Assembly (NCBI RefSeq): GCF_907164915.1
Contig: NC_061863.1
Span: forward strand, 41,513,382-41,577,381
Origin: Impatiens glandulifera
Taxonomy: Eukaryota; Streptophyta; Magnoliopsida; Ericales; Balsaminaceae
Reading direction: 5' to 3'
Length of the DNA: 64,000 nucleotides
Below are positions 1 to 64,000 of this stretch, piece after piece (within the stretch, counting starts at the first letter, position 1; every line of letters starts with the position of its first letter). A program made the translations under genes and the position numbers. Below the pieces are notes generated by a model that was given only the letters and a program-made list of their open reading frames with translations, was not told the DNA's origin and searched no databases.

Positions 1-2040
1 CGGGACTTGCCTAAAGCCAACTATCCATTCAATCTAATATTGATTCAATGCCTGAGCATTCGGAGACTCTCGTGAGTCCGTATAAAAATATACTACTAAT
101 TTAGTTGGATTACCTAGAAAATTCAAATATAAAAGTGAATTCAATCAATTAATTTAAGATTCGGTCAGTAAAAAGTCCATTACATTAGTAGTAGAAATAG
201 TTGTAGGAGAGTAGAATGGAGAAGTCTTGATAGACTTCCCATCACTAGAATTTTGACTCTATTTATAAATAGAAATATAAATTTTGATAAATCTCTTTTT
301 ATTTTAAAACCTATCTTCCGATCCACCAAGAATCTCGTATTTACTGTAATCAAATTAGACTAGTTGGTTGGTACAGGACTCGCGCTAGACAGGTTGCTAT
401 TTTGCGGGTCGAAATATGGCTTTCAAATTAAGTTCTGAATTAGTGGATGCTGCCAAAGGGAGTGGCGATAGTTGTTGGACTTTACCAAAATAGGTACTTG
501 ATCACTTTTGGAAGTCTTCTGCTTCCCAAAGTCTATCATCAGACTTGTATCAAAGAGGAAATAATACAGTCTGCATATTTGAAGGCTCCCTTATGCCTAT
601 TCCCAAAGTAATCTGATTGCACCAGAATGGAAACTTCAAGCAGTTCTATATCATTGATTTGGTCTGTTAACTTTATGCCAGTTATTTTTGTATGGATTGC
701 TTCAAGATTGCATCCAGTATTGTGCCGATCGTTCGACCTACCGGTTTGTAGTTTCAATATCGGTTGATCGGTCTTGCTGTCGACGAGTGAAAACCGATCT
801 TTGAAGTATCGATTTACCGATCCTTTAGCTTGAGCGGTAAAATCGTTCGAGACGATCTTTTACTTGATTCTGATATAGAGATATCCGAAAAGATATTTCG
901 ATTAGAATTCTAGTTTGTGTCGCCTTTGCAGTATCGGGCCACTGGTCTACAGTAGTAAGGTTGATTTAATAATTTGACCGATCCCTATGTATCCTGCACA
1001 AACAGTGAATTTAGTTAAGTTCTTTAGATAGTTAATTACCTACTAATTAACTATCTAATTTATCTAACAGTAATAATAGAGAAAGAAGAAATGGTGGATT
1101 TTAACAAAACAACAATAGGCGATAGCAATAACAGTAGTGGGGTGGAAGAATAGGTTGAGGAGGTTCCTGATAAGATTTCTCTTATGGGTGGATGAATGGA
1201 CAAAGTTTTGTTGATAAATACAAACAAGACAACAATGAAGCAATTGCTTGGTTTCTTTTACTTATATTGTTTCCGAACAAAATATGTCTTAGAAGAGTTC
1301 ACTTTCATGAATAAAGAAACAAGTCTTTTACCGTTTAATTGTAAATCCGTTTGAATTTTAGTTTTTGGGTCTAATTCTTTCTTTTTCATTGTATAACCAA
1401 TTAGAGAAACAAGATGATTCTTACATTTGGATCGCAGCCATAACCTTGTCGGACATGTGAGAATGAATGATTATTCTTCTTCATATTTAATTCAGGAAGT
1501 TATAATGTTGACGTTGTCTATTTAACCAAGTAAAGATATGGATGCTATTAAATGAAGGCAAACAAGTGGAGATGTTGGACGAGTGGGTGAAGAGTTCATA
1601 CAATAATGTATTTGAAGAAGCATTGAGTAACCTCTATGAAACAAATAGAATATTCAATTCAACAATCAGTTTCAGAACTTTTTGAGGAGCATCAAGAGCC
1701 GATGGACGTCATTGTTCGTGTTTATTTTCAGTCTAATTCGTGTCTCTTTTCCGTTTCCTCAAGCACTAATAGATCTAGATGAGGTTTTAATAAGACGTTA
1801 ATTTGAATGATTTGTGATTAATGATATTATTAGTTTGTTTTTATTGTTCTTCTTCTTGTGTATTCATTCAAGAATTTCGAAGTGTTCTATAAAAACTCAC
1901 TAATTGAGCTTATTATAGCCAAAATGATTAAAAAAACACTTTTCCCTTGTCTTTAAGGGTCATGTTGGTAATTCTACAATTCTACTAAAATATTGCATAT
2001 TCCAATTTAAAAAATGAAAAAGGGTCTAATCTAAGGAAGG
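1..2040. other. AT-rich stretch with no supportable gene
   Basis: I find no recognisable protein, RNA gene or complete repeat here. Short open stretches occur, for example about 48 codons on the plus strand near 1542-1686 and about 53 codons near 1196-1355. They lack a recognisable domain, splice context or promoter, so I do not call them genes. They could be decayed exons. The 700-900 part contains several GATCGG/CGGT words like those of the GC-richer repeats elsewhere in the window. Confidence 0.5.
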
Positions 2041-2610
2041 CTCTGACTGCAATCTTCAACCGTGAGGCAGCCGACCGCAAACTGCAACTAAAATCAGACT
2101 ATCAATAGACTTGCACTTGCACTAAAAACCCTACGGCCTGCACAATACCAGCAATCGCAAGACCTGCAAACCGCACAATAATTAGCAACCACATCTGCAC
2201 AGTCTCACACAGTACAACAATAGGCGCTTCCATAAGCAGATGAAGAACCAACACCAGCAACAGACCACAAACAGTAAAGATGAACTACGACTGAACTAGT
2301 AAAACCTACAACTGCACAATACACATCAGCCGTACAACCTACAACAAACAACATACAACATACACCATGGATGAACTATGCATGCAACTATTTAACGAAT
2401 GACTGATCCAACACCTGCACCAAGACACCAACACCTAAAACGAAACTCGATCAGCTGCAACATGCGAGATCCGCATCTCTAGGAAGGGTTGTCAAACTGC
2501 AAGCCTACACCCTAAAGATCTGTACCTGCACCTTCACAACACCTAAAGAACAAGCCGCACATGCACCAGGGAAAGACGAAACTATCACAACAAACTACAT
2601 GAGGCTGGGT
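2040..2610. repeat. A/C-rich, G-poor tract with irregular CTGCA/ACAAC reiteration
   Basis: The plus strand is strongly biased to A and C and keeps returning to short words such as CTGCAC, ACAAC and ACCTACAAC without a fixed period. No reading frame is long, and no domain is visible. The composition differs sharply from the AT-rich flanks. It may be part of a decayed retroelement or low-complexity satellite-like DNA. Confidence 0.45.
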
Positions 2611-2619
2611 GACAAACGG

Positions 2620-2830
2620 GCGGGTGTAGCAGGACATTTTCGACCGTGCTAGAGGATTTTCCTCGATTTGTCGAACGTGCTAGATGTGCTGGTCATACCG
2701 AATGTTCCAGACGTTTCGACGATCTTTACTCCAACCATATTTCCTATAACTGACTACCAAATCAAGTGAATCGTGCGACCGTGCTGATTGTGCCGATCGT
2801 GCCAGACATGCCAACGATCTTGATTCCGAC
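2620..2830. repeat. CGTGCT/GATCGTGCC-rich repeat, related to 60.76 kb
   Basis: GACCGTGCTAG, CGAACGTGCTAG, GACCGTGCTGATTG and GCCGATCGTGCC recur irregularly. The same words form the clean 9-bp minisatellite at 60,761-60,868, and GTGCTAGTCGTGCC recurs near 61,090. The two loci therefore share a dispersed repeat. No coding potential is visible. Confidence 0.5.
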
Positions 2831-3105
2831 GCGATTCTTGTTGAATATGAGAATGTGCATATATTTTAAAATATGGACACAAGGGGGTTTGATTACCTAG
2901 CTTGATCATCACTGTAAAATGCTTCATACGGTACAAAAGTCCTATCCTGATTAGATGACAGGATAAAAATTATATATAGATATTAGTCAACACAAATCCA
3001 AATTCAACAATCAAATTCAATATTTTGACAGAATTGTTGTAACATGCCACTAAAGGAGTATTTTGTTCTGCAAATAAACGAAAACATCCATATAATATAA
3101 TTGAC

Positions 3106-3528
3106 CTTAAGGTACTCATGTGTGGTTGAATCAGTAGGTACAACTCTGTTTTTGCCTCCAGTTTCAACAACCATGTTACACAAAGTCATCATCTCTTCTA
3201 TTCTAACAGAAACAAGACAAACAAAAAATACTAGGTCACCAATGAACGAAATCTGTATACTCCGATCTCGTGAAAATTGTATGATCAACTTACATTTAGA
3301 CTTTCAATTATAGATCCAACGAATTCCATCGCTTTAAATGTTGCTCCTATCATAGATATTTCACCAATAATCTGTACAAATAGAAACAAAAGAAGTTTAC
3401 GAGTTATCCATTAACAACTCCATTGGAAAAGATTAGATAATCAAAAGATAGGACAACATTAACGTGTAAAATTAAATCCTTTACCATCAAATAATCCGGC
3501 ATCGCACAGTCCATGAGTGTTGGAGGCA
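3106..3528 (-). pseudogene. 3-isopropylmalate dehydratase large-subunit fragment (three exons)
   Basis: Three consecutive exon-like blocks on the minus strand encode adjacent parts of the aconitase-family large subunit of isopropylmalate isomerase, the leucine-pathway enzyme (glucosinolate chain elongation in Brassicales) that works in plastids as a heterodimer. Exon A (3528-3464) reads VPPTLMDCAMPDYLMVKDLIL. Exon B (3371-3294) is 26 codons with GEIS, GATFKAMEFVG and IESL, bounded by CAG at the acceptor and GTAAGT at the donor. Exon C (3202-3106) carries MTLCNMVVE and GGKNRVVP with a GT donor after CTTAAG. Exon A lacks about three codons compared with the family, and the exon B/C junction is out of phase unless the acceptor has shifted. 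I recognise none of the remaining roughly 400 residues nearby. I infer a truncated pseudogene or a captured gene fragment with its introns retained. The family assignment is firm; the inactivity is inferred. Confidence 0.8.
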
Positions 3529-3683
3529 CTTGAAATTAAGATGTGGACGATCAATTAGCAAATATCAATTATAACTTCTTGACACATAAAAATGAAAAAA
3601 AAAACATTACAACACTTAATCGGAATCGCACTTGGCTAATCAAACGAACATACCGAAATCCATTCTATATTCTAAACGAATTT

Positions 3684-4101
3684 GCAGAAAGAAGACAAAA
3701 ACCTGACGGACAATTTTATCTAAAAAATTGTTGATATCCAATAGCAAATAGCTACACGCTTCAAGGGATCCAAGGGTCTAGATATATTATTAGTCATTAT
3801 CAGTTATAATGATGTTGATGAATAATGAATCATATGAAGTATTATTGTCGCAATAATTGTTAAATAAAGTCGACATTGCACCTATTAAGAAACACAAGAA
3901 GATCATTTAGAGTTTTACCTCATTAACAAACGCTTCATCAAACACTTTGAGAAGATGATTTAAATTAGAAAACAAGATGAAAACTCTCTTGCAGATCTAG
4001 TTAACCCAAATCTGTATAAAGAAGACAAAAACTCGACGGGCGATTTTTAACAGAGAAGATGTACACTAACAAATCGATACACACTTCAAGGGATCCAATG
4101 T
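3684..4101. repeat. Two diverged copies of a ~90-bp sequence
   Basis: 3684-3778 and 4014-4101 share GAAGACAAAAAC(C/T) near their start and CTTCAAGGGATCCAA near their end, with related sequence between and a spacing of about 330 bp. No coding content is recognised. The sequence between them is AT-rich and featureless. Confidence 0.5.
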
Positions 4102-4329
4102 TGCATTAACATCATCCCAAGACCACAAAAAACCTTTGATGCCACCCCATCAAATCTCATTTTTGCGAGAACATTGTAGTGGAGAATATTCGTGTTGGGG
4201 TTTAAAAAATCGATGAGAGAGAAAATAAATAGTGGGAGTGCAATAGAAAATTTTCTATTTATTTAAATTATTACTTTAGTGAACATAGCTTCACTTTTAA
4301 TAACAATTTAAATAAAAGTGAAGCAAGCG

Positions 4330-4575
4330 CAAATGAATGATTGATTAATGTAAATACCCAATGCAGTTTGCTTCATTAGGTAGCGTTTGCTTCACTCTTA
4401 TCAGCGTTGTAAATAATTAATGAAGCGAGCCTCATCATGTAGCGTTTGTTTCAGTCCTTTGAGCGCTGTAAATACCAAGTGAAACAAACTTTATCAGGTA
4501 GCGCTTGTTTCACTCATTTGAGCACTGTAAATACCTAGTGAAACAAGTCTAATCAGGTAACGCTTGTTTCATCTT
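4330..4575 (-). repeat. 59-bp minisatellite (about four units), inverted relative to the 57-kb array
   Basis: The block GTAAATA recurs at 4350, 4409, 4468 and 4527, a period of about 59 bp. Each unit carries a TGAAAC(A)AG block and a GCGCTTGTTTCA block. The reverse complement of the unit is the unit of the array at 56,985-57,260, so one family occurs at both ends of the window in opposite orientation. The units are more diverged here than at 57 kb. Confidence 0.8.
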
Positions 4576-4639
4576 TTTTATTCTCTTGCATGGCTTACAT
4601 TAAGGCATAAATGCTTCTACATTAACATATAAATGTTAA

Positions 4640-5060
4640 ATGTGACAGTGGTTTTACATGAACATTTATTTATATTTAATATATAATTATATAAAATATA
4701 AAATAATTAAAAAAAAATTATTTAAATATTAAATTTTAAAATATTTTGTTTTACAAATTTATTTAAATATCTTACAAATAAATTTTAAAATATTTTTTTT
4801 ACAAATTTATTTAAATATCTTCCAGAAATTTTTGAATATATATATGTATATATATTATATAAAATAATTATAATAAATTTATTTAAATATCTTATAATAA
4901 ATTTTAAAATATTTTGTTTTACAAATTTATTTAAATATTTTACGCATAAACTTTTGAATATATATATATATATATGTATATATTATAAAATAATCATACA
5001 AATTAATTTAAATATATCACAAATAAATTTATAAATATATATTTATATATAATATTTATA
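4640..5060. repeat. AT-rich degenerate tandem repeat
   Basis: ACAAATTTATTTAAATAT recurs at least four times, interleaved with TTTTAAAATATTTTGTT and TATATA runs, giving a ragged tandem structure. No gene is seen. Confidence 0.6.
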
Positions 5061-5442
5061 ATTATCGTGATGGTGTCATTTCGTTCTTGTGTTGTGTCTA
5101 ACCCATGAACCGAGTGAATTAATAACGTATCGCGTACCAAAAAATTGTGTTGGTTCGCGTTGATCCAACCCATTCCCAACTTTATCCTCAATTTATTTCA
5201 AATCCATTTACAAAACCGCATTTACTGCAGAAAAAAAGATTGAATGAAAAGAAAAACACATAATGCAGACCTGATAAATTGTGAAAAATTGACAATTGTA
5301 GATATGTTCTTATATTAGAGAAAACAATCTAAATCAAAAAGATAACTAAGCTGGAATTGAATCTAGAGGATTAAGAATTAGAGAAAAAACAGGAAGTCGT
5401 GACCACTCCTGCTTTCAACCCGGATTACAGCAGTGGGCTCAT

Positions 5443-5619
5443 TTACAAATCCAGTACATACAACCCAATGATGCACACAATCACAATCACTCCAACGACT
5501 GCAATGGGCACTACCCAGGAGGATATGCCATAAGAACTCTTGTCGTATATAGTTGGTGGTATAATTGGTGTTGTTGTCTCGTAGTTTATAATTGGTGGTA
5601 TAATTGTTGGTGTCTTCAT
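5443..5619 (-). CDS. Putative 58-aa small tail-anchored membrane protein
   Basis: I do not recognise a family. The open frame reaches up to 5700, but a TATA box (TATTTAAA, complement of 5678-5685) lies about 60 bp upstream of the internal methionine at 5619, so I choose that start and a 58-residue product. The first half is rich in Pro, Thr and Ile, with two imperfect copies of a PTIIPP/PIIPPT motif. The last ~24 residues form one hydrophobic span (WVVPIAVVGVIVIVCIIGLY) ending four residues from the C-terminus, the layout of a tail-anchored protein. No signal peptide is seen. Nothing nearby suggests a pathway. The DNA repeats a TTGGTGGTATAATTG block twice. It could also be a chance ORF in low-complexity DNA; expression evidence would decide. 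Confidence 0.4.
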   Translation of the reverse strand: MKTPTIIPPIINYETTTPIIPPTIYDKSSYGISSWVVPIAVVGVIVIVCIIGLYVLDL

Positions 5620-5677
5620 TGATCGTACGTGGGAAATCTTATAGATTGTGTAAGGGCAAAATAAAATCCTCACTCTC

Positions 5678-5685
5678 TTTAAATA
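5678..5685 (-). promoter_or_regulatory. TATA box of the 58-aa ORF
   Basis: TATTTAAA on the minus strand, about 60 bp upstream of the chosen ATG, leaving room for a short 5' UTR of about 30 nt. It supports the internal start. Confidence 0.4.
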
Positions 5686-5739
5686 GACAATATCAAACAA
5701 ACCAAAAGGAATTTTAACATAAAGTTTTATAAATAATAA

Positions 5740-6800
5740 TTTGAATATTACTAATTAAAAATGTGTTTGTATTACTAATTAATATGTTAAAGGTGTTATT
5801 TTAGACTTATTAATTCTTAAAAAAAAATTTAAAATTAGTTAATAATATAATAAATAAAAAATTTATCCATTTCAACTATCGATCCAAAAAATATTTTAAA
5901 ATAAAAAATTGCAATTTGCAATTTTAGTTTTAATGAAAATTCCCACTGAATATTTAAAAAGTTTATGATATTTATTAAGATATATTTTATTTATTATTAT
6001 TTTATAAGTTATTGATTTGTTTTTTTTATAAAATTTGTTATTATGTTTAAATTCTTTTTAAATGATTTAAAATTATTTTTAAATAATTTGATATACAACT
6101 ATAAATATGTAATTAGTTGTTACTAAAAATAATGGATACTTGTAAGAAAATAATTATTGGAATTATGTTATAAACAAAAGAAAAATATATAAAACATAAT
6201 AAAGTTTGTTTTTATGACTTAAGTTTGTTCTCGAATTGTTTAACATTTTTCCCAAAATAATGACCTCGTTAAATCACGTTTTTAGTGGTAACATTTCTCA
6301 ATGTAATTTCCATTTATAAACTTTGGACAAATAGTGATAAATCAGAAGATAATAAATCTTCCAAATAACCTGCAATCTCCAAACTTTGTTTAATTGTCAA
6401 CTCCTCAATTTCCAATTATCGAACACAACAAATTTTGATTTTTCTGTTTGATGTTTGATTATTTAATAGTGAGTATAATAATAAAAACAATATATTATTT
6501 TAAATTATTGAAATTAAATAAAATATATTTTAATATTTAAATTAATTAATTAAATATATATATATATTAATATTTAAATTAATAAATTAACTAATTATAT
6601 ATATATATATATATAATAAGACTGTTTAATTATAAATAAAAAACTCATAACATCCTCTCTTTTAATTTAGCGACAAACAGAGATGAATATTCTCAGTGTT
6701 TAAAAGGGCTTTGATTCGAACACATTAGACGACAAATTATACAATTTTAAGTGTATTTGTTGTTTATATAATTAACTTTGTACCGCGTCTTAATTTTTTC
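5740..6800. other. AT-rich intergenic DNA, no gene seen
   Basis: Very AT-rich sequence with TATATA runs near 6558-6615 and no recognisable domain, exon or RNA. I see nothing functional. Confidence 0.6.
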
Positions 6801-6821
6801 CATAAAATTTTGCTAACAAAC

Positions 6822-7126
6822 AAGTTCAACTGAAAAACTGAGCCTAAATCTATTGTCCCACTTTGATGTGATTTCAACAATCCACCTATCAGATATAGAA
6901 AACTTGGCTTTGTTTTTTTATTTAACTTTAAAATTCAATAATAATAAAAAAAGAAAATCATTAATTTGATATGCAGGGTTATCTGCTTAACTTTATAGCC
7001 AATTTTGGTTTTTTTTTTGTTTTTGACTTTGAGATCCCTGTTCCTAATTCTGTTCATAATTTATCATGTTCTCATGTTCATCTCTCACAAGGGAATGTGT
7101 AATATCGTAAATAAAAACAATACTTT

Positions 7127-7185
<59 letters not shown>

Positions 7186-7399
7186 TGATATTACCCATTT
7201 TCTTGGAAGAGTGAAACATTGGAGTATGATAAATTGGGAGCAAAGATCATGCTTCATTTGTTTTTCAAAAAATCCATAACAAACAAGCTCACCTGAAAAA
7301 CTGAGCCTAAATCTATTCTCCCACTTTGATGTGATTTCAACAATCCACCAATCAGATATCAAAAACTTGGCTTTGTTTTATTATTTAACTTTAAAATTC

Positions 7400-7443
<44 letters not shown>
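6822..7443. repeat. ~130-bp tandem duplication enclosing a (TTTA)n and ending in (TAA)n
   Basis: About 130 bp at 6822-6955 recurs at about 7277-7410 with few changes; both contain CTGAGCCTAAATCTATT and CACTTTGATGTGATTTCAAC. Between them is a pure (TTTA)n run at 7126-7187. The second copy expands its AATAATAA tail into (TAA)n at 7399-7443. It looks like a local duplication; no protein is encoded. Confidence 0.8.
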
Positions 7444-7444
<1 letters not shown>

Positions 7445-8341
7445 CCGATACATTCTTTATCAATTAACAATTAAGTTACTTATTTTAATATGAAAATATT
7501 AAAATAAGGTTTAGTCAACAAATACATATATTCTAGATAAGTAGTCAATTTATAGATATTAAAGAAACAATGGTGCAAATAGGGATCAATCAATGGCAGG
7601 GCTCCGATGTGCTGAAACCCGGCCATAAACAAATTTGTGTACATAGGGTTTATTTTATATTTTCTTGAAAATTTATTGAACTCCCGAAAACACCTTCTCT
7701 TCATTTTTTGAATTGTTTCGAAATTTTCAATTTATCCTTAAAATGGTAATTATAAAAGTCAATTTTATGAGATCCAATTATTTAGGTTTTTATTTTTGTT
7801 CATTGGGAGTTCAAAATAGAAGATGGTAAAAATGGTTAATGATAAAAGAAATTACATTGATAGGTGAGTTATCATTTTTTTCTGATTAGTGTTTAGTGCG
7901 GTGAGGGTAAAAAGTATTTTTTAGGCATCCTATGTGCTCAATTTTATACCTATTTGTTTTTAGCTATATAAGTGGAGGTCCAGGTTTTATTGGTGCAGTT
8001 TTTTCTCATATTATTTCGTGAAAAAAAAATTTACAACTTGTTTGATCTTGATTTATTTTTAAATTTTATGATTTTGGGTAAAGATTTTGTTTGACTTAGT
8101 TTTTTTTTATATTTTTTAAAGTTTAATTATGGCTCAAATAGATAGATTAGAGAGAAGATATAAAATATATTTTAATATTTTAATAGCGAAAAGAGTGATA
8201 ATTAATGAGGTGAATGAAATAAAATATTGAGTTTTCGGTAAAATAAAATAAATTAAAAAAACTAATATCAAACAAGATTTTAGTGTTAAATGCACTTTTT
8301 TTCTTCTTTCGATGAGCCTATGGTCATATCTAGTGGCATGT

Positions 8342-8560
8342 CTTTCTCTGCTACTAAAGTTTTCTGCTCCTTTGTTCTTCTCTCACATGGGAAAAGGATA
8401 AATCAGTAAATACATATTTTATTTTATTTTATACTTTTTTTAATATCAAAATTTGTGTGAAGGAACACCGAAACATCTAATATTTGGTAGATGAGAATCC
8501 TATTCTAAGAACATAAATAGTGAAAGAAGAGAACAAACAGGAGCAGAGGATTTGAAATGC
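8342..8560. mobile_element. MITE-like element 1
   Basis: About 220 bp of AT-rich sequence bounded by imperfect inverted arms: CTGCTCCTTTGTTCTTCTC at about 8364-8382 and its approximate reverse complement GAGAACAAACAGGAGCAGA at about 8530-8548. It has no coding capacity. The exact ends and target duplication are unclear. A relative follows immediately. Confidence 0.5.
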
Positions 8561-8610
8561 TATTTTTGAATTATAAAATCATTTAAGTGGTGTATCTTTT
8601 TCATCAACCA

Positions 8611-8772
8611 GATCCTCTACTATCAAAGTTTATCTACTCCCTTGTTCTTTCTCACAGATAGGGAAATAAAATAATTAATATATTTTTTTAATTTAAAAAA
8701 ATTAAAAAATAATAATAATTAACTTACACTCTCTCCCTCTAAGAAGGAACAAAGGAGTGGTAGAAGAGGATC
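8611..8772. mobile_element. MITE-like element 2
   Basis: About 160 bp with terminal inverted arms: GATCCTCTACTATC with CTCCCTTGTTCTT on the left and AAGGAACAAAGGAGTGGTA with GAAGAGGATC on the right. The arms resemble those of the preceding element. The size, lack of ORF and AT-rich core fit a MITE. The superfamily is not determined. Confidence 0.55.
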
Positions 8773-8892
8773 TTATTCCTTTTATTCTGCTAATACTTAT
8801 TAATAATGCAATCATCTAAGTTTATATGTCAGGGCCGGTTATGGGGTCAAGCCACCTAGGCCTTCCTGAATATAGTACAAAAAAATGTTAGG

Positions 8893-9047
8893 ATGCCTTT
8901 CTTTTGTCATATTGGTACTTATAAAGATTGCATTGGGTTATTAATTTTTATTATATAATTAACTTGAGGTTTTATATGCCTTTCTTTTGGCATTTTGGTA
9001 CTTATAAAGATTGCATGGGGTTATAAATTATTATTATATAATTATTA
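8893..9047. repeat. 83-bp tandem duplication
   Basis: Two adjacent copies begin ATGCCTTTCTTTTG at 8893 and 8976 and share GGTACTTATAAAGATTGCAT. They are non-coding. Confidence 0.75.
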
Positions 9048-9110
9048 TTTTGGAGTTCTTATTGAACAAATCTATTTTGATGTTTCTATACATGGATGAT
9101 AAACTCCTTC

Positions 9111-10080
9111 ATTTTTTTTTTTGAACTAGTCAATACAAAATTTGTATGATGTAAATGAAAGTCATTTGAGCTCAACAACAAAAATATTACAAAAAAAAAT
9201 TGAAAAACATGCACAACACAAAATTTTCACTAGTTACAAAAAAGACACAAACAAAAAGAACAATTTTAACAAGCACGATGGTTTTTGAGAAGATCAATGA
9301 GGTCCCCAACCTCCTCAACTGATTTATCCAATCAAACCTCCCTGATTGTCATAATAATAGAATTATGAATTAAACGCATCGATCGACAATGCTCAGTAAA
9401 CGTTTTACGATTCTTTTTAAGTCAAATGGTCCACCAAAAAATAAGTGGGGATAGGGGCCCAACAAATTAGACCAACCGAGCTCAACGTCTTTATCCATAC
9501 TTCCTAACAACTAACGATAGATTCTGGCATAACTCACTGAATACCCGCCATTTTCCATAATAAGCTCCAAATCGTAACCACTTCATTATAGTGTAATAAC
9601 AAATGAGGCGTTGACTCTGTCTCTTTATGACACATTCTACAATGACTCGTCATAAAACACCATTTTTTAATGCATCTATCATCCTTCCATATCCCTCCAT
9701 GCATTACACTCCATCTAAAAAATGAGATATTCGATGGGACCTTAGAGTCTCACAACTTCTCCCATATAAGATCGTAAGGAGAATTCTCCGCAATTAAAGA
9801 GTAACAATGACTTACCTTAAAATCATCAATATCTTGGCAATGAAAAATATCACACGAATAAGGATTTACCTCTTTGCCTCCCACTAGTTTCAACAATCTA
9901 TCATCATGTGAATTTAACTTTTCAATATTTAGTCTTCTCCAATATATAATTCTCATTGCAAACCCATTAGAACCAACATCAAATATATCATTGACTATAG
10001 CATCCTTACATATAGCGATCGAGGCAAGAGTCGGGAACGATGAGAAAAAACTTCTTACACTACACCATACGTAATCCTAT
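9111..10080 (-). pseudogene. Decayed LINE (L1-type) ORF2 3' end with poly(A)
   Basis: On the minus strand, 9730-9535 reads as the zinc-binding reverse-transcriptase (zf-RVT) domain at the ORF2 C-terminus: ISFFRWSVMHGGIW, then CRMCHKETESTPHLLLH, then VTIWSLLWKMAG before a stop. Upstream in another frame, 9956-9750 adds RRLNIEKLNSHDDRL through DLIWEKL, as expected in that region. The element ends in a T-run at 9111-9122 on the plus strand, the complement of a LINE poly(A) tail. Frame breaks show it is dead. I see no RT catalytic core, so it is 5'-truncated somewhere before about 10,080. It is a different subfamily from the LINEs at 37.8 and 62.7 kb. Confidence 0.75.
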
Positions 10081-10446
10081 AAACTAATCGAAGACCATCG
10101 TCGACCAAATATCTGCAATGTCCTCGATTAGACAAGAAAGGATTTGAAAGCATAAGTTGAGGGAGGAGGGAGATATTGAAGAGATAAGAGGTTATCATAG
10201 TGATAAAGAATTTTAATATATATGTTGAGGGGAGAGGATATGTTGTAATGAGAGCAGAAGTTATTGCCGACGCGAAATGATTTGAGAGCATAATTGTTAG
10301 GAAGAGTGAGGGGTTTAAAAGAGAAGAAGTTATCGCATATTGAAGAGAAGTTATTGGGGTTGAGTGATGATTAATTAATTAATTCTTTTGAATAATATAT
10401 TGGGGTTGAAAATAATTTTTAATGATCTTTTATATATTTATTTATT

Positions 10447-10486
<40 letters not shown>

Positions 10487-10849
10487 AACAAATTTAATTA
10501 TATATATTTATTAACTATTGAATATTTATATATAATTATAAATTATTAAGTTAAAAACATTTAAAAATATTTAATATAAACTATTTTTAAAATGGTAATA
10601 TTATATACATATATATATATATTCTATTAAATAACAAATCAAATTAATTTATATAATGTTTTTAAATTTAAAATATATTATAATTACATTTAATTAAATA
10701 AATATGAATATTTCAAATTTAATTATATATATAATATATATATATATATTTATATTTAATTACATAATATATAAAATTATATAATGTTTTTAAATTTATG
10801 ATATATTGTATTTTAGTTTTTTACTTAGTATTATTATTTAATAATTATG

Positions 10850-10912
<63 letters not shown>

Positions 10913-11030
10913 GAGTAAATATTAATTATAATTTAAATTTAATAAACATCATTTACAAATTATATAAACTATATAATTCAACATTTATAATATATTATGA
11001 TTAATGATAGATCAAAAATATGTGTTCTTG
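10080..11030. other. AT-rich intergenic DNA with (TA)n microsatellites
   Basis: No gene is seen. (TA)n runs lie at about 10458-10482 and 10855-10908. The 10,100-10,380 part is purine-rich on the plus strand, with repeated GAGAAGTTAT/GAGGTTAT words. Confidence 0.6.
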
Positions 11031-11485
11031 TGCGGCGGATATTTTGAAGAACGATTACAGCAAGAACTAGGATCATCGGATAAGCGCTGGATTGCCATTT
11101 AACGCCCACAAATTGTCTACGACGCCCGCTGCAACGAAGCAAAGGTGTGTTCACGAAGTAAGCAATCAGATAACACCCCGTTAGCTAAAATGCGACGGAA
11201 CGACGAAACGCAACAACGCATTGATGGATCACTAATGTAATGCTACATGTTCGCCAAATTTGCCCCAAACGACATTGTTTCTCCTTGGTTGGTCGTCTTC
11301 CACACGACCGCCAGAGGGATAAGAACAAGTGTCATCTTCAATTTCTTAAAGATGGAACTTTGTCGATAGTCAATAATTTTGACTAATTCAATAGGTGAAA
11401 TGATCACCATACCATGGTGATGATTTCCCCTATAATCATAGGCATCATTGATGCCTTTTCTAGCAACTGACCGAAAGAACAACTT
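11030..11485 (+). repeat. Family R fragment (LTR-start portion)
   Basis: This block matches the beginning of copy C at 54,240-54,610. Both contain a GCGTTGGA/GCGCTGGA region, TCGATAGTCAA and a GAAATGATCACC hairpin followed by TTTCCCCTA. It abuts the opposite end of copy A head-on, so two truncated members meet at about 11,485. Confidence 0.6.
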
Positions 11486-11489
11486 TAAC

Positions 11490-13432
11490 CCTCAAGAATC
11501 CCGCACTCGCGCGTTCGGGCTGGGATGGCTCGAGGTTCGATGATTTCAACCTTGGTTTGCGTGTCAAACATCGTTTAGAAATAAAATATTAAATTAAAAG
11601 ATTTTGATAGAATCTCAAATTTTCAAATTAATAATGAAAATAATTAATTTTATTCAAATTTTAATAATTTAGGGATTTGCAACAAATCAAATAACAATTT
11701 AACTTTTTTTTATGAAATCATGGTTTAAATTAATCAAACATAATTAATTCAATAAAAATTATTTATTTGAAGAAAGAGTCTCCAATTAAATTTTGAAAAA
11801 TCATTAATAAAAAGTGTATGGGTATAAACGTAATTTTCACTAGAGTTTTGTTTTGGTTCAAATTTTGTGATACTCATAAAGGGATTCCACACTTCATCCA
11901 CCGTATTTGATTTTAAAAACAGTCTCTATTTATAAACTTGACTTTCGAAAATCGGTCGTATAAAATTTGTGTTTTAACCGATTAATCTTTCGGTCCTAGT
12001 CAGTCTTCTAGATTTTAGTGTTATTTAAAATATTGAAACAACAATATTTAAATATTGGTACCTATTATTGATGATAACTAGGGAGGAGTATACCTGAAGA
12101 ATATCAGTGTGTTAGTGTTTAGAAATAAACTTCAAACATTCCTTAGTTAATTTTTTTTTTTTGTAAATATCCCAAAAATATTTTGAAATTAGTTTTTAAT
12201 CTCATGGGATTTATAGAAAATAGTTTGGGGTTAAAAAATTATAAAATTAATTTTGGGTTTTGAAAAGGGAAACCAAATCGGCCATAAGATCGAAGTCATA
12301 GGCCTTGGATCCGTTTTAATCAGTAGGGGTCTAAAATCCATCAGTCTGGTTCGAGAGCCTCTTGGCCGGGGCTCGAGATCTTTGGTTGGGGTGCCGAAAT
12401 CCCTCGGTCGAGGTTCTAAAGACTCTCGGTCCTTGACTGAAATCCTTGATCGGGGTGTATAGACCTACTGGTCATAGGTTAACCTGAGTTAACCTTATTG
12501 GTCCTAGGTTTGGGAATTCTCGATCGAGGATTTCTCAGTATTAGTTTGGGACATCTCGGTCCAATGTTATATCTATCGGTCCTGGATATAAAAAATCCTT
12601 GGTTGGACCTCTCGATCCTAGGTGAAGAATACTAGTCAGACCTCTCGATCATAAATCAAGAACATCAGTCGGACCTATCGATCCTATCGAATTTCTCGAC
12701 CAGACCTCTCGGTCCTGGGTTCGAATTTCTCGGTCTTAAGTCTCGGTACCGATGGTTGTCGGTCGAACCTCTCGATTCTAGGTCGGACCTCTCACTCCTC
12801 AAGAACACAAAAGTTGTAGGTTTTGAAATTTTGATTTATTGTTGGATTTTTTTATTCAAGAGCTTGGGTAGCTTTACAAAGCTACTAAAAATATGTTGAT
12901 CATCATCTCAAGGTATCAATCGACATGAATGATGATCAAATTGTTCAAAATAGTTTGTGACAAAAAATTTTAAGGTTGTTTTGAGGAGAAAGGAGCCATA
13001 AAACACCATAATCAGACAAACATACAAGCTTGTGCAATATGAAATATAAAAATTTTAAATTCAAACTATGAAAATGAATTAGAGTGTGATTGTAATCTTA
13101 CCAAGGATTGGTGAACACTCTTAGGACCTCAATGAAGCATTTGGGATGCTTAGATCCAAACTTTAAGGCATAATACAAAATTTTCAAAAATCTAAAAGCT
13201 TGAAGCTTCAATGGAACATTTATAAATTACTTTGATTTGAAGTTGGAGAGTGAATCTCTAATCTTCGAACTGTTTAGGGAGGCTATTTATAGCCACCCAA
13301 AGTCGGTAGTGGGCTTCAAGTGGATTGAATCAACCAAAAATTATTAATGGTATTTTGACTGTTCTTGAGCCAACTAGTTGGAATATGGGTGATTCATCCC
13401 TATTCTTGTATGTTAAATGATTAATGAAGTAG
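11490..13432 (-). repeat. Family R copy A, LTR-like repeat with CGGTC-rich core
   Basis: Shares collinear sequence with 32,655-35,210 (same orientation) and 54,225-56,620 (inverted). The shared parts include a terminal CTCGAGGTTCGATGATTTCAACC block, a TTTATAAACTTGACTTTCGAAAATCGG block, the CGGTC-rich core at 12,280-12,800 and an AAGTCGGT...GGCTTCAAGTGGATTGAATCA block. Read on the minus strand it has a TATAAATAG box (complement of 13283-13291). Its counterpart in copy C has TTGGCGACTC towards the far end, a word I associate with the start of the internal region in Ty3/gypsy Tat/Ogre elements. I infer an LTR plus leader remnant of such an element; class confidence is low. No protein is encoded; the frame at 12253-12462 lies in the repeat core. 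Confidence 0.6.
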
Positions 13433-13755
13433 GAATGCCTCTCTCTGCGTTCAATTTAAAGAATTTGAGAAGGGGTAGGTCGTAGTTGGTGAGGGTATTG
13501 AACCTTCCGGCCTGTGGGTTGAAGATATCGGCGTATGAAGGGTTATTGATGTTCTCGATCAACTTGGTAGAAATTACAAGCCATTGTTGTCGGATCTTCT
13601 TTCTTGCTCACTCCTCCTCAAGGGTGGGCTGATGACTTGAAAGCCCTATTCCACGCGGACAATGTGACCTCTTTTATCGTCCTCTCTACGAAGCTTCCTC
13701 GCTGTCTCTATGTCGATTCCGAATATCTGAACCAGAAATTCCTCCTCCATTCAAA
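13433..13755 (-). pseudogene. 11S globulin (legumin-type seed storage protein) fragment
   Basis: From 13750 down the minus strand one frame reads FLVQIFGIDIETARKL, REDDKRGHIVRVE, a stop (TAG), GFQVISPPLR and SDNNGL. These match the end of the acidic chain of cupin-family 11S globulins, including the conserved Asn-Gly bond where vacuolar processing enzyme separates the acidic and basic chains. Just after NGL the frame shifts, and about ten family residues are missing. A second frame then continues with KLIENINNPSYADIFNPQAG, RFNTLTNYDLPLLKFF and LNAERG, typical of the basic chain. Homology stops at about 13,433, exactly where repeat copy A begins. An in-frame stop, a frameshift and a small deletion make it a pseudogene. 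No other globulin exon is recognised nearby. Confidence 0.85.
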
Positions 13756-13859
13756 CTCGCACATAAGATGAGCTCGGCGAGATAGGAACCATCGATTTCT
13801 CCGCGACGACATCTTGTTATTATTAGAAGAAGGGGGTTGAGAGGAATTATTAGAAAAAT

Positions 13860-15150
13860 GTTGTGATTTCAGTTTCAAATAGAGAGAAACAGAGGAGAGA
13901 TGACGTTAAGGCATCAATTTTTTAAATGTATAGACAAAAAGACGTCATTTTTTGTATTGAGACAACAATTGAGACATGGATTTGGGACAATAGATCCCAT
14001 CTCTCTTAATATATTTACTAGGTGTTGTAAAACATCAATGCCTATAAGTCAAACTTGGATGCGGATTTAAAAAAAAAAATAAACTTGTACTTCAAACTAA
14101 ATCTAAGAGGGGCATTCTGTACCCATCGATTTTTACACCCAAATATTAAATAAATAAAATACTTAAATATCATATTAATAAAGTCATAAAAAATAACTAA
14201 TTTGAAAATCAAACATTCTTGAGTTCTTTTTGATTGGATCTAGGGACAACTTTTCAAACAAACGAGTCTTTGAAAATTCTAGACCCTTTGTGACATTCTA
14301 GACCCTTTATGAATTTCTGCATTTTTTGGCAGCTAAAAGAAGACAAATAAAAAGGAATGGCACGAACGACACATCACGAAATAAAAATTCCGGAGGGATA
14401 AAAGGCCAGCAGCATTGTCTTTAGAATGGAGATTTTTTGAGAGAGATTCCGACCAATTGAAGAAGGGCTGAGAGCACGAAGTAGACTAGGGTATTTCCGG
14501 TCATTTTTTCAATAATTTCGCTAGAAAATCTTCGAATCTTCTTTTTTCTGCTTTGAGCTTCGATCTCTCTACTTGTAAAGCTTAATTATACTGTAAGTTA
14601 ACTATCCAAATTGAATTCATACTTTAACTTAAACCCTAAACTAGATTTTGAGGTTGAAATTGCATTTTTTGTATATTCATTGATGATACCATACCTAATT
14701 GTCTGATGTTATTAATTTAATCTAACCTATAGATGATGTATGAACTAATACAACAAAGTAGAGCATCTAAGATAACTTAAATCAAAATCACCTAAAAACT
14801 GAAAATCTGATTTCGTTTTCGTTTGGTTATGGCTTCCTGTCACGAATTATCATTCCCTACAGCTCCTAATATGTATAAATAATAGATCGTCATTGGATTT
14901 ACAGAACTAGTTTTGCGTTTGGAGAATTTCATAACCACTTTGCTTAATCCTTTGAAACTAGGGTTTTAGAAATGAATAAGATGATTTCTAATGAACCTTG
15001 ATGATAGTCTGTGGTTTAGAAACATTTAGGTCTTCGTTGATAGTTGTTAGAAGTGTCAAACCTAAATCTAGGAGTCATGAACTTAGAAATCAAGTTTTTG
15101 AGTTCTTCTTTTGGTATGTTACTATTTGATCGGTGTGGCACCTCCTCCGA
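13860..15150. other. No gene recognised; possible LTR-like segment
   Basis: Holds short duplications such as TTCTAGACCCTTT twice at about 14,277-14,308, and GGGATAAAAGG near 14,395, which could be a TATA box ahead of an apparent leader. A GGTGGCGACTC word at about 16,575 would suit the downstream edge of a gypsy-type LTR starting near 14,100. I have no paired LTR, so this is only a possibility. Confidence 0.3.
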
Positions 15151-15169
15151 TGAAATTTAGTGTCGCATA

Positions 15170-15760
15170 ACTATGTAGGATTGAAGATAAGTTCAATGTG
15201 GTTTCATAGCACTTGGAATCACTAGATTTTGTGAAGAATTTGCAGAAATATCTACATTTGATTTACTAGCGAACATCCCATTTTTTTCATAAATTCTCTT
15301 TTCTAGTTATGTTTACTTTATCAAAAATCTCTTGTATCTAGTGTGAATTGAAGTCGAGGATTGGTTCCTTCTTGTAGCTGGTATCACTATGATTTCATAG
15401 CCTCTGATCTTGCACAATTCCATTTGATATCATCATTTGATTCAACCCTTGTATCTATTTTGAACTTTAAAAAACCCCGCGTTCTCGATAACCCAACCAA
15501 AGCTGTGATCGTGACTTGTTTGTAGAATAGCAAATTCTACGTTGTGAGTTGAAGTTGGAGAGCTGAATCAATCTCGTAGCTTGCATCATAGGGAATCTAT
15601 AGCCTCTAACTTTGCTCAATTTCGTTAAGAATTGAGCAAAATATCGCCACCTGATCAAGCTTTCAGAAGATTTTTGTTGAAGAACAACAAACTCCCATTC
15701 TCCTGCTCCTTTGCTAAGATATGAGATCTGATCAAAGGGAAACCTTTCTTCCATGTGTCC
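15170..15760. repeat. Three diverged ~190-bp tandem repeats
   Basis: Similar blocks begin near 15,180, 15,350 and 15,545. Each has a TTGAAGT/TTGAAGATAAG start, a GGTTTCATAGC / GATTTCATAGCCTCT / AATCTATAGCCTCT middle and a following TTG(C/T)(A/T)CAATT-like part. The 95-codon minus-strand frame at 15467-15754 lies inside and shows no domain, so I do not call it a gene. Confidence 0.55.
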
Positions 15761-15779
15761 TTTTTCTTTTATTTATTTT

Positions 15780-17050
15780 ATTTTATTCTTTTATCATTTA
15801 ATTATTTTAAAATACTAAATAAATATTAAAAATTATGAAAAATTATAAATAATTCAAATAAATATCTTCTTATTTAATATATTTTTCTTACAATTTACTA
15901 AATTATTTTTGAGAGTTTTCTTCATTTATTTAATTTATTTCATTTGTTTTAATTATTTTAAATTTGTTTAATAATTAAAATTCAAATAAGTTATTAAAAA
16001 TCCTAAATATTGACTAAAATAAATATTTTTTCCATAAAATATTTTTCTTAAATTTTTCTGAATCATTCTCTGATTTTTCTTACACTCTTTTCATCTTTAA
16101 AATTCATTGTTGAAGAGCTCTATTAATCTAAAATTACAAGGAAAATCAAATCTTATGATGATTCATCTAATTAATTGAATTTTAATTATCACTTATTTCT
16201 TTTTCTAGGAATTATTTGGATTTCTCCATTCTTATAGACTATATCTCCAAGGTGTGATTTCACTTTATCTTTATTCGTCATCAATCTATTATTTACAATT
16301 TGACATGATATCTTAAAACATGATATCTTGGATGAGACATTTGATTCTCACAAACTATAACATCTCCTAAGATTGATTAGATAATTAAACTTTTCCAAAA
16401 CAATTAAATGTAATATGTTCACAGTTTTAAACTGGCCAACCATTATGTAGTAGAGAACGTCCTTTGGGATGGGTATGTTGGACATATCGCCAAGGCCATT
16501 TTCAGCACATCACCAAGCACCAGACATTTCAAAACTAATTTTTTTATTTAATTCCTAATTTATTTAAAAAGTAAATTAGGTGGCGACTCTTAATTGAGTC
16601 AGCTATGCTTTGTATTATTGAATCATAATTCGGTTCCTCATCTCATTTTCGAGTGAGACTGCCCTTAGAAGGGCGGTGTTCTCACTAACTTTTACGAGAT
16701 TCGAGATAAAGGTAAACTAAGGGATTTAATAATACTTAATCGTCAAATTTTAATTTTATAATATTTTCGAGAGAATCCGAGTTAAGCGTACTATCAAAAC
16801 CCCCACATCCCTGCTCCAAGACTAGAATGGAAGGTAAGGCATAGAGCTGGTTAATTACGATGTTCAACGACTCTTAAGGGCATAGCAAATGTACTTAACA
16901 TTGTAGTATTAACAGTTTTCCAAAACCGGAACCCTTTTAAAAAAAGGGTCTCCCTTTCTCGAAACTAAAAGGCGTATAGTTGATGATTTAAAAAAAAAAT
17001 TGCTGATTCCTGAAAAGAAGTATTTCGGGAGGGAGCGTACAACATTTATC
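15780..17050. other. AT-rich to mixed intergenic DNA, no gene seen
   Basis: AT-rich to about 16,400, then a more balanced block with GGTGGCGACTCTTAATTGAG at about 16,573. That word again suggests the internal start of a decayed gypsy-type element. Nothing codes. Confidence 0.35.
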
Positions 17051-17055
17051 TAACT

Positions 17056-17181
17056 TGTTTCATTTGTCTCAAATATATACATTTTTGTTCCATTCTCATC
17101 AAGTTAGTTCTCTTTGTAGATAAAAATTAATAGACTTTGATCTTCTATACTTAGAAAACTATTCACGACACATAATTTGTT
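17056..17181 (+). repeat. Inverted-repeat arm 1 flanking the Copia insertion
   Basis: About 125 bp here recur in reverse complement at 31,846-31,970, sharing TTGTTCCATTCTCATCAAG and AGACTTTGATCTTCTAT. Without the Copia element the arms would be about 1 kb apart, so Copia probably inserted inside a terminal-inverted-repeat element or an inverted duplication. Confidence 0.75.
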
Positions 17182-17654
17182 TTTTTTAATCGATCTTAAA
17201 TAATCTAAATATTCTAATTAATTCAACTAGTTAACTAAATTATAAAGTTCAAACACTTAATCATCTACAATAAATATGAAATAAGTATTAAGATGTTAAG
17301 TATATTTGTATTTTAAACTTGTGGCTACACATAAATATTATTTATACCAGCATGATTGGATATAAAAAATATATTATTTATATATATAAGGATTTTAAAT
17401 AAAAATAATATTATTTAAATATTTGAATTAGTTTTAATCTGTGAAAATTAAGTTAATCCAAATATAATTTTACTACAATAAAAAGGAAGAAAAATAGTTT
17501 TAAAAAAATTAAAAATTAAATTTTGGATAAAATTATCAGTGAGTTATATAAATTTGTATTCGGATATAATATTTCTTATTATTATATACTTATTTAAAAA
17601 AATATTAAAAAATTATCTAACTAATTTTTTTATTAATTTTTATATTTTTATATA

Positions 17655-18968
17655 TGTTAGGATCTAGGTCGCCGCTGGTGGACCGGGGGTTGGACCGGTT
17701 AGCGGTTCTCACTCGTAGGGTGGTGGTTAATCTGGTTAGAGATTAACATCGGGGTTTCAATACTACACAACCTGTCACAAACCCTTGAACTAGGTTCAAG
17801 CGCGGAAGAGGTTTGCTTTCAGGTTGAAGCGGCACGCTTGTATGATAGGCACGGTCGGTTTCGGATGATGGAGATTTGGAAATGGTGGGTCGGTTTCGGT
17901 AATCTGGATATTCGGTATGATTAGTATAAAGTCGGTTTGGAGCGGTGTGGTTAAGTTAGTCGGTTAGATAATGAAGCCGGCAGAAAGTAAATGACAAGAC
18001 AGATTTTATGGATGTTCGGAGATAAAACTCCTACGTCACCTCTTCCTCTCGAAACCGCGAGAAGGATACTCACTAAGGAATACAAGTACAGGCCGATCGA
18101 GACTTATTTCCTGCTCGATAACACTCTTACAATTTACACCGAAATTGTAAAACACACTTTAACTTTCAACACTTAGGCTTTCTAGCACACTCTATCACTT
18201 GTAGTAAATGCTCTTAATATCACAGTTGTCTCTTAATGTCCCGCTTAAGTCACTTGCATTTACTCTTCTTCAGCTACCCTTTTATAGGTGAAATATGCCA
18301 ACGGTCATATTTCACTGCCTTGAATCTGATTGGCTGATCAGAGGTGCAGTGATTCAGTGTCTCAGAGGTTCAGACCTACGGTCGTTTCCTCAGACCTGAT
18401 GGTCAATCTCAGACCTGGTATTATGTCTCAGACCTGGCGGTCTGTTCTTCCGGTGTGTAAGACAAACCTGCCGGGTTTGTCTTTTACTTGATGTAGGCAC
18501 TGTCTGTTGGACAGTTGTCTGTACTTGGAAGATTTCCTTTCTGGCTTATCCCGAAGTAGAAGGATCCGGTAGTACTGTTTTCTGTAGCCTACGGTCTTTC
18601 CTCAGACTTGCATGGATATGGAAGTATTCAGTCTGTTCCTTTGGTATCATTCTCAACAGATACCCAAATTGTCTTCTTGTACTGGTCGGTCATTTGACTT
18701 GGCCAAATATCTTTTGGTAGTGATGTAACCGAACTTCTTCCGGTTATTCTTGTCTTGTGGATGATCGGCTGTTTGATGGTTCCGGTTTTGAGCTTTGGTC
18801 GATCCTTTCTTTGTGCGGTCACGTTCCGAATACTCTTGATCGGTTTGGTAGCTTGACCGGTTAGGTTTCTTTAGTCGGTTCTCTTGTTCATCCGGTCCGG
18901 TTCCTTGTTCCTGCATGGAAAGTTTATTTAAGTTAGGTTTATTTGAACCGGTCTTATTTTATCTAACA
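17655..18968 (-). repeat. 3' LTR of the Copia element
   Basis: 1,314 bp, matching 30,141-31,454 except for 17 substitutions. It holds a TATAAAAG box (complement of 18279-18286) and, at about 18,360-18,450, four spaced CTCAGACCT/GTTCAGACCT words ending in the palindrome CAGACCTGGCGGTCTG. Reiterated palindromic motifs are known in Sirevirus LTRs. The short frame at 17991-18176 is LTR sequence, not a gene. Confidence 0.95.
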
Positions 18969-19225
18969 ATTTCTCCATTTTTGATTATTTTATTTAAAAT
19001 TATCAAAATCATGTAAATTTGCAACCGTAGGCCGGTTGTTTTGTTTGGCCGGATTTTTGACTTGGGAGAATTTTTCGAAAAGTGTTTGAGAAAAATTTTG
19101 GAAAAGTCTTTATAAGAGTCTATCAGTCTTTATAAGAGTCTATCTTTTATCTTATCAATTTCTCCCTTTTTGATTATTTTATTTAAAATTATCAAAACTA
19201 AGTAGAAATGCAAAATAAGGCCGGA
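18969..19225 (-). promoter_or_regulatory. Duplicated polypurine-tract region
   Basis: The purine run AAAAATGGAGAAAT (complement of 18969-18984) touches the 3' LTR, where plus-strand priming should start. About 190 bp away, the complement of 19156-19171 repeats it as AAAAAGGGAGAAATTG, followed by the same ~45-bp AT-rich block (GATTATTTTATTTAAAATTATCAAAA on both, given here only as landmark halves GATTATTTTATTT and AAAATTATCAAAA). Multiple PPT copies are a described feature of Sireviruses. CTTTATAAGAGTCTATC is also doubled at about 19,109-19,143. Confidence 0.8.
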
Positions 19226-19317
19226 TTCAAAAATAACTTTATATATTTATATGTAGATGACCGGAAAAGACAAAATATATAGAAATACTAAGGCCAATAA
19301 GAAAAGAAGGATAGTCC

Positions 19318-21990
19318 CTATTCAGAGTCCGTGAAATCATAGGCGCTCTTCTTTTTCTTCGGTTGCTGTTGCCCGGTCTGTTCGGAAGATCGTCGCCTTT
19401 TAGATCGGGACCGCAGTTGTTCTTCGACTTCATCCTCGACTTGGTCGGCTTGCTGCGATGTACTCGGGATGACCGGTTCAGAGACTTCTCTGAGCAGCTC
19501 GGCAATCTGAACTTTCTTAGGGGCCTCCCTCTGTCTCTTTTTCGGTGCCGAGGCGGAGGCGGCCGCCTTCTTCTTCTTGTGTTCCTTTGCATAGCCTTCC
19601 AGCCTCCGTGTTTCCCTTTCCAACCGTGCGGCATCTTCCGCAGCTCGGGAGGCTACTTTCTCAGCAAACCCTGGGAATATGGCCTCAGCATTTTTAAGTC
19701 GCGCGGCTTCCACTTCTGCTTCGGTCAGTTGAGACGATCGCGGTGCCTCTTTATCTTTGCTAACTTCGGCGTCCAGCGCATCCTGGACCCTCTTAGCTAC
19801 TTGAGCATCAGCCGCTATAGCCGCGGAGTCCGCGTCCACCTTAGCCCTTAGAATTTCGGTCATTTGTTCGGAGAGCGCCTTTACTTCGGCCACGAGACAC
19901 TCGTTTGTTTTCTCGAGTTCGGAGACCCGGTTAAGTGTTGTGTCGACCCGTTTGAAGTCTTTCTTTAGATCGGAGGCCACATCCTCCAGACTTGCGGTTC
20001 GTTGAGCCCATTTGTCGCGCTCACCGGCCTCTTCCCACAGTCCGTTGCCGAGTTCTGAAAGTCATTCTTGATGTTTTTCTAGAAGCAGCCTTGTCACGTC
20101 GGTGAACTTCAGGGCCGAATCAACTATTCCGTTGTATCTATCCTTGAATGGTTGAAGCTCGGACACGTTGTGTTCTTGTATGCGGTCATCGATCCGCTCC
20201 GATATGGATGCTTCAAGCTTTTGAAGACGGTCCTCAACCCATTCTTTAGCAGCCCATTCTTTAGGAGGGTCTGAAGCGGTGACTTCCGGTGGTGGGGGAG
20301 GTGATTGCTCGGTGGGATCTGGATCGGCTCTGTCATTGGATTCTAATGGTGCCGTATTCTCTTTTGGAAGTTGTAATGGGGCCGCAATCTCCAAGATCTG
20401 TGTCGCATCCTCCACGATCTGTGCCGCATCCTCCATTATCGGTGCCGCATCCTCCATTATCGGTGCCGCATCCTCCATTATCGGTGTCGCATCCTCCATT
20501 GGGGGTGTTGGACAGTTAACTGGAAACTTATCGATTACGGGAGCAGTATAGACCGGTACTTGCATTCGGCCGCATATCGTTTCCAGCCGCTCGATTTCTT
20601 GAAGTATTTCCCTTTTGCCTTTTTCAAGCCGTGTTAACACCCGCGGCGCTACGGTGTCCACCGATCCCGTCTCGTTGTGCTCTTCCTTAATTCTCCGGAT
20701 GCGCTTTCTTAGTTTCCGAAGTTGGATCCTCGGTAACAGGAGACAGGTTCGGCTTTGTACCTCTTGAATTGTGTTGGATTTTGTGAGGCTCATCATCAGG
20801 TCCTCTACTTCCTCCAATCTGTCGATGCATTGTTTTTCCGTGTAGCCCGGTAGGATATTTCTATATGGTGTATCGAACCGGTGCTCATGCCACTCCAAGT
20901 ATAGCTCTTCAACGTCTTCGGCTCGCTTGTTAACGCCCTGAAGGATTTTCTGGGCTAATCTATCGGCCTCTGCCTCTTCGGCCTCCTCCCTCTCCGTGTT
21001 GTAGCCTTCATCATTGGCTTCTTTATCAACCCCTTCTTCACCCTCGGTGGTCTCAGGGTTGGTGTTTGGTTCGGCATCGTTTGGACTCCGAGCCGACTGA
21101 TCGTCGTCATTGACCGTTCTATCATCGGTCCTCTCCGTGTCGGTTTCCGCAGAGGCCCACTCCTCATCTTCTGTGTGCTGAGGTGGGTCGGAGAAGTTTA
21201 TCTTTTCTTTGCCTTTTCCTCCGGTCTTTGCTTCGGCCGGGGCATCTTTCTTTGCGGCTTTCTTCTTTCGGCCACCTGTGGAGCTGGGGGCCGGCTGTGT
21301 CCTTTTAAGGAATTGCCTTGATCTGATGAGGCACCGTTTTGCCACCGCAACACCGGGACCGATGTTGAGATTTAAGTGGAGGAAGATCTTACCGAGGGGC
21401 ACGGCGTATCCCCACGACCGGCTTGAGTCCGGTTTCACCATATCCATGAGGTTGCTGAACACCGATCTTGCCCAGTTGACCTCTTTACTCTCCAACAGAC
21501 CGATTAGCATCTTGATTTTGTCCCTTGTGAGGTTGTTGAGGTTTCCTCCCCTTGCCAGGATTGCCCTTGTGAAAATGTCACATATCGGGATGTACTCCGG
21601 CCTTAGCATTTGCTTGCTCCCGGATGTTTTGATCGGCTTATGAGATGCCGATAGAATGTAGCAAGCCGATTCAAAAGTGTTCTGGTCTATTTCTGCCGTT
21701 GCGTCCTGGCCGGAAGTTGGAAGACGCAGGCTTTCGGCCACCAATTCTTCTGTGAGCTCTATTCGGGAACCGCATACAGTCGCGGTGATCTTGTCGTAGG
21801 CGATAGTTGCGGTTTTGAAGAACTCTTCGACCGCATCTTTGTAAATGACGTGAGGACCGCCTAGGAAGTATTCCAGACCGGTTTTAATCAGCCGGTCAAT
21901 AACTGCATTCGCTTCGGTCGTACCATTCAGCCGGATTTCCTCGAAATCCACCTGAGAGTAGAGTCTGAACAAAGCCGAATCACGACCCAT
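19318..21990 (-). CDS. Copia accessory ORF C, ~890 codons, paralogue 3 with coiled coil and NLS-like tail; one TGA
   Basis: Starts MGRDSALF at 21990, 109 bp after a TATA box. Residues 1-225 carry the domain shared with ORFs A and B: YSQVDFEEI, IKTGLEYFLGG, VEEFF, ELVAESLRLPTSG, ACYILSAS, LRPEYIPICD and VNWARSVFSNL. An acidic Glu/Asp/Thr-rich linker follows (about 270-345), then a helical part, a seven-residue repeat P-I-M-E-D-A-A (about 495-529, from 21-bp DNA repeats) and a Pro-rich stretch. A TGA at 20062-20064 (codon 643) interrupts it. The same frame then runs on through a long Ala/Glu/Lys-rich coiled coil to basic clusters SRSKRRRSS and PKKKK near the end, which look like nuclear localisation signals. 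No TM or fusion segment is present, so an envelope role is not supported. Role unknown; nucleic-acid or chromatin association is a guess. Confidence 0.78.
20402..20506 (-). repeat. 21-bp tandem repeat inside ORF C
   Basis: Five units of a 21-bp sequence (plus-strand GCCGCATCCTCCATTATCGGT, the three central ones identical) encode a heptad-like P-I-M-E-D-A-A repeat. The identity of the middle units points to recent slippage expansion. Confidence 0.9.
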
Positions 21991-22094
21991 GTTAAAGAGT
22001 TTGAGAAAGTGAGAGAGAGAGCCGCTTCAAAAACAGTTAGAAAGCTTAGAGAGAGAAAGTAGATTCGCGTGAGAATGAAATAAAATGACCGAAG

Positions 22095-22260
22095 GTCCCT
22101 TTTATAGATGCGGTTTGGAAGCCCAACCGTCCCATCAATAATGGGCGGGAATTTTCCCTCCAAAATGAAAAGGCGCCAAACTATGGGCGGTAAAACAAAA
22201 GGAGGTGGGCGTCAAATTTGAGCGGGAGATTTCCCTCCAAAATCCTTTATTGATGACGCA
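22095..22260 (-). promoter_or_regulatory. Internal promoter region of ORF C with TATA box and E2F-like sites
   Basis: Minus strand, 5' to 3': TTTGGAGGGAAAT, a second TTTTGGAGGGAAAA, TTTGGCGCC (complement of 22172-22180), ATTCCCGCC (complement of 22144-22152) and TATAAAAG (complement of 22099-22106). TTTGGCGC and ATTCCCGC fit the plant E2F consensus WTTSSCSS. The leader contains CT repeats. The relic at 58.8-59.0 kb keeps GGAGGGAAAA, TTGGCGCC and TATATAAAG in the same order. Confidence 0.5.
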
Positions 22261-22531
22261 CTCTTCTTCTAGAAACCGATGGATTGAACGGTTTCTAGGT
22301 TCAATTGATTATTTAGAGTGTTAACAAATTAGGCAGATTTCATGTGACCGGAAAAGAACGCGGTTATAGGTTGAAGATGTGAACCGATTACTTAGATAAA
22401 TGTTCAAAGAATTGGGAAGACACGGTCATTTAAACTGAAATGATAATGGAATTCAAGAAATAGCAGATAAAGAAAACCGATTATAAGATTCGGTACAGAG
22501 ATAGGCAGACAGAAACAATGTAAAGTATAGC

Positions 22532-23236
22532 CTATTCAAAAGACATTCTCCAGAGTCGTTCTCTTGCCGAATCACTGTCGAGGATGTTTGAAGAAGAAGC
22601 CGGTGTGCCCGGTCCGAACTCTGGTCGGTACCTAAGAATCAGCTTGCTGATGTGCGGTGCATACCCGAGACCTTTCTTGGTCAGCACCATATTCTTTAAG
22701 TTTTCCTATATGACCGATGACCAGTTGATGGCCGATTTGCAAAGAATGTGGGTCATGATGTTGTAGGTATTCCTGGAATACCGTTGATTAGGTGATTGAC
22801 ACAGAATTGACCGGGTCACGATTTCGAGCAGTAGCTGACCGTGACTAGCAAGTTGGGTTTTTGGCCCAAAGTGTTCCACCGGAGAGGGGGTGGCCGACAG
22901 GTATTGCGCGGTTTCAAATCCCGCACGGTCCTGAATAGTCGGAAAGTCAGAGAAACCTTCAGCGGGTAGACCGAATAGTGAGGCAAATTCATCCTCGTCG
23001 ATCCAGAACGTATGGTTTCTGACAGTCGAAACGATGTACTTCCCCCTGATGCAGGCGCTTCGAAAGAAGGCCTTGACATCGTCTAGAAGAATAGGACCGG
23101 CCTCTTCAAGAAACGGTTGAAGACCGGTTTCAGCAAGAGAGTCATACATGAATTTCTGCTTAGTAGTACAATCCCTTATGTCCGTGCAAGAGTTGAAATC
23201 GATGCATAGAAAGTTTCCCAGAGTTCTGCTCGGCAT
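22532..23236 (-). pseudogene. Copia accessory ORF B, paralogue 2, one nonsense codon
   Basis: The start is the methionine at 23236 (MPSRTLGNF), chosen because a TATA box (complement of 23321-23328) lies about 85 bp upstream, although the frame is open to 23359. It carries the same domain as ORF A: CIDFNSC, SLAETGLQPFL, VKAFF, DEFASLFGLPAEGF, QYLSATPSPVEHFGPK and AINWSSVI. A TAG at 22706-22708 then interrupts the most conserved block. Beyond it the frame stays open and homologous (KNMVLTKKGLGYAPHISKL) to a stop at 22532, ending in RERLWRMSFE, which recalls the FERAWRRR tail of ORF A. So about 234 codons with one recent stop. No TM segment is seen. Confidence 0.75.
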
Positions 23237-23320
23237 GATTTCGGTATTTGAGAGAGAGACGGGATTCAAGAATATCAGATGTGATCTTTCGGATGTGATG
23301 AAATGAGTAGAGGATGGCTC

Positions 23321-23328
23321 CTTATATA
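23321..23328 (-). promoter_or_regulatory. TATA box of ORF B
   Basis: TATATAAG on the minus strand, followed by an ACTCATTTC.../CTCTCTC-containing leader of about 85 nt before the ATG. A TTTTTCCCTCCAAAA block sits just upstream, as at ORF C. Confidence 0.55.
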
Positions 23329-23739
23329 GGATCGGTTTTGGAGGGAAAAATCTGAGCATTGATGGTCAGTTTTGTTTTATTAAGGAAAGGAATCTTTACC
23401 TTTTCAAGGCGCATGGGGAAGCGGCAAAGTGCAAGGCCCAAGGTAAATGTTAGTTGGGAAGTAACCAGTTTGGTTGGAAATTAAATGTGCGGGTGGTTGG
23501 GGGTTATTTCATTGATTGGAATTATCTCATTAAATGCACTTGAACATAACCGAGATTAATTAGATAGATGCCGAAAATAACAGAGATAATGCCGAAAATG
23601 GCATACATGAACGATGAAATCAAGAAAGACACAAATAAAGCCGAAGGAAACATGGATGAAGCCGACATGATCAAACTTGAGTTGGACAAGAATACACCCG
23701 GTGCATGAAGCAAAACGACCGGGTGCAGGAAGGAGTGAC

Positions 23740-24489
23740 TCATGGTGCAAAGGTGTTGACGTCACCGTTGCGGTTTCTTCTCCTCCAGGCCCTCTCGAAC
23801 CGCCTATAAAACGGGTCGGTTACTTCTTTGGTGAGCACCTGAGCTTGGTTCAGACCTTCGCCGGGACAGGTTGGGACTCCAAGCTCCACAAGGAGGCTGC
23901 TTATTTGAGGAATGAAACCAACTGATCGGATGCCGATCATCCAGATAAGGGTGTCAAAGAGCACCCTAGACCAATTTACTGGTGTGCCGGTGATTATGGC
24001 CGCCATCATGTTGAAGTTCGAGACACTGTAGGTGTTTGTGACGTCCCTACCAAAAATGCTCTTGCCGATCACATCGTTGAGAAGCTGATATTCAGCTCTC
24101 AGATGTGATTTTGCTCCATGGTCCTCAACCGGGTCGTTAGACCGAGAGAGGGCGATGCAGACTTCGGCTTTTACATCCCCAGGGATGTCCAGATCTGTGA
24201 TCCCGTGCCTTGGTAGGCTATGACACCTTGCAAAGTCCCGTTCAGTGAAATCGAAGACAATGCCTCCCACCTTGGATTGGATGTGGGTATCAAAGTGGGG
24301 GGTGCCCCGAAACACCCTTGCATTGTGGAAGAACTCCAGAACGGAGTCCGGATAGATGGAGTGCTTGTCACATAGGAAACTTTGGAGGCCGGTTTCCTCC
24401 AAAGATTTTATCATCTTGTATATTTCATACTGGTCTGTGGAAGAACAGGACTGAAAATCAACCTGAAGGATGTTGGGAAACTGAGACAT
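23740..24489 (-). CDS. Copia accessory ORF A, 249 aa, paralogue 1 of a three-gene set
   Basis: Function unknown. The frame opens at 24552, but a TATA box (complement of 24552-24559) precedes it, so I take the methionine at 24489 (MSQFPN). It shares a ~200-residue domain with ORFs B and C and the relic at 57.5 kb. Anchors in order: LQVDFQSC (8-15), SLEETGLQSFL, a VLEFF helix, DFARCHSLPRHG, IALSRSNDPVEDHGAKSHLRAEYQLLND, KSIFGR and VNWSRVLFDTL. The C-terminus is short and basic (FERAWRRRNRN). No TM segment, signal peptide or zinc site is visible. The domain resembles unnamed 'putative plant transposon protein' domains. The frame is intact, the only accessory ORF here without a stop. By position it fills the place of the Sirevirus env-like gene, but nothing in it looks like an envelope protein. 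Confidence 0.75.
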   Translation of the reverse strand: MSQFPNILQVDFQSCSSTDQYEIYKMIKSLEETGLQSFLCDKHSIYPDSVLEFFHNARVFRGTPHFDTHIQSKVGGIVFDFTERDFARCHSLPRHGITDLDIPGDVKAEVCIALSRSNDPVEDHGAKSHLRAEYQLLNDVIGKSIFGRDVTNTYSVSNFNMMAAIITGTPVNWSRVLFDTLIWMIGIRSVGFIPQISSLLVELGVPTCPGEGLNQAQVLTKEVTDPFYRRFERAWRRRNRNGDVNTFAP

Positions 24490-24550
24490 TTTGTGCCTTA
24501 GTGAGAGGATGTTCTTGTGACTTGTGAGTGTTGTGGTGAACGTTTGCTTC

Positions 24551-24560
24551 ACTTAAATAC
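24551..24560 (-). promoter_or_regulatory. TATA box of ORF A
   Basis: TATTTAAG on the minus strand (complement of 24552-24559), about 63 bp before the chosen ATG. A matching arrangement occurs upstream of ORFs B and C and the 57-kb relic. Confidence 0.5.
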
Positions 24561-24565
24561 TAGTT

Positions 24566-25003
24566 TAGGGACTATCCTATTGTCCAGGCATTAAATGGGA
24601 TGACATGTATTAACTGCAGGATAAGAGATATTGCATAAAATAGGCATGTTTGCAGTCTAGGTGTCGGTCATAGGCTTGGACTGTGAAAGATATCAAAAGA
24701 TCTTCACGTCTTTTTAGGCGCGACCATATTACTTTGAAAGGGCAATGTTTCAGAACAGATATCTACAAGCATTGATAGTTATTCCACATCTGTGTGAAAT
24801 TCAAATAATCTAGAATGACCTGCTTCCAAACCGGTCAGGTATCAGTTGTTCATCCCGATGCGGTTATTTGGTGCATGCACCAAGTAGCTGGTCGGTTTAC
24901 TCTATCTGATAGACTGGGCGGTTCTTCCACAGACACCCTGAAGATTCGAAGTTCAACAGTTTAGGAAGAATTACCGGTTTTGTCTGTCTGAACCGGTTTC
25001 CCT
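24566..25003. other. Spacer between pol and ORF A
   Basis: About 440 bp with no ORF. It includes CGGTT/ACCGGTT-rich words shared with the LTR and the other spacers. I see no splice sites that I would trust. Confidence 0.6.
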
Positions 25004-26479
25004 TTAAGCATCCTTTGGAAGGATTTGGCTAATATCGGTTAAGCCGAGAGTAAGCCTGAATTGAGAAAACTTAGCTTCCTGTAGCGGCTTTGTGAAGATA
25101 TCGGCTACTTGTTGATCGGTCGGTACGTATTCCAGCCGGATATGCTTCAGCGTGACATGCTCCCGGATGAAATGATGCCTTATGTCGATGTGCTTGGTTC
25201 TGGAGTGGAGAACCGGATTGTAGGTGATCGCTATGGCACTCGTGTTGTCACAGAAAATCGGGGACTCTTCGGCTATGACACCGAAGTCCTTCAGCTGCTG
25301 TTGGATCCAGAGGAGTTGAGAACAGCAACTTCCGGCCGCCAGGTGTTCAGCTTCTGCAGTGGATGTGGCCACAGATGTTTGCTTCTTGCTATGCCATGAA
25401 ACGAGCCGGTCACCAAGGAACTGACATGTTCCGCTGGTGCTTTTTCTGTCAATCTTACACCCTGCATAGTCTGCGTCTGAGTAACTTGTTAGATTGAAGG
25501 ACGAGTCTTTTGGATACCACAGACCGACATCATGTGTTCCCTTTAGATACTTCAGTATCCTCTTTGCAGCTGTGTAATGTGATTGCTTTGGATTTGCTTG
25601 GAATCTCCCACAAACACCAACTGCAAACAGGATGTCCGGTCTACTCGCTGTCAGGTACAGTAGGGAACCGATCATGCCCCGGTATGCAATCTGGTCTACC
25701 GATTGGCCCTCATCATCTCTGTCCAGTTTTATGGATGAGCTCATTGGAGTAGCCGCCGAGGAGCAGGTGTCCATACCGAATTTCTTTAGCAGCTCCTTGG
25801 TATATTTAGGTTGACTGATGAATGTTCCTTCCTTGAGTTGTTTAATCTGAAGACCTAGGAAGAAACTTAATTCTCCCATCATACTCATTTCAAACTTGTC
25901 AGTCATCATTTTTGAAAACTTGTCACATAGCTTAGGATCGGTGGAACCGAAAATAATGTCATCTACATAAATTTGAACAAGTAGGATATGTTCCTTCTTT
26001 TCAAATTTGAACAATGTCTTATCCACCGAACCAATGGTGAAATCATGTTCTAATAGAAATGCGGTTAGTGTATCATACCAGGCTCTAGGTGCTTGCTTTA
26101 GACCGTATAAAGCTTTATTTAGCCGGTATACGTGGTTTGGAAATGCAGCGCTTTTGAAACCGGGTGGTTGTTCAACATACACTTCTTCACGTAGGTCACC
26201 GTTCAGAAATGCACTTTTAACATCCATTTGAAAAACCTTAAAGTTTTTGAAAGCAGCAAATGCAAGAAAAATCCTAATGGCTTCAATTCTGGCTACAGGA
26301 GCAAATGACTCTTCAAAATCAATGCCTTCTTCCTGTTTGTAACCTTGAGCCACTAATCTGGCTTTGTTCCTCGTGACCAAACCGTCCTCATTGAGTTTGT
26401 TTCTGAATACCCATCTTGTTCCTATGACCGATTGATCTTTCGGTCTGGGGACTAGGTACCAGACTTTACTACTCTCGAA
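25004..26479 (-). CDS. pol: Copia pol, reverse transcriptase and RNase H part
   Basis: Continues in frame after the TAG at 26480. It starts with the WYLVPRP and [12 protein letters not shown] landmarks of the RT N-terminus; the first internal Met is at 26380. Counting from there, the RT catalytic Asp is D53 ([11 protein letters not shown]), followed by [12 protein letters not shown] and the active-site YVDD at 138-141 ([11 protein letters not shown]). RNase H follows, with [27 protein letters not shown] and a DNTSAIAI motif, ending at a normal C-terminus. All expected catalytic residues are present. The single nonsense codon is a CAG-to-TAG type change in sequence context, so this copy should make RT only by read-through. 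Confidence 0.92.
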
Positions 26480-28279
26480 CTAGTTTAGCTCTTCTTGCAT
26501 TCCCAAGATCCAATCCGGATCTGACAATGCTTCATCTATTCTTTTCGGTTCAATCTGGGATATGAAAGCTGAGTTAAAATATCCTTCCAGAAGTTGACTC
26601 CTAGTTCGAACAGGTTCTGAAGGGTCACCTATAATTTGCTCAGGAGGATGTTTACTGTTCCTTCTGAGATTCAGTTCAGGGATGTCTACCAAATTACCGT
26701 TAACTTGACCAAGGCTAGACATGTCGGTAGGCTGAACGAGATTGTCAGACCGACCGACTCCCTCGGATTGGACCGAAGTGTCAGCTTCCTGTTGTGGAAC
26801 AGCTTGATCCGGCTGGGTATCAATAATACCCATTTGGTCATGGACAAACCGCCTGAAGACCGGAGTCTCATCTTCACAATCAGAATGGATATCGTTATTT
26901 TCCAATTTGTTGTGTAGATCAAAGCATGAAGCAGTATTGCTTTCAACCGATTCATCGAAAACAACGTGAATTGTTTCCTCTATGGTTGCAGTTCTATTAT
27001 TGTATACTCTATATGCTTTACTTACTGCCGAGTACCCTAGCATGATGCCGGTATCGGTTTTTGCATCAAAAGCGGTGAGTTGGGTTTTACCATTTATAAG
27101 AATATAACATTTACAACCAAAAATCCTGAGGTACTTGAGTTTGGGAACTCTGTTAAAATAAACCTCATACGGTGTTTTGTTGTGAAATCTGTTTATCAAA
27201 GACCGGTTTTGTGTATAGCATGCAGTGTTGATAGCCTCAGCCCAAAATTTCTGAGCAATGCCTGAATCGGCTATCATGGACCGTGCGGCTTCCTTGAGAG
27301 TCCGGTTTCTTCTCTCGGCCAGGCCATTTTGTTGAGGAGTCCTAGCACTAGACAACTCGTGTCTAATGCCGGATTCGTCAAGATATGCAGTTAATGTACT
27401 ATTGGTAAATTCGGTACCTCGATCACTTCGAATGCTGTTAATGCGAGTTGATTTTTCATTTTGCAGGCGCTTAAGGAGTGTGATCAGGTTTGATACGGTT
27501 TCACGTTTAGATGGTAGAAATATTACCCAGGTATATCTAGAATAATCATCAATAACTACCATGGTGTAAAGCATACCTCCTAGGCTAATGACCTGAATCG
27601 GTCCAAATAGATCCATGTGAAGAAGGTCTAAGCATCGGCTAGATTGGATATTTCCATTATTCTTAAAAGATGACCTAGTTTGTTTACCCATTTGGCATGC
27701 TGAACAAACCTTATCCTGGTTAAATACTATATCAGGAATACCTTCAACTAGCTTTTTACCACGAATGTAGTTTAAGGTTTTCATGTTTAGATGGTTTAGT
27801 CTCTTGTGCCACAACCAGGTTTGATCAGTCTTAGCTATCATGCATATAAGATATTCTATTCTGGTTTTCCAGTCTACCTTATAGATGTTACCTATCCTAT
27901 TTCCGGTTAGTACTACAATACCTTGAGAGTTCTTAACTAAGCATGCATGTTTAAGGAATTCTACCGTGTATCCGGCATCACACATCTGACTAATACTAAG
28001 TAGATTAAAACGTAGGTTTTCAACTAGAAGTACATTATCAATAGTTAGATTACCATGGACAATCTTACCCTTGCCCACAGTTTTACCTTTTGAGTTGTCA
28101 CCGAAGGTAATTAGAGCACCAGTTACTGATCTGATGTCGGTTAGCAAACTGCTACTTCCGGTCATGTGCCTGGAGCAACCGCTGTCCAAGAACCATTCGG
28201 AGTTTCCTAGCTGTTTCTTTGGATCCTGCAAAATGTACATATTTACAACTGTTTGGTACCCACATTTACTTGGGTCCAC
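26480..28279 (-). CDS. pol: Copia pol, protease and integrase part (600-codon frame)
   Basis: First half of pol. The aspartic protease motif DSGCSRHMTG starts at residue 32 from 28279. The GAG-pre-integrase zinc site is H158/H163/C192/C195 (WHKRLNHLN...CSACQMGKQ). The integrase catalytic triad is D223 (HMDLFGP), D286 (SDRGTEF) and E322 (GLAERRNR), giving the 35-residue D-E spacing of DD35E enzymes. The codon at 28279 is GTG, and an in-frame stop lies 12 nt upstream, so this frame is not started independently but must be reached by +1 frameshift from gag or has been split off by an indel. It ends at one TAG (26480-26482), after which homology continues in the same frame into RT. Confidence 0.92.
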   Translation of the reverse strand: MDPSKCGYQTVVNMYILQDPKKQLGNSEWFLDSGCSRHMTGSSSLLTDIRSVTGALITFGDNSKGKTVGKGKIVHGNLTIDNVLLVENLRFNLLSISQMCDAGYTVEFLKHACLVKNSQGIVVLTGNRIGNIYKVDWKTRIEYLICMIAKTDQTWLWHKRLNHLNMKTLNYIRGKKLVEGIPDIVFNQDKVCSACQMGKQTRSSFKNNGNIQSSRCLDLLHMDLFGPIQVISLGGMLYTMVVIDDYSRYTWVIFLPSKRETVSNLITLLKRLQNEKSTRINSIRSDRGTEFTNSTLTAYLDESGIRHELSSARTPQQNGLAERRNRTLKEAARSMIADSGIAQKFWAEAINTACYTQNRSLINRFHNKTPYEVYFNRVPKLKYLRIFGCKCYILINGKTQLTAFDAKTDTGIMLGYSAVSKAYRVYNNRTATIEETIHVVFDESVESNTASCFDLHNKLENNDIHSDCEDETPVFRRFVHDQMGIIDTQPDQAVPQQEADTSVQSEGVGRSDNLVQPTDMSSLGQVNGNLVDIPELNLRRNSKHPPEQIIGDPSEPVRTRSQLLEGYFNSAFISQIEPKRIDEALSDPDWILGMQEELN

Positions 28280-30101
28280 ATGCGATTAGTCCCTTAGGTA
28301 CCCAAACTTTGATAAACCGGACGGTCTTCTTTGCTAGAGTTTTAACTGTCCTTTTGACACTTGGTCTGGTGTATTTCGGTTTTCCTTCAAATGTCCTAAA
28401 TGGTGATGGTCTTTGGTTCGGTGATCTATGGTTTGACCTACGCGGTTCAGGAAAGTTTTTCTTATATCTGAGGATTTCGGCTTTTCTTTTCTCAGGGTCA
28501 AGCCATGAATCGGTTGGACCAACATAGTCGTATTTTAGCTTTTCTTCCCTATAGTATGCGGTCTCCTCTTCTTCAGCTGTACAGGTGCTCTTAAGAAATT
28601 TTATAAAAGGAAGGTTTCCTTTTGTAAGCCTTGCTTTCTCTATGGGTTTTCGGTCTTTAGAGCTATTCTCTGTGTATCCAAGGCCACGCTTACAACGAGG
28701 GTGCCTGTAGTGTTTATTCATATTTTTTACTATATCGCTAGATCTCTTATAGGCGGCCATCTTATATTGAAGTCGGGCATTTTCTTCCTTGGTTAGTTCT
28801 CTAGTAGGTTCACTAGGTTGTTCGGTCTTAGGATCTAATTCGGTTTCTAGATTATGGGTATCATCAGATTGTATGACCTCCGGTTCAGGTATGATAAGTA
28901 CCTCTGGTTCTGTTGGAATAGGTGTTATGGAGTCGGGCTTGATATTGAGGTGCTTAGGTAGCATGGTCAATAGGTTCTTATATTCTTCTACCATGTCATT
29001 CAATGCATTGTATAACTCATCTTTAGTAAATTCCTCACAAGGAGAGTCAAATACCTGTTCCTCATTGGCCATGAGACATGTGAGTTCATCGTCACTATCA
29101 CTGCGAGCCCATAGATTTCCTCCATCGTCGGCTATCAGTGCTTTCGGTACCTCACTTCCTTCACCGGCTTGTTGATAATTGTTTCTGTCATTTTGATATT
29201 CCGGTTTCTGGGTGTCCCTCCTTGGTTTCCTGCATTCCCACTTAAAGTGTCCCAAACAGTTACAGTTATAGCATCTTACATTGGATTTGTCACCATAGTA
29301 GTTGTTCATAGGTTGGCTTCTTTTCATGAACCTCCCAAACTTCTGTGCAAGCATTGCCATGGCATCCTCAGTGAACTGTTCGGCGGTTCTGATCGGTGCG
29401 GGTGCAGGAACCGGTATCGGTGCAGGTGTAGGAGCAGGTGCAGCCGGTTCTGTAGATGTGATTAGTGCTCTGGTTGATGTTGAGGCCGAGACTTCCTCTT
29501 CTGTTCTAGATCTCATTTCGAACTCATATGCCTTGAGATCTTCGAATACATCGTATAATTTCATCTTACGTAGGCTCTTTGATTCCCTCATTACCATTGT
29601 TTTTATATCCCAGGCACTTGGAAGAGATCTCAAAGCCTTCATAACTACCTCTTTGTTCTCATATTTCTTGTCCAGAGTTGCTAGTTCATCTAACACGCCA
29701 GTGAACCGGTCACTGTATTCCTTCATAGTTTCTCCTGGTTTCATTTTGATGCTTTCAAACTTCTGTGTGGCCATCATTATTTTGTTCTCCCTTGTTCTTT
29801 CATTTCCTTCAAAGATCTGGATGACCGTGTTCCATGTCTCCTTCGCGGTTTTGCAATCTCTGATCTTGCAGTATGTGTTTCTGTCCACGCTGTTGGAGAT
29901 CCGGTTTCTAGCATGGTTGTCCAGATTGTTCCTTCTCCTATCTTCAGCCGTCCATTCTTTTCTATCTTTATCAATGAATATCGGTCCTTCGGTCAGAATG
30001 GATTCCATTTCATCATCCAAGGTGACTAGGTGCAGGTGCATGCGTGCCTTCCAGTTGGCAAAGTCATCACCTTCTAGCATTGGAGGCCTATCCTGATACA
30101 T
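28266..30101 (-). CDS. gag: Copia gag (capsid/nucleocapsid) polyprotein, 611 aa
   Basis: Encodes the structural protein that packages element RNA in cytoplasmic particles. Residues 10-200 form a UBN2/Retrotran_gag-type domain (NWKARMHLHL near 16, KETWNTVIQIFEG near 87, GETMKEYSDRF near 123). A Pro/Ala/Thr-rich linker spans 215-240. A single CCHC zinc knuckle is at C277, C280, H285 and C290 (CYNCNCLGHFKWEC). An acidic stretch and a basic Lys/Arg-rich tail follow, ending KVWVPKGLIACGPK. The ATG is 25 nt after the PBS, so it is the first available start. The frame is intact. It ends with TAA 14 nt inside the pol frame, which continues in +1; a single reading frame is more usual in Copia elements. 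Confidence 0.93.
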   Translation of the reverse strand: MYQDRPPMLEGDDFANWKARMHLHLVTLDDEMESILTEGPIFIDKDRKEWTAEDRRRNNLDNHARNRISNSVDRNTYCKIRDCKTAKETWNTVIQIFEGNERTRENKIMMATQKFESIKMKPGETMKEYSDRFTGVLDELATLDKKYENKEVVMKALRSLPSAWDIKTMVMRESKSLRKMKLYDVFEDLKAYEFEMRSRTEEEVSASTSTRALITSTEPAAPAPTPAPIPVPAPAPIRTAEQFTEDAMAMLAQKFGRFMKRSQPMNNYYGDKSNVRCYNCNCLGHFKWECRKPRRDTQKPEYQNDRNNYQQAGEGSEVPKALIADDGGNLWARSDSDDELTCLMANEEQVFDSPCEEFTKDELYNALNDMVEEYKNLLTMLPKHLNIKPDSITPIPTEPEVLIIPEPEVIQSDDTHNLETELDPKTEQPSEPTRELTKEENARLQYKMAAYKRSSDIVKNMNKHYRHPRCKRGLGYTENSSKDRKPIEKARLTKGNLPFIKFLKSTCTAEEEETAYYREEKLKYDYVGPTDSWLDPEKRKAEILRYKKNFPEPRRSNHRSPNQRPSPFRTFEGKPKYTRPSVKRTVKTLAKKTVRFIKVWVPKGLIACGPK

Positions 30102-30126
30102 GTTTGCTTGAGTATTGAAACTAACT

Positions 30127-30138
30127 GCTCTGATACCA
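30127..30138 (-). promoter_or_regulatory. Primer binding site, initiator tRNA-Met
   Basis: The minus strand reads TGGTATCAGAGC, complementary to the 3' end of plant initiator tRNA-Met. It lies two bases inside the 5' LTR edge, as in most Copia elements. The gag ATG follows only about 25 nt later. Confidence 0.95.
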
Positions 30139-30140
30139 AT

Positions 30141-31454
30141 TGTTAGGATCTAAGTCGCCGCTGGTGGACCGGGGGTTGGACCGGTTAGCGGTTCTCACTC
30201 GTAGGGTGGTGGTTAATCTGGTTAGAGATTAATACCGGGGTTTCAATACTACACAACCTGTCACAAACCCTTGAACTAGGGTCAAGCGCGGAAGAGGTTT
30301 GCTTTCAGGTTGAAGCGGCACGCTTGTATGATAGGCACGGTCGGTTTCGGATGATGGAGATTTGGAAATGGTGGGTCGGTTTCGGTAATCTGGATATTCG
30401 CTATGATTAGTATAAAGTCGGTTTGGAGCGGTGTGGTTAAGTTAGTCGGTTAGATAATGAAGCCGGCAGAAAGTAAATGACAAGACAGATTTTATGGATG
30501 TTCGGAGATAAAACTCCTACGTCACCCCTTCCTCTCGAAACCGCGAGAAGGATATTCACTAAGGAATACAAGTACAGGCCGATCGAGACTTATTTCCTGC
30601 TCGATAACACTCTTACAATTTACACCGAAATTGTAAAACACACTTTAACTTTCAACACTTAGGCTTTCTAGCACACTCTATCACTTGTAGTAAATGCTCT
30701 TAATATCACAGTTGTCTCTTAATGTCCCGCTTAAGTCACTTGCATTTACTCTTCTTCAGCTACCCTTTTATAGGTGAAATATGCCAACGGTCATATTTCA
30801 CTGCCTTGAATCTGATTGGCTGATCAGAGGTGCAGTGATTCAGTGTCTCAGAGGTTCAGACCTGCAGTCGTTTCCTCAGACCTGATGGTCAATCTCAGAC
30901 CTGGTATTATGTCTCAGACCTGGCGGTCTGTTCTTCCGGTGTGTAAGACAAACCTGCCGGGTTTGTCTTTTACTTGATGTAGGCACTGTCTGTTGGACAG
31001 TTGTCTGTACTTGGAAGATTTCCTTTCTGGCTTATCCCGAAGTAGAAGGATCCGGTAGTACTGTTTTCTGCAGCCTACAGTTTTTCCTCAGACTTACATG
31101 GATATGGAAGTATTCAGTCTGTTCCTTTGGTATCATTCTCAACAGATACCCAAATTGTCTTCTTGTACTGGTCGGTCATTTGACTTGGCCGAATATCTTT
31201 TGGTAGTGATGTAACCGAACTTCTTCCGGTTATTCTTGTCTTGTGGATGATCGGCTGTTTGATGGTTCCGGTTTTGAGCTTTGGCCGATCCTTTCTTTGT
31301 GCGGTCACGTTCCGAATACTCTTGATCGGTTTGGTAGCTTGACCGGTTAGGTTTCTTTAGTCGGTTTTCTTGTTCATCCGGTCCGGTTCCTTGTTCATGC
31401 ATGGAAAGTTTATTTAAGTTAGGTTTATTTGAACCGGTCTTATTTTATCTAACA
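30141..31454 (-). repeat. 5' LTR of the Copia element (promoter LTR)
   Basis: Starts TGTTAGGATC and ends ATCTAACA on the plus strand, so on the coding strand it begins TGTTAGAT. The TATAAAAG box (complement of 30765-30772) should set the transcript start about 30 bp further downstream on the minus strand, leaving about 590 bp of R-U5 before the PBS. CAGACCT motif reiterations lie upstream in U3, at about 30,846-30,934. Confidence 0.95.
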
Positions 31455-31459
31455 ATATA

Positions 31460-32627
31460 TATAATAATTTTTATTATTTAATAACAAAATTTAGTAATAA
31501 TTGATTTTTATCTAAATCAAAAAATTGAATATAATAAATGGTTTAAAAATAAATAAATTGAATATAATTAATTTTTAAAAATAAATAAATAAATTTAATA
31601 TATAATTTGAGAAATATAAAAAAATATTTAAAATTAATATATATAATTTAAAAAAAATATATGGTAATAAAATTGTTATATATAGTTTCTTAATTTGTTT
31701 TTTATAATAATAAATTATTATAATAGATAATTAAAAAAATATTAAAAAATAATTGTTATTAATATAATAGTTAAATAAAATAAAATATGTTAATAAAAAA
31801 AACAAAATATTATTGATTGAATAAAAACAAATTATGTGTTATAAAACAAATTATGTGGTATGAATAGTTTTCTATGCATAGAAGATCAAAGTCTATTAAT
31901 ATTTTATCTACAAAGAGAACTAACTTGATGAGAATGGAACAAAAATTATATATTGGAGACATGAAACAAAATATTATTTATATATAAAATTTTTAAATAA
32001 AAATAATATTATTCAAATATTTTTTAATTTGTGAAAATTAAGTTAATCCAAATTTAATGTTTAGTCTGAGAAAAGTAGTTAAAAAAAAAATAAAAAAATC
32101 AAACGTTACATTTTGAATTAAATTATCATTCAAGTTATATAACTTTTTACTTGGGTATAAATTTATTATTATTATACTTATTTAAAAATTAAAATATTAA
32201 AAAATTATGATTTTGATTATTTAATAACCAAATTTAGTAATAATTGAAATTTATCATCATAAATAAATTGAATATAATTAATTGTTTAATTATAAATAAA
32301 TTAATATAATAAATAATTAGATAAATATAAAATATATATATATATAAATAATTTAAAAAATATGTGATAATAAAATTGTTATATATATTGTCTTAATTTA
32401 TTTTTTATAATAATAAATTTATATAATAAATAATTTATTAATTTATTTTTTATAATAATAAATTTATATAATAAATAATTTAACAAATATTAAAAAATAA
32501 TTAAAATTTATTTAATTATTAAATAAAAAACAAATGTATTAATAAAATATTATTCATAAAATGTCTTAATTTAATTTATTATAATAATAAATTATTATAA
32601 TATATAATTGAACAAATATTTAAAATT

Positions 32628-32650
<23 letters not shown>
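31460..32650. other. AT-rich intergenic flank
   Basis: Extremely AT-rich, with TATATA near 32,625-32,651 and no recognisable gene. 31,975-32,230 is a diverged direct copy of 17,385-17,640. Confidence 0.7.
31846..31970 (-). repeat. Inverted-repeat arm 2 flanking the Copia insertion
   Basis: Reverse-complement partner of 17,056-17,181; see that entry. Immediately beyond it, 31,975-32,230 resembles 17,385-17,640 in direct orientation (GTGAAAATTAAGTTAATCCAAAT is shared), so the neighbourhood has also been duplicated. Confidence 0.75.
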
Positions 32651-32654
<4 letters not shown>

Positions 32655-32658
<4 letters not shown>

Positions 32659-35210
32659 TTCGTGGGCTCGACCAACTCGAGGTTCGATAATTTCAACCTT
32701 GGTTGGCGTGTAAAGAATATTATTAAAATAAAATATTATTTTAAAATATTTTTAATAATTTATGACAACCTTTAATATTAATTAAATATAATTAATTTGG
32801 GGTTTAAATTTGAACAATTAGTGATTTTGAATAATCAAATAACAATTTATTTTATGAAACATCCGTATTTTTATATTAATTATAATTAATTTATTCAAAA
32901 GATTATTCATCTAAAGATACAGTCGCCAATTAATTTTTGAAAAATCAATAAAAATGTGTATGTGTACAAAAGTATTTTACACTAAAGTTTCGTTTTTGGT
33001 TCGAAGTTTGGTGATACTCGGGAAAGGTTTTCGCGTTATATCTTCCGCACCCGTTTCTAAAGCGGTCTCTACTTATAAATTTGACTTTCAAAAATCGGTT
33101 GTATAATATTTTATTTTTAACCGATTATTCTTTCAGCCCTAGACATGAGTAAGTTTTAGCGTTATTTAAAATATTATAACAATAATATTTAAATATTGGT
33201 ATATGTTACTATAGATGACTAAGGAGGAAAACACCTGAAGAATATTAGTCATTTAGAGGCATTAGAGTTTAAAAATAAATCCCAAAAAAGCCTTTGTCAA
33301 AATATTTTAAAATTATTTTCTAACTTTTTGGTATTTTAAGAAAATGGTTTGATGTTCCAAAATTACAAAAATAATTTTGGAATTTAAAATTAGGAACCAA
33401 ACAGGCCTTAGGACAAGTGTCATAGGTTTTTGGTTCATTTGTATTGTCTGGAGACTAAGAACCTTAGTCGGACCTATCGTTCCTAGCTGAAAAGCCTCGG
33501 TCGGGGTGCTAAGGTGTAACGACTCTCTATCCTTGTCTGGAATTCTCGACTGGGTTCGGAAATTTTTGGTCGGGCCTCTCAGTCCTAGGTGGAAATCATC
33601 GGTCTTGGGTTTAGGAATTCTCAATTGGGTGCGAGATTCCTCAATCCTATGTTTGATTTCTCGGTCGGATGTAAAAATCATTGGTTCGACCTCTTGGTCC
33701 TAGGTGAAGAACACATGTCCGACCTTTCGATCATAATTGAAGAATATTGGTCGGACCTCTCGGTTCTAGCTAGAGTTTTTTTATCTGACCATCGGTCCTG
33801 ACCGATGGTACTCGGTCAGACCTTTCGATCCTAGGTCGGACCTCTCAGTCCTCAAGAACATCAAAATTACATATTTTGCAATTTTGATTAAGGCTTGGAT
33901 TCTTCGATCCAAGTGCTTAGCTAGCTTCACAAAACTTACACGAACATTTAGAACATCATCCCAAGGTATCAATCGATTTGTGTGATGATCAATTCATTCA
34001 AAATAGTCTATAGCCAAAAACCGGGTTTTTGGTTTTAATGATGTTTTGAAGTGTAAAGAACTAGTCAATAGCTTCTTTATACTTCATATACTTGATTGGT
34101 ACCAATACAAAAATAATGGTTGTTCGTTTAGACCAATTCAAAAACTCCAAATTTTCAATTATTTTGAATTTTTTTATTTTGATCAAACATGATCGGGATA
34201 GATCAAACATGATCTAAATAATTATCCAACATCATTAGAAAAATGCTGGGAAGTTTTCTATGACCTGATTCTTGAGGATTAACTCAAGAATAGAAAAGCT
34301 GATTTTCTAATTTTTGAAATTTAAATTTGGGGGTTTTCGTTTTAGATCGATCAATTGATCATGACTTTCACAAAATCTCATAAATGATTCTAGGATTGAT
34401 TTCTAATCAAAATATTCAACAACCAGGAACCATGCAAGATGAAAACTTAAATAAAAAAATTCAAATTCAAACTAGAATTATGAATTATAGTATGATTGGA
34501 ACCTTACTAGGAATTGGAGAACACTCCTAAGACCTTATATTGACTTTAGGAATGTTAATAAACAAGCTTTAAGGCCTTATGTAAAGATTTCAAAAAATAT
34601 GAAAGCTCGAAGCCTTAATGACAAATTTCTTGTAAATCTTGATACTTGAAATATTCACTTCAGAATTGTTGAGTAAGGTTATATATGGCCTCTTGAAGTC
34701 GGTTAAAGGCTTCAAGTGGACTAAATCAGTCAAAATCCATCAATGACATTTTGGTTATTTTTCATCCTAATTCACGGAATAGGCATTGATGATGCCTAAG
34801 ATTATAGGGGGAAACGATCATCGTGGTATGGTGATCATTCCTCCATTCGAATTAGTTGAAAAGGTGGACTAACAGTTGGGTTCCATCTTTGAAAAATCAA
34901 AGATGGATATGTTGTTATACTTCTAGCGATCGCGGCGAAGAAGATAATTGAAAGCCAAAACGACGTCATTTCAGGAAAGAATGTGGACGTGTAGCGGTTC
35001 GTTAGCATTCTGTCTCGGTTCCATCACGATTTAGGCATTCCGTTGTGTTTCGGCTAATGGTGTTGAGGCGCACGTTAGTCGATCCTGTGTTGAGTGGGCA
35101 CGCGCTTCCTTCGTTATAGCGGGATACGCGGGCTGCTTAGGGGCGTTGGATAAAAATCTAGCGTCTATTTAAAGGTTGTAATTCCTACTGTATTGATTCC
35201 TTTGAGTTTC
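32655..35210 (-). repeat. Family R copy B, LTR-like repeat
   Basis: Collinear with copy A and longer at the far end, where 34,740-35,160 contains the GATCATTCCTCC hairpin region and a GC-richer block with AACGACGTCATTT. The CGGTC-rich core is at about 33,470-33,860. The frames here (for example near 33,313-33,972) translate the repeat core and show no domain. Orientation follows copy A. A truncated LINE begins immediately beyond it. Confidence 0.65.
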
Positions 35211-35220
35211 GATTGCACTG

Positions 35221-35230
35221 AATTATTGAT

Positions 35231-35261
<31 letters not shown>

Positions 35262-35713
35262 TTTTTTTATAAAATATAACTTAACGTCATTTCATTAGAA
35301 ATTCAAACAACATTTATCTCGCCCAAAAACGTGGGAAAAAAATGTGTTTTTGTATTTTCCTAGACAAGCCTAGAAATATTAAGTTGGTTACTTTCTAAAA
35401 ACAAATGAATTACAAACAATCATCGGAATTACAAACAAATTTAAATTGTGAAATAGGGGATTTCCTAAGACCTTCTCTTTGGTGATTCCTGATATGATAC
35501 CTTTCAGTTCCTACAGAGGTTCCAATTCTGTTTATTTTTCGTGACTTTTCTCCACGTCTGAATGTTTGCGCTACAGTTAGTTACAATATCATCCCAGGTT
35601 TGCTCTAGACTTCTTCGATTCCTTGATAATGCCCTTGCGTTTCTCTCCCGCCAGATGTTGTAAACTGTTTAGCTGAATCCGCATTTGAAAATCTTCAATT
35701 TAAACTTGTGGGT
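35221..35713 (-). mobile_element. 5'-truncated LINE 3' end with (TTTA)n tail
   Basis: Matches the 3' end of the LINE at 37.83 kb: AACTTAACGTCATTTCATTA next to the tail, then AACAAATGAATTACAAAC and TACAATATCATCCCAGGT. The tail is a (TTTA)n run at 35,221-35,264 rather than pure A. Only the last ~450 bp of the element are present, typical of LINE 5' truncation. Confidence 0.75.
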
Positions 35714-36212
35714 TTGTTTGAAATTGATTTTTATTACTCCCTTTTGACTTTAATTTTAATCTTTTTAATACACAAAATATTTAAAATAAATATGACAATT
35801 ATTTTTGCCAATTTATTTTATTATTTTGCATATTTTGGGGTTAGATAAATAATTATTGGGGATGAAATGTGTACCACATTTAATCCAAAATTATTTATTT
35901 TAATCTCCTGATTTTTCTAAAATTATTTTTGAGAGAAAATGAGTACAATATTTATCCCAATTAATTTTATTTATTTTATTTGAACATTTTTCTTAATTAA
36001 TTAGATTTAATTATCACAATAATTAATATAATTAGTTATTTAATTAAGTTTTGACATTTGGTTAATTATTTTGATTTTATTTATTTAAAAATAAATCAAA
36101 ATAATTATTTTAATATTATAAATTGGGTAGGTAGATTCTTAGTGCTTACAAAGTGCCCATTTCGAAATCGAGTTTGAATACAAAAGTTTTGAAAACGCTG
36201 AGTCGAGTATGA
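35714..36212. other. AT-rich intergenic DNA, no gene seen
   Basis: AT-rich, with no recognisable content. It ends where the large duplication begins. Confidence 0.5.
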
Positions 36213-39108
36213 CCTCTAACACTAAGTTATATTGTCCAATTTATAATGAGAGTGTTTGGAAAGATGGAACCTGTAACACTATGGTTTATAATGAGAGTAT
36301 GACCTCTAACACTATGATTTGAGTAACCTAGATGCTTCCAAGCATTGCTTTAATTATATTTCATTGGCGATTATCCTAACAAGGATAACTCTGGGAGTCC
36401 TGTTTTTAAATATCTTAACAAAGTACCCGTAAAATCCATAGGATAATGACACAAAGATATTTATAGGTGTTGAAACATCAATTCCTACTTAGCATAAGTA
36501 TTAACAGATTATTGAAGTTTAGTTATGTATAAATGACTAATGGTTAATGTCATAAGGTATGAAGGGAAAATGAAAGTTGTAGTAACATTTCATGTGGGTT
36601 ACTAACAAGTAACACTCGGGGTGATCATATGTGTATGATCGGTATAAACACCTTTTTTTACTAGTGATAACACATTTTAAATCTTAATTTTTTTTAAGAA
36701 TACCAACTCAAATCTGATCTCATAATGACAAATCGAACAAAATATAACACCAACTCAAATTTGAGTGATAGAGATAAAAATGAGATGCTTTCTAAAATTA
36801 GAAAAACCACCTAAGGGACAAGAGAAAAATGTTTTTTCATTTATTTCTAAAGTTTTCTCTAGACATAAAAAATAATCATAATCTGTATTAAAGAAGTATT
36901 GATTTAAAAGGTTAGATATTTTTATTTATTAATTTCATAATCTGTAAGATTTTTAATAGGATTAATAATTATTTTTATAATAATACAATTAACATTAAAA
37001 GTTTCTTCCAAATACTAATATTTGCAGTTGCATTTGAGTTTTAAAAAATAAAATACCATTAATAATATATAATATATTTTAGTTATACATATATCAATGA
37101 ATATAATAATATTTTTTTAATCTAACTCACAATTTTATTGAAGTAAACATATATTTAATAAAATATGTATTTTATAATCAAATTATAAATTAGAATATTA
37201 AAATAAGAGTTTTCCTTTATTTTTTATTAATATAATTTAAAATATGAAACTAAACAAATATATAGATGTATAGATGCTTAACACACTACTTTAAAAAGTT
37301 AAAACATTTTTCCGTTTAATTTATAGATTTCATAATCCTTAAAAGATTTGAATAGATTAATACATGTTTTTGTAAGAAAATAATTAATGTTCATAGTTCC
37401 AACTAAATACTAATATAAATACTAATATTTAGAGATGCATTTTATTTTGAAAAAAGTGAAATTTAATAATAGAACAAACAAACATGAGAAGAATAGACAA
37501 TGTAGGTAAGAAATAAAAGAACTCAATCGGACTTTCAAATACTTTAACGGCATATGTCGCCTCAAAAAAAAAATTATTTTCTTTTTATTCTATCAATCGA
37601 ATTATCTTGATTCAGTTAGATAGTCGAGAATCAAATTTATGAATAACTCTCTCAAATTCACAAATAATTTTGAGGTTGGTGAGAAGTAGCATTTGAATTT
37701 TTTGAAAATTAAACTAATTTCAAGTTATCGTTGAATTGATTTATTTATACTTTATTGAAATCAAGTGTGTCACAAAGTTGAGTTATCTCTTAGTTCATAC
37801 TATTTTGAATATTTTGTTGATTTTTAGACTTTTTTTTTGGAAAACGATTTAACGTTATTTCATTAAAAATTCTCTAAAATGGGAATAAAACCAAATGAGT
37901 TTCTGTATTTTACTAGATAAGTCTAGGAAATTAAGTTTGTTACTGTCTAAGAACAAATGAATTACAAACAATTATCGAAATTACAAACAAATTTAAATTG
38001 CGTTTATCTCGCTAAAAAAACAGAGTCTTTGGTGACTTCCTGATATGATATCTTCCCGTTCGTGCAGAAGTTCCAATTTTGTTCGTTTTTTGGAACTCTT
38101 CTCCAAACCTAGATGGTTCGCACTACAGTCAGTTATAATATCATCCCAGATCTACTCTAGACTTCTTCGATTTCTCGAGAATGCCCTTGCGTTTCTCTCT
38201 TGCTAGAGATATTGTAAACTGTTGAGCCGAATCCGTATTTGAAAATCTTCAACTTAAACTTTGTGCCCTTCACTTTATTCACTACAACTTCCTTGATTTC
38301 TTTCTAGTCTCCCGGGAATCTAGTCATCTCCATATGTTTTTGCAAATTTATTCCAAAGTTTCGAGACAAATGAACAGTTTCCGAAGAGATGATCAGATGT
38401 TTCTTCATTTCCTTCACATAGTAGAAAACTTGAATCCGGAATTTCCATGTACTTCCTGAAGCGATCTCTCGTGTTTAGCCTTTCCCGAAGAGCAAGCCAT
38501 AGGATAAATTGGTATCTCGGGATAACCTTTGACGACCAAACCAGATTAACGCAATCTACTATTTTCTTATTCTCTCGGATGGTGTTCCACACTTTGCTTG
38601 AAATCATCTTCCCGTTTTCCTCGGCTTTCCATCGGTGTACGTTTGTTCTTTTGTTGAATTGGATATTACTGATATGTTCAAGAATGTGCCACCCCACTGA
38701 TATTTGTCTAAGGAGCAAAATCAATAGCCCGTATTTAATGTCTCTAACATTGGAAGCTAGGTAGTCCTGTCTGATCCTCACATTTCTAAATTCCTCTTTA
38801 TTGATTATCGGTTGGTCCTCATACCAGAGATCATGTAAAAACAATGTGTTTTTGTCGTCTCCCCAACTAATATCAAAAAGTCCTACAATATTGTTTCTTA
38901 TCTTAATAATTTTCTTTAATGACCATCCCATAATTTTGCTTATTTTGGATGTCCAAATGCTTGATTCGTGTTTCATAAACCGGGTGTGAACCCACTTAAT
39001 CCAGAGTGATTCTTGTTTGCTCTAAATGGCCCATAGGTACTTATAAGTCAACGTTTTATTCCATTTAATATAGTTCTTGAGCTCTATGTCGCCTTCTTCC
39101 ACTGGTTT
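36213..39108 (+). repeat. Large direct duplication, copy 1
   Basis: Collinear with 61,168-64,000 (window end) with few differences, starting at CCTCTAACACTAAGTTATATTG in both and running through non-coding sequence into the LINE. The shared part crosses the LINE 3' boundary near 37,830, so DNA outside the LINE is duplicated too. Copy 1 has a small internal repetition of CTCTAACACTATG near 36,292-36,322. A more diverged partial copy of 36,905-37,200 lies at 41,160-41,430. Confidence 0.9.
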
Positions 39109-40490
39109 GCAAAGTGCGGTCCACTTAACCTTCTTCCCGCCTCTCTCGCTGCTTCACCAAATAAAGTTTCTCATTAGCGCGTTAAGTTCTTTCATTACCT
39201 TCTTCGGGAGTATGAGTTACTGCGACCAGTAACCGATGATTCTCATTACCACACTTTTGACCAGTTCAATTCTTTGAGCATATGTAAGTATCTTTGTTGC
39301 CCATCCGGAAATTGAGTTCTTCACTTTCTCAATCAGTGGTCTGTAGTGTGAGATTTGAATATGTTTTTCCGTGAGTGGTATACCTAAGTATCTTACTGGA
39401 AAGTTTCCTTCTACGATGCCCATGATGTTGTAGATGTTTGCTTTTTTCCCTCTTTTACTCCTCCGTAGAATGCCAAGCTCTTGTTCTCATTGATAGTCAA
39501 ACTTGTAACCTTAGAAAAAAATGTTAGTGTAACTCTTATAGTTTTTATGGAATCTATGTCAGCATGCGCGAGAATGAACAAATTGTCAGTAAAGTATAAA
39601 TGTGTGATCTCCTCACCCTCACAGAATGGATGGAAGATGTATGGTCGATTCTTTCGGAACTTCTTAAGGACGCTTTTAAAGATCTCCATGATGACGACAA
39701 AAAGGTAAGATGATAGGGGATCTCCCTGCCTCACGCCGTTTTCACCATTGAAGTAGCCTCTGTGGATTCTATTGACGCTAACTATAAAACGAGATGTAGA
39801 AACGCATTGCCTGATTCATTCTATAAAAATCATGGGAAATCTGGATACGACCATAAAGTCCCGAATGGCTTCCCATCTAACAGAATCAAAGACTTTTTTA
39901 TATCAATTTTGAAAGGCACTCTCGGGGATATTTTTCTCTTTCCATAACCTTTGAGGAGGTTTTGCATGAGCAGAATGTTTTGTGAGATAGTTCGACCGGG
40001 AATGAATGTAGATTGATTTAAACTAACAATTTTACCAATGACATTTTTAAATTATTTTGAAAGAATTTTTGAAATTATTTTGTAAACGACATTGCAGCAT
40101 GAAATCGGTTTGAAATCTTGAACCTTTTCGGGAACTAGGGTTTTGGGTATAAGAGTCAAGACTATAGTGTTACATTGCTTGAGCATCTTCTTGTTCTTAA
40201 AGAATCACAGAACCCCTTCCGTCATATCGTGACCAACAACCGACCAGTTTTCCTTAAAGAATTAAGCATTAAAATCGTCTAAACCCGGGCTTTTATTACC
40301 GTTCATACTGAACAGAACCTCTTTTTACTTCATCCCGTGTGACAACCCTAATTAGATCTTGACTGTCTTCAGCAGAAACTCTTTTATCGATAATATGGTA
40401 TAAGGTGTTCAAATGACTTGGTTGCGCTTTCTTTGTGGGTGTCTTCAGTAGAAACTCTTTTATCGATAATCTGTTATAAGGTGTTCAGAT
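37829..40490 (-). mobile_element. LINE (L1-type), 3' part with ORF2 RT and zf-RVT
   Basis: Poly(A) is the T-run at 37,829-37,839 on the plus strand, after the AACGTTAAATCGTTTTCC end also seen in the LINEs at 35.2, 53.8 and 62.7 kb. ORF2 fragments occupy 38,320 to about 40,450. The element is 5'-truncated or decayed before about 40,490, where ACTCTTTTATCGATAAT is doubled. Confidence 0.85.
38320..40450 (-). pseudogene. LINE ORF2 (reverse transcriptase) pseudogene
   Basis: From high to low coordinate on the minus strand: RT N-terminal landmarks around 40,150-39,960 (LTLIPKTL, VQDFKPISCCNVVYKII, ILLMQNLLKGY), then GVRQGDPLSSYLFVVIMEIF at about 39,740, then HLYFTDNLFILAHAD near 39,600. In that motif the catalytic pair expected as D-D is D-N. 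Next come VRYLGIPLTEKHIQISHYRP (39,400-39,340) and a 218-codon frame (38,976-38,320) with WSSKVIPRYQFILWLALRERL, C-x2-C-like CEGNEETSDHLFGNC and KLWNKF, the zf-RVT domain. Several frame changes and stops separate these blocks. No ORF1 or endonuclease domain is visible. Confidence 0.85.
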
Positions 40491-40499
40491 GACTTAATT

Positions 40500-41435
40500 T
40501 TTCGACATTTAAGAATATCTATTTTCGTTATTAGTGGGTGTTCAACTTTGAATTTTCGAGATTTGTAATAGACAAATTGTAGTAAAAACATATGATAACA
40601 TCATTGAGATATAGTATCATTTGTATTATCAAGTCTTAAAGCCTCCATTTCAGAAAACATCAACACCCTCAATAGATATTCTCATTCCTATAACAATTTC
40701 TTCATTTGGTAAGCAAAATATCAATGCAGCATAACTTTCTTGCGTATTTTTATTATTCTTATTGATGACTGCATTCACATCTGTAATAATTTGATCTAGG
40801 TGAATTTGTTTTTTTGCTTTTTCTAACTCAATTCATTGATTCAACTTTTTTTTATGATAGTTGGCCATAAATTTAGAATCTTTGTGCGATAGTTGTAATA
40901 ATATGGTTTTGGTCGATATTTAGTTTTATGATTGTAAAATTATTTCTTGTCTTCTATATCTCCTAACATATTCACGCCATTTTTTCTAAATAATCATCCT
41001 CTTGTCTTTCGATATTTTGCACATTTAAGAGTATTCATCCTGCAAAGAATAATGATTATTGTAAAGATACTTAAATTGTTTATTTGATTTATGCTAAATA
41101 CTTTTGACAATTGAGAAGTTTAACTCTTTTACTTTGAAAATGTTAAACATTTTTAGTTAATTTTATACATTTCATAATCCATCAAAAGGTTTTGATAAGA
41201 TTAATAAATAAAAAATTGTAATAAAACGTTTGACATTCAAAGTTCAAACCAAATACAAATATTTGGAGTTGTATTTGAGTTTTGAAATAAAATATTAATA
41301 ATATATAATATATTTTAATTATATATATATCAATAAATTTAATAATAATTTCAAATTTTAACTCAATATTTTATTCAAACTAGAGATATATTTACATGAA
41401 ATATGTATTTTATAATCTATACATAAATTGGTTTT
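40500..41435. other. AT-rich DNA with a diverged repeat, no gene seen
   Basis: 41,160-41,430 is a diverged copy of 36,905-37,200 (TAATATATAATATATTTTA and AAATATGTATTTTATAATC are shared). The rest is featureless. Confidence 0.5.
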
Positions 41436-41445
41436 GTTTGGACAG

Positions 41446-41508
41446 CACACGTGGCTAATTCAATTCAATTCAGATCTAGTTTCAATATTATTCACATCCT
41501 TATTTAAG
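41446..41508 (+). promoter_or_regulatory. Promoter elements of the cysteine-rich peptide gene
   Basis: A G-box/ABRE-type CACACGTGGC at 41,446-41,455 and a TATA-like TATTTAAG at 41,501-41,508, which is 29 bp before the first ATG and 44 bp before the second. They would suit bZIP control, but no data show it. Confidence 0.45.
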
Positions 41509-41536
41509 TCCGTCTAGTTTCTATCACCTCCCAAGT

Positions 41537-41878
41537 ATGGATACAAGAACAATGAAGCTTCTTTTCCTAATTCTGCTCTTCCTGATTCTCCGTAAGTACT
41601 GTTTCAAATACATTTTCATAAAATGGACTCATAAAAATGTTTAGTCATTTAAAAAATGTCCTCTTATAGTAATTGAATGCTTGGTTCTTAATCTTCTTGA
41701 CTTATTGTGTTAAGACAAGGAAGATGGAGTGATGGTAGTGGAAGGAAGATGGAGTGATGACAATCACCAAATCCCAAATCCATTTTTGATATACAAGAAG
41801 TGTGCAAAGATTTGTAAGATTCTAGGGTTTGCTAGAGGAAATTGGCATGTTCTACGTCACAGATGCACCTGCAAATGA
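41537..41878 (+). CDS. Two-exon secreted cysteine-rich (defensin-like) peptide gene, 72 aa
   Basis: Exon 1 is 41,537-41,591, the intron 41,592-41,714 (123 bp, GTAAGT...TTAAG), and exon 2 41,715-41,878; spliced length is 219 nt in frame. Exon 1 encodes a signal peptide (KLLFLILLFLIL); an alternative start at 41,552 (AACAATG) would drop five residues. The mature part is basic, with C48, C52, C69 and C71, that is C-x3-C-x16-C-x-C, the core spacing of the cysteine-stabilised alpha-beta fold. Defensin-like genes typically have exactly this intron after the signal peptide. Four cysteines rather than six or eight make it a minimal member. GGAAGATGGAGTGATG is doubled in exon 2. The other plausible acceptor, after ACAAG, runs quickly into a stop. 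The encoded peptide would be extracellular. Its role (defence or signalling) is unknown; with no stop or frame break it may be functional. Confidence 0.68.
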
Positions 41879-42129
41879 ACAAATACTAGTTTCAAACACA
41901 ACATAATGATAATCGATCCCTATCTTTATGTTTAATAATGTTCATACTAAACATAGTGTCTTCCTCTCTAAACACTATGATAAATTAAGACCTTGTGATC
42001 AATTATATGATATTGAAGTTTCAATTTTGAAGATCAAATAAAAATAATTATTTTGAATTGTTGAGTTCTTTATTTCGAATTGTTGTATATCGTTTTCTCA
42101 AATGTAAATTTGACACTAATAAGGATAAA

Positions 42130-43280
42130 ACTAATTTCGGAATTTTATATAGTTAAGTTTTATTTGTGAAATATATTAAATTATTTTTCGGGAATCTTGG
42201 TATCTTATTTATAAATAAAACATAGTAGTTTTATTTAAAAAATGAAAATCCACATTTGACATATACATATAAGTTATAATTGACATGGGCATATATTTTA
42301 AGTTATATTTTTAATTGTTAATGGTCATCAATGGATTTTGATTTGAGTGGAGGAGTATGAGTAACCAAACATATGTGTTAAAAGAACTTATTTATTAAAT
42401 ATATATTCATATACAAAATTATAAAATTAATTTAACAAGAGGATTCTAATGATTAAAATTTTCACATTTCGATTACTTTGAGATTTGGGTTTGATTTTAG
42501 TTGTGTATAAATTCATTTTTACCTCTTAAATTAAAATTATAAATCTCAAAAGTCACACACTTTATTTTAAAAATTACTTTTTAGTTGGCTCATTTAACAT
42601 AATAAAATTTATAATTAATTTCTGATGATATCGTATTAATTGAACATCCCAAATTATTTAGTTGGACTTTCCAAAATAACTAATCCGGGCATGTTTTAAA
42701 AATATCTAAATCAGGTTAGAATAATTAAATAAATAAATAGGACGTTGATTGAGCGACTATGATAATTTCTCCCAAAGATTAAACAAGTTTTATCAATCCG
42801 TTTCACCAATTTGACATTAAAAGTTGAAAAATAAAAAAAAAAAAAAAAGGAAAATGCACATCAACGTGAACATAATAATTATGATATTTTTTCTAAAATT
42901 GTAGATAACATGAAACAAATCTCAACTTGACGTTCATGTCGTAAGCGAGATCTTGCTATTTGATATTTTCATAGACATTCCGCAATCAAGAATCTTACAA
43001 AATCTTCAAAAAATACAATAGATGAATAACCTTTTATTTGAGGATATTACATCAAATTCGCGAACTACATAACATAACGTAGAACGATCGTCATTGTTCC
43101 AAAATTTATTTTTTCCTATTTTTTTCATGAGGTCGAAAGAGTAAAAAAAAAAAGAGTAAGAAAGAGATATAAAGTGAGAAAAAAATATTAAATGAAGGGA
43201 GATAGAAAATTACTATTGCTTAAATTTAATTAAATCCCACATACATATAATTCCTTCATTTTCAAATTTGCAACCAAATA
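42130..43280. repeat. Diverged repeat upstream of the pararetrovirus insertion
   Basis: 42,200-42,760 resembles 49,990-50,720 (AACATCCCAAATTA, AAATCAGGTTAGAATAATTAAAT). 42,890-43,270 resembles 48,310-48,640 (GTGAAACAAATC, AGAATCTTACAAAATC, GAACTACATAACA, GATATAAAGTGAGAAAAA). No gene is seen. Confidence 0.7.
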
Positions 43281-43318
43281 TTGATTAAGTGTCACTTCAA
43301 TTCAACCCATCATTCTTT

Positions 43319-43322
<4 letters not shown>

Positions 43323-43410
<88 letters not shown>
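43323..43410. repeat. (AT)44 microsatellite abutting the pararetrovirus sequence
   Basis: An 88-bp uninterrupted AT dinucleotide run. The virus-like reading frame begins directly at its end. AT dinucleotide tracts are known flanks of endogenous plant pararetroviruses. Confidence 0.97.
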
Positions 43411-43412
<2 letters not shown>

Positions 43413-44805
43413 AAATACTGTTGGACAAAAATAAAAATTAATAATCTTGAAATCACAGAAGACACAAAAAGATTAATAATTCAAACTCTACAAAATTCAG
43501 AATTTGAAGAATCTGATTCAGATTCAATACCTAGTGATTCTGAAATAGATGACCTAGATAATGAAAACATTTCTGAATCAAGCTCGGAAGACTCTGAATG
43601 TGAGCCTTGCCGATCAGGATTAAGTTGTCCTAAAAAAGAAACAAATAACCTAGATCAAAATATTGATAAATCAGAATTATATAGAATCATATCTCAATTT
43701 TCAGATATGAAAATTAATGTTTTAACATCAAATCATGCTTTTGAATTACTAAAAGCCATCAAAGACCCAGAATTTAGAATGCAGATCATAGATCAGTTTA
43801 ATTCTGAAGAAGGAACTTCATCCTCTAAATATGAAGAGCCAGAAGAAAAGAGGTTCAATTATAATAATCATAATAAATCTTACACTATGAGTGAAGTAAT
43901 GAATCAACTTAGACCCAAGATTCAAAACAAAGAAGAGAATACAACCCTCACAAATCTTTACAAAGAAATAAATATTTTAAAGGAAGAAATTAAGATATTA
44001 AAAAAGAAGAATATTATACAAGAGTCTAGATTAACTAAGCTTGAGGATAAACCTAGCGAAAATAATCAATATAATGACAACAAAGCAGAAATTGAAGAAA
44101 ATATCTTCTCAGAATTTTTTTTATCCACAATAGAAATGGTTAAATCCCAAAAATGGCACATAAAAATATCTCTCATAATAAATAATCATTATACAAGGTC
44201 ATTTACTGCTCTTGTTGATAGCGGAGCAGATTTAAATGTTATTCAGGAAGGACTAATCCCTACTAGGTATTTTCATAAAACAAGCCATACCCTGTGGCAT
44301 GCAGGGGGATAAACTCCAAATCCGATATAAGCTTCCAAAAGCCTATATATGTACTGATAATAAATGCATTCCTCAAAGTTTTATACTTGCTAAAGATATA
44401 TCAAATCAGGTCATACTTGGAACCCCATTTTTAAACACAATCTACCCTATTAAGATGATTAACAATAAAGGTATTACAGGAACCTTCCAGAAACATGATA
44501 TTTTTCTAGAATTTATTGTGGAACCGTTTACTAAAATGTTACATAGTATATATGATAATATCAAAGCAAAACAAGATCAAATATACTTTCTAAAGCAAGA
44601 AATAAGTCTTATAACAATAGATGAACAACTAGAAAATCCTAAATTACAAGAAAAAATAGCTCTGCTAAAAGACCAACTTTCAATAGATATTTGTAATGAA
44701 CATCCTAATGCATTCTGGGATAGAAAGAAACATATAGTTTCACTACCATATGAGGAATCTTTTAATGAAAAGAATATCCTACAAAGGCAAAACCTTGCCA
44801 AATGA
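43411..44805 (+). pseudogene. Pararetrovirus structural C-terminus and aspartic protease
   Basis: The frame open from 43,281 includes translated AT repeat (Ile-Tyr), so the true coding part begins at about 43,411. It encodes an acidic Glu/Ser-rich stretch, a region with SQFSDMKINVLT, a predicted coiled coil (LYKEINILKEEIKILKK) and then the retropepsin motif LVDSGADLNVIQEG, with the catalytic Asp at 44,217-44,219. A frameshift within 44,285-44,312 moves the reading into the next frame, which continues through VILGTPFL (the protease's second conserved block) and a linker to 44,805. A second shift near there returns to the RT frame. Movement-protein and most capsid sequence are absent. Confidence 0.8.
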
Positions 44806-46072
44806 ATTCAGAATATCTGGAATTATGCAAAAAGGAGATAGATGCACTATTGCAGAAGGGGTTAATAAGTCCATCACAATCACCCTGGTCATGTACGGCT
44901 TTCTATGTAAATAAACATTTAGAAGTCGAAAGAGGCGTGCCACGGTTAGTAATAAACTATAAACCCCTAAACAAAGTATTAAAATGGATTAGGCACCCAA
45001 TTCCTAATAAAAAGGATCTGTTAGATAGACTATATGATAGTTTAATATTTTCAAAGTTTGACTTAAAATCAGGATATTGGCAAATTCAGATTGAAAAATC
45101 TGACAGGTATAAAACAACATTCAATGTCCCTATAGGACATTATGAATGGAATGTAATGCCGTTTGGATTAAAAAATGCTCCATCCGAATTTCAAAAAATT
45201 ATGAATAATATCTTTAATCCTTATAGCACATTTATAATTATTTACATTGATGACATATTAGTTTATTCAAAAACAATTGAAACTCATTTTAAACATTTAA
45301 ATATGTTCAAAATAATAATAACTCAAAATGGACTAGTAATTTCTAAACCTAAAATGGATCTTTTCAAAACAAGAATAGGGTTTTTAAGTCATATCATTGA
45401 AAAGGGAAATATTACTCCTATTAATAGAAATATAGAATTTGCGGAAAAATTCCCTAATATGATCCCTGATAAAACACAGTTACAATGATTTTAAGGCAGT
45501 CTAAATTATGTGGCTCCATACTATAAAAATCTAATAGAAGATACATCAATCTTATATGAAAGACTGAAGAAGAATCCAAAACCATGGTCAAACCATCATA
45601 CCGAGGCTATTAAAAGAATTAAAAATAAAGTAAAGGTACTTCCATGTTTAATGATAAGTAACCCAAATTGGGAAAAGGTAATTGAGACTGTTGCTTGTGA
45701 CATAGGATTTGGAGGAATACTAACTCAATTAGATCCAGAAACAAAACAGGTCTATCTTGTCAGGTTCCATTCAGGGAAATGGAACAATTCTCAAAAGAAT
45801 TATGCGACAGTCGCCAAAGAAATTCTGGCGATAGTCAAATGTGTTTTAAAATTCCAAGATGATTTATATAATCAAAAATTTATTATACGAACAGATTGCA
45901 ATGCAGCTAAATTCATGTTCCAGAAAGATTTTAAACATGATGTATCAAAACAAATGTTCGCAGATGGCAAGCTCATTTAGCCCCATTTGATTTTGAAATA
46001 ACATACAAAAAAGGGATAGATAATAATCTTCCTGACTTCTTGACCCGTGAATTTTTAAATTTACAGGAATGA
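44802..46072 (+). pseudogene. Pararetrovirus reverse transcriptase-RNase H
   Basis: RT landmarks are GLISPSQSPWSC, PRLVINYKPLNKV, FSKFDLKSGYWQI, MPFGLKNAPSEFQ and the active site YIDD at 45,243-45,254. Two in-frame stops (TGA 45,486-45,488 and TAA 45,492-45,494) follow, then GSLNYVAPYYKNL and an RNase H domain (ETVACDIGFGGIL, FHSGKWNNSQKNYATVAKEILA, FIIRTDCNAAKF). One base change in frame near 45,955 disrupts the end, which otherwise reads to FLTREFLNLQE before the stop at 46,070-46,072. That stop overlaps the next ORF's ATG as ATGA. No integrase follows. Confidence 0.88.
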
Positions 46073-47388
46073 GCGGAAGGGGTTATGAATCTTTCTCTAA
46101 TAGAGGAAGATGATCCTCCTCTATCAGAGGAAGAGATCGGGGCAGAGCACCAGAGATCATATCTCAGTATGGTAAACAAAAGCTGATAGCAATGGATCTA
46201 TCCCAAAGTACGGACAGTCAAAAAGACAATCCAACGTACGCCAGAATACTGGGAGATGAAGAATCAGAATCTAATAATATTGGATTTATGAGAAATGAAT
46301 ATAAAGAAATTATATTTCTCCTAGAAGAAAAGGACCTCAAATGGAAGAGTGAGCCATGGACAATAATGCAAAGGTATTTGGATAATACATCCACACCATC
46401 AAGGACTTACAAGACCTGAATATTTTACGAACAAATACTTATTCAAAGTGGGTCATGTGAAATATCACATTTCTCTGGGGCAAAAAAAGAAATTTATAAT
46501 TTTAGCAAAATAATAATAAAAAAGACAATTTCGTTGGAAGATTGGGGAATATCCCCAATGAAAGAAAGAGAATTGTCGTTTAATAAGACGACAACAATCA
46601 AATTTAATTATTGGGATTATTGTGATGCCTTCACTAAAGCACTAAATTATGAGAATAATAAATATAAACATTCCTGGTTCATCAAGGTATGTGCAAATGT
46701 CTATAGAGGAGATATTCCCCACTGGTTCATAGACTAGTTTTACTGTTTTGGTCCAAGCCCAAAGGTTTTACCAGAAGAAATCAAGGTCCTATTTGATAAA
46801 TGGAGCGAGGTATCTCCCCAGCTTCTGAGAAAACAAGAAGCTAATTTATATATTGAAGGAATAGCTTCATGTTTCTTTTTTACTGAATTTTCCATTCAAT
46901 GGATTTGGAAATGGATTCCTAAATTTGGTTATACCAAAACCGGCATTCCCTGTCTAGTTAGGTCATCTCATTATAGATTTTGGGATAAAATGATGAGAAT
47001 AGATCAGGAAACAAATGAGCGATTCGGGAAGGAGACAATGGACCTCCTACACCAGCAAATAAGTATGTATGAAGAAAAACGACAAGTAGCGGAAGAACCG
47101 TCCCCGTTTGATTATATCTCCAAAAAATTTCGAATGAGGTCAGAGAACTTATCAAAGAGTCAGATGATATCTGCATATATTGAAGAAATGAAGAAAGACT
47201 TTATGTCTAAATTTGAAGATGATAATAAATCAAACAAATCAGATTCAACTATGGCATCTGATTATCTCCAAGACGCTCAAAGTGATGTCGGCATTGAAGA
47301 CATTTTCGAAGAAATCAAAGACACCTTGGTTGAAAAAATTTCAAGAAAAGACGTTGGATCATCATCATCCAGCCAGTTCAAAATTTAA
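46069..47388 (+). pseudogene. Second ORF of the pararetrovirus-like element, function unknown
   Basis: A single 440-codon frame beginning MSGRGYESFS at the ATGA overlap, interrupted by stops at 46,111-46,113, 46,417-46,419 and 46,735-46,737. It starts Arg/Gly-rich (SSIRGRDRGR). The centre is rich in aromatic residues (TIKFNYWDYCDAFTKAL, KHSWFIKVCANVY, IPHWFID, FSIQWIWKWIPKFGY), and it ends in an acidic, Ser-rich tail. I recognise no catalytic motif. Comparable second ORFs follow the polymerase in some caulimovirids, so it may be a virus-specific structural or host-interaction protein; that is inference. Confidence 0.65.
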
Positions 47389-47397
47389 AGGGAAACA

Positions 47398-47562
47398 AGA
47401 TCCGAAAGATGCGGAAAAAACTTATCCCGGGAATCCCGAGAGGTACTGTTTGCAGAAGAAGAAGAAGACAAGATCCGTAATTTGCGGAAAAAACTTATCC
47501 CGGGAATCCCGGGAGTCACTGTTCAAGTTTTTAACTTTTGTTAAATGTTTTACTATAAATAG
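47398..47562 (+). promoter_or_regulatory. Pararetrovirus promoter with duplicated 53-bp block and TATA box
   Basis: 47,398-47,450 and 47,471-47,523 are near copies (GCGGAAAAAACTTATCCCGG core, each with the palindrome CCCGGGAATCCCG), 73 bp apart. TATAAATAG follows at 47,554-47,562. Duplicated upstream blocks of this kind resemble enhancer duplications. Confidence 0.7.
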
Positions 47563-47681
47563 TTGTTTATGTTGGGTTGGAAGGGGAGGCAAAAATGACC
47601 CCTAAAGTCTGTATTGTACTCTCTCTCTCTCTTGTACTCTCTATCACCATCACCCTGTTGTAATGTATTGGAAGTGGCATC

Positions 47682-47687
47682 AATAAA
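47682..47687 (+). terminator. Poly(A) signal of the pararetrovirus
   Basis: AATAAA about 128 bp after the TATA box, preceded by CT repeats at 47,620-47,641. A TATA box closely followed by a poly(A) signal is how caulimovirids create terminally redundant RNA. A recognisable tRNA-Met primer site is not seen downstream before homology is lost at about 47,830. Confidence 0.65.
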
Positions 47688-47830
47688 GTTTGGATCTCAG
47701 TGTGTTTAAACCTTCAATTCCGGGTACGTTCTAAATCTTACTACGTATTTAATTATTTGCTTTAAATGTTAAGACTAATAGGCTAATCAAATTAGGTGTT
47801 GATCATGACCGCTAACTACCCTACCTAAAA

Positions 47831-50800
47831 AGAAAAAAAAAGAGTAATTAATAAAAAATTAAAGTTTATCTTAGAAGTTTGAATGGACATCTGGCAAGGA
47901 TTTTAAGTGTCGATCCCTTTTATAAAATGGTACTTTAATTTTGTGTTCCTGTTTAGTCCTACTTGGCCACTGTTTAGGCATGTTGGACGTTATGGAACTT
48001 TAAATTAAAGTTAAGTATTATAATTGGTTGATAGGCATTTCTTTTTATCCTAAACACATGAGTTGTCCCTCGTCAGACTTTCTTTGTAAGCTCTATTTTT
48101 TATATATTATATTCGATCCTAAAAAATATATATTATATATTAAATATATATATATATATATAATTTAGTTGCATAAACGTTGTCTGCCAAATGTTTTCAT
48201 TTCTGTCCATTCTATCAATTGAGTTATCTTAATTTAGTTAGATTGTCGAAAATTAGATTCGTCAACAACTCGCTCATTAACGTGCACATGAAAAGTAGGT
48301 CTTTTGTTCAAAAATAGTAAAGAACGTGAAACAAATCACACCTTAACGTGTTAACGTGTTGATGTTGTAATAGAGGTCCCTATATTGAGAATCTTACAAA
48401 ATCTTACATCAACATCATGAACTACATAACAACTTTTGTCCTTTCAAAAATTGTTTGCCTAGGTTTCCACGAAGTAGAAAGAGTACCAAAGTGAGATGGA
48501 GATATAAAGTGAGAAAAAGTGATATATTGGGTTAGGTCTCAACGAAAGTGAAGGTGAACGCTGTTTAAATTCAAACCCACGTGCACATATCACTCCTTTC
48601 TAAATTCACCACCACATTTACCACATATTGGGTTAGGTCTTGACAAGAGAGAAGACGATTGTCGTTTCAATTCGAACAACCATTCAAATTTGCACCCACG
48701 TATATTTTGTACCTTCTTTTTCAAGGATGTATTACTAACTCAAACTCTTAATTCAAATCACCCTTCCCACATTCTTAAATTTTCACCCCGATATATACCA
48801 CCATCATTTTCATTTTAGTCTTTATATTACTCCCTATCAAATTTACATTTTATAGGATCGAACCATCATCTTAGTATGAGATGTGAACTCTTTAACGTTA
48901 AATAACTTATGATTGTTAAATATAATTTATAATTTTGTGTATGTATATAAACAAATACATTTGTATATAATATTTTGACCAATATGTTAAATAATATATT
49001 GACAAAAAAGTTATCTATAATCATTTAAACTTACCTGGAGATTCAAAACAAAAGTGAGTATTTAATATTCATCACTTAAAACATTTGAAGATAAAAATAA
49101 TGTGTTATCATCTAATTTAAATAACATATTTAGATCTTAAATTTATTTTATAAGAAATTGACACAAATAATTTAAATGTCACACGTTTATCAAATTTAAA
49201 TTTCTTTTTAAAATATGAAATTAAACGCAATTTTTGCACATTTTTCAAACTTGATGTTGAATTTTAAATATAAAACCCTAGTTTTATGCGTTGACGTCAC
49301 AATGGAAGTCCCTCAAATTCGAACCCCTACAATTCAAATAATTATTACCTCATCTCTATAATTCAAAACCCCCACCTATACTACCATTATTATCATTTTA
49401 GTATTTATAATACTCACTCTCAAATTTGCATTTATTGAGATTCAAACAATTAAGACAATCTTATTTGATATTAGTTTTTTTCATTAATAAAAGTGACTTT
49501 TAAGTTACTTGCAAAATACATTTAATTTGGCATAAAAATAAATTAATATATTTTAATTAAATTTTATTAAAAAATCAATTAAATGAGGAATTAATATCAA
49601 CATGCAAATAAGAAGTTTTCAATCCAATGCATGAATTGAAAACTTACAAATGTAAGGGATGAAAATGCAATTAATTGTATTAAATGATTTTATTTATAAG
49701 TTAAGGAAATTAGTCATCATCAATTATGATGATTGACTCATTTATTTTTGATATAAAACTCAATTACTCACATATTATTAATGACAATAACAATTGGAGA
49801 ACTATATGGTCTTATCCTTCTTCTACGTTTTTTATTTTCAAAATTACAATAAATTTGTTAATTCTTAACTTAAGAAAAAACTTTCCACTTATAATTTAAT
49901 TTTGATAATCCTTTATTTTTAAATCATATATATTAAATTATTTTTACATAATTTTGTTATTTTATTTACAAATAAATTTAGAAGGTCTAATTAAAAAAAT
50001 GAAATTATACCTTGGTTGACACAATCATATAATTCACGGACATATAAGTCAGGTTATATTTTTAATTTTTAATGATTAATGACATCAAATTGTGCTCTAA
50101 TAACGATTTTGACTTGAGTTTAAATGAGTAATGAATAATAGGTGGGTTAACATATTTTGATTTGAGTTTAAATAAGTAAGAATAACATGTGGACAATTAT
50201 CATGTGGGTTAAAAACTTATTTATAAAATATATATATTCATATACCAACACAAGTGCAGTTAAAATTATCACATTACACTTAAAATTTGAGTTAGATTCT
50301 AGCTTAAGTGCAACCTAAGGACGGATCGTTTGAATTCACGTCGGCTTAGTCGGCTTAATCACGTATTATATTATATTATATTATATTATATTATATTATA
50401 TTATAAATTTGAAAGAGTTAGAAAAAAGTTTTGTTGTTTTATATCGATTTTAGATATACTTTGTATTATTGTTTTTTAAAATTTGTTTTTAAAGTTTATT
50501 GATTATTCTATTTTTAAATATATGAGATAGATATATAAATAAAAAAATATTAAATATACTCTTTAGTTTACTCATTATACGGAATTAAATTTAGAATTAA
50601 TTTAGACTATCAATTGGACATTCCAAATTAACTGATTGGACTTTCAAAAGTAACTAATCCAATATATTTTAAAATACTCAAATCAGGTTAGAATAATTAA
50701 ATGAATATTGAAATATTAATTCTGAAGGGTGAAATATAATAAATAACCCTTTATATTTGTTTTGTAATTTTAAAAAAATTTAACGAGAAAGTCAATGACA

Positions 50801-51160
50801 TATCTTTAACAGTGAGTTTCGTTTTTTTTCATTATTTTCCAAATTTCATAACTTTTGAACTAGACCATCAAATTTAGAATTCATTGATGAGATAATTGAT
50901 CGGTTTGGTGCCTACCAGCGGATTAACTGAATTATATCTTTGATAATTGATGAAGTATATATTGATGGTAAAATTTCTTCTTGCAACTAGTTGACACTTA
51001 AATTTTAAAAAATTCCATTTGAAATATATTTTTCAATTTCATGTCTAATCTTTATTTTCTAAATTGATGATCTTTATTAGTTCAATGTTATTCATTAAAC
51101 AAAATTCAATTCTTAAAACCATCACAGATTGATTGAATTAAAATTTTCTAATTTCACGGC
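47831..51160. other. AT-rich intergenic DNA with diverged repeats, no gene seen
   Basis: Contains the repeat partners of 42.1-43.3 kb (48,310-48,640 and 49,990-50,720), a TATATA run near 48,122-48,162 and an ATATT pentanucleotide microsatellite at about 50,365-50,405. I found no exon or RNA gene. Confidence 0.6.
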
Positions 51161-51389
51161 ACGGGCGACACGATAAGCACATGAGGCATGGCAAGATCTG
51201 CACGGGCGACGCGGTATTGTCTTGTGTCGTTCAATAAATTTCTATAGTCTATGATTTCTTGTGCATTTTTAAGCGTCATTGGAAATTTTCCCTCGATTGC
51301 GGTTTATCTGTGATCATCTCTTAAGATTTTGCAATTACTTTGTTTCTGCCATTATATGGTAGGGAAATAATAAATCTAAAGAAGTTAGG

Positions 51390-52775
51390 GTTTTTGTGCT
51401 GGAAGGAATTAAGAAAGTAACAGTCAAAAAAATTGAAAGAATTGCTGAAGAAGTTATCAAAGAACAACAGGATACCAACACAAATAAGCAATTTGCTCTA
51501 ACTACTACTAGGAAAATTCTTGTTGAAAATAATGCAGGAAAATAGGGGAATAATGAAGGAGCTTGGAAGATACGCTATAATGAAAGAGCTAATCTGTTTG
51601 GGCTCAAGAATCAGATTACAAAGCTCCTTATGCATGAAGTTGGAAAAATGGTCTGAAGACTTGAACCTATTAAGTAAGCCAAAAGAAACTACACAGATAT
51701 GGTTCAAGTTCTAGAATATACCTGTATATATGTACAATTCTGAAGCCCTTAGTCATTTTGCAGGTTTATTGGGTAGACCATTATACATAGACCCAATTAC
51801 TGAAGGAGGAGAGCACATATCATTTGCTAGAATTAGCATTGAGGTGCATTCTAGAAGCACACTTACGAAAATTATGACAATAGTAGAAAAAAAGGAAGAC
51901 CTACTGTTATGGAAATCACTTATGAGTAGAGGCAATACATATACTCTTTCTGTAATACCTTCCAACATGAAAGCCCAAAATGTGATTTGGCTAAGGAAGA
52001 AGATCAAAAAATTCATAAAGGTTAGAAAGTAAAGATGCATGAAAATGAAACATAGGTGTCTATTTTCAAAGAGCAATATGTGGTTAAAGAACAAGAAACA
52101 AAAGATAAAGAAAATTATGTATAAGAAGAAAGCAGTACAAAGAAGGAGGTGAAACCTCAACCTAATCATATTGAAGAGATAATTGAGGATTCTCAATCAA
52201 ATCAAGTTGAAGTGGTTGCTGATGAAAATAGAGAGGACGATACTCAGTTTAATCAAGAGGAAGAAGAGAATTCCAAGATTGATACAGTGGAATCCAAAGT
52301 TGCTGAGGACTCCAACGCCGAAGGAAACAAAGCCAATGATCTCGAAATTCAAGTTGTGAACAACAAGGTGAAGAACCCGGAATTCCTAAAGAATAATTTT
52401 TTCTAACAAATCAGAACTGGTTCATATAAATAAAGAAAACAAAATGAGAATATATAGTATTCATCAACTCTTCAGTTCATCCCCTTTTCATTGTAAGAGG
52501 AATGAGAAAAGGAAGAGGAAGACAACTTGTTGAAACATCAGGTTGGTCTAGAAATAAAAATCCTAATTGGGATAATTAGAATTTGATATAGTTTGTAATC
52601 TTTTTTTATAATCTCTGTTTCTTGTATGTTTGATTGCTACTAATCAGGTTCTTTAGGGTCGTTTAATTGTCATCTTTAAAACATAATTAAGATTTGTCTA
52701 GCTTTGATTCTTAACCTTCCCACTTTTGAGATTTTAATAAAATAAATTTAACCGTTTTCCAAAAATAAAATTCTA
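51390..52775 (+). mobile_element. Internally deleted LINE: ORF1 remnant joined to the 3' end
   Basis: ORF1 (DUF4283-type RNA-binding protein) relics run from about 51,390. A WFKF, stop, NIPVYMYNSEALSHF stretch at about 51,700-51,765 is followed by GLLGRPLYIDPITEGGEHIS, FARISIEV and an acidic tail to 52,406. Fewer than 200 bp later, 52,590-52,775 is a LINE 3' end that matches the reverse complement of 53,775-53,945 (GTCTAGCTTTGATT, CACTTTTGAGATTTTAAT, AACCGTTTTCC). No endonuclease or RT sequence lies between, so ORF2 is missing. It has several stops and is inactive. Confidence 0.7.
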
Positions 52776-53774
52776 ATTTCAAAATCAAGAAAATTATTCA
52801 AAATAAAGGTGTAAAAGGTAGGTGTCTATAGTATTCAATTTATAAATATGAAAATAAATAAATCTTATTGTTTTTCTTAAAAAAAATAAAATTTTGAAAG
52901 ATATCATGTATATACATTTTTATAAGTTTCTTCTAAGCTAACTAGATTATAAGAATAACAATAATGATTTTTAATAACTTTACCTCTCAATTTGTTGTTA
53001 ACTTAAAAAAAAAAATGGTTGGATATGACTATTAATGTTAAAAATATATATTTAAATAAATAATAATTAAAAAAAAATAAAAGTAAACAGTTTAGTCAAC
53101 AAAGATTGTAAAACAAAACCAATTTTTTAAAATTAAATTAACTATGGAACATAAATTAAGTTTTTTTAAAAGAAAATCAATAATAATAATAATAATAATA
53201 ATAATAAAGATTATAAATAGCAATAATAAATATGAAATAAATTTTAAATAAAATTTGGAATTCGCAATTTTATTTATAGTTAAATAAATTTTAAATAATT
53301 TATTTTTAATTTTAATATTTTTTTAAAGTTTTTAGAGTAGTTTTGGATGTACTTTTTTTATTTTTGTTTTTAATTTATTATTTTTTTAAATAATATAAAC
53401 ATTTTTTGTTATATAATAATATTTGTAAACACTAAAAATCAAACACGTTAATTTACAATAATAATATAATTATTTTAATTTATTTTTAAATAAATAAAAT
53501 TTAAACAATTATCCCATGTCCAAAAACTCAATTAAAAAATTAATTCAGATTAATTATTATTATAATTAAATCTAATTAATTAAGGGTAAACCAAAATAAA
53601 TAAATAAATTATTGAGGATAAATGTTGTACTTGTTTTATCTTAAAATAATTTTAGAAAAAATCAAGAGATCAAAAATAAATAATTTAGGATAAAAATGTG
53701 GTATACATTTCATCCCCCAAAATTATTTAATTAACTCTAAAATATTTATAAAAAATAATAAAAAATTGTTAAAA
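52776..53774. other. AT-rich intergenic DNA with (AAT)n
   Basis: No gene is seen. An (AAT)n microsatellite lies at about 53,178-53,207. Confidence 0.6.
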
Positions 53775-54065
53775 TATTTTTTTTTTGGAAAAACGGTTAA
53801 ACCATTTCATTAAAATCTCAAAAGTGGAAGGGTCAGAAATCAAAGCTAGACAAACTCTAGTTATGATTAAGGATGACAATCAAAAGACCTTAAAAAAAAC
53901 TTATTAGTAGCATTCATACATTTAAAAAAAATAGAGATTACAAACAAAAAGACTACATTCAAACCTAACTATCCGAGCATGAGATTTTTGCATGCCATCA
54001 TCTTCATTGAGAGACCTATTCCCCTTCATCTTCCTCTTCCTCTTTCTCTTCCTCTTCCTCCTACA
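53775..54065 (-). mobile_element. LINE 3' end, inverted relative to the 52.6-kb copy
   Basis: Begins with a T-run at 53,778-53,787 (poly(A) complement) and carries the 3' UTR shared with 52,590-52,775. A TTCCTCTTCCTC-rich stretch at about 54,025-54,062 would encode an acidic Glu run on the minus strand, in the position of the acidic tail of the other copy. Confidence 0.7.
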
Positions 54066-54224
54066 TTAAAATATTTGTTATATATATTTTAATATTTTGT
54101 GTATTTAAAAAGATCAAAATTAAAACAAAAAGGGTGAAAGAAAAATCAATTTCAAACAAACCCTTAAGTTTTAAAATAAAAATAAAATTAGTAATCAAGT
54201 GTAGTCGAAACTCAAAGAGGAAGC

Positions 54225-56620
54225 TATAGTCGAAAACACAGTCGTTGGATGAGCGTTGGATTTTCATGCAACGCTCCAGACGTGCTCGCGTAGCTGGTTG
54301 TAATCAAAGGAGTGCGCGTCCACGTCCCACTCACCAACTACTCTTGACGGATCGTTGATGGAACGCCCGATCACCAACGACTCTTGATGGATCGTTGACG
54401 GAACGCACTGCAATCGCCAAACGCGCATGAAATGACGCCGTTTTGAGCCCCAATCATCTTACTCATTGCGACATTGGAGGGAAATGAAGCCCCATCCTCT
54501 CTAAACTTGGAATACAGTCGATAGTCAACCAAATCGACTGATTCAAAAGTTGAAATGATCACCCTATTTCGGTGATCATTTCCCCTACATCAATTGGGAT
54601 GAATCATCCATATTTTGGTAAGTAGGAATAAGAACAACCAAAATACCATAATTGGATTTTGGCTGATTCAATCCACTTGAGTCATCCAACCGACTTTAGG
54701 AGGCAATAAATAGCCTCCCTAAACAAATCCGAAGGCAAGAGATGAAGTCTTCAACCTCAAATCGCGATGTACAGAAAATCCACCATTGAATCTCAAATCT
54801 TTTGGATTTTTTAAAAATCTATGTAAGACCTTAAATCATAAATTTGAGCATCCCATAAGATCTCTTAAGGTCCTAGGATTGTCCTTCAATACTTAATACA
54901 ATTTCAATCATCATCTAATTCATATTTCCAATTTGAATTTGAAAATTTTGCACAAGCTTGTATGTTGTCTGGTTATTGAATTTTATGATTAGAAATCAAT
55001 CTTAGGAAAATTTCCAAACTTTCTATTAAGATTAGAAACAATTAATCAATCTTAAACAGAAATACCCAAATTTGAATTTGAAAAATTCAAAAACTGATTT
55101 TGTTGTTCTTGGTCTAATCCTCATGGATCACAACTTAGAAACATTCTAAACATAATTGTAATGATATTGGGCAACTATTTGGATAATGTTTGACCAAAAA
55201 CAAAATTTTCAAATTAATTGAAAATTTTGATTTCATGAATTATTCTAAACGAACAATGAGTGTTCTTGTTTTGATATAATCAAATATATGAGATATAAGG
55301 AAACTATTTGATAGCTTCTTTCTCCTCTAAACAACTTAAAAACCAAAAACTTAATTTTTGGCTACAAAATGTTTTGAACAAATTGATCATCATCTAGGTC
55401 AATTGATGCCTTGAGATGATGATCTACATGTTCCTTGGAACTTTATAGAGCATCATAGGCCCTTGGATCGAAGAATCCAAGCTCCAATAAAATTTAAAAC
55501 CTACAATTTTGGTGTTCTGGAAGACCGACATGTCCGACCTAGACTAAGAGGTCTAACCTATGACCGATGAATCTTGACCCCGACCGAGAATTCTCGAAAC
55601 AAGGACCGATGAAATTAGCCTAGGGCTAACCAAGACTAGTGGTTTTTACACCCCGCCTGATAAACTCATCCAAGGACCGAGATTTCTTAACACCTCGATC
55701 GAGGCTTCTTAGATTGGACTGATGGGTCCAACCTAGGTTCCTAGACCCTGACTGAGAAAAATTAACCCAAGGCTAAGGACTCTGGACCTAAGGCCTATTT
55801 GATTCTTTTTTTTCAAAATCTAAAATTAGTTTTTTAATTTTGTAACCCCAAATTATTTTCTAAAAATCTTGAGAGATTATAAAATGATTTGAAAATATTT
55901 TTGAGATATTTTCACAAAACAAAATATGTTGACAAAGGCTTGTTTGGGATTATGTTTAAACTCTAATGCATTTAAATGATTGATATTCTTTAGGTATTTT
56001 CCTCCATAGTTACCATCAATAGATATCAACATCTAAATATTGTAATTACAATATTTTAAATAATGCTAAAACCTAGAAGCATGACTAGGACTGAAAAAAT
56101 AATTGGTTAAAGCAAAAACGTTATACAACCGATTTTCAAAAATCAAGTTTATAAATAGAGACCGTTTTTAAAATGGGTACAGAGTATGAAGCGCAAAAGC
56201 CTTTTTCGAGTATCACTAAACTTCGAACCAAAACGAAACTCAAGTGAAAAATATGTTTGTACACGTACACTTTTATTTATAGATTTTTCGAAAATCAATT
56301 GGCGACTCTATTTTTAAATAAATAATATTTGAAAATTAATTATGTTTAATTAATTTAAACAAACAATCTATTTTATAAAAATTAAATTGTTATTTGATTA
56401 TCGCAAATCCCCCGATTATTAAAATTTGAACAAAAATTAATTATTTTAATAATTAATTTCAAGAGCTGTCATGAATTACCAAAATGTTTTAAAATAATGT
56501 TTTGTTTTAAAAAAGATGTCTAACACGCAAACCAATGTTGAAATTATCGATTATCGAGCAACTTTGGGCCCATGCAAGACTCACTCTTGTGCGCGAGGAA
56601 TTTTCAAGGTTACAATATTG
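54225..56620 (+). repeat. Family R copy C, LTR-like repeat (inverted relative to A and B)
   Basis: Reverse-complement match to copies A and B. It contains the GATCACC...GGTGATCATTTCCCC hairpin at 54,557-54,593, ATAAATAGCC near 54,705, a CCGA-rich core (55,525-55,790), CAATTGGCGACTCTATTTTT at about 56,298 and the AACATTGG...TTTGCG(T) end block near 56,520-56,560. A 38-bp tandem duplication (CTCTTGA(C/T)GGATCGTTGA) is at 54,340-54,408. Probably an LTR plus leader of a gypsy-type element; no ORF. Confidence 0.65.
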
Positions 56621-56984
56621 TAAATTAAAATATAAATATTTTTAAAGTTGGTTTAAAACTTAAAATATAATATTAAATATATATATATATATATTGCACA
56701 CAACATTAATTTTTGCAAGCTAATACTAATAATTCAAAAAAAATGAAAACAAAATATCCTAATTTAGGACACATGCTCTCTAACTCTAACTAAAACCCCT
56801 AAAACTCCTCTAGGCCCCTCCTTCTCGACCAATCCAGATCTTCTGTTATCTATTCCGGTGTTACCCTATTCTGGACCAATCATAATGTAACGTTATTATT
56901 TTACTATTAAATCAGCTTCATTCATGTAAAATAAAACATGAGAAGTGCAACACAAAGGAAGGAAATGAGCATTTTACATCAGGA

Positions 56985-57260
56985 AGTGCTACCTAATGAA
57001 ACTTGTTTCACTAGGTATTTACAATCTTAATGAAATGGAACAAGCACTGCCTAGTGAAGCTTGTTTCACTAGGTATTTATAGCCTTAAAGGAGTGGAACA
57101 AGTGCTACCTAGTGAAACTTGTTTCACTAGATATTTACAGCTTGAAAGGAGTAGAACAAGCGCTACTTAGTGAAGCTTGTTTCATTAGGTATTTACAGCT
57201 TGAAAGGAGTGGAATAAGCGCTATCTTGATTCACTAGGTATTTATAGAAGCGCTACCCTT
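56985..57260 (+). repeat. Palindromic ~59-bp minisatellite (about four units)
   Basis: The unit contains CTTGTTTCACTAGGTATTTA, CAGCTTGAAAGGAGTGGAAC and AAGCGCTACCTAGTGAA. At the unit junctions TACCTAGTGAA meets TTGTTTCACTAGGTA, forming an almost perfect 28-bp palindrome. The same family lies inverted at 4.3-4.6 kb. It abuts the 3' end of the ORF D relic. Confidence 0.88.
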
Positions 57261-57278
57261 GGTGATAGCGATCATTAT

Positions 57279-57758
57279 CTAAAATTCCTTCTTCGAGTAT
57301 GAGTTGGAGAAGCCCTTAGCCAAAAGAGATTTGGATATGATATCGTTGAGGAGAGAAAACTCAACTTTTAGAGCAGATTTTGGTCCTTGAGAACTGATAG
57401 GAACAATTTGCCCTTCAACAAATGTATCTAAGAAGACAAGCTTCATCTCAGATAATATTTCATCAGAAGTAATATTTAGACGGTCACTCCGAAGGGAGAT
57501 TGAAGAATAAAAAAAAGATTCTTCATAAAAACATACATATTCTTCAAAAAAAATTGACATGGTAAGCCTATTGTCGCAGAACCTTCCGTATTTAAAGAAT
57601 TGACGAACTTCAGATTCGTGCATTACGATAGGAGCTCCAAGAAACTTTTCAAGGTCCGAAGCTTTAAGAGATTCGAACATAGTGACCATTTCAGGAATGA
57701 CCAAGGTGGACACATAATCAAAGTCCACTTGAAGAGTAGATGGAGCGAGAGAATCCAT
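57279..57758 (-). pseudogene. Accessory-family relic D (paralogue of Copia ORFs A-C)
   Basis: Starts MDSLAPSTLQVDF at 57,758 and shows the family landmarks LQVDF, MFESLKASDLEKFLGAP, VRQFF, SQGPKSALKVEFSLLND and IISKSLLAKGFSNSYS. It then stops at 57,279, before the conserved Asn-Trp block, where the minisatellite begins. So about 60% of the domain remains. A TATAAAAG box (complement of 57,878-57,885) and a CT-rich leader (CTCTCTCTAAG) precede it, as in ORF C. It is not inside the 17.7-31.5 kb element and has no LTR next to it. Confidence 0.7.
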
Positions 57759-57885
57759 TTCGATGAACTATTTGAGAACTGGGGATTTAGATTTCTAAGA
57801 GATACAAGAAGATTTCTTAGAGAGAGAATGCTAAGATTCACAAGAGGGAAATTAAATCCCTTGGAATATCATCGTTACTTTTATA

Positions 57886-58895
57886 GAATTATACTAGCGT
57901 ATGACTATTAAAATCAATGAGTAGATAAACTGTCAAAAATATAAAAACCTGTTCTCAAGAGACTCATCATTTAAAGATGCAGCATTTAAGGATAATCTTG
58001 AAAGTCTATCATTAATGTAAAACGTGAAATTTAATTTTTGTCATATTTTTAACATTGAAAGACACATGTCTTAAGTTATTAGATAAATGACTATTCAATT
58101 TTTGGCGTGAAGAGTACATAGACAGATAATGTAATAGTGGACAACTGTCCCACTCGCCTGAAGATGAGAAGTCTAAGGACATACATAGTTAGACGTCTAA
58201 CTTACCGTTCACATTCTTTGCCTCTTAGATGGATAGGCGTCTGTTAGACGCATGTGTCTAATAGCGCTTGTCTTACAGACATCTAGACGTCTATTATACG
58301 TAGACATCTAATTACACTTGAAATCCACGTGTTATACGTGTGTCTGGTTAGACGTGAGCGTCTAATTATGCTTATCCTTCAGACGTCTAACCTGTGTAGG
58401 TTTTAAACCAAGACGTTTATCCAACTCAGAAGCACAGACTGCTTTAGCAAATATACGTCTCAATCCAAATCTCAGACTGGGATCTCTAATTATCCCAGCA
58501 AATATCCTCACCAAGGAATCGGTTGAAAATTGGATTAGGAGGGTAGAGGCTAGGCTTTGAAATTATTTTTATGTATTTCATGAACAAACCGACTAACTTT
58601 CTGTACCGGTTGTTGTATTTTCAAATCTAACCGATCTATGATTATCAATGTTTTCATTTTAGATGGTTTTTATAAAATGTGTATTGTTAAAATCGGTTCA
58701 AATTTACACCGCTGCAAAACTTCTTACACCAATGTTACTTACTGCCTAAAACTACCGCCAAATGTTATCGCCTAAAGTTACCGTCGAAAACTTACCGCCC
58801 TTTTCTCTACCGCCATTACTTTTGGAGGGAAAACTTGGCGCCCTTTCATGAAAACCGTACGATGGTGTGACGGTTCGATGACTCAACCGTCACAC
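57886..58895. other. Spacer between two divergent accessory-family relics, with AGACGTCT cluster
   Basis: The palindrome AGACGTCT occurs at about 58,191, 58,285 and 58,381, with many half-sites (TTAGACG, GCGTCTAA, AGACATCTA) in 58,150-58,430. GACGTC is a plant bZIP C-box core. No ORF is present. Confidence 0.5.
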
Positions 58896-58901
58896 TCACC
58901 A

Positions 58902-59080
58902 TATATAAAGACTTGTGTACATTATTTTATTCACATCCTCAAATATTTCTTCAAACCTCTCTAAATTTTCATTCTCTCTCTACCAATACCTCTCAGTTTT
59001 TCCAAATTCATCATGGGATGAGATAATGCACTTTTTGTTCACATTGTTTAGGTTGATTTTGAAGAGATCAAGAATTCTGG
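58902..59080 (+). pseudogene. Relic of the ORF C promoter and start (fragment E)
   Basis: TATATAAAG at 58,902-58,910 and a CT-rich leader lead to an ATG at 59,013. Translation matches the first residues of ORF C (MG-stop-DNALF, then VDFEEIK) with stops at codons 3 and 13 where ORF C has Arg and Gln. Just upstream, GGAGGGAAAA and TTGGCGCCC repeat the ORF C promoter words. Homology ends at about 59,085, where the next ORF begins. Orientation is opposite to relic D. Confidence 0.65.
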
Positions 59081-60200
59081 GCGCATTTAGTGTCTTTTGT
59101 CCAACCTTTTTCTAGCATAGTCCATAGTCTAGTTGTCTGACTTTTCATCTGATCCTTAGTAGGGCTGTTAGACTTAGTATTTTGATCATCAATGGAACCC
59201 AAGACTTTCAGTTTTACAAGATTTCCCATTGCAGAAAAAGATTCTGAAATTATATCATTCTTTGGACCCAATAGACTCTGAGCAAATAATATTTCTAACT
59301 CTGTAGAGGCAATTTCAATATGACCCATTTTGCCCAGTTCAGCATCCTCTCTAGTAAGACCGGTAAACTCTGTTTTCTGATCTTTCTCTGTAACTGAATA
59401 ACCCAAACTGTCATGTTTTCCTGTTTCTGAAACTAATCTCAACCTTGTAATATTCTTTGAACCTACTGATTCTCGACCCGCAGTCTGATTCAGCCCTGTC
59501 ATATTTACCTCAATAGGAACCCCAATATCAACTTCAGTAGGATCATTCAAAACAGACATAGATCTCAGCTTAATGTTTTCACCCGTTGCAAAAACAGACC
59601 CCAACATTGAGCTTTCAATAGGATCCAATAAACATGTACAATTTATGCTATTTTCTTGCATTATCTTAGAGCCCTTTTGACAGATTATTTCCAACTTTGG
59701 AACCGAATTTTCAGCACAAACAACCTTATTGTCATCAATTTCATCCAGGAGAGATTTCAAATCCAATTTCCCAACAGAATGACCGGTCAGGTCTAGGGTA
59801 CCAACTATAGACCCTAACGGTCCATTCTGTGCAGCAATTCTAATAACAACAAATATTTCTGGAATTAAAGTCCTATCATTTCTATATGCAGTACTATCTT
59901 TTCCTATCAATTCAGTCTTATCATTTCTATTATGAACATGCATATCATTACAGTATGAATCCCCAATAGAACTATTCTCATATAATTCATCAGCATGTGG
60001 AAAAGAACACATACCCGATGATGTATTTGGCATAGAATCAATAGGCGCATCTTTTCCATTATTTAGAACTTCATCCATAATTTCTGGCTTCTGCTTCCTG
60101 GGATTGTTAAGAGACTTGCGAGTTCGTCTTTCAGACCTAGCCTTGTTGCTTGTCGACGGCCCCTTCAGCACCTTCTTAGGATCATTAGGGAGGACTTAAA
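59068..60200 (-). CDS. Unidentified 367-codon ORF, possible LINE ORF1 C-terminal region
   Basis: An uninterrupted minus-strand frame (59,068-60,171, opened by GTG rather than ATG; the frame is open to a stop near 60,200). The start is Lys/Arg-rich (SNKARSERRTRKSLNNPRKQ). The remainder has three or four loose ~55-residue repeats built around a Gly-Ser/Leu-Gly, K-L-(D/K/R)-L and E-(F/L)-T-G-L theme (for example KLDLKSLLDE, KLEIICQKG, IKLRSMSVLND, TRLRLVSETG, VKLKVLGSIDD). No TM segment, zinc site or enzyme motif is seen. A basic start with an otherwise unremarkable long tail would suit the variable C-terminal part of a LINE ORF1, but I cannot show it. It may be a decayed but fortuitously open frame. 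Confidence 0.35.
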
Positions 60201-61167
60201 GGACGCCCTTGCCCGCGTAACAACACTAGATGGGCACATACCATTCATTGGAAAGATCAAGCGCAAATTGCCTAATCTTCAAAGGAGCCACAGAGGTTGG
60301 AATTCTGTAGCAAAGGGTGGGCGCAAATAACACGATTGGAAACCAATCGCACCGGAACAGGGGCTTGAAGATAATTGCTCAAACAAGAAAGGGTTTAAAC
60401 AATTTTGGAACTTTCTGTAGCTACAAAAGCTTCCTCCAGACCGAACACTTGATTCAAACGGCGAGAAAGAAGTTCAAAGGAGATCTACCCACACCTCGCG
60501 GTGTGGTTTGATGTCCCGACCGAGATCCGAACTAACCTGTAAGCGAAAAGTGAGGAGAGGAGGGCAATCGGCATCGATTCGACGACAGGTCTCTATAGAA
60601 GGGGGTTTAGACGAAATGCTCCGACCGACGGTAGGAGAAGATGACTGCGACCGTTCCTTACACAAAAGAACAAGTTCCAGAGGGCGCAAGACAACCGATC
60701 GAAGGTGTTGGAGGATGGAGGCCGACTTCCAATGTAGAAATGCGGTCGTGGCGAGAATCTGTGTCGTTTGTGTCATTCGTGTCGATCGTGCCGATTGTGC
60801 CGATCGTGCCGATCGTGCGGATCGTGCCGATTGTGCGGATCGTGCCAATCGTGTCGATTGTGCCAATCGTCCCAACATCGATCCAAATATGCGATCTAGA
60901 AATTATAATGTCGTTTGTGCCGATCGTGCCAACAACGATCCAAATATCCTATCTAAAAATTATAATCGCGATATCTCGCTATTCCTTTGGCCAAATTAAA
61001 ATTCATTCGGTTAGATTGTAGGGGGAAAGAGACGCACCTGCTGGAAAAATTTGAGATCATTCCGACATCGGAAGCTCCGGCGGCGTTGATGTGCTAGTCG
61101 TGCCCAAAGTGAGAAAAAAATCTCCCGAGAAAATTTCTCTTTCTAGGTGCGTCGAAAGTTTCTTCTA
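60200..61167. other. Non-coding, GC-richer block around the 9-bp minisatellite
   Basis: Apart from the minisatellite, AACAACGATCCAAATAT and AACATCGATCCAAATATG form a short duplication near 60,870-60,950. The GTGCTAGTCGTGCC word links it to 2.6 kb. No recognised domain. Confidence 0.4.
60761..60868 (+). repeat. 9-bp minisatellite GTGCCGATC, about 12 units
   Basis: Twelve consecutive 9-mers such as GTGCCGATC, GTGCCGATT, GTGCGGATC and GTGTCGATT. Since 9 is a multiple of 3, several frames stay open through it and produce simple tripeptide repeats; these are not genes. Related words occur at 2.62-2.83 kb. Confidence 0.92.
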
Positions 61168-64000
61168 CCTCTAACACTAAGTTATATTGTCCAATTTATA
61201 ATGAGATTGTTTGGAAAGATAGAACTTGTAGCTTACTATGGTTTGAGTAACCTAGTGATGTTGTGTATAACATTCGTCGAGATGCTTCCAAGCATTGCTT
61301 TAAGAATATTTCATTGGTGATTATCACAACAAGGATAACTCTGGGAGTCATATTTTAAAGATCTTAACAAAGTACCCGTAAAACCATAGGATAATGACAC
61401 AAAGATATTTATAGGTGTTGAAACATCAATTCTTACTTAGCATAAGTATTAACAGATTATTCAAGTTTAGTCATGTATAAATGACTAATGGTTAATGTCA
61501 TAAGGTATGAAGGGAAAATGAAAGTTGTAGTAATATTTCATGTAGGTTACTAACAAGTAACACTCGGGGTGATCATATGTGTATGATCGGTATAAACACC
61601 TTTTTTTACTAGTGATAACACATTTTAAATTTTAATTTTTTTTAAGAATACCAACTCAAATCTGATCTCATAATGACAAAACAAAATATAACACCAACTC
61701 AAATTTGAGTGATAGAGATAAAAATGAGATGCTTTCCAAAATTAGAAAAACCACCTAAGGAACAAGAGAAAAATGTTTTTTCATTTATTTCTAAAGTTTT
61801 GTCTAGAAATAAAAAAATCATAATCTGTATTAATGAAGTATTTATTTAAAAGGTTAGATATTTTTATTTATTAATTTCATACTTTGTAAAAGTTTTTATT
61901 ATTTTTATAATAATACAATTAACATTAAAAGTTTCATCCAAATACTAATATTTGCAGTTGCATTTGAGTTTTAAAAAACAAAATACCATTAATAATATAT
62001 AATATATTTTAGTTATACATATATCAATGAATATAATAATATTTTTTAATCTAACTCACAATTTTATTAAAGTAAACCTATATTTAATAAAATATGTATT
62101 TTATAATCAAATTATAAATTAGAATATTAAAATAAGAGTTTTCCTTTATTTTTTATTAATATAATTTAAAATATGAAACTAAACAAATATATAGATGTAT
62201 AGATGCTTAACTCACTACTTTAAAAAGTTAAAACATTTTTCGTTTAATTTATAGATTTCATAATCCTTAAAAGATTTGAATAGATTAATACATGTTTTTG
62301 TAAGAAAATATTTAATGTTCATAGTTCCAACTAAATACTAATATTTAGAGATGCATTTTATTTTGAAAAAAGTGAAATTTAATAATAGAACAAACAAACA
62401 TGAGAAGAATAGATAATGTAGGTAAGACTTTCAAATACTTTAACGGCATATGTCGCCTCCAAAAAAATTATTTTCTTTTTATTCTATCCATCGAATTATC
62501 TTAATTCAGTTAGATAGTCGAGAATCAGAGTTTTGAATAACTCTCTCAAATTCACAAACAATTTTGAGGTTGGTGAGAAGTAGCATTTGAATTTGTTGAA
62601 AAATAAACTAATTTCAAGTTATCGGTGAATTGATTTATTTGTACTTTATTGAAATCAAGTGTGTCACAAAGTTGAGTTATCTCTTAGTTCATACTATTTT
62701 GAATCTTTTTGTTGATTTTTAGATATTTTTTTAGAAAACGACTTAACGTTATTTCATTAAAAATTCTCTAAAACGGGAAAAAGACCAAATGAGTTTCTAT
62801 ATTTTACTAGATAAGTCTAGGAAAATTAAGTTCGTTACTGTCTAAGAATAAATGAATTACAAACAATTATCGGAATTACAAACAAATTTAAATTACGTTT
62901 ATCTCACTAAAAAAACAGAGTCTTTGGTGACATCCTATTATGGTATTTTCCCGTTCGTGTAAAGGTTCCAATTTTGTTCGTTTTTGGGACTCTTCTCCAT
63001 ACCTAGATGGTTCGCGCTACAGTCAGTTACAATATCATCCCAGGTCTACTCTAGACTTCTTCGATTCCTCGAGAATGCCCTCGCGTTTCTCTCTCGCTAG
63101 ATATTGTAAACTGTTAGCCCAATCCGTATTTGAAAATCTTAAACTTAAACTTTGTGCCCTTCGTTTTTTTCACAACAACTTCCTTGATTTCTTTCTAGTC
63201 TCCCGGGAATCTGATCATCTCCATATATTTTTGAAAAATTACTCCAAAGTTTCGAGGCAAATGAACAGTTCCCGAAGAGATAATCAGATGTTTCTTCATT
63301 CTCTTCACATAGTAGACAACTTGAATCCGGAATTTCCATGTACTTCCTGAAGAGATCTCTCATGTTTAGCCTTTTTCCGAAGAGCAAGCCATAGGATGAA
63401 TTGGTATCTCGGGATAACCTTTGACGACCGTACCAGATTAGCCCAATCTACTATTTTCTCATTCTCTCGGATGGTGTTCCACACTTTGCTTGAAATCATC
63501 TTCCCGTTTTCCTCGATTTTCCATCGGTGTACGTTTGTTCTTTTGTTGAATTGGATGTTACTGATATGTTCAAAATGCGTCACCCCACCGGTATTCGTCT
63601 AAGGAGCGAATTTAATAGTCCGTATTTAATGTCTCTAACATTGGAAGCTAGGTAGTCCTGTCTGATCCTCAAATTTCTAAATTCCTCTTTATTGATTATC
63701 GGTTGATCCTCATACCAAGGATCATGTCAAAACAATGTGTTTTTGTCGTCTCCCCAACTAATATCAAAAAGTCCTACAATATTGTTTCTTATCTTAAAGA
63801 TTTTCTTTAATGACCATCCCATACCTTTGCTTATTTTGGATGTCCAAATGCTTGATTCGTGTTTCATAAATCGGGTGTGAACCCACTTAATCCAGAGTGA
63901 TTCTTGTTTGCTCTAAATGGCCCATAGGTGCTTATACGTCAATGCTTTATTCCATTTAATATAGTTTTTGAGCTCTATGTCGCCTTCTTCCTTTGGCTTG
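61168..64000 (+). repeat. Large direct duplication, copy 2 (runs off the window)
   Basis: Partner of 36,213-39,108. It differs by scattered substitutions and small indels, for example a different 60-bp stretch at 61,215-61,275. It still shows homology at the last base of the window, so the duplicated unit is longer than seen. Confidence 0.9.
62725..64000 (-). pseudogene. LINE copy within duplication copy 2 (ORF2 zf-RVT end)
   Basis: Same LINE 3' end as at 37.83 kb. The zf-RVT coding part is split: 63,583-63,305 carries WNTIRENEKIVDWANLV and RYQFILWLALRK, and 63,387-63,145 carries MEIPDSSCLLCEENEETSD and FGNCSFASKLWSNF in another frame. One extra T in a T-run at about 63,372 compared with copy 1 explains the shift, so this mutation postdates the duplication. 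The 5' part lies beyond the window. Confidence 0.85.

Follow-up and report, generated by a model that had tools for sequence, protein, structure and literature searches.

What the "env-like" genes of plant Copia elements do is a long-standing open question. The Impatiens glandulifera element described here bears on it: its env-like region consists of three conserved genes, each of which has a TATA box of its own, and structure prediction offers a lead to a known anti-silencing DNA-binding protein. The window, i.e., the whole stretch of DNA analysed, is 64,000 nt long (GCF_907164915.1, NC_061863.1, positions 41,513,382-41,577,381, forward strand). The element lies on its minus strand, as do all the features located below, and spans 13.8 kb (17655-31454) between two copies of the target-site duplication TATAT (17650-17654 and 31455-31459). 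It displays the Ty1/Copia hallmarks according to Pfam and blastn: LTRs running from TG to CA with the duplication outside them, and an integrase upstream of an RVT_2-type reverse transcriptase (RT). The 5' LTR (30141-31454, ends read in the sequence) and the 3' LTR (17655-18968) are 98.7% identical over 1316 bp (blastn). A primer binding site, TGGTATCAGAGC (30127-30138), follows the 5' LTR, and we take it to be that of tRNA-Met. Next come gag, with a CCHC knuckle (28266-30101), and, in the +1 frame to it, pol (25004-28285), which carries gag_pre-integrs, integrase core, and RVT_2 domains (Pfam) and presumably resembles that of SIRE/Opie.

Three accessory genes follow pol, in sense orientation to the element and in the order C (23740-24489, 249 residues), B (22532-23236, ~234 codons), and A (19318-21990). 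The range 19318-24560, proposed in a first-pass annotation, correctly encloses the three genes and the TATA box of gene C. Some of its reading-frame ends, however, are those of a broken copy: B extends to 22532 and A to 19318, since the in-frame stops at 22706 (B) and 20062 (A) are unique to the window copy. The same holds for a stop in pol at 26480, and all three are absent from every compared sister copy (19 aligned copies for pol, 20 for B, and 20 for A, window included). Being confined to the window copy, they look like damage, and programmed readthrough was rejected on the same ground. Stops or frameshifts also occur in many sister copies. The product of gene A comprises an N-terminal domain, an acidic middle with 7-residue tandem repeats, encoded by a 21-bp tandem repeat (20381-20506, repeat family D10), and basic C-terminal clusters.

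C, B, and A share a diverged domain of ~200 residues, as the first-pass annotation had seen by eye. BLASTP relates C to B (34% identity, E 4e-22), C to A (30%, E 2e-21), and B to A (31%, E 2e-15), profile-profile comparison of the domains yields E values of 9e-32, 8e-36, and 3e-43, and the alignment keeps invariant DF, TGL..FL, FF, LP..G, and NW columns; the three are thus related by sequence. Against Pfam Transposase_32 (PF20167, curated cut-off 45 bits), gene C scores 29.8 bits (E 7e-7) and gene A 15.1 bits, and gene B of the window has no match in the Pfam search. PF20167 is also matched by five of the nine members of one alignment (A3; best E 4e-10). Among 150 scored places in the genome, 43 reach the cut-off; eight of the 150 were read, and all eight lie in C-B-A elements. 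Judged by these matches, the domain appears to be related to Transposase_32, known from Athila. A 3' ORF of a sunflower Athila element likewise carries PF20167, described in the available text of PMC11728184 as related to PF03078, but it is a single ORF in a Ty3 element, as compared to three in a Copia element here. PF03078 itself (Athila ORF-1) has no match among the window proteins at E values up to 1. The plant mobile domain (PF10536), alike in motif pattern by eye, was discarded: it has no Pfam match, and its hhalign probability is only 0.1-0.3, in a comparison whose plant mobile domain side consists of three near-identical sequences, so that a very remote link could escape it.

The architecture of this three-gene module is well supported. 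C-B-A is kept in 19 of 20 fetched sister copies, and the same three genes occur in all eight further relatives read in the I. glandulifera genome. Purifying selection acts on each gene, with dN/dS of 0.20-0.39 across copies (0.20 for C). Unrelated ORFs, sister elements devoid of the genes, and neutral dN/dS, all named at the outset as grounds for doubt, are therefore not what the data display, the relatedness being judged by sequence. In a tree of the accessory genes from nine elements, C, B, and A form three groups; the duplications predate the split of these elements, and the triplication is therefore old. The earlier reading stands as to three diverged paralogues, which do not stem from recent tandem copying. 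Single genes may also move: gene C alone is swapped in one copy. Between the window and element L036, identity drops to 66-77% in C and 68-75% in B, versus 84-87% in the spacers beside C; the B-A spacer is also low (72-76%). Here dS amounts to 2.9 in C (saturated), 1.1 in B, 0.57 in A, and 0.38 in the RT, with omega of 0.06 in C and 0.25 in B. Low omega with raised dS suggests that older alleles were exchanged, rather than that amino acids changed adaptively; positive selection on these two genes was rejected accordingly.

Each gene is preceded by its own TATA box and a short leader, in agreement with the first reading of the locus: TATTTAA at -70 for C (24553-24559), TATATAA at -92 for B (23322-23328), and TATAAAA at -116 for A (22100-22106). 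Gene A also has two E2F-like sites upstream, TTTGGCGC at -190 (22173-22180) and ATTCCCGC at -162 (22145-22152). The boxes of C and A are found in 20 of 20 copies (that of C being identical in all, window included), the box of B in 19, and the two E2F-like sites in 17 and 19, respectively, although such copy-level conservation is uninformative for the boxes because all upstream DNA is 96-98% identical among copies. Across elements, a TATA box lies 66-121 bases upstream of 25 of 26 start sites, against a mean of 1.6 in shuffled sequences, and E2F-like sites precede gene A in eight of nine elements; the shuffle counts are flattering, since both patterns were set after inspection of the sequences and the elements share ancestry. 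Expression through splice acceptors was rejected: acceptor-like sites are fewer than expected before the genes (A 1/9, B 0/9, and C 0/8, with shuffled means of 2.3, 3.1, and 1.5). The TATA boxes are best regarded as marking putative promoters. For gene23 of Grande, an extra ORF of another plant LTR retrotransposon, a dedicated promoter and a product located in the nucleus are reported (PMC7264820), although the ORFs of Grande and Retand are antisense and belong to Ty3 elements, that of Retand having Transposase_28.

A modest AlphaFold model of the gene A domain has one standout structural match, VANC21 (PDB ID: 9lnj). Among the matches listed, every other PDB entry has a probability of 0.08 or less, and those from BFVD of 0.23 or less. 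Folds of capsid, RNA-binding, or envelope proteins were not prominent among them, in a weak model that excludes nothing. VANC21 is a DNA-binding anti-silencing protein of VANDAL DNA transposons; hallmarks of VANC systems are a short motif that is frequent within the element but rare elsewhere, and a loss of DNA methylation upon expression. A motif of this kind exists here: AACCG occurs at 5.1-8.8 per kb in ten stretches of triad elements versus 0.7-1.2 in five controls, i.e., a five- to tenfold enrichment in C-B-A elements. With the structural match and the dense motif, the tandem peptide repeats form a third likeness to VANC. Differences are the other transposon class, the lack of detected sequence similarity between the accessory proteins and VANC, and the motif, for which no family-specificity is seen among the stretches compared. 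DUF1985, a sequence domain of VANC proteins, has no Pfam match among the window proteins. From this one model of A, the domain shared by C, B, and A would most likely adopt a VANC-like DNA-binding fold.

Taken together, we tentatively favor, with a probability of roughly 0.45, a separately transcribed, nuclear, DNA-binding module with an anti-silencing or regulatory function, not an envelope. In such a scheme, a single transcription unit would have been duplicated twice to give an old module, each gene being transcribed from its own TATA promoter and not from the LTR, with gene A predicted to become active during cell division via its E2F sites. Once in the nucleus, the proteins would bind the short ACCG-type motifs that abound in the element, and would act against silencing or have some other regulatory effect on its chromatin. 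LTR retrotransposons and VANDAL DNA transposons would then have a counter-silencing strategy in common. A bolder version, possible but rather doubtful, is a VANC-type system of Copia's own, with three separately promoted ACCG-binding anti-silencing proteins whose genes are exchanged singly as cassettes. The "envelope" genes of Sireviruses, with linkers that hold CGG-CCG palindromes (most of them with ACCG half-sites) solely where the gene is present, would then likewise be anti-silencing factors instead of envelopes. By our own count from a table in PMC2829016, 8 of 13 repeated Sirevirus motifs contain ACCG or CGGT, and according to the accessible part of that report, elements have such motifs in their linker only if they carry an ENV gene.

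The same structural and motif evidence would also suit DNA-binding regulators of the element's transcription, i.e., Tat-like activators of the LTR and internal promoters and not anti-silencing factors as such. The ACCG motif does occur in the LTR and spacers, but it is in excess in coding DNA too, contrary to what one would expect of a role confined to promoters, and this rival appears fairly unlikely. A lower likelihood is given to nuclear or particle proteins acting in pre-integration complex transport, integration targeting, or gag assembly, with the ACCG enrichment serving otherwise: selection maintains the genes along with pol and A harbors basic clusters, yet one would hardly expect a TATA box per gene and the single-gene swap if the products were structural partners of gag and pol. 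Suppressors of RNA silencing, binding small or double-stranded RNA, are improbable; that role has been put forward for additional ORFs in other plant retrotransposons, but for 5' ORFs of grass Tekay-type elements (PMC11728184, available text).

Envelope-like or cell-to-cell movement proteins come slightly lower still, despite a position between pol and the 3' LTR that is the site of the env-like genes of SIRE and Athila (PMC2829016 and PMC7264820, as far as available). Like SIRE/Sirevirus (Maximus) elements (PMC2829016, in part), the element is large and combines the pol order of Copia with a pol in the +1 frame, as in many members of the lineage, and with sense extra ORFs after pol. The Sirevirus label holds in part; the polypurine octamer AGGGGGAG is lacking, with no exact copy in 13,800 bp. 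In Sireviruses it stands in several copies ~10 bp before the 3' LTR, and two Sireviruses carry a variant octamer (same portion of PMC2829016). Here, a 72-bp direct repeat in two copies at the 3' LTR junction (18964-19224, repeat family D16) holds other purine stretches. In SIRE, an eORF-3'F is present in 74% of elements (PMC6317226, available part), and the eORFs fall into 19 groups with little similarity; the accessible text of Neumann et al. makes no mention of tandem paralogous eORFs. The first-pass annotation likewise allowed Sireviruses one env-like gene at most. This differs from the three paralogues here, all preceded by TATA boxes. No window product has a clear transmembrane segment, as noted early on, the highest 19-residue hydropathy being 1.51, and the splice-acceptor excess is absent. 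Since paralogy, TATA boxes, the missing transmembrane segment, and selection were each tested and held, a distinct accessory system is the better reading. Functionless passengers with chance TATA boxes in AT-rich DNA, a thought invited by the broken window copy and its damaged sisters, are already contradicted by selection, by the diverged elements holding the same genes, and by the TATA counts, and have next to no chance.

As to origin, the proposed capture is not borne out by protein searches as one from a host gene. Gene C finds nothing at 1e-3, and a mixed accessory profile finds two Impatiens proteins. The gene A profile, scored on the 7,990 candidates with most shared words, retrieves 51 proteins, all of them NCBI gene models of I. 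glandulifera. On the practical side, several of these 51 database entries are named "titin-like" or "calponin homology domain-containing".

The three accessory genes of the window's Copia element follow pol on the minus strand in the order C (24489-23740), B (23236-22532), and A (21990-19318). Their N-terminal domains display pairwise identities of 30-34% (E 2e-15 to 4e-22) and share 33 invariant columns in their alignment. Gene-wise profile alignments yield E values of 9e-32 for A-B, 8e-36 for A-C, and 3e-43 for B-C. The first-pass annotation had described three ORFs downstream of pol with one common domain, none of them with a transmembrane segment. The pairwise and profile-profile matches bear out the former, and the latter holds for the window, where no product has a clear transmembrane segment. 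Gene A is the longest, with tandem repeats of 7 residues, an acidic central part, and basic clusters close to the C-terminus. The gene A profile is also matched by NCBI gene models of Impatiens glandulifera (P0001-P0051), several of them named, for example, titin-like or myosin heavy chain-like, probably a mis-annotation. Among the literature matches listed, no title or opening abstract mentions three such genes in tandem.

The element is found on contig C2 of the 654-Mb assembly and spans 17655-31454 (minus strand, 13,800 bp), between two 1316-bp repeats that are 98.7% identical. It is bounded by TGTTAG..CTAACA ends and a TATAT target-site duplication, and a Pfam search returns the Copia order of gag-pre-integrase, integrase core, and RVT_2. 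Its pol lies in the +1 frame relative to gag, a trait of many Sireviruses according to PMC2829016. Despite this frame, the element is not filed as a Sirevirus, since the Sirevirus octamer AGGGGGAG does not occur in it. A 72-bp stretch with a purine-rich run is present twice at the 3' LTR junction (18964-19224), faintly reminiscent of the multiple polypurine tracts that Sireviruses have.

At least 39 other copies exist in the genome (40 places scored of 796 candidates), 20 of which were fetched. Pol, C, B, and A are kept in order in 19 of these 20, including two with pol deletions (L016 and L026); in the remaining one, L010, only part of A is left. The window copy carries one in-frame stop in each of pol, B, and A, and is the sole copy with a stop at those sites (19, 20, and 20 aligned copies, respectively, window included); the other copies have stops and frameshifts of their own. 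Pairwise dN/dS is 0.17 for IN, 0.09 for RT, 0.20 for C, 0.32 for B, and 0.39 and 0.36 for two parts of A. Among variants common to at least two copies, amino-acid changes are depleted in every gene, with p from 0.0012 to 4e-25 when variants are treated as independent, which those of related copies are not. Both analyses exclude L010 and L026 for IN and L022 for C, as well as L010 for all other genes save the last part of A. The conserved order in sister elements and the purifying selection on each ORF (dN/dS below 1 in C, B, and A), both named as checks in the first-pass annotation, hold up.

A genome search with the PF20167 (Transposase_32) profile gave E < 1e-6 for all 150 places scored, of 3,707 candidates. 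The surroundings of eight relatives (L029-L031 and L033-L037), picked non-randomly for their differing ORF lengths, were read. The order C-B-A is found in all eight, each gene having its positional counterpart as best match, and their gene C shares 35-72% protein identity with that of the window. Stops or frameshifts interrupt some of them, and gene C of L035 is truncated at the edge of its stretch. Upstream, six relatives have an RT of the same type (that of L029 in the adjoining stretch L032); the stretches of L031 and L035 end short of it. L036 is a near relative in pol, its RT being 98% identical at the protein level; the others are more distant. A maximum-likelihood tree was built from 34 domains of 12 elements (window, three sister copies, eight relatives), leaving out the C pieces shorter than 150 residues from L033 and L035. 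Each gene forms one group, with supports of 100/100 for A, 96/92 for B, and a modest 77/50 for C, and the triplication therefore predates the split of these elements. The three-gene architecture is real, old, and selected.

Within this conserved order, individual genes seem to have been exchanged. Compared with the window in 200-base steps, the sister copy L022 has 87-99% identity outside gene C, 70-78% inside it, and 85-88% in steps straddling its ends. In the tree, its C clusters with that of L036 (100/97), whereas its A and B fall among those of the window's sister copies. L022:3999-4688 is a natural single-gene swap in which an allele from a different subfamily took the place of C alone; it is seen in one of the 19 copies. 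In the comparison of the window with L036, dS reaches 2.9 (saturated) in C and 1.1 in B, against 0.38 in RT, with omega of C and B at or below 0.25, which also argues for the replacement of single genes.

The separate TATA boxes proposed for each gene are retained as a sequence feature: a putative box lies 66-121 bases before 25 of 26 start sites in nine elements (dinucleotide shuffles: mean 1.6, maximum 5 in 300), the exception being B of L034. Three starts lack the ATG at the expected place (L030 C, L033 B, L034 A). An E2F-like WTTSSCGC precedes gene A in 8/9 elements (shuffled mean 0.8, maximum 5 in 500), B in 1/9, and C in 0/8; the ninth gene A has a GGCGCC core. In L036, TTTCCCGC and ATTCCCGC, which fit the E2F consensus as well, stand in for the TTTGGCGC form upstream of A. 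Both TATA and E2F patterns were picked after viewing the sequences, and the elements are non-independent. Splice-acceptor-like sites show no excess before C, B, or A.

AACCG is found 11.4 times per kb in the LTR; in spacers its density is 9.4 per kb for the window element and 9.6-10.3 for five relatives, against 0.9 in the window outside the element and 0.7-1.2 in five control stretches. In that LTR and those spacers, none of the similar-composition pentamers AACGC, AAGCG, AATCG, and AAACG exceeds about 3 per kb. In 12 coding pieces, AACCG is found 104 times where shuffling synonymous codons gives a mean of 46.9 (maximum 61), and GACCG 74 times where it gives 36.3 (maximum 53), with the four control pentamers at or below expectation; eight of these pieces have an excess of AACCG taken alone (p < 0.05). 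Binding by MYB proteins is a possible cause of this enrichment, as is a mutational one. A function like that of VANC, the DNA-binding anti-silencing protein of VANDAL transposons, may be inferred and can be tested. Elements do not differ significantly in the base that follows AACCG (p 0.22), which is at odds with family-specific VANC targets. In a table of PMC2829016, ACCG or CGGT occurs, by our own count, in 8 of the 13 repeated motifs published for Sireviruses; according to the same paper, the linker carries such motifs only where the element has an ENV gene.

Elsewhere in the window, another relative of the A/B/C domain, a strongly diverged one, is found at 57240-57767 (minus strand; about 29-30% against C in tblastn, E 1e-13); it has no Pfam match and adjoins a 58-bp tandem repeat (56984-57273). 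Short remnants of a B-gene end and an A-gene start of the L030/L031 type lie at 58465-58542 and 59013-59081 (plus strand), and a further element with the C-B-A triad may, from these fragments, have decayed there. Another retroelement (43251-47385, plus strand) retains protease, RVT_1, and RNase H pieces. A zf-RVT domain, which occurs in non-LTR elements, lies at 38323-39021 (minus strand, E 1e-18). In the genome searched, genes of the plant mobile domain (PF10536) form clusters at C1:149.5-151 Mb and C6:23-43 Mb, with 14 nearly full-length matches.
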